Shown here piece after piece: positions 1-23,719 of a stretch of DNA of 23,719 nucleotides. The stretch spans positions 1 through 23,719 of the forward strand of contig JANQRM010000232.1 of the NCBI GenBank assembly GCA_028284565.1, in the 5' to 3' direction. The notes beneath the pieces are model-generated. The model ran no database searches, had not been told where the DNA came from, and saw only the letters and a list, made by a program, of their open reading frames with translations. Made by a program: the position numbers and the translations under genes. Position 1 is the first letter of the stretch. Every line of letters starts with the position of its first letter. This stretch comes from Anaerolineae bacterium. Its GTDB lineage: Bacteria; Chloroflexota; Anaerolineae; Aggregatilineales; Phototrophicaceae.

Positions 1-775
1 CGATGTTATAGACTTTCACATATTCATCGGAGGGTGTGCCAACATGGAAGGAGCGAGTCATGTCTGACCAATATCCCTTGACTGTGCCACCGAAATCGAC
101 AACGACGGCATCCCCATGATTGAGGGATCGGTTACCCACGTGATGATGCGGTGATGCGCCATTTTCCGCGATACCGACAATTGCACCGTAGGCAGTGTCA
201 TGCCCGTGTTGTGGCATGAGGTCAACCAAGCGGGCTTTGATTTCAATTTCCGTCGATCCAATGAGGGATGTTTGCAAGAGTGCCTCAAAGGTTTGGTCTG
301 CGGCTGAACCCGCTTGAGCAAGATACTCGATTTCTTGAGCTTCCTTGGCCATGCGAATCGGGTTCATTATATGCCCACCGGAAACCACACTTGCCTCTGG
401 GACAGCTTCTTGCAGATGGTACATGAAGAGCGTATACATTTTGTCCGCAACTCCCAAGGTCATGCCTCTGCCTTTGTTCGGCAACAATTCAGCAAAGCGT
501 TCTGTCGGAATCTCGGTTTCTTCCCAAGTGACGATTTCAAAGAAGGACGCGAGCGGCTCCGCTAAGGTACGTTCAAAACCCGGTAGGAGCAATTGGATGA
601 TCCCATCGCTAGGGATCATCAGCAAGGTGAGCCGTTCCGATTGTGGACGGTTCAACCCAATGAGATAGTACATATCCGACGAGGGAACGACCAACAAGTA
701 ATCCATGTTTGCGTTCTGTAAGCGTTCTTGTATTCGGCGACATCGGCTTTGATAATCAAACAGAGGTTGTTCCAT
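1..775 (-). CDS. M24 family metallopeptidase (Xaa-Pro aminopeptidase/creatinase fold), C-terminus beyond left edge
   Basis: Reading leftward from an ATG at 775, 258 codons stay open to the window edge, so the C-terminal part is missing. An N-terminal creatinase-type domain (about residues 5-130, with SSDMYYLIGLNRPQSERL) is followed by the start of the pita-bread catalytic domain. Two of the expected five metal ligands are visible: Asp227 in VVVDFGG and Asp238 in WSDMTRSF. The HGxG histidine and two glutamates would lie off the edge. The start has AAGGAT a few bases upstream and sits 3 bp past the stop of the preceding gene, so it is probably co-translated. It closely resembles the M24 gene at 12331 (SERL.LLMIP, NGASPHH, VVVDFGG, SDMTR.F), so the two are paralogs. 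Members of this family cleave Xaa-Pro bonds or C-N bonds in small molecules such as creatine; the substrate here is unknown. Confidence 0.9.
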   Translation of the reverse strand, partial: MEQPLFDYQSRCRRIQERLQNANMDYLLVVPSSDMYYLIGLNRPQSERLTLLMIPSDGIIQLLLPGFERTLAEPLASFFEIVTWEETEIPTERFAELLPNKGRGMTLGVADKMYTLFMYHLQEAVPEASVVSGGHIMNPIRMAKEAQEIEYLAQAGSAADQTFEALLQTSLIGSTEIEIKARLVDLMPQHGHDTAYGAIVGIAENGASPHHHVGNRSLNHGDAVVVDFGGTVKGYWSDMTRSFHVGTPSDEYVKVYNI

Positions 776-778
776 ATA

Positions 779-1324
779 CTATCCTTCGGGATCATCCAGT
801 AGGTTGACTGCTTGGCAAAACAAGCGGAGCGGCGTGTGTACAGTTATCGGTGTAATGGTATCCTTCCACGGATGAGCAGATCCCCATTGACCATATTGTT
901 CAAATGCCGAGACTTCTTGCCAATATGTGACACCCAGTAAGTGAGCTGGATGATCAACTTTTGCATAGAGGGCGCAACCCGTACAGCCGGGATAATCAAA
1001 CACACGATCAATCTGTTGATGAATGTCGGGCAGAATATCATCAAGTGATTCAAGCTGTAGTTCTCGAAGCACGAAGTTGGCATAGTCCCCTATAGTTGCG
1101 CCCCAATGTTTCCCATCTGTGAGTTTATACTTGACGAGATTGGTAGCTCCCTGTTGCTGTGGCAACTCATGGCTTAGCTTACTTGTATCCCCAAACCAGA
1201 TATACCGCATGGATTCCCAGACACCTTGCCACTGCTGAAGATGCTTGCGTTGTGCTTGCGGCAAGTCATCCATCCAGCTAGTAGGTTCGTTCATTGGTGC
1301 GGTGTTCCACACAATCGTCGGCAT
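779..1324 (-). CDS. Hypothetical protein with ABM-like (dimeric alpha/beta barrel) C-terminal half
   Basis: A 181-residue soluble protein with no signal peptide. I do not recognise the N-terminal half (rich in Trp and Gln). The C-terminal half, about residues 110-170, has the pattern of an antibiotic-biosynthesis-monooxygenase/dimeric alpha-beta barrel domain: a PGCTGCALYAKVDHP strand-turn-strand, then LGVTYWQEVSAFEQYGQ, then a histidine-containing helix and a final strand. Such domains act as small oxygenases, isomerases or heme-binding proteins, but no catalytic residue can be assigned. The start ATG is 6 bp downstream of the preceding NicX-like stop, and GAGG overlapping that stop gives a good ribosome site, so translation is coupled. 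Its position between a NicX-like enzyme and an M24 enzyme suggests a role in the same pathway. The fold assignment is by eye and uncertain. Confidence 0.75.
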   Translation of the reverse strand: MPTIVWNTAPMNEPTSWMDDLPQAQRKHLQQWQGVWESMRYIWFGDTSKLSHELPQQQGATNLVKYKLTDGKHWGATIGDYANFVLRELQLESLDDILPDIHQQIDRVFDYPGCTGCALYAKVDHPAHLLGVTYWQEVSAFEQYGQWGSAHPWKDTITPITVHTPLRLFCQAVNLLDDPEG

Positions 1325-1330
1325 TTAACC

Positions 1331-2389
1331 TCAGTTCGCTCGCGGTCCATGGGCGGCTTGTGTACCGCCGGTCTCGACAGCGACATCCACTGCCCCTTTA
1401 TACTTAAGGTCATCAATCAGGAACTCCCCATTCTCCATAATCTGAATGTCATCCACCCAATAGGAGTTGTTAAGACAGGGGAAGTCGATATGGGATTTAG
1501 TTAAGGTTTGTGCGCCGGGGAAGATACCGATATTAGAGCCAAAGGCAATCTGCATATTGGCATAGAAACACTCATTGTCCTGTCCGGGGATGAGCCAATT
1601 CGCCCGTTTTTCACAGCCCCAACCCACATGCGCGATGCGATACGAATCCTCGCTATTGAATTGGGCAAACCATCGGTTAATCAAATCCGCTTGCATCCCT
1701 CCTGTAATCTTAGTGATACGTCCATCCTTGAATTCCATATGAACAGGATCATGCACATATTGATTAAGGACTAACATATAATCGCCCGGAGATAAGACCA
1801 AAACACCCTCACCTTTATGTTCTTCTGGGGCGACACAGACCATCCCACTGGGCCAAATATCCCAACGTCCGGGAACATCAGAGACGCTGTAAATTCCCAG
1901 CGGTTCGCGTCCAGCTTTATAAAGAGTGAGGTCAGTGCCACCGGGAGAGGTAATCCGCATTTTGGTGGCGTTTGCCATCAATTCTTTACCCTTCAACACA
2001 CGTTCCTTCAGTTCCTTCGTCGGGAATAGACGACGCATTGTATTGACCGCAACACCAATCCGTTGCAAACGTGTGCCTGAATTCATGGACTCGCGCATGA
2101 TGTGTCCGTAGGCATGTGGACCGGAGGATACATCAATGACCAAATCGGCTCGCACCCATGCATCAATGACCGCCTTTTCCTCACGGTTTGGGTGAACAAT
2201 TTGGAAAACATCGGCATCTAATTGAATCGCCGCGCCCATGTATGCCGCCGCATAATGGGGCCAGCTTCCGGGGTCGGTATGAATGAGGACGTGTTCGCCG
2301 GGTTGGACATTGCACAGTTCAAGATGTTTACGAAACATATCCACGAGTTGAGTACTTGCTGAATAATCAAGAGGTAGTTTTTCAACCAT
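1331..2389 (-). CDS. NicX/M29-like Fe(II) ring-cleaving dioxygenase homolog, paralog 1
   Basis: A 352-residue protein resembling 2,5-dihydroxypyridine 5,6-dioxygenase (NicX), a family often auto-annotated as leucyl aminopeptidase or M29 peptidase. Shared landmarks are VPGRWDIWPSG (about 172-182), IAHVGWGCE (252-260) and KSHIDFPCLNNS (298-309). His254, His300 and Asp302 fall where NicX binds its mononuclear iron (two His and one Asp). NicX opens a hydroxylated pyridine ring with O2; the substrate here is inferred to be a small ring or amide compound. The length fits the family, plus about 22 extra Gly/Ala-rich residues at the C-terminus (YKGAVDVAVETGG...). AAGGAG lies 7 bp before the ATG. It is the first gene of a leftward operon behind a promoter with a TGGTNNNACCA operator. 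Its closest relative in the window is the copy at 6356 (shared xYxASTxLV start and NNS motif). Confidence 0.85.
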   Translation of the reverse strand: MVEKLPLDYSASTQLVDMFRKHLELCNVQPGEHVLIHTDPGSWPHYAAAYMGAAIQLDADVFQIVHPNREEKAVIDAWVRADLVIDVSSGPHAYGHIMRESMNSGTRLQRIGVAVNTMRRLFPTKELKERVLKGKELMANATKMRITSPGGTDLTLYKAGREPLGIYSVSDVPGRWDIWPSGMVCVAPEEHKGEGVLVLSPGDYMLVLNQYVHDPVHMEFKDGRITKITGGMQADLINRWFAQFNSEDSYRIAHVGWGCEKRANWLIPGQDNECFYANMQIAFGSNIGIFPGAQTLTKSHIDFPCLNNSYWVDDIQIMENGEFLIDDLKYKGAVDVAVETGGTQAAHGPRAN

Positions 2390-2434
2390 GAAATGACTCC
2401 TTATCCAAAAATGATTAACGGTACTGCCATACTA

Positions 2435-2447
2435 CTGGTATGACCAG
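2435..2447. promoter_or_regulatory. Operator A, palindrome CTGGT-ATG-ACCAG (GntR/FadR type)
   Basis: A perfect 5-bp inverted repeat around 3 bases lies directly downstream of the -10 box of promoter A on the minus strand. The core TGGTNNNACCA fits the published FadR-subfamily GntR consensus TNGTNNNACNA. The same core recurs at 6291 and 15181, each time next to a -10 box. The position would block transcription start, so repression relieved by a pathway metabolite is the likely mode (inference). Confidence 0.75.
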
Positions 2448-2449
2448 CT

Positions 2450-2478
2450 ATTATGACAACCCAATCTTGACTTGTCAA
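2450..2478 (-). promoter_or_regulatory. Promoter A, sigma-70 type, driving the 2389 to 1 operon
   Basis: On the minus strand a perfect -35 box TTGACA (2478-2473) is separated by 17 bases from CATAAT (2455-2450), 5 of 6 matches to the -10 consensus. The -35 box overlaps the stop codon of the upstream amidohydrolase gene, so the leftward genes can be transcribed independently of it. The -35 region is also part of the palindrome CTTGAC-AA-GTCAAG (2466-2479). Confidence 0.75.
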
Positions 2479-4064
2479 GCAGGCTCAGGCTTACCATTCA
2501 CGATCACCTGATGAATGGGCAAGTCAGGTAAGGACTCGATGTCCACCTTCATTGGGTCATCTTCTAGCACAACACAATCCGCCAACATCCCCGTTGCGAA
2601 CGAGCCTTTGATGTGTTCTTCTCCACAGGCATAAGCGGCATTCACCGTATACAATTCGATGGCTTCTTTGACCGAAATGCCTTCTGCTTCTGCGACGATT
2701 CGCCCGTTTCGGGACTGCCGCGTGACCGCAGTGTAGATGCCAAGCAAGGGACTTACATCAGGAACAACCGGTCCGTCGGAACTCCCAGCAACTGTCAGCC
2801 CAACATCCAAAAGAGTTTTGATGGGATACAACCAGTTAGCCCGTCCTTCCCCGACTCGATCCATATAAACATCGCCATCAAACCAGAGAAAAGGTGGCTG
2901 GACGACAGGTATCATCTCAAGTTGTTTGATACGTGCTGGCAAAGGTGGTATTGGTAATCCACAATGTTCGATTCGATGACGATGGTTGTGCATGGGTTTT
3001 TCTGCAAGAGCCTCTTCCACAGCATGTAAGACGCTGATGATGGCGGCATCACCAATCGCATGGACACTGACTCGTAGACCCGCATGATGAATGTCTCGTA
3101 CACGTTGGTTGAGTTCTTCTTGCTCCATCACCAATAAACCGCTTGTATCTGGATCATTCGTATAAGGCGAGGTCAAAGCGGCAGTGGCTCCACCAAAACC
3201 ACCATCTTGAAAGAGCTTCACCGCAACAAGACTCAGCCAGTCTCCAGTAAAGCGACTGGGCAGGGGGACTTCTTCACCACTGCGTAAGATTTTTTTGTGT
3301 GCCATCGTGACACGGATAGGGAGATTGCCCTCTGCGACCAACTTGCGATAGGCTTCAAGGTGGTCGGGTTCAATGCTCGGTTCCCAAACGGTGGTAATCC
3401 CTTTGCTTAAATTGTGACTTGCTCCTTCGAGAATGGCATCTTTAAGGGCTTGCGACGATGGGGGAGGTACAGCACGACGGAGCAGACGCATAGCCGTTTC
3501 ATGAAGTACGCCCGTCGGTTCGCCAGTATCCGAGTCACGCTCGATGTGTCCACCCGGCGGGTCGGGAGTATCGGAGGTAATTCCAGCTAAGTCCAACGCA
3601 CGACTATTGAGTGCCATAATATGTCCACACATCCGCGTTAAGAAAATAGGATGGTCTGTTGTGGCTTGGTCTAAATCGTAGCGGTTGGGATTGCGATTTT
3701 CGGCAAGGCGGGCATCATGATAGCCTCGTCCCTCTATCCACCTGCCGGACTTCGTTGTTGTTGCCTGTTGGCGAAGCTTCTCAACTATATCTCCGATGCT
3801 TGAGACAGAATCAGAAGTTGCATCCACTTGATGGAAGGATAGCCCCATGTAGAGTTGATGCTGATGGGCATCAATGAAGCCGGGTAAAACGGTCTTGCCT
3901 TGGAGGTCTATCACTTGTGTTGACGGGCGACGATAACCGTCAATTGCGCTGTTCGAGCCGAGTGCAATTATCTTCCCCTCTGCGATAGCCATTGCCTCGA
4001 CCATTGCGCCGTCCGGTCGTAGCGTGTGAATAACACCGTTCTTTAGGATAAGTTGAGCAGACAT
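2475..4064 (-). CDS. Amidohydrolase family 3 protein (YtcJ-like metal-dependent hydrolase)
   Basis: A 529-residue cytoplasmic amidohydrolase of the YtcJ/AepA type. The metal site is complete: HxH in FIDAHQHQ (His67, His69), the carbamylated-lysine candidate Lys283 in VKLFQDGG, His335 in SVHAIGD, His367 in RIEHC, and Asp430 in AGSSDGP. Small beta-sandwich segments flank the barrel at both ends (residues 1-60 and about 480-529). The family hydrolyses C-N bonds in amides, formamides and cyclic ureas; the exact substrate cannot be read from sequence. The ATG is 6 bp beyond the stop of the NicX-like gene at 4071 and its own ribosome site is weak, so coupled translation is likely. It closes a three-gene leftward operon with two NicX-like paralogs, which suggests it acts on a ring-opened product (inference). 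Confidence 0.92.
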   Translation of the reverse strand: MSAQLILKNGVIHTLRPDGAMVEAMAIAEGKIIALGSNSAIDGYRRPSTQVIDLQGKTVLPGFIDAHQHQLYMGLSFHQVDATSDSVSSIGDIVEKLRQQATTTKSGRWIEGRGYHDARLAENRNPNRYDLDQATTDHPIFLTRMCGHIMALNSRALDLAGITSDTPDPPGGHIERDSDTGEPTGVLHETAMRLLRRAVPPPSSQALKDAILEGASHNLSKGITTVWEPSIEPDHLEAYRKLVAEGNLPIRVTMAHKKILRSGEEVPLPSRFTGDWLSLVAVKLFQDGGFGGATAALTSPYTNDPDTSGLLVMEQEELNQRVRDIHHAGLRVSVHAIGDAAIISVLHAVEEALAEKPMHNHRHRIEHCGLPIPPLPARIKQLEMIPVVQPPFLWFDGDVYMDRVGEGRANWLYPIKTLLDVGLTVAGSSDGPVVPDVSPLLGIYTAVTRQSRNGRIVAEAEGISVKEAIELYTVNAAYACGEEHIKGSFATGMLADCVVLEDDPMKVDIESLPDLPIHQVIVNGKPEPA

Positions 4065-4070
4065 CGCCGA

Positions 4071-5099
4071 TTACTTCAGTTCTTCGATGACAAATTGCCC
4101 GTCCTCGATAATTGGCTTGCTGTCGAGTGCGATACTTACATTGAGACAATCAAAGTCCATATGGGCGGGGACATCGTTGTTTCCGCCAAGCAGAGGGGAA
4201 GTGTCCCGACCAAAGGCAATTTGTAAATCCCCATAAAAGGATTCAGCATCCCCAATCCCCCCCGGAATTTTGCTAGCAAGACGATTCCAATCCGCGCGAT
4301 GTTCGCAACCCCAACCCACATGCGAAATTTCGTAAGCGCGTTTATCATCCCATTTGGCAAACCACCGCTTCAACAACTGGGCATCTAGTTCGCCATCAAT
4401 CTTTGTAATGTGACCTTCTTCAACCGTGACTTTTATCGGTGTGCCGACGTAGCGTTGCATAGATAACAAAATGTCGCCAACATCCACAACGATTGTGCCA
4501 TTTGTGCCTTTGCGATTAGCAGGTACGACGACCAAGCCCATGGGCCAATGATCCCACATGCCGGGTTTATCCGCGACACCCCATAAGCCATAGGATTTAA
4601 GCCCCTCGACATTCACAACAATATCTGTCCCAGCCGGAGAACTGATTTGAAATTCCTTTGCATCATCTACCATCTGTTCCGAGAGTTTGGCACGATCACG
4701 CACGACGGGGTCAGGCGGAAGGCGAAACATTACATCCTCTGGTTCTGTCACCCGCAAGACTCGCGTCCCTGATGCCAAGGCACTCACCCGAAGTGGACGA
4801 TAGACACTGGTCGAAATCGACTCCAAATCAATGATTAAATCGACAGAATGCCAGACATCCCAGATGGGACCTGCTGTAATATCAGGTTGTTGAGTGGGGA
4901 TGGTGATTTGGAAGGCTTCTGCACCCAGCTGTTGCGCGGCGGCGACAAAAGCACTGGCGATATGAGGTGGACTGTGATGATCCGCATAGACCATCATGCG
5001 TTCACCCGCGCGTAATTGGCAGTGTTCCAGTACAGAACGAAATAGCGGAATCAAATCCGATGCCGCCCCCATCGAGTCTCGATATTGCCATGTCACCAT
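4071..5099 (-). CDS. NicX/M29-like Fe(II) dioxygenase homolog, paralog 2
   Basis: The reading frame is open from 5177, but the ATG at 5099 is preferred: it is preceded by GAGGTGAGG, avoids overlap with the upstream gene, and gives MVTWQYRDSMGA, aligned with the start of the next paralog. The resulting 342-residue protein carries the NicX-type iron site, His260 in EISHVGWGCE and His313/Asp315 in VPAHMDFDC, plus KPGMWDHWPMG and the GTIVVDVGDILL strand. It is closest to the adjacent paralog (shared PTQQ.DI..GPIWD.WH, RPLRVSAL, GIGD.ESF, FGRDTS, NDVPAH), so the pair looks like a tandem duplication that later diverged. The gap to the upstream stop is 22 bp and to the downstream amidohydrolase 6 bp, one operon. 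It probably cleaves a small (hetero)cyclic substrate; peptidase activity is a less likely alternative. Confidence 0.85.
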   Translation of the reverse strand: MVTWQYRDSMGAASDLIPLFRSVLEHCQLRAGERMMVYADHHSPPHIASAFVAAAQQLGAEAFQITIPTQQPDITAGPIWDVWHSVDLIIDLESISTSVYRPLRVSALASGTRVLRVTEPEDVMFRLPPDPVVRDRAKLSEQMVDDAKEFQISSPAGTDIVVNVEGLKSYGLWGVADKPGMWDHWPMGLVVVPANRKGTNGTIVVDVGDILLSMQRYVGTPIKVTVEEGHITKIDGELDAQLLKRWFAKWDDKRAYEISHVGWGCEHRADWNRLASKIPGGIGDAESFYGDLQIAFGRDTSPLLGGNNDVPAHMDFDCLNVSIALDSKPIIEDGQFVIEELK

Positions 5100-5121
5100 A
5101 TCCTCACCTCTATTATGTGCA

Positions 5122-6153
5122 TTACAGCATTGCTGTGTGAATAAAATGTCCTGCTTCCGTAATAGGGCTGTCATCAATCGTCATACTGTGCTGTAGGCAG
5201 TTGAAATCAATATGAGCTGGTACATCATTCGTTCCACCCCCGATATACCATGAGGTATCGCGCCCAAATGCAATTTGAAAAACACCGGGAAAGGATTCTA
5301 TATCACCTATGCCACCCGCCTGCTTACGTGCCATGCGATTCCAATCGGCACGCGGGTCACATCCCCAGCCAATATGCGAAATATAATAGGCGCGCGGGTC
5401 ATGCCATTGAGCGAACCACTGATTGAGCAACTGAGCATCTAAGCCGCCCTGAATGTCAGTGATGATTCCTTCTTCAATCTGGAGTTTGACAGGTGAGGAA
5501 ATGTAGCGTTGCATCCCAAGAATGACATCGCCTACATCTAAGACCAGCGTGCCATTGGTGCGTGGACGACTGGCTCCACCGACAACCACCCCCACTGACC
5601 AGTGATCCCATCGACCAGCTTCGTCTGCCGCGCCCCACAATCCAAAAGCCGAGCGTCCCTTGATGTTGACTTGTAGCTGAGTTCCGGCAGACGATGTCGC
5701 ATGGAAGACCTGACCCTGTTCGAGGATGTACTGGGCATGATTGACGCGATCTCGCACGCTCATTTCCGGTTGCAAACGATACAAATCATATTCAGGTTGT
5801 GTTATGCGGATGATACGCACACCTGCGTCTAGCGCGCTCACGCGGATGGGACGATAGATACTGGTCATGATGGATTCTAAATCAACCACCATATCCACCT
5901 GATGCCAGATGTCCCATATGGGTCCTGAGAGAATGTCCACTTGTTGGGTTGGTATGGTCAATTGGAAGCCATCTGCGCCCAAATCATGGCACGCCGCTAA
6001 AGATGCTGTCATGTAATGGTTCGGTGTGTGATGGTCAGCATAAATCATCACGGTTTCATGAGGTTGCACCTGACACAATTCAAAGGTACGACGAAACAGA
6101 GCAATCAGGTCAGTTGATGCACCAAGCGTCGGGCGATACTCCCATGAGACCAT
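5122..6153 (-). CDS. NicX/M29-like Fe(II) dioxygenase homolog, paralog 3
   Basis: The frame could begin at a GTG at 6162, but the ATG at 6153 has AGGTGG five bases upstream and gives a start aligned with paralog 2 (MVSWEYRPTLGAS). The protein is 343 residues. The iron-site residues are present: His260 in YISHIGWGCD and His314/Asp316 in VPAHIDFNC. RWDHW (about 181-185) and GTLVLDVGDVIL (about 201-212) match the family core. It differs from paralog 2 at NYMTAS-type loop positions near residues 45-60 and has ESFPGVF where the other copies have ESFYG.., which may reflect a different substrate pocket. It is the first gene of the leftward operon driven by the strong promoter at 6301-6329, with a leader of about 140 bases. 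Function in ring cleavage is inferred from family. Confidence 0.85.
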   Translation of the reverse strand: MVSWEYRPTLGASTDLIALFRRTFELCQVQPHETVMIYADHHTPNHYMTASLAACHDLGADGFQLTIPTQQVDILSGPIWDIWHQVDMVVDLESIMTSIYRPIRVSALDAGVRIIRITQPEYDLYRLQPEMSVRDRVNHAQYILEQGQVFHATSSAGTQLQVNIKGRSAFGLWGAADEAGRWDHWSVGVVVGGASRPRTNGTLVLDVGDVILGMQRYISSPVKLQIEEGIITDIQGGLDAQLLNQWFAQWHDPRAYYISHIGWGCDPRADWNRMARKQAGGIGDIESFPGVFQIAFGRDTSWYIGGGTNDVPAHIDFNCLQHSMTIDDSPITEAGHFIHTAML

Positions 6154-6256
6154 GCGAGCCACCTATCTCAACAGCTTGTTATGAGGAGGGGAGGACTTGT
6201 TGGTATTCATATCGCGGATTTGAAGAATAATTTTACAACGCTAAAGACTGATTTAT

Positions 6257-6285
6257 TTGCAGAGTGAAGTTAGATATGCTATGCT
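6257..6285 (+). promoter_or_regulatory. Promoter B-plus, for the rightward catabolic operon
   Basis: TTGCAG (6257-6262), 17 bases, then TATGCT (6280-6285). Both boxes have two departures from consensus, so this is weaker than its minus-strand partner. The operator at 6291 begins 6 bases after the -10 box and covers the expected start site. Confidence 0.5.
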
Positions 6286-6290
6286 TTGAC

Positions 6291-6301
6291 TGGTCTGACC
6301 A
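6291..6301. promoter_or_regulatory. Operator B, TGGTC-T-GACCA, shared by divergent operons
   Basis: A perfect 11-bp palindrome. It lies between the -10 boxes of two opposing promoters (6280-6285 on plus, 6301-6306 on minus) and overlaps the minus-strand -10 by one base. A regulator dimer bound here would cover both start sites. It has the same TGGTNNNACCA core as the sites at 2436 and 15181. Confidence 0.75.
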
Positions 6302-6329
6302 TTATACTCACTAGACCATAGATTGACAA
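6301..6329 (-). promoter_or_regulatory. Promoter B-minus, strong sigma-70 type, for the 6153 to 2475 operon
   Basis: On the minus strand TTGTCA (6329-6324), a 17-base spacer and a perfect TATAAT (6306-6301). The -10 runs directly into operator B (TATAATGGTCAGACCAG). This is the best -10 match in the window. Confidence 0.75.
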
Positions 6330-6355
6330 GCATGATTATTCTTAAGGATGTTTAG

Positions 6356-7378
6356 ATGAAAGACTTTCCATTAAGTTATAATGCGTCCACTGAGTTAGTC
6401 CCTCTCTTTAAGAACTCCTTATCGCTGTGTAACCTGAACGACCAAGAAACCCTCCTCATTTATAGTGACACGCATACCAATCCACATTATCCTGCCGCCG
6501 CAATGGGTGCAGCCCTTGAAATAGGAGCAGAGTCATTTCATGTCCAAGTTCCCACAACCGTGCCAGAGAATGATAAGGGCGTGATTGCGGACATCTGGGC
6601 AGGCGTGGATATGGTTATTGACCTCGTCAGTACAGTGGCTCATGCTTATTCATTGCTCAATGCCGCCGCCTTAGAAAATGGGGGACGTGTGTTGCGCTGT
6701 GGACAACCCCAAGATGTGTTGATGCGCCTGTATCCAACGCCGCTAATCCGCAAACGTGCCAAAGCAGGAGCCGACTTGCTTCGTAAGGCTTCCACCATGC
6801 GGGTGACATCAGAAGCTGGCACTGACCTGACGGTAAGTGTGAAAGATAAAGTCGTCCTCGATTTATATAGCTTGGCAGATGAACCGGGACGCTGGGACAA
6901 CTGGCCCACAGGGATGGTCACAGCGGGTCCTGATGAATATAGTGCTAATGGAACACTGGTCTTAGACATTAATGATGTCATCCTTCGCTTAGGACGTTAT
7001 GTGTCTTCCCCTGTCAAAATGACCCTTCGGGATGGGCTGATTGTCAAAATTGAAGGCGGACTCGATGCCCGACTACTCGAGGACTGGTTCTCGTCTTTTA
7101 ATGATGAGACGGCTTATCGCATTGCTCATATTGGCTGGGGTTGTGAAGACCGCGCCGATTGGAATCGGATGGGGGCTTATCTCAAAGAAGGGGCTGTGCA
7201 GGATCAAGAATCGTTTTATGGCAATATGCAAATCGCCTTTGGAGCCAATACCGCCATCTTTCAAGGTCAAAACGTCTCGAAAGCGCATATGGATTTCCCA
7301 TGCCGAAACAACAGCATCTGGCTCGATGATTTGCAAATTCTGGATAAAGGGCAATTTCTAATTGAGGATTTGAAATAA
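6356..7378 (+). CDS. NicX/M29-like Fe(II) dioxygenase homolog, paralog 4
   Basis: A 340-residue protein and the first gene of the long rightward operon. The NicX iron-site residues are His258 in RIAHIGWGCE and His311/Asp313 in SKAHMDFPC. DEPGRWDNWPTG (175-186) matches NicX DEPGRWDHWPSG almost exactly, making this and paralog 1 the copies nearest in motif to the characterised enzyme. AAGGA sits 7 bases before the ATG. The stop TAA abuts the ATG of the aminotransferase gene (TAAATG), so translation is coupled. The start sits about 65 bases downstream of operator B. NicX converts 2,5-dihydroxypyridine to N-formylmaleamate; whether this copy shares that reaction is unknown, since no pyridine hydroxylase of the NicC type is visible in the window. 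Confidence 0.87.
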   Translation: MKDFPLSYNASTELVPLFKNSLSLCNLNDQETLLIYSDTHTNPHYPAAAMGAALEIGAESFHVQVPTTVPENDKGVIADIWAGVDMVIDLVSTVAHAYSLLNAAALENGGRVLRCGQPQDVLMRLYPTPLIRKRAKAGADLLRKASTMRVTSEAGTDLTVSVKDKVVLDLYSLADEPGRWDNWPTGMVTAGPDEYSANGTLVLDINDVILRLGRYVSSPVKMTLRDGLIVKIEGGLDARLLEDWFSSFNDETAYRIAHIGWGCEDRADWNRMGAYLKEGAVQDQESFYGNMQIAFGANTAIFQGQNVSKAHMDFPCRNNSIWLDDLQILDKGQFLIEDLK

Positions 7379-8563
7379 ATGACGGACACGATTGCTTATC
7401 GTCGCCTGAATCCGCCAGAACGGATGATTCTAAGTCCCGATTTGAGCAATGCCTCCCCACGTTCACGACAAGGCTTAATCGGGATATTAGAAGGTGCAAC
7501 AGACCCTAGTTTTCTGAAAGTGCTGGATGAAGCCATCATGCTCTTGAAGCACTTGTGGCGAACACAAAATCCGGATACCTACCTAATCCCCGGCTCTGAG
7601 GAGACAGCACTTGAAACAGCACTCATTAACATGCTTGAACCAGAAGATACAGTGGTTGTCGGGGTGAGTGGGTTCTTTGGAGAACGAATGGCGCAAATGG
7701 CTGAACGGGTCGGGGCGAGAGTGATTCAAGTGGAAGCTGAAGCAGGACAAGCAGTAGATGCCAACGCCTTAGAGGTGGCTATTCGAGAGTACAAGCCGAA
7801 GTTGCTGGCTGTCCTGCATGGTGAAGGCTCAACCGGAGTCGCACAATCGCTGTCGAACCTCGCAGAAATGGCTCATGCTCAAGATGCCTTGCTCTTGGTT
7901 GATACACGCTGGACGATTAGTGCGCTTGATTTTAGTGTGGATGAATTCGGCATTGATATTTGTATCGCGGGTAGCCAGAAAGCGATTAGTGCTTATCCGG
8001 GATTGGGCTTAATCACATTTAGCCCGCGTGCGACACAAGTTTATGACCAGCGGCAAACACCTGTACAAAACTGGTCATTAGATTTGGCGCATCTCCGCCA
8101 ATTTCGGAGCGATGAACGCCCACTGCAAACCCTTCCCGCGCCCATTGTGTATGCCCTCACTGAACTCCTGCAACTAATTTATGAGCAGGGCATGACCTAC
8201 CGTGCCCAACGGATGGTCAATCGACGAGATGCGTTGGTGGCTGGCTTTGAAGCATTAGGATTACAAATCTACGCGCATCCTGACCATCGCCTATCGACGG
8301 TTACGGCTGTTCGTGTGCCATCAGGCATTGACCCAGATGCGATTCGCCAGCGACTGCTTCGCCCCTATCGAATTGATATTGGGGGAGGGTTGGGCGAACT
8401 CGCTGGACAAGTCTGGCGGGTTGGTGTATTGGGACATTCGGCTCAGCCCACTTTTTTTGTGGCATTTCTGACCTTGTTAGAAATCATTTTAGAAGAAGCA
8501 GGTTATCCCATACCGGAACGTGGGGCGGCAGTACGGGCTTTGCTGGCGAATCTTGACCCATAA
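7379..8563 (+). CDS. Class V PLP-dependent aminotransferase (alanine/serine-glyoxylate type)
   Basis: A 394-residue fold-type I PLP enzyme. The Schiff-base lysine is Lys201 in IAGSQKAISAYPGLG, matching the GSQKA.. PGLG pattern of alanine/serine/ureidoglycine-glyoxylate aminotransferases. Asp175 in LLVDTRWTIS is the expected partner of the pyridine nitrogen, although the usual D-x-V-S-S is replaced here by DTRWT. HGEGSTG (147-153) occupies the HxE.STG substrate/cofactor segment. It starts directly on the stop of the NicX-like gene. The family moves an amino group onto glyoxylate or pyruvate; PucG-type ureidoglycine aminotransferase is one possible relative, but sequence alone does not decide. 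In this operon it could recover nitrogen from a degraded N-compound (inference). Confidence 0.9.
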   Translation: MTDTIAYRRLNPPERMILSPDLSNASPRSRQGLIGILEGATDPSFLKVLDEAIMLLKHLWRTQNPDTYLIPGSEETALETALINMLEPEDTVVVGVSGFFGERMAQMAERVGARVIQVEAEAGQAVDANALEVAIREYKPKLLAVLHGEGSTGVAQSLSNLAEMAHAQDALLLVDTRWTISALDFSVDEFGIDICIAGSQKAISAYPGLGLITFSPRATQVYDQRQTPVQNWSLDLAHLRQFRSDERPLQTLPAPIVYALTELLQLIYEQGMTYRAQRMVNRRDALVAGFEALGLQIYAHPDHRLSTVTAVRVPSGIDPDAIRQRLLRPYRIDIGGGLGELAGQVWRVGVLGHSAQPTFFVAFLTLLEIILEEAGYPIPERGAAVRALLANLDP

Positions 8564-8615
8564 AGCGATGCTTTCGCCCATATTTATTGATAGGCAGTAA
8601 TGAAGGAAGTTGATC

Positions 8616-9746
8616 ATGAAACTCACTCATGCTGAAGTCATTTTGACAAAAATCCCCACCAAACGATTACATCGCATGTCGTTTGCCACAACACGTCATC
8701 AGGAATGTGTCTATATCCGCTTACACACTGATGAAGGTATTGTTGGACTTGGGGAAGCTCCCCACATGGCGGGCTATTCAGGCGCAGGCGAAACGCAGGC
8801 AACCGTCGCCATTCAATTGAAGAATCGCCTCATACCAGCCATTCTCGGCAAAGACCCCTTCCAAATCGAGGCACGACAGATTGACCTTGACCGTGCTGTG
8901 CCGTGGAATCCGCGGGCGAAAAGCGCGATTAATATGGCACTCTATGACATCATGGGGAAAGCATTTGATACGCCCGTCTACAATTTACTCGGTGGGCTAG
9001 TCCGTGACCGCGTCCCGCTGAGCTGGTCAATTCCCATTACCGACCATCCAGCGGCAATCGCAGATGCCGAAGCAATGGTGGAACAAGGCATTGGCATCCT
9101 CAAGATGAAAACGGGTCATGAAGACCCTGACCACGATATTGAGCGCACCCGACAAGTCCGCAAGGCGGTGGGAGATGATATTCGCTTGCGGGCAGATGCC
9201 AATCAAGCATGGGATGTGAATACGGCGATTTATGTCATCCGTTCGATGGAATCTGAAAATATCGAATTCATGGAGCAACCGGTAAAAATTTGGGATTTGG
9301 ATGGGCTGGCTGAAGTTCGCAAAGCGGTCAACACCTACATAATGGCAGATGAAAGTGCCAATTCGCCGATGGATGTCCTCAACCTCGCCAAAAAACGCGC
9401 TGTCGATTTGATTAGTATCTATGTCAACAATCCCGGTGGCTTAACCAACGCCAAGAAAATGTCGATTGTTGCTGAACCAGCAGGTATCGGTTGTTATATC
9501 GGTGGCGCATTGGAAGGACCCATTGGCGCGCGGGCTTGTCTCCATCTGGCGGCATCTTCACCGAATGTAACATGGGGATGTGAGATGGGCGGACAGTTCT
9601 TACTCGAAGCCGACTTAGGTGCAGAGTCCATTGCCTTTGTTGATGGACATATGATGGTCCCACAAGGTCCGGGACTAGGGGGTGACTTAGACCCCGACAA
9701 ACTTGCCCAGTATCAGATTGATTCATTTGAAGTGCATCCTGAATGA
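8616..9746 (+). CDS. Mandelate racemase/muconate lactonizing enzyme family protein with altered second catalytic lysine
   Basis: A 376-residue enolase-superfamily enzyme. The ATG at 8616 is chosen over an in-frame TTG at 8610 because AAGGAA precedes it by 7 bases. The N-terminal capping domain (about 1-125) is followed by the barrel. Lys163-x-Lys165 in ILKMKTGH is the KxK base of the muconate-cycloisomerase subgroup; Mg ligands are Asp194 (RADANQ), Glu220 (FMEQP) and Asp245 (MADES); Glu300 is in GGALEGPIG. The second general acid/base lysine, normally in a LK...GG strand, is replaced by Tyr269 (SIYVNNPGG). Cycloisomerase, racemase, epimerase or dehydratase chemistry is possible. The 3' end overlaps the MATE gene by 4 bases (ATGA), so the two are co-translated. 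Confidence 0.9.
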   Translation: MKLTHAEVILTKIPTKRLHRMSFATTRHQECVYIRLHTDEGIVGLGEAPHMAGYSGAGETQATVAIQLKNRLIPAILGKDPFQIEARQIDLDRAVPWNPRAKSAINMALYDIMGKAFDTPVYNLLGGLVRDRVPLSWSIPITDHPAAIADAEAMVEQGIGILKMKTGHEDPDHDIERTRQVRKAVGDDIRLRADANQAWDVNTAIYVIRSMESENIEFMEQPVKIWDLDGLAEVRKAVNTYIMADESANSPMDVLNLAKKRAVDLISIYVNNPGGLTNAKKMSIVAEPAGIGCYIGGALEGPIGARACLHLAASSPNVTWGCEMGGQFLLEADLGAESIAFVDGHMMVPQGPGLGGDLDPDKLAQYQIDSFEVHPE

Positions 9747-11065
9747 TACCCTCTGCGCGAACGATCCTGAGCCTTGCGCTCCCGATGGCGGGTGAACAGT
9801 TCCTGATTTTTGGAATTGCGTTGTTCGATACCGCCTTGGCAGGGCAGTTAGGTGTCGAACATATATCGGCGCAGATTGTGGTGGTTCGCTGGGTACAATT
9901 TACCTCTGTGATTTTTAGCATCATGAGTGTCGGTGGGTCAATACTCGTAGCACAGACGATTGGGCGTGAAGATTTCGACTCCGCCAATGATGTCTTGTCA
10001 GGTTCCCTTCTGATGGCATTAGTTTCGGGTCTGTTCGTCACTGCGATTGCTATCAGTTTTAGCTCTATGCTAATTGGGCTGATGGGTGTAGATACAGCGG
10101 TGACTGCACTGAGTTTGCCCTATCTCCAAGTGATGAGTTTATCCTTCCCCCTAACCTTTATGCTCTTGAGTGCCAGTGGATGTATTCGCGGTGCTGGGGA
10201 TGCAAGAACACCTCTCATTATCATCGGGCTTGCCAACTTCGTCCATCTCTTTGTAGCCCTTATCTTAGTCTTTGGCATGGAATACGGTCTGCAAGGCATT
10301 GCCTATGCGACGATTTTCAGTCGTGGGTTAGGACTGGTGTTGTTTACGGTGTTGTTACTTCGTGGGATGGCGAATCTTCGCCTTGACCGTTTGATTCCTC
10401 GCCTTGAGTCGATTCGTGAGATTTGGGGGGTGGGCAAGGCGGTTGGAGGCGAACAATTGGCACTGCGCTTGGGACAACTCGTGAATCTGCGCTTGATTAC
10501 GACGTTAGGCACACAACTGCTGGCGGCATATACCGTTGTTCTCAACAGCTTATCCCTGATTTTGCTGATGGGACTAGGCTTCATGATGGCAAGCCTGACG
10601 ATTATCGGTCAGCAAGTTGGCGCAGATGAAGATCAATTTGTCTATCGGACAAGCTGGCGGATGGTCTATGTGGCATGGGCGGTCATGGGTGGAATGAGCC
10701 TGTTGTTCTTTGTCGTACCGGCTGTCAATCAACTCTTCACCAATAATCCAGACATACTCCACATTGCCAATTCGGGTTTACGCATCATCCTCTTTGGTGT
10801 GATTTTTGAAGTGGTTAATCAGGTGTTGACCGGTGTGCTACGTGGCTCAGGCGATACCCAATCTCCCATGATTATCACGACGGTTGGACATTGGCTGATT
10901 CGCTTGCCCCTCATCCTCATCTTTATCCATATCTTTAACTTAGGTCTCAATGGCGTGTGGTTCGCCATGATTATCGAGATGGCAGTTCGTGCTGTCTGGA
11001 ATAGCAAGCGCGTCCACACCGCCTTTTACATGCTGTCCGCAAAATCAAAGGTGTATTCGCATTAA
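9743..11065 (+). CDS. MATE family efflux transporter
   Basis: A 440-residue, very hydrophobic protein with about twelve predicted membrane helices in two related halves. Family features include the N-terminal LALPMAGEQFLIF helix, the GCIRGAGDARTPL segment near residue 150 and its counterpart GVLRGSGDTQSPM near 365, which mark the pseudo-twofold repeat. MATE proteins expel drugs, toxins or metabolites in exchange for Na+ or H+. The start overlaps the preceding enolase-superfamily gene by ATGA, so it belongs to the catabolic operon. It may export a toxic intermediate or surplus substrate (inference). The C-terminus ends with a short charged tail, normal for the family. Confidence 0.93.
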   Translation: MIPSARTILSLALPMAGEQFLIFGIALFDTALAGQLGVEHISAQIVVVRWVQFTSVIFSIMSVGGSILVAQTIGREDFDSANDVLSGSLLMALVSGLFVTAIAISFSSMLIGLMGVDTAVTALSLPYLQVMSLSFPLTFMLLSASGCIRGAGDARTPLIIIGLANFVHLFVALILVFGMEYGLQGIAYATIFSRGLGLVLFTVLLLRGMANLRLDRLIPRLESIREIWGVGKAVGGEQLALRLGQLVNLRLITTLGTQLLAAYTVVLNSLSLILLMGLGFMMASLTIIGQQVGADEDQFVYRTSWRMVYVAWAVMGGMSLLFFVVPAVNQLFTNNPDILHIANSGLRIILFGVIFEVVNQVLTGVLRGSGDTQSPMIITTVGHWLIRLPLILIFIHIFNLGLNGVWFAMIIEMAVRAVWNSKRVHTAFYMLSAKSKVYSH

Positions 11066-11119
11066 TTTCAGCAACCCATGAGCAGAACCATTTTTGAATC
11101 AATCCTATGGAGGAAACCC

Positions 11120-12328
11120 ATGAGCCAGCGAGAACCCGCTTATTCCATGTTCCCAACGGAAGAATTTGTAACCCGCGTGGAAAAAGCCCAACAATTAATG
11201 GATGAACGCAATATTGATGCGCTCTTATTGACCGCGAAAGAAAATGTAATTTATTTTTCAGGGATTCGCACGATTGGATGGAACTCGAAACACCGTCCGA
11301 TGGGGGTGGTTGTTCCGCGCGACAACAGCAAACCCGTGACCCTTATCATTCCAGAGAACTTGATAGATGTAGCCCACCACTCCTCTTGGATTGATGAAGT
11401 GCGTCCATGGGGAGGTTGGCGCGTCCAAGATGCCGACCCCGACCCACTGACAGGATTTTATGAAGCCTGTATCAATGTCGGTGCAGACCAAGGCACCATT
11501 GCCTTAGAAATGGGTTATGGTCAACGCATAGCGATGTCGCAAGATGACTTTAAGACGCTGACAGGACGCTTATCCAGTGCAACATTTGTCGATGCAGGTC
11601 CTTTGATGTGGGATTTACGGATGATTAAATCTCCACGCGAAATCGACTCCCTGCGCAAAGCCTGTCATGCCACGACCAAAGCCTTTGAAAAAGGGTTTAA
11701 TGCCATCCGACCCGGCATGACAGAACGCGAACTTGGTGGCATCATTATGTCGGAGGTTGCCTTGCAAACAGAAGAGTTACCGGGCTTCATCATGATTCGC
11801 TCTGGCGAAATGAAGTATGGCATGGTCAATGTTGCTCCATTTGAAAAACCGATGGAGCCGGGTGATTTGGTCGTGGTCGATGTCGGCGCGAATTACAATT
11901 ACTACTGGTCAGATTTCATGCGTATGGCAAGTATCGGAGAACCCAATGCTGAGCAAAAGCGATTCTTTGCCGCAGAAATCGCCTCACAGAAGGCAGGAGT
12001 TGCAGTGATAAAGCCCGGTATAAAATTACATGAAATCTTCGACGCTTGCTATGAAGTCTTGATGGAACACAATATGAAAGAGCATGTTCCCGGTTTGGAA
12101 CGGGTGGGGCATGGTGTTGGACTCGATGTGCATGAACCACCATCCATTGCTAAAGGGAGCGAGACTATCGTTCAGCCGGGCATGGTGCTGACTGTGGAGC
12201 CAATCTTCTGGGATCGTCCGCATCACGTCGTTGGCAACTTTGCGATGGAAGATGTCGTCTTGGTCACGGATGATGGGCATGAAATCCTGAGTACCTTCCC
12301 CAAAGACTTGTTTATTGTCGAGGCTTAG
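11120..12328 (+). CDS. M24 family metallopeptidase (Xaa-Pro aminopeptidase-like), complete
   Basis: The frame is open from 11078, but the ATG at 11120 follows a strong GGAGGA at 6 bases spacing and is chosen, giving 402 residues. All five dinuclear metal ligands of the M24 fold are visible: Asp254 (VVVDVGA), Asp265 (YWSDF), His331 (GHGVGLDVHE), Glu360 (LTVEP) and Glu377 (FAMEDVV). An N-terminal creatinase-like domain covers about 15-165. It is longer and more divergent than the other two M24 copies, with IRTIGWNSKHRPMG near residue 49 and the unusual FWDRPHHVVGNF loop at 363-374 before the last ligand. Such enzymes include aminopeptidase P and small-molecule amidinohydrolases. The gap to the next M24 gene is 2 bp, so they are a co-translated pair. 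Confidence 0.9.
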   Translation: MSQREPAYSMFPTEEFVTRVEKAQQLMDERNIDALLLTAKENVIYFSGIRTIGWNSKHRPMGVVVPRDNSKPVTLIIPENLIDVAHHSSWIDEVRPWGGWRVQDADPDPLTGFYEACINVGADQGTIALEMGYGQRIAMSQDDFKTLTGRLSSATFVDAGPLMWDLRMIKSPREIDSLRKACHATTKAFEKGFNAIRPGMTERELGGIIMSEVALQTEELPGFIMIRSGEMKYGMVNVAPFEKPMEPGDLVVVDVGANYNYYWSDFMRMASIGEPNAEQKRFFAAEIASQKAGVAVIKPGIKLHEIFDACYEVLMEHNMKEHVPGLERVGHGVGLDVHEPPSIAKGSETIVQPGMVLTVEPIFWDRPHHVVGNFAMEDVVLVTDDGHEILSTFPKDLFIVEA

Positions 12329-12330
12329 GC

Positions 12331-13431
12331 ATGACCATTCATCAAGAGCGTTGCCAACGCGCACAACAGGCAATGGCGCAAAAGGGCATCGACTGGCTCT
12401 TTGTCTCGCATTCGACAGACTTGCTCTATCTTATCGGCTTTACCAAACGTCCGAGTGAACGGCTGGCGTTGCTGATGATTCCCCAATCAGGTCGTCCGCA
12501 AATGGTTGTCCCAGCTTTTGAGTTAGATGTATTCGAGAAATACGCAAGGTTTTTTGATCTTGTTGGCTGGCAGGAAACGGAAAATCCTGTCCACAAAGTT
12601 GGGGATATTGTCGGTGGCGATGTTGCAGGGCAGACAATTGCGATTGGTGACCAACTCCATGCCGCCTTTTTATTGCGGATCCAATCCATCTTGCCCCAAG
12701 CACAATATCGTGAAGGATACGAGATACTCGCCCACCTCCGCATGATTAAAACCCAAGATGAAATTAATCACCTTCGTTCAGCGGCACACGGGGCAGACCG
12801 ATCCTTAGAAGCCTTATTTGAGCAACCTTTGTTCGAGATGACGGAACTCGATGTCATCAAATTTTTGCACGCTCAGTTGTTGCAAAATGGACATGAATCC
12901 GTCGGGACAGGTATCGTTGGAGCAGGCGCGAATGGTGCATCTCCGCATCACAAAACCAGCCAACGTCGACTACAGCGAGGGGATGCTGTGGTGGTCGATT
13001 TTGGTGGTGGACTCAATGGCTATCGTTCCGATATGACTCGGACATTCCAACTCGGTGAACCCGCAGACGAATTTCGGGAAATCTATGAAATCACCAAAGA
13101 AGCACAGCAACTCGCCTTTGAAGCTATTAAACCCGGAGTCACTGCGGAAACAATTGATGAGGTCGCACGCACCTATATCACCCAACGTAATTACGGCGAC
13201 TATTTCCTGCATCGTACCGGGCATGGCATCGGACTCGATGGACATGAGTATCCCTATATCATCGCGGGCGATCAAACGGTACTCCAAGAAGGCATGACCT
13301 TTAGCGTGGAGCCGGGCATCTATTTAAAAGGCAAATACGGTGTCCGCATCGAAGATATTGTCGTAGTCACTTCAACAGGAGCAGAACGCTTGAATGAATT
13401 CCCGCGCGACTTGCGTGAGATCGATTCCTAA
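12331..13431 (+). CDS. M24 family metallopeptidase (Xaa-Pro dipeptidase-like), complete
   Basis: A 366-residue protein with a full M24 metal site: Asp223 (VVVDFGG), Asp234 (RSDMTRTF), His298 (RTGHGIGLDGHE), Glu327 (SVEPGIY) and Glu341 (RIEDIVVV). The N-terminal creatinase-type domain spans about 1-130. RTGHGIGL and EPGIYL.G.YGVRIED are the textbook motifs of bacterial Xaa-Pro peptidases such as PepQ, so proline-dipeptide cleavage is plausible, more so than for the copy at 11120. It is closely related to the partial gene at 1-775. The ATG is 2 bp after the preceding stop, so coupling replaces a clear ribosome site. Next downstream is the amidase, 18 bp away. Confidence 0.92.
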   Translation: MTIHQERCQRAQQAMAQKGIDWLFVSHSTDLLYLIGFTKRPSERLALLMIPQSGRPQMVVPAFELDVFEKYARFFDLVGWQETENPVHKVGDIVGGDVAGQTIAIGDQLHAAFLLRIQSILPQAQYREGYEILAHLRMIKTQDEINHLRSAAHGADRSLEALFEQPLFEMTELDVIKFLHAQLLQNGHESVGTGIVGAGANGASPHHKTSQRRLQRGDAVVVDFGGGLNGYRSDMTRTFQLGEPADEFREIYEITKEAQQLAFEAIKPGVTAETIDEVARTYITQRNYGDYFLHRTGHGIGLDGHEYPYIIAGDQTVLQEGMTFSVEPGIYLKGKYGVRIEDIVVVTSTGAERLNEFPRDLREIDS

Positions 13432-13449
13432 GTATCCAGAGAACAGCTG

Positions 13450-15123
13450 ATGGACACTTCATACCAGACAACCCAATCCAATCTCACCACAGAGACCATC
13501 TCAGTGGCAGAAACCCTGATTGATATCACCTTCACACCACAAGAACGCGAGTTGATGCTCAAGTCACTTATTCAACGGGTGAAGGATTATCAATCGATTC
13601 GTCGTGTCCAAATGGCAAACGCGCTTGCACCGCCCTTGTATTTCGACCCGCGTGTTTCGATTCCAGCTGTAGACAACGAGCGACACTATCATCCGAGTCA
13701 ACAGGAACCGATTGAACGTCCCGCCAATTTAGAAGATGTCGCCTTTTTTTCAGTGTCGCAATTGGCGCACTTGATCCGAACTCAGCAGGTGACATCACTC
13801 GAATTGACCGAAATGTATCTTGAACGGTTAAAGCATCACAATCATCGATTGGAGTGTGTGATTACCTTTACGGAAGACCGTGCAATCCAACAAGCCAAAC
13901 AAGCTGATGAAGAGATTGCTGAGGGGCATTATCGTAGTCCACTCCATGGTATCCCATGGGGCGCAAAAGACCTCATCGCTGTGAAAGGCTATCCCACCAC
14001 ATGGGGCAGTTCAGTCTATCAGAAGCAACAATTCGATGAGGATGCCACCGTCGTCAAACGATTGGATGAGGCAGGCGCAGTCTTGATTGCAAAATTGGCG
14101 ACAGGTGAACTCGCATACGGCGATCAATGGTTCGATGGCTCCACCAAGAATCCGTGGAATCCACAAGAAGCATCCGGTGGGTCTTCCGCAGGTCCTGCAT
14201 CAGCAGTTGGTGGAGGACTGGTCGGTTTTGCACTCGGCACAGAGACAACCGGCTCAATACTCTGGCCCGCACTCCGTTGTGGTGCCGTGGGTTATCGCCC
14301 GACTTTTGGATTGGTTAGTCGCCATGGCGTGATGATTTTGTCATGGACACTTGATAAAGTGGGTCCCATTGCACGCAGTGTCGAGGATTGCGCTTGGATT
14401 CTGAACGCCATCTACGGACCGGATTCACATGATGCCTATACGATTGATTTCCCATTAGAATGGGCGTTTGATATTGATATGAGCCAAATTCGAGTCGGTT
14501 ATGTTCCCAAAGCCTTTGAAGATGCACCTGTTTCACAAGATCATGACCACGCAACCGTCAGCCCGCTCAAACAAATGGGAATCGATCTACGAGAAAATAA
14601 AGGCAATGATCGTCGGACTTTAGATACCTTACGCAAGCTAGGTGTGAAATTAATTCCTATCGAATTACCAGATTTTGATCTCGATGCACTCCTCATTATT
14701 CTTGGGATTGAAGGGGCATCCGTTTTTAGTGACCTTACCCTCAATAACCAAGACGACAAGCTGGTAAATCAAGATGAAATGGCAAGTCCAAACCGCTTCC
14801 GCCAAGCGCGTTTTGTTCCGGCAGTAGAGTATCTTCAAGCCAATCGCATTCGTGGGCAACTCATGTCTGCAATGGCGGCTTTGATGCCGGAGGTGGATGT
14901 GATTGTCTCGCCACAGCTTGCCAACAACAATCTCACATTGACCAATTTAACAGGGCAACCCTCCATTGGTATCGTAAATGGATTTACGGACGAAGGGATG
15001 CCGACAGGGATTAATTTTATTGGTGGGGTAGGGAAAGATGCTCAACTCCTTGCCATTGCATATCAGGTTCAATTGGCAACTAATTTTCATCACCGACATC
15101 CAGAGATGAATTATGATCAATAA
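13450..15123 (+). CDS. Amidase signature (AS) family hydrolase
   Basis: A 557-residue protein with the Ser-cisSer-Lys triad of the amidase signature family: Lys173 in IPWGAKDL, Ser245 in ASGGSSAGPAS, and nucleophile Ser269 in GTETTGSILWPA (24 residues after Ser245, the same spacing as in other members). The nucleophile segment differs from the usual GTDTGGS by Glu265 and Thr267. An extension of about 90 residues precedes the conserved core, including a helical FTPQERELMLKSLIQRVKDY stretch. It hydrolyses an amide bond releasing ammonia or an amine; GatA is unlikely because GatB/GatC are not nearby and the residues 330-450 segment is unlike it. It is the last gene of the rightward catabolic operon, followed by 213 bp that hold promoter C. 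Confidence 0.92.
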   Translation: MDTSYQTTQSNLTTETISVAETLIDITFTPQERELMLKSLIQRVKDYQSIRRVQMANALAPPLYFDPRVSIPAVDNERHYHPSQQEPIERPANLEDVAFFSVSQLAHLIRTQQVTSLELTEMYLERLKHHNHRLECVITFTEDRAIQQAKQADEEIAEGHYRSPLHGIPWGAKDLIAVKGYPTTWGSSVYQKQQFDEDATVVKRLDEAGAVLIAKLATGELAYGDQWFDGSTKNPWNPQEASGGSSAGPASAVGGGLVGFALGTETTGSILWPALRCGAVGYRPTFGLVSRHGVMILSWTLDKVGPIARSVEDCAWILNAIYGPDSHDAYTIDFPLEWAFDIDMSQIRVGYVPKAFEDAPVSQDHDHATVSPLKQMGIDLRENKGNDRRTLDTLRKLGVKLIPIELPDFDLDALLIILGIEGASVFSDLTLNNQDDKLVNQDEMASPNRFRQARFVPAVEYLQANRIRGQLMSAMAALMPEVDVIVSPQLANNNLTLTNLTGQPSIGIVNGFTDEGMPTGINFIGGVGKDAQLLAIAYQVQLATNFHHRHPEMNYDQ

Positions 15124-15151
15124 ATATAGAAATTGGGGAGGCAACCATGTT

Positions 15152-15181
15152 TTGACAAGTCAGTTTTGGGCATGTTATACT
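15152..15181 (+). promoter_or_regulatory. Promoter C, sigma-70 type, for the transporter operon
   Basis: A perfect -35 TTGACA (15152-15157), 18 bases, then TATACT (15176-15181). The -10 overlaps operator C. The 11-base stretch TTGACAAGTCA and the following TTGGG are shared with promoter A. A leader of about 150 bases precedes the binding-protein gene, whose own GGAGGAG ribosome site lies 4 bases before its ATG. Confidence 0.75.
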
Positions 15182-15194
15182 GGTTCGACCAGTA
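15178..15194. promoter_or_regulatory. Operator C, TACTGGT-TCG-ACCAGTA
   Basis: A perfect 17-bp inverted repeat with 7-bp arms and a 3-base centre, the longest of the three operators. It overlaps the -10 box of promoter C. A second partial repeat, AGGTATACCA, follows at about 15200-15209 and may be an auxiliary half-site. The core TGGTNNNACCA matches the sites at 2436 and 6291. Confidence 0.8.
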
Positions 15195-15336
15195 CGCTAG
15201 GTATACCACTACCGTAATACATTAAGCCCATCATGTCTGGACAATCCACCTGATCATTGAGACCACAGGAGGCAGACCGTCGAACCGAAGACCCAACTTC
15301 GCAAAAAATACCAAATATTTTCTATGGAGGAGACTA

Positions 15337-16935
15337 ATGTTCAAACAAAAACTCGTTTTATGCTTGTTATGCTGTCTTTTAATCGTTCCATTTAGCGGGG
15401 TGATGGCACAAGAACCTCAATCAGGTGGAACATTAACCTTTGCCTTTTCATCGGATTGGGGTGTATTAGATCCTGCCGCGACCACCGTGACCTTTGCTCG
15501 AAATATCATGCGCTTCGTGTATGATCCCTTGCTCCGTAAGGACCCTGCCACAGGTGCAATTGTTCCCGGATTAGCTGAATCATTCGAGTCAAGTGAGGAT
15601 GGTACGGTTATCACCCTCAATTTACGGCAAGATGTGACCTTCCACGACGGGACACCCTTTAATGCTGAATCCGTGCGTTTCTCATTTGAGCGCATCAATG
15701 ATCCTGAACTGGCTTCACCATGGGCGGCGGCAATCTCCGGTCCCGTCGAATCCTTAGAAACACCCGATGACTTTACTGTGGTCATCACTCTCGCCGAACC
15801 CTTTGCACCCTATCTGGATTCCTTGACTCAAATTGGACTGGCTCCAGTTTCACAAGCCGCAGTTGAAGAATTTGGACAAGACTTTGGACTGAATCCCGTC
15901 GGCACGGGTCCCTTCCGCTTTGTCAGCACTATCCCCGACGAAGAAGTCGTCCTAGAGCGTAACCCCGACTACAACTGGGGACCCTCCTATGCCGACCATG
16001 AAGGTCCTGCCTATCTCGATCAAATCATAGTCCTCAATGTAGAAGAGGGTAGTACCCGCATGGCGTTGGTCGAAACTGGCGATGTCAACTTGGTTTACAA
16101 CCCACTGATTAACCAATTATCGTCGTTTGCTGATGATCCCGGATTCATGGTTGCCACAGCAGTTCGTCCCGGTGTCCCACGGGTCTTCGTCCTCAATACG
16201 GAAGTTTTTCCCTTCGACGACCCAGCGACCAGACAAGCTGTTGCATGGGCAGTAGATCGGGAACGGATGCTCAATGAAGTCTTTGACAACATTGGCGCAG
16301 TACCCGGTGGTGTCTTGACTCGTGGATTATTTGGCTACTGGGCAGATGGCGAAGCCGATTGGCCCGGCTACGACCTAGACCGTGCCGCAGAATTGCTCGC
16401 CGAAGCAGGTTGGGAAGATACTGACGGGGATGGTGTTGTTGAGAAAGACGGTCAACCCTTCTCCATTACCTACGGCCAGATTCCAGGCTTCCCCTTCGAC
16501 CAATTTGGGCAAATCTTTGTGGCAGACTTGGCGAAAATCGGTGTCGAGGTGTCAATAGAAAATGAAGAACAAGCCGCCTATCTAGCCGACTTGCGGGCGG
16601 GTAAATGGGAACTGGCAGGTATGTTGTTCCCCGCAACCGACCCCGATGTCTTATTCGTAATCGCGCATTCGTCTTCGATTGATGCGGCGTGGAATACGGC
16701 ACGCTATAATAATCCAGACGTGGATCGCTTACTTGCAGAAGGTCGTGTGACCCTTGATCAAGAAGCCCGCGCCGCAATTTACGAGGAGATACAACAGATT
16801 ATGCTGGCAGACATGCCCTATATTCCGTTCTATCAAATCGAACAAGCCTTCTTGATGACCTCAGATGTCCAAGGCTTCAAGACAGACGCACAGGGATTTT
16901 TCGACTTCTATGATACGTGGTTTGCGAGTAACTAA
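15337..16935 (+). CDS. ABC transporter substrate-binding protein, family 5 (peptide/nickel/oligopeptide type)
   Basis: A 532-residue secreted protein. Residues 1-24 form a Sec signal peptide (KQK, then a hydrophobic run, with cleavage predicted after VMA). No lipobox is evident despite several cysteines inside the hydrophobic run. The mature part has family 5 landmarks: GGTLTFAFSSDWGVLDPA at the start, LRQDVTFHDGTPFNAESV near residue 100, and PVGTGPF near 187. A DTDGDG acidic loop follows AELLAEAGWE near residue 360, common in this family. It binds dipeptides, oligopeptides or other small solutes outside the membrane and passes them to the two permeases downstream. The separate operator-controlled promoter and position next to the catabolic genes suggest it captures the pathway substrate (inference). 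Confidence 0.95.
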   Translation: MFKQKLVLCLLCCLLIVPFSGVMAQEPQSGGTLTFAFSSDWGVLDPAATTVTFARNIMRFVYDPLLRKDPATGAIVPGLAESFESSEDGTVITLNLRQDVTFHDGTPFNAESVRFSFERINDPELASPWAAAISGPVESLETPDDFTVVITLAEPFAPYLDSLTQIGLAPVSQAAVEEFGQDFGLNPVGTGPFRFVSTIPDEEVVLERNPDYNWGPSYADHEGPAYLDQIIVLNVEEGSTRMALVETGDVNLVYNPLINQLSSFADDPGFMVATAVRPGVPRVFVLNTEVFPFDDPATRQAVAWAVDRERMLNEVFDNIGAVPGGVLTRGLFGYWADGEADWPGYDLDRAAELLAEAGWEDTDGDGVVEKDGQPFSITYGQIPGFPFDQFGQIFVADLAKIGVEVSIENEEQAAYLADLRAGKWELAGMLFPATDPDVLFVIAHSSSIDAAWNTARYNNPDVDRLLAEGRVTLDQEARAAIYEEIQQIMLADMPYIPFYQIEQAFLMTSDVQGFKTDAQGFFDFYDTWFASN

Positions 16936-16970
16936 CGTTATCGTAGTTCACCTGCACGATCACCAAATTG

Positions 16971-17009
16971 GCAAGCGGGGTATCTATTTGCATAGATGCC
17001 CTGGCTTGC
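16971..17009 (+). other. Intercistronic stem-loop between binding protein and permease genes
   Basis: GGGTATCTAT (16978-16987) pairs with ATAGATGCCC (16992-17001) around a TTGC loop, ten pairs with one G-U. An outer GCAAGC (16971-16976) pairs with GCTTGC (17004-17009) across a small internal loop. No T-run follows, so it is not a clear rho-independent terminator. A likely role is 3' protection of the binding-protein mRNA or partial attenuation, giving more binding protein than permease (inference). Confidence 0.65.
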
Positions 17010-17030
17010 TGATTTGAATGGAGGCGAGTT

Positions 17031-18023
17031 GTGTCGGTCTATATCCTGCGTCGAATAGTCACATCCTTCGGTATCCTCTTTGGTGTGTCTATTCTCATCT
17101 TCCTGATGATTCATCTCGTCCCAGGTGACCCAGTCACCATCATGCTCCATGAAACAGTAGCAGGTCCCGAAGCCGTTGCTGAAATGCGCCGCGACCTAGG
17201 CTTAGACCGACCCCTGCCACAACAATATCTTTTCTGGCTCATTGGGAACGATTATCTACAGATCGATACCGATGAGGACGGCACACCCGACGAATATGGA
17301 ACACGTCTAGGTGTATTGAGAGGGGATTTCGGGCGTTCAATCTTCAAACGTACCGAAGTGACCAGCCTCATCCTCGACAAATTCCCGCGGACACTCAAAC
17401 TTACCCTCGCCGCCCTATTACTCGCTCTCCCACTTGGGATTGGAGCAGGTGTGATTTCCGCCCTCAAGCGGGACACCTTTTGGGATTATGCGGCAATGAT
17501 CGTGGCACTTGCTGGGGTGTCTATCCCCAGTTTCTGGCTTGGTTTGATGTTGATGTTTATCTTTGGAGTCGAGTTGGCATGGATACGACCCTTTGTTGGC
17601 GACCGTGGCTTTGTTACGCTGATCTTACCTGCGATCACGCTTGCCGCCCCCACCGTCGCTATCCTCGCACGCCTCACACGCTCCAGCATGATGACCGTTC
17701 TAAGTGAAGATTATGTACGCACCGCACGCGCCAAAGGTCTGAGTGAGCGTACCGTTCTCTTTCGCCATGCCCTCCGCAATGCCATCATCCCAGTCATTAC
17801 CATCTTAGGCTTACAATTCGGCTACTTATTGGGCGGGGCAGTCATCGTAGAGACCGTATTTGTTTATCCCGGTTTGGGAGGCGAAGTCGTCACCGCTATT
17901 CTCAATCGGGACTTCCCGACAGTTCAAGGCATCACCCTATTTTCGGCAACGATCTTCATCTTTATCAATCTGATCGTCGATATTTTATACGTCGTTATTG
18001 ATCCGCGGATAGGTTACACATAA
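17031..18023 (+). CDS. ABC transporter permease, DppB/OppB type
   Basis: A 330-residue inner-membrane protein with about six helices. The start is GTG at 17031 with GGAGG six bases upstream. The N-terminal YILRRIVTSFGILFGVSILIF helix and HLVPGDPV motif are typical of DppB. The cytoplasmic EAA-like loop, EDYVRTARAKGLSERTVLFRHALRN (positions 226-250 region), couples to an ATPase. The loop after the first helix contains an acidic insert, DTDEDGTPDEYG (about 79-90), resembling a calcium-binding DxDxDG loop. It forms the translocation channel with the DppC-type partner, whose gene overlaps its stop codon by one base (TAATG). Confidence 0.95.
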   Translation: MSVYILRRIVTSFGILFGVSILIFLMIHLVPGDPVTIMLHETVAGPEAVAEMRRDLGLDRPLPQQYLFWLIGNDYLQIDTDEDGTPDEYGTRLGVLRGDFGRSIFKRTEVTSLILDKFPRTLKLTLAALLLALPLGIGAGVISALKRDTFWDYAAMIVALAGVSIPSFWLGLMLMFIFGVELAWIRPFVGDRGFVTLILPAITLAAPTVAILARLTRSSMMTVLSEDYVRTARAKGLSERTVLFRHALRNAIIPVITILGLQFGYLLGGAVIVETVFVYPGLGGEVVTAILNRDFPTVQGITLFSATIFIFINLIVDILYVVIDPRIGYT

Positions 18024-18940
18024 TGGAAGAACATCAACCTAGAGTAGCCAAACAAAAAATCGATGACGTGGCAATCCTATCGACTGTCCCACGAAGCCAA
18101 TGGTATTTTGTACGAAAACAATTCATGCAAGACAAAGCGGCAATCGTTGGTGGATTGATATTACTCGTGATTATCTTTGCAACGATGTTCGCGTCAGTTG
18201 TTACGCCTTATCAACCCCTTATCCAGAGTGACGACCCAGCCGATCGTCTTGCACCACCCAGCATCGAACATCCCTTTGGGACAGATGATTTACGACGCGA
18301 TATTCTCTCTCGGATTTTGCACGGTGGACAGACAACCATTAGCGTAGGGGTTCTCTCGATTGGCGGGGCAATCGTTGGCGGGCTGTTGATGGGCTTAGTT
18401 GCGGGCTATTTTGGTGGCTACGTCGATGACATCATTAGTCGCTTGGTCGATGTGATGCTGACATTACCCGGTATTTTGCTTGCCATCGTCGTGATTGCGA
18501 TACTCGGTGCCGGATTACAAAATGCGATGATTGCGGTGGCGATTACCAGTATGCCCTCATTCGCACGTCTCGTCCGTGGCGATACCCTAGTCGAGAAAAA
18601 TAAAGTCTATGTGGAAGGTTCGATTTCGATGGGAGCCTCACACTGGCATGTCATCTTCCGCCACATTTTGCCCAATGTGATTCAGTCCGTTATCGTTGTC
18701 GGGACATTAAGGGTTGCCACTGCCATCCAAATCGCCGCAGGACTAAGTTTTCTTGGTTTAGGCGCACAACCGCCCGACCCTGAATGGGGCGCGATGCTCA
18801 GCAATGGTCGCAATTACATGCGCTCAGGCGAATGGTGGATGACTGTATTTCCGGGCTTGGCGATTTTCATCACCGTCATGTGTATCAACCTCCTCGGCGA
18901 TGGTTTGCGCGATGCCCTCGATCCAAAATTAAGAGGATAG
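18023..18940 (+). CDS. ABC transporter permease, DppC/OppC type
   Basis: A 305-residue membrane protein, partner of the upstream DppB-type permease. The N-terminal cytoplasmic tail (about 1-38) leads to the first helix. HPFGTDDLRRDILSRILHGG (83-102) is the DppC signature; the usual Gly before Arg-Asp is Arg here (DLRRD). The EAA loop lies at VEGSISMGASHWHVIFRHIL. LSFLGLGAQPPDPEWG near residue 245 is also typical. The start ATG shares one base with the stop of the preceding gene, so translation is coupled. No ATPase gene follows; the next gene is a luciferase-like oxidoreductase. Confidence 0.95.
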   Translation: MEEHQPRVAKQKIDDVAILSTVPRSQWYFVRKQFMQDKAAIVGGLILLVIIFATMFASVVTPYQPLIQSDDPADRLAPPSIEHPFGTDDLRRDILSRILHGGQTTISVGVLSIGGAIVGGLLMGLVAGYFGGYVDDIISRLVDVMLTLPGILLAIVVIAILGAGLQNAMIAVAITSMPSFARLVRGDTLVEKNKVYVEGSISMGASHWHVIFRHILPNVIQSVIVVGTLRVATAIQIAAGLSFLGLGAQPPDPEWGAMLSNGRNYMRSGEWWMTVFPGLAIFITVMCINLLGDGLRDALDPKLRG

Positions 18941-18945
18941 ATTCA

Positions 18946-19956
18946 TTGAGTATCAAATTCAGTTTTGGTGCAAAGCCCAAAGCACCCATTCAAGCCTTCA
19001 TGAACCTTGTGCAACTGGGTGAGCAACTCGGTTATGATTCAGCGTGGGTTCCAGACCAAACCTTCTTCCCAGACCCCTTTGTGTCGATGGCGATGTGTGC
19101 CACCGTGACGAATGACATCGAATTGGTACTGGGTGTCGCCAATCCCTATACACGCCATCCAGCGCAAGTTGCACGCGCCATTGCCACTGTAGATGATGTT
19201 GCTCCGGGACGTGTGGCACTCGGCTATGGAGCAGGCAATCGCAAAGAGTTAATTGTTCCTCTGGGAAGCGAACAGATCAACCCATTGGCACACTGTCGAG
19301 AAGCCGTTGTGTTGTGCCAGCAATTATTGAAAGGGGATATGCTTCACCATCGTAGCGAGTACTTTATCGCTGATGGTATCGAGTTAGAGATGAATCCTCA
19401 TCCGAATATACCGGTTTATATAGCGACCCGTGGACCGCTCATCATGCAACTCGCAGGCGAACTAGCAGATACGGTGGTCATCGGCGCATTGATTTCTGAA
19501 GCGGGTGTCCGCTATGCGATGGACAATATCGCAATCGGGGCAGAACGAGCTGGACGCTCAATCGACGAAATAGGACGGATGTTGTGGATAACCTGTCATG
19601 TGACGGATAAACGCGACTATTGGATTGAACGTTATCGACCCAGTGCCGCACATATCCTTGCTGGCGCACCACAAGCCGTTTTTGAAGCCTTATCTCTCTC
19701 CACAGATTTTATGAATGAGTTGAAATCGGTATATTTGCAAGGAGGGAGTGCTGGGTCGGCATATCTGATACCCGATGACTTAGTTCTCCAATTAGCCGCA
19801 ATAGGAACGCCGGATGACGTAACTAAGCAGTTACAGAGAGCAATTGCGCTCGGAATCAATGAAATCGGAATTCTCGTCAATGCACCCACCGTAGAAGAGT
19901 CTCAACAATCAATGACACGCTTCGCACAAGAAGTCATGCCAAATTTGATGGAATGA
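18946..19956 (+). CDS. LLM-class (luciferase-like) flavin/F420-dependent oxidoreductase
   Basis: The frame is open from 18784, which would overlap the permease gene by 157 bases with nonsense sequence. A TTG at 18946 with AGAGGA 8-9 bases upstream gives a 336-residue protein beginning SIKFSFGAKPK, matching the first strand of the family, and is chosen. Landmarks are EQLGYDSAWVPDQ (about 27-39), VLGVANPYTRHP (about 63-74), DDVAPGRVALGYGAGN (about 84-99) and the NPHPNIPVYIATRGP segment before the final helices. Family members include bacterial luciferase-type monooxygenases and Mer-type F420 reductases. It sits 5 bp after the transporter permease, so it is in the same operon and probably oxidises or reduces the imported compound (inference). 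Confidence 0.88.
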   Translation: MSIKFSFGAKPKAPIQAFMNLVQLGEQLGYDSAWVPDQTFFPDPFVSMAMCATVTNDIELVLGVANPYTRHPAQVARAIATVDDVAPGRVALGYGAGNRKELIVPLGSEQINPLAHCREAVVLCQQLLKGDMLHHRSEYFIADGIELEMNPHPNIPVYIATRGPLIMQLAGELADTVVIGALISEAGVRYAMDNIAIGAERAGRSIDEIGRMLWITCHVTDKRDYWIERYRPSAAHILAGAPQAVFEALSLSTDFMNELKSVYLQGGSAGSAYLIPDDLVLQLAAIGTPDDVTKQLQRAIALGINEIGILVNAPTVEESQQSMTRFAQEVMPNLME

Positions 19957-20484
19957 GGAACGGTGTTTGAATGGAGTCGATCAATTTTGCCGGATATACT
20001 GCAATCAATCAGCATTGAATGAAAGTGAATACTTCACAAGCATCATCATCTAGATCGTTAATCAAAGGTCGTCAAGTATGCGCAGCGTGTCCAGTTGCTG
20101 TGTTGGGATGGTGCGCTCCCACGCAATTTATTCTTCTTCATGGATAAGCCCTTAGTCACTCGGCAACAAATCTTTAAAATTTCTGGCTCAAGAACAAAGA
20201 TGCAACCAATGTGTTCCACATGACGAACCTAAAAATTACAGGGAGAATTACCGCGTCCATCGAAGAAGATAATGAAATCTATGAAATTGACATTATTTAT
20301 CGCTACTTTCATCCTCCAAAACACAAACTTCAAGTCCATGACTATCGCCAACTGCTTGACCTGTGCTGCCATACCTGGTCTCAATCAATCGTGCAGGCAT
20401 CCTTCTGCGATAATGGATCCTTGTCTTCTGGCTGTTACTCGCTGATTACTTGACGATGCCCAACGATTGCACCGCAACCAACCC
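19957..20484. other. Gene-poor stretch between convergent operons, possible decayed coding remnant
   Basis: No intact gene, RNA gene or clear terminator is seen. Two overlapping plus-strand open frames (20062-20220, then a different frame to 20453) could be pieces of one frameshifted gene; the second reads NLKITGRITASIEEDNEIYE then HPPKHKLQVHDYRQLLDL. Neither has a good ribosome site. The two flanking operons point toward each other, so transcription must end somewhere here. Confidence 0.4.
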
Positions 20485-21825
20485 TTACTGACGAAAGCTT
20501 GACAATGCCAACACACGATCCCGATAATACATCGCACTTTCTTTGGGAATCCGTTGGAGAGTCTCGAAATCGACATAATAGATACCAAAGCGTTTAGAAT
20601 AGCCTTCTGCCCATTCAAAATTATCCAGCAGGCTCCAAGCAAAATAACCTTTAAGTAGGGCACCATCCTGTATGGCTCGTTCACAAGCATCTAAGTGTCT
20701 CCGATAATAGGCTAGCCGTTTTGGGTCAGCTACCACGCCATTGCTGGGAGTCGGGTCATCATATGCCGCACCATTTTCGGTGATATAGATTGCAGGGGGG
20801 GCATACTCTTGTGATATCCGCATCAAGATTTCGTACAAGCCATCCGGGTAGACTTCCCAACCCATCGCAGTATGCTCAACACCATCGTAGTCAATTGCAA
20901 CTTCCCTAAATTGGAGAGGCGACTCCTTATCAGCGACAACAAGGTTCCGATTGTAATAATTAATCCCCAAAAAGTCTGTCGGCATTGCCGCGACTGCCAC
21001 ATCGTTGGGGTCAATGTCTTCCATGTAAGGTGCAAGTACATCTAGCAAATCTTGTGGGTACTGCCCTTCACAAATAGGGTCTAAATACCAGCGATTCTGG
21101 AAGGCATCAGCTAATATGGTTGCGCGTTGGTCTTCTTCGCTTTCTGTTGCAGGATGCTTGGGTAATAAATTTAGTGTGATACCTGCTTTTGCTCCCGTAA
21201 CATTCTTGCGGATAATCGGAATCGCGTTGCCGTGAGACACCAGCAAATGATGAGCAACCTTGAGTGCTGTCTTTAGATTCTGATTGCCCGGTGCATGAAT
21301 CCCCCATAAATTGCCCAAAATCGCCGCGACGAAAGGTTCATTATGCGTAATCCAATCCTTGACTCGATCGCCCAAGCGTTGGGTCATCAACTCTACATAA
21401 TTGCAGAACCAATTCACACTATCGGGATGTTCCCAACCGCCTTTGTCTTGGAGGAGTTGTGGTAAATCCCAATGATAGAGCGTAGCAAAAGGGCGTAAAT
21501 CATTCGCCAACAGTTCGTCTACTAAGCGATCATAAAAATCTAACCCATGTGGATTCGTCTCTCCGATTCCCTTTGGTAATACCCTTGCCCATGCAATGGA
21601 AAAACGGTAGGCATTCACGCCCAAGTTCTTAATTAACTGAACATCCTCTTGATAGCGGTTGTAATGATCCACAGCAATATCGCCGTTGTCGTTGTTGCGA
21701 ACCTTGCCATCGGTGTGTGAGAAGCGATCCCAAATGCACTCCCCACGCCCATACTGTTGATTTGCCCCTTCAATTTGGTAACTAGATGTTGCGACACCCC
21801 AGATAAAATCTTTCGGAAAACTCAT
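20485..21825 (-). CDS. Beta-glucosidase, glycoside hydrolase family 1
   Basis: A 446-residue cytoplasmic GH1 enzyme of normal length. The N-terminal signature FIWGVATSSYQIEGA is at 8-22. The acid/base Glu163 lies in THNEP and the nucleophile Glu350 in YITENGA, so both retaining-mechanism residues are intact. The end of the barrel has WSLLDNFEWAEGYSKRFGI, typical for glucose binding at the -1 subsite. It cleaves terminal beta-glucosides such as cellobiose, possibly also beta-galactosides or fucosides. It lies 15 bp beyond the mannosyltransferase-like gene and ends a leftward operon. It has no operator of the catabolic type and appears functionally separate from the NicX-like cluster. Confidence 0.96.
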   Translation of the reverse strand: MSFPKDFIWGVATSSYQIEGANQQYGRGECIWDRFSHTDGKVRNNDNGDIAVDHYNRYQEDVQLIKNLGVNAYRFSIAWARVLPKGIGETNPHGLDFYDRLVDELLANDLRPFATLYHWDLPQLLQDKGGWEHPDSVNWFCNYVELMTQRLGDRVKDWITHNEPFVAAILGNLWGIHAPGNQNLKTALKVAHHLLVSHGNAIPIIRKNVTGAKAGITLNLLPKHPATESEEDQRATILADAFQNRWYLDPICEGQYPQDLLDVLAPYMEDIDPNDVAVAAMPTDFLGINYYNRNLVVADKESPLQFREVAIDYDGVEHTAMGWEVYPDGLYEILMRISQEYAPPAIYITENGAAYDDPTPSNGVVADPKRLAYYRRHLDACERAIQDGALLKGYFAWSLLDNFEWAEGYSKRFGIYYVDFETLQRIPKESAMYYRDRVLALSSFRQ

Positions 21826-21840
21826 CGAAATCCCAGCCTC

Positions 21841-23073
21841 TCAAGCAACCCACATATCTTCTGCGAATAAAAAGACCAACATGCCCAATAATAGGATACT
21901 ACTCATCACCCACGCGCGGTCAAACACCGTATTGCGTCCTAATCTGCCCAAAAACAACATCAGAATCGGGGTCGTCAACACATAGCGTATTAAGCTCTGG
22001 GGTGAGCTGGTTCCCATGCCCAAGAGCAACGCAAGCACGCTAAAGAGTGCAATTCCCGGATAGCGTCGTAGCATGAATAGCCCTGCCACAAAGACAGCAA
22101 GCACGCTCGTAAATTCGAGACCATAGTACACTCGCATCTGTGGATTGTCGCCCTCTAAGAAAGCTTGTATTGCCTCATGCCATCGGTCGCGGGTGCGCTC
22201 GAAGTTGCCCAAACTGCGTCCAAACCAATTATCTTCGACCAATTCAAAAGATTCTCCCAATGCCACTCTCCAAATGAGATAAGCACCAATGGGCAAAGCG
22301 ATCACCAACAAGCGTGTTAGATGTTCCCGCGTCAGCCAGACATCCGGCTTAACCAGATTACGCCATCCCACCGCTTGCACCCAAGCAATCCCAATCGGTA
22401 AGATCAATAACGCTCCGGTGGCACGTGTCCATGTGGCGAATCCTGCGACAATGCCAGCGAAGAGAAATTGCTTGCGTCGCAAAAAAACAAAACACCACAA
22501 ACACAGCGCGAGGAACAAACCTTCTGTAAAGACTGCAGATAAAAAGAATGCCGACGGGAATATCAGCAGGTAATACGCGGTGCGAATGCCATCATCGGGT
22601 TCGCCCCATTCATCCGTGACCAAGTAATAGAGTGCGAAACAAGCAAATAACCCCCCAAAGATAGAGATCAACACGCCGGCTAGGGTCGCTGTCGCAATTG
22701 GGTTCATGCCTAGCACACTCAATGGAACACTGAGAACCCGGATCAAAATCGGATAGAAAGGAAAGAAGGCATGGTTAAGCGATAAGTCTTTGCCATCCAC
22801 ATTCACCGTAAGGACAGCCGGGTCATCGTATCCGACGACTGCAATCGACAGATAGAACTCCGAATCCCAAGAAACTTGGTGATTCATGAAGGGTTCGGTC
22901 AGATAAATCTTATCTCGCTGGCTTCGTCGTCCGGTTTCATCGGGTGTCCATGACAAGGCTCTATCAGGACGATTGGGATCATAGCGTTGATCGGCGATGA
23001 TTTGAAAGCCGAACAGAATCAACACCCATGCCAGCCAGAAGAGGATGAGTGTCTGAAGGGGTTTTTGTACCAT
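21841..23073 (-). CDS. PIG-V/mannosyltransferase-like integral membrane protein
   Basis: A protein of about 410 residues with one N-terminal helix (7-27), a large non-cytoplasmic segment and roughly eight more helices. ATG at 23073 is preferred to GTG at 23076; neither has a clear ribosome site and coupling to the upstream gene (stop at 23080) is likely. WDSEFYLSIAVVGY near residue 70, LNHAFFPFYPILIR near 98 and FPSAFFLSAVFTEGLFLAL near 150 are characteristic of the PIG-V-like polyprenyl-phosphate-mannose-dependent glycosyltransferases (GT-C fold), with the Asp in WDSEF the likely catalytic residue. It probably transfers a mannose or related sugar at the outer face of the membrane; the acceptor is unknown. 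The neighbours are glycoside hydrolases. Confidence 0.85.
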   Translation of the reverse strand: MVQKPLQTLILFWLAWVLILFGFQIIADQRYDPNRPDRALSWTPDETGRRSQRDKIYLTEPFMNHQVSWDSEFYLSIAVVGYDDPAVLTVNVDGKDLSLNHAFFPFYPILIRVLSVPLSVLGMNPIATATLAGVLISIFGGLFACFALYYLVTDEWGEPDDGIRTAYYLLIFPSAFFLSAVFTEGLFLALCLWCFVFLRRKQFLFAGIVAGFATWTRATGALLILPIGIAWVQAVGWRNLVKPDVWLTREHLTRLLVIALPIGAYLIWRVALGESFELVEDNWFGRSLGNFERTRDRWHEAIQAFLEGDNPQMRVYYGLEFTSVLAVFVAGLFMLRRYPGIALFSVLALLLGMGTSSPQSLIRYVLTTPILMLFLGRLGRNTVFDRAWVMSSILLLGMLVFLFAEDMWVA

Positions 23074-23079
23074 CACAAG

Positions 23080-23719
23080 TTACTTTAGAACGAAGAGGAC
23101 AGCAGAACGTCCCGGTAAAGTCAACACACCATCAATTAGAAAGGTGTTCTCAACTTCTTCTGCGAGGACTTCTTCTGTTAAGAGGCGTGTGCTGGCGACA
23201 TCTCCATCGAAGTTATTAATCGCAACAGATGTGCTAACTTCATCATCATTGAGGTTCACCGCTATCAGGGTCAATGCGCCGTCATCACGTAATGCGCCAT
23301 AGATCGATAAAAATTCTATATCAGATTCACTAGCCACCAACTGCTGACCAAATCGTTGATAGAGTTGGTAAGTGTAATAGGACGGACGGACATTGAAATC
23401 AGCTAATAAGCCATAGCCCCCGCGATGACTGACAGTAACAAATTCAAAATAGGCGAGAGTAAAGGGGTCATATCGCAGTGATCGCCCAACAATATCAGCG
23501 ATCCATAAGGCGTTGAAGAACGAGTCATTCGCCGCTTCGCCACCGACACTTGGGCTAGCGTGTGAGTTAAATTCGGTGATTGCAATAGCTAAATCATCCC
23601 GCCCTGTGACTTCATCGACCAGCTCACGGAGAGCAGGGAGGAGTGGGTCCCATCCGGCAAGTGTGCCTCTTGAATGATCCACTGTCGTACCAGATTGTGA
23701 ACCCAGCACATATCGAGGG
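23080..23719 (-). CDS. Glycoside hydrolase (clan GH-A-like), C-terminal part, N-terminus beyond right edge
   Basis: About 212 codons are open to the right edge without a true start (the frame continues upstream of a GTG at 23709), so only the C-terminus is seen. AIAITEFNSHAS near the visible start carries a Glu in an ITEFN context, matching the nucleophile strand of clan GH-A enzymes such as GH44, GH39 or GH51. The following barrel end (FFNALWIADIVGRSLRYD, AYFEFVTVSHRGGYGLL) leads into a C-terminal beta-sandwich (IYGALRDDGALTLIAVNL ... LPGRSAVLFVLK) as in arabinofuranosidase- or endoglucanase-type enzymes. The exact family cannot be fixed from this part. The gene is upstream of, and probably cotranscribed with, the mannosyltransferase-like gene. 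Confidence 0.75.
   Translation of the reverse strand, partial: PRYVLGSQSGTTVDHSRGTLAGWDPLLPALRELVDEVTGRDDLAIAITEFNSHASPSVGGEAANDSFFNALWIADIVGRSLRYDPFTLAYFEFVTVSHRGGYGLLADFNVRPSYYTYQLYQRFGQQLVASESDIEFLSIYGALRDDGALTLIAVNLNDDEVSTSVAINNFDGDVASTRLLTEEVLAEEVENTFLIDGVLTLPGRSAVLFVLK

Follow-up and report, generated by a model that had tools for sequence, protein, structure and literature searches.

The window, by which we mean the whole stretch of 23,719 nucleotides that was analysed, contains four NicX-family paralogs within 6 kb (named N1 to N4 here), all of which are intact open reading frames. The window appears to be an entire contig, as the homolog P0121, which is N2 itself, has a longest contig of 23,719. 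The surroundings of the paralogs include several enzymes and an importer, as listed below with positions in the window. L001-L004 are four loci from related genomes.

2..775, minus strand: M24 enzyme, truncated at the contig end
779..1324, minus strand: 181-aa protein, between N1 and the cut M24 gene
1331..2389, minus strand: N1, NicX-family paralog, 352 aa
2475..4064, minus strand: amidohydrolase (Amidohydro_3), between N1 and N2
4071..about 5099, minus strand: N2, NicX-family paralog, 342 aa
5122..6162, minus strand: N3, NicX-family paralog, tandem partner of N2
6163..6355: 193-base intergenic gap that separates N3 (minus) from the divergent N4 (plus)
6356..7378, plus strand: N4, NicX-family paralog, 340 aa
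7379..8563, plus strand: class V aminotransferase (alanine/serine-glyoxylate type), syntenic in L001-L004
8610..9746, plus strand: enolase-superfamily protein of the muconate-lactonizing/dipeptide-epimerase group
9743..11065, plus strand: MATE-type efflux protein
11078..12328, plus strand: M24 (creatinase/prolidase family) enzyme
12331..13431, plus strand: M24 enzyme, prolidase-like
13450..15123, plus strand: amidase
15337..18940, plus strand: oligopeptide-type ABC importer (SBP_bac_5 binding protein at 15337-16935 and two permeases, the permeases syntenic in L001-L004)
18946..19956, plus strand: luciferase-like oxidoreductase with approximate start codon, whose nearest solved relatives are F420-dependent

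The minus-strand unit comprises, in order, N3, N2, the Amidohydro_3 gene, N1, the gene of the 181-aa protein and the cut M24 gene, while the plus-strand unit starts with N4 and continues with the aminotransferase, enolase, MATE, two M24 and amidase genes, followed by the importer and the luciferase-like oxidoreductase. From the sequence alone the four paralogs had been supposed to be under common control, but they belong to two units, with N4 diverging from N3, N2, and N1 across the 193-base gap. A divergent promoter in this gap was considered and found to be a weak candidate, because the single sigma-70-like match, on the minus strand, compares to 0.8 matches expected and is thus not above chance. 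By eye, the gap has no recognisable likeness in the relatives. The 181-aa protein has no Pfam, NCBIfam, or significant PDB match. Further downstream (20485-23718) are genes for a GH1 glycosidase, a membrane protein weakly similar to PIG-V, and an incomplete minus-strand protein, which are probably unrelated to the cluster.

Family membership and annotation

Each of the four paralogs matches the structure of Pseudomonas putida NicX (7cn3; E-values of 2e-37 for N1, 3e-47 for N2, 6e-44 for N3, and 2e-55 for N4), and the kinship extends over the full or nearly the full length in all of them. The NicX fold is also predicted for N1 and N4, in models that do not include the metal. The RWDxW segment is kept as RWDIW in N1, MWDHW in N2, RWDHW in N3, and RWDNW in N4. 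Antibody chains also appeared among the structure matches and are regarded as chance matches. Matches named as the crocagin biosynthesis proteins CgnE and CgnB are far more distant from N1 to N4. NicX-like genes on plasmid records have an identity of less than 60% (31-34% in the 30 matches listed).

The sequence-only reading of the locus holds for the presence of four NicX-like paralogs, for the RWDxW segment, and for the iron-binding triad. It does not hold for the completeness of the active sites, for the common control, and for the expectation that automated annotation would call these proteins aminopeptidases. Among the matches listed, those named by JGI are called "2,5-dihydroxypyridine 5,6-dioxygenase" and the seven NCBI-named matches on the branch of N1 to N4 (six from Chloroflexota and one from Armatimonadota) "hypothetical protein", while the name "leucyl aminopeptidase" appears twice, both times on the NicX side. 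The homology of NicX and HpdF to metallo-aminopeptidases is already in print, as the available part of PMC7356986 describes both as homologous to these enzymes and presents a NicX model that loses one metal site. In a limited search of the open literature, which is no proof of absence in print, we found no paper joining dihydroxypyridine, dioxygenase, and Chloroflexi. The available part of a SAR202 paper (PMC6946804) does not contain the terms aminopeptidase, M29, COG2309, ring-cleav, ring-opening, or pyridine.

The metal site compared to NicX and to M29 peptidases

According to the available part of PMC7910607, NicX is a homohexamer and binds its iron through His265, Ser302, His318, and Asp320, with Arg293 positioning Asp320 and with Glu177 and His189 holding the substrate. 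Alanine at any of the four ligands or at Arg293 abolishes activity and iron binding, and the E177A and H189A variants retain 2.7% and 6.9% of the activity, respectively (PMC7910607, same part). In an alignment with NicX the paralogs have the following residues (NicX numbering).

N1: Y105 I177 I189 H265 E293 Q300 A302 H318 D320
N2: Y105 L177 H189 H265 E293 Q300 A302 H318 D320
N3: as N2 at all ten scored positions
N4: Y105 L177 N189 H265 E293 Q300 A302 H318 D320

The H...HxD motif is thus present in every paralog as H265...H318xD320. Together with the predicted fold of N1 and N4, the RWDxW segment, and the length, these residues make up the likeness to NicX (7cn3, 7cup) and HpdF. However, the fourth iron ligand of NicX, Ser302, is Ala in all four paralogs and Arg293 is Glu. 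In addition, Glu177 is replaced by Leu or Ile and His105 by Tyr throughout, the segment around Cys76 is missing, and His189, which is kept in N2 and N3, is Ile in N1 and Asn in N4. What had been called complete active sites is therefore complete with respect to the 2-His-1-Asp triad only. No gaps occur in the alignment between 293 and 304, and the residue readings there are therefore independent of gap placement. Because NicX is dead without Ser302 or Arg293, the site of N1 to N4 might hold another metal or run another reaction.

We take the dinuclear metal ligands of the M29 peptidases to be Glu, Glu, His, His, and Asp. Measured against this list, the first Glu is M, L, V, and M in N1 to N4, respectively, the second Glu is His, and the first His is Gln, so that the last two ligands (His and Asp) alone are kept in all four paralogs. 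The Gln is Gln300, and the His that M29 has at this position presumably binds zinc. Judged by sequence and the assumed ligands, N1 to N4 thus differ from the M29 aminopeptidases (AmpS, AmpT, PepS) in having no dinuclear site. A placement of all four inside M29 is ruled out by the lost ligands together with the closer kinship and fold shared with NicX, and the view that the paralogs are NicX relatives and not M29 peptidases stands, with three of the five metal ligands replaced in each of them. The Pfam family PF02073 (cut-off 27 bits) scores 25.7 for N4 and 14.1 for N1 and does not match N2 and N3; the score of N4 is taken as near the cut-off because four of its close homologs have a PF02073 call in the protein database, precomputed or newer. 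Four M29 proteins from related genomes have Glu293, His300, and Ala302. Since Glu293 and Ala302 are shared by the M29 proteins read, they are probably the older state and Arg293/Ser302 the change on the NicX side, a direction that we infer from this sharing.

A distinct clade within the NicX family

In a tree of 71 rows, which were hand-picked from 232 and include no M29 outgroup, N1 to N4 fall apart from NicX, inside a 57-row clade supported at 99/99. A FastTree tree of the 232 rows rooted on M29 contains a 186-tip clade (0.92) and a 37-tip NicX clade (0.964), with poor deep supports and with P0080, P0087, and P0093, which have Glu293, outside both. By these trees, N1 to N4 are members of a distinct clade within the NicX family.

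The clade can also be recognised by its residues. We scored 215 homologs of at least 300 aa, drawn from the best 120 of 326 matches to N4 and the best 120 of 215 matches to N2; P0121 (N2 itself, 342 aa) and shorter proteins were left out. Because of this sampling the following proportions lean to the clade of N1 to N4. Glu293/Gln300/Ala302 is present in 169 of the 215 homologs and Ser302 in 35, always with Arg or Leu at 293, while 11 match neither signature; the His/His/Asp triad is kept in 212. Arg293 is not universal on the NicX side, where 12 of the 215 have Leu. The rule has exceptions, as 3 of 243 rows (including genome loci) pair Glu293 with Ser302. Two proteins, P0045 and P0058, have lost His265 (Val or Leu), contain Arg300/Gly302, and are possibly non-catalytic or metal-free.

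Distribution and conservation

The same cluster is found in synteny in all of L001-L004, which are from MAGs labelled Anaerolineaceae, Anaerolineae, or Chloroflexi. Their genomes encode three copies, of the N1-, N3-, and N4-type, and no further copy was detected at E 1e-3. A single gene replaces N2 and N3 in these loci and groups with N3 where it was placed (L001 and L004). The Amidohydro_3 gene is unmatched at E 1e-5 in the 21-kb stretches of the four relatives. N4- and N2-type matches share the sizes of the longest contigs (35158, 97682, 34505, 28577, and 28765), which suggests that both types occur together elsewhere too, equal size being only a proxy for this.

Among 98 genomes from this bacterial family, 58 contain some match at E 1e-3, of which five are beyond 1e-60 (the L001-L004 genomes and G035), 19 are between 1e-25 and 1e-30, and 34 are weaker. 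The open reading frames read from the second group belong to an intermediate family (L022, L023), and those from the third to M29 (L028-L031). Matches at E 1e-60 were obtained in 2 of 301 genomes sampled across the phylum and in 18 of 396 sampled across the class, some of which (e.g. G136 and G694) have the NicX-side signature. The family of N1 to N4 is rare. Between L001 and L004, dN/dS is about 0.14 for N1, 0.07 for N3, and 0.08 for N4, and these three types are under purifying selection in this pair; only this pair was used because silent sites between the window and the relatives are saturated. Overall, N1 to N4 are genuine and conserved NicX-family paralogs whose metal site is altered.

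Relations among the four paralogs

N2 and N3 are adjacent and 56% identical, in agreement with the tandem pair proposed before. The second proposed pair, N1 and N4, are nearest to each other by raw identity (47%), but the 71-row tree weakly joins N4 to N2/N3 (82/76), and the FastTree tree makes this connection with a support of 1.0. A clade of N1 and N4 is not rejected (p-AU 0.317). A duplication of N2/N3 private to this lineage was also considered and discarded, because the single copy of L001 and L004 groups with N3 and N2 has orthologs of its own. Judged by the 71-row tree, the tandem pair of N2 and N3 is old, and each of the two has its own orthologs.

The pocket positions 189 and 308 are Ile/Gly in N1, Asn/Ala in N4, and His/Ser in N2 and N3. 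These group-specific residues are kept in 22 of the 33 tips around N1 and in 22 of the 28 tips of the N4 clade, with His189 in five of these 28. N2 and N3 are identical at the ten scored site positions and differ by Val/Ile at 104 and Tyr/Phe at 175. Given these largely group-specific residues at 189 and 308, the suggestion that the copies act on different substrates is plausible for N1, N4, and N2/N3 as groups, but it is not supported for N2 versus N3.

Genomic neighbourhood

An ortholog of the enolase-superfamily protein (65-78% identical) is located within the cluster in all five genomes searched. L001 contains two extra genes flanking its N1/M24 part, an ATC-hydrolase-like gene beside N1 (L001:4714-5340) and an octopine-dehydrogenase-like gene (L001:7744-8838); neither family is matched by the 20 open reading frames of the window that were scanned against Pfam. 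The more distant genome G479 has two NicX-like genes, one of which is 59% identical to N1, in the neighbourhood of binding protein, permease, creatininase-like, M24, octopine-dehydrogenase-like, and enolase genes.

The linkage to the importer was counted in nine chosen genomes through its binding protein (PF00496), with G136 and G694 left out. In six of the nine, a binding protein is encoded no more than 5.2 kb away from a NicX-like gene (0.94 expected), and in all nine no more than 12.3 kb away (1.74 expected), where both distances were picked after seeing the data and the expectation is derived from the frequency of binding proteins. Only G001, G004, and G479 of the nine have Glu293/Gln300/Ala302, and the nine include two pairs of closely related genomes; if one member of each is dropped, the counts are five of seven and seven of seven, respectively. 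No binding-protein gene is present in the stretches around the NicX-like genes of G136 and G694, which have the NicX-side signature, and importer linkage outside the branch of N1 to N4 is therefore disfavoured. We assume that NicE belongs to PF17645 (maleate-isomerase type). A PF17645 gene was found in none of the five genomes with a window-type cluster, MAGs which may be incomplete, and in both of the two genomes with a tandem triple of NicX-like genes (see below).

Possible functions of the paralogs

With slightly better than even confidence, we regard N1 to N4 as a distinct clade of NicX-family enzymes that would bind one metal, probably Fe(II), and use O2 on a ring compound different from 2,5-dihydroxypyridine. 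In each paralog the metal would sit on a simple 2-His-1-Asp facial triad, to which Gln300 perhaps adds a fourth ligand, and O2 would be used to open or oxidise the ring. The substrate would probably enter through the oligopeptide-type importer. 2,5-Dihydroxypyridine is an unlikely substrate because the residues that bind it are changed and PF17645 was found in none of the five window-type genomes. The M24 enzymes, the amidase, the luciferase-like oxidoreductase, the muconate-lactonizing-type enzyme, and the aminotransferase could act before and after this step, the muconate-lactonizing-type enzyme on the ring-opened product. Given their different pockets, N1, N4, and N2/N3 would probably act on different substrates or in different steps, and N2 and N3, sharing one pocket type, may be near-redundant or form mixed oligomers.

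It could also be imagined that N1 to N4 are one-metal proteins of the M29 fold that descend from a peptidase ancestor and hydrolyse amide or peptide-like bonds. The neighbouring Opp-type importer, prolidase-like M24 enzymes, and amidase would fit such a function, as would Glu293 and Ala302, which are common to the M29 proteins read and not to NicX. However, three of the five assumed M29 metal ligands are gone in all copies, His265 is common to NicX, and by descent and fold the paralogs stand far nearer to NicX, so that we consider hydrolysis unlikely although worth keeping in mind. The JGI annotation as ordinary 2,5-dihydroxypyridine 5,6-dioxygenases agrees with the shared family and fold and with the three kept iron ligands, but Ser302 and Arg293, both essential in NicX, and Glu177, without which 2.7% of the activity is left (PMC7910607, available part), are replaced in every paralog. 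That PF17645 was found in none of the five window-type genomes points in the same direction, with the reservations that the MAGs may be incomplete, that NicE is assumed to belong to this family, and that both genomes with a tandem triple have such a gene. This annotation is thus very improbable. That the copies mostly serve dosage, or together build one mixed hexamer and do not divide substrates among them, is suggested by the agreement of N2 and N3 at the ten scored site residues and by the homohexamer of NicX (PMC7910607, available part). But the groups of N1, N4, and N2/N3 mostly retain their own residues at 189 and 308, and the relatives carry only a single counterpart of N2 and N3, found on the N3 side in L001 and L004, making general redundancy rather improbable.

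Returning to the preferred reading of a one-metal, O2-using clade, the comparison to NicX deserves attention. The Ser ligand of its iron was put forward as an unusual feature of NicX and shown to be essential (PMC7910607, available part). The neighbouring clade of N1 to N4 is without Ser302 and Arg293 and yet keeps the triad, under purifying selection in the L001/L004 pair. Therefore, members of this clade are probably misnamed where the name was transferred from NicX.

Ligand positions that may have moved

Tandem triples of NicX-like genes are present in ten genomes of the class (L064:9770-10858, L071:9847-10935, and L072-L079). All ten middle copies (L064, L071, L072, and L073-L079) contain His302 and Gly320, and an oligopeptide-type importer follows the triple at both loci of which longer stretches were read (L064 and L071). 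These middle copies possibly have a three-His metal site in the NicX fold. A search with the middle copy, in which the 7997 candidates sharing most words were scored, yielded 45 proteins, of which 43 were new. Two of these are shorter than 300 aa and were left out; among the remaining 41, 25 have His302/Gly320, 15 have Asp320, and one has a gap at 320, and Gly320 without His302 does not occur in this set. P0080 contains Glu302/Gly320. In the cases seen, Gly320 is accordingly found only with His302 or Glu302, and wherever Asp320 is lost, residue 302 is one that could bind a metal. A role of 302 as a ligand position throughout the family is supported by this pattern, and Ala302 in N1 to N4 would therefore be a vacated one. 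In N4, Gln300 and Ala302 (residues 292 and 294) are placed on one predicted strand (291-296), and Gln300 perhaps binds the metal in N1 to N4.

As a tentative and rather doubtful extension, the NicX family could represent a series that leads from an M29-type two-metal site to several one-metal sites, with ligands having moved among positions 293, 300, 302, and 320. The site types would be Ser302/Asp320 in NicX, Gln300/Ala302/Asp320 in N1 to N4, His302/Gly320 in the middle copies, and Glu302/Gly320 in P0080. N1 to N4 would then be an uncharacterised class with a Gln metal ligand, and the three paralog types of the cluster would act one after another on a single imported compound, either N-heterocyclic or peptide-like. 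The covariation of 302 and 320 suggests, in a form that can be tested directly, how one fold may rebuild its metal site. The proteins of L022 and L023, which have about 334 aa and lie between NicX and M29, contain the equivalents of His265, His318, and Asp320 and have Asp at 300.
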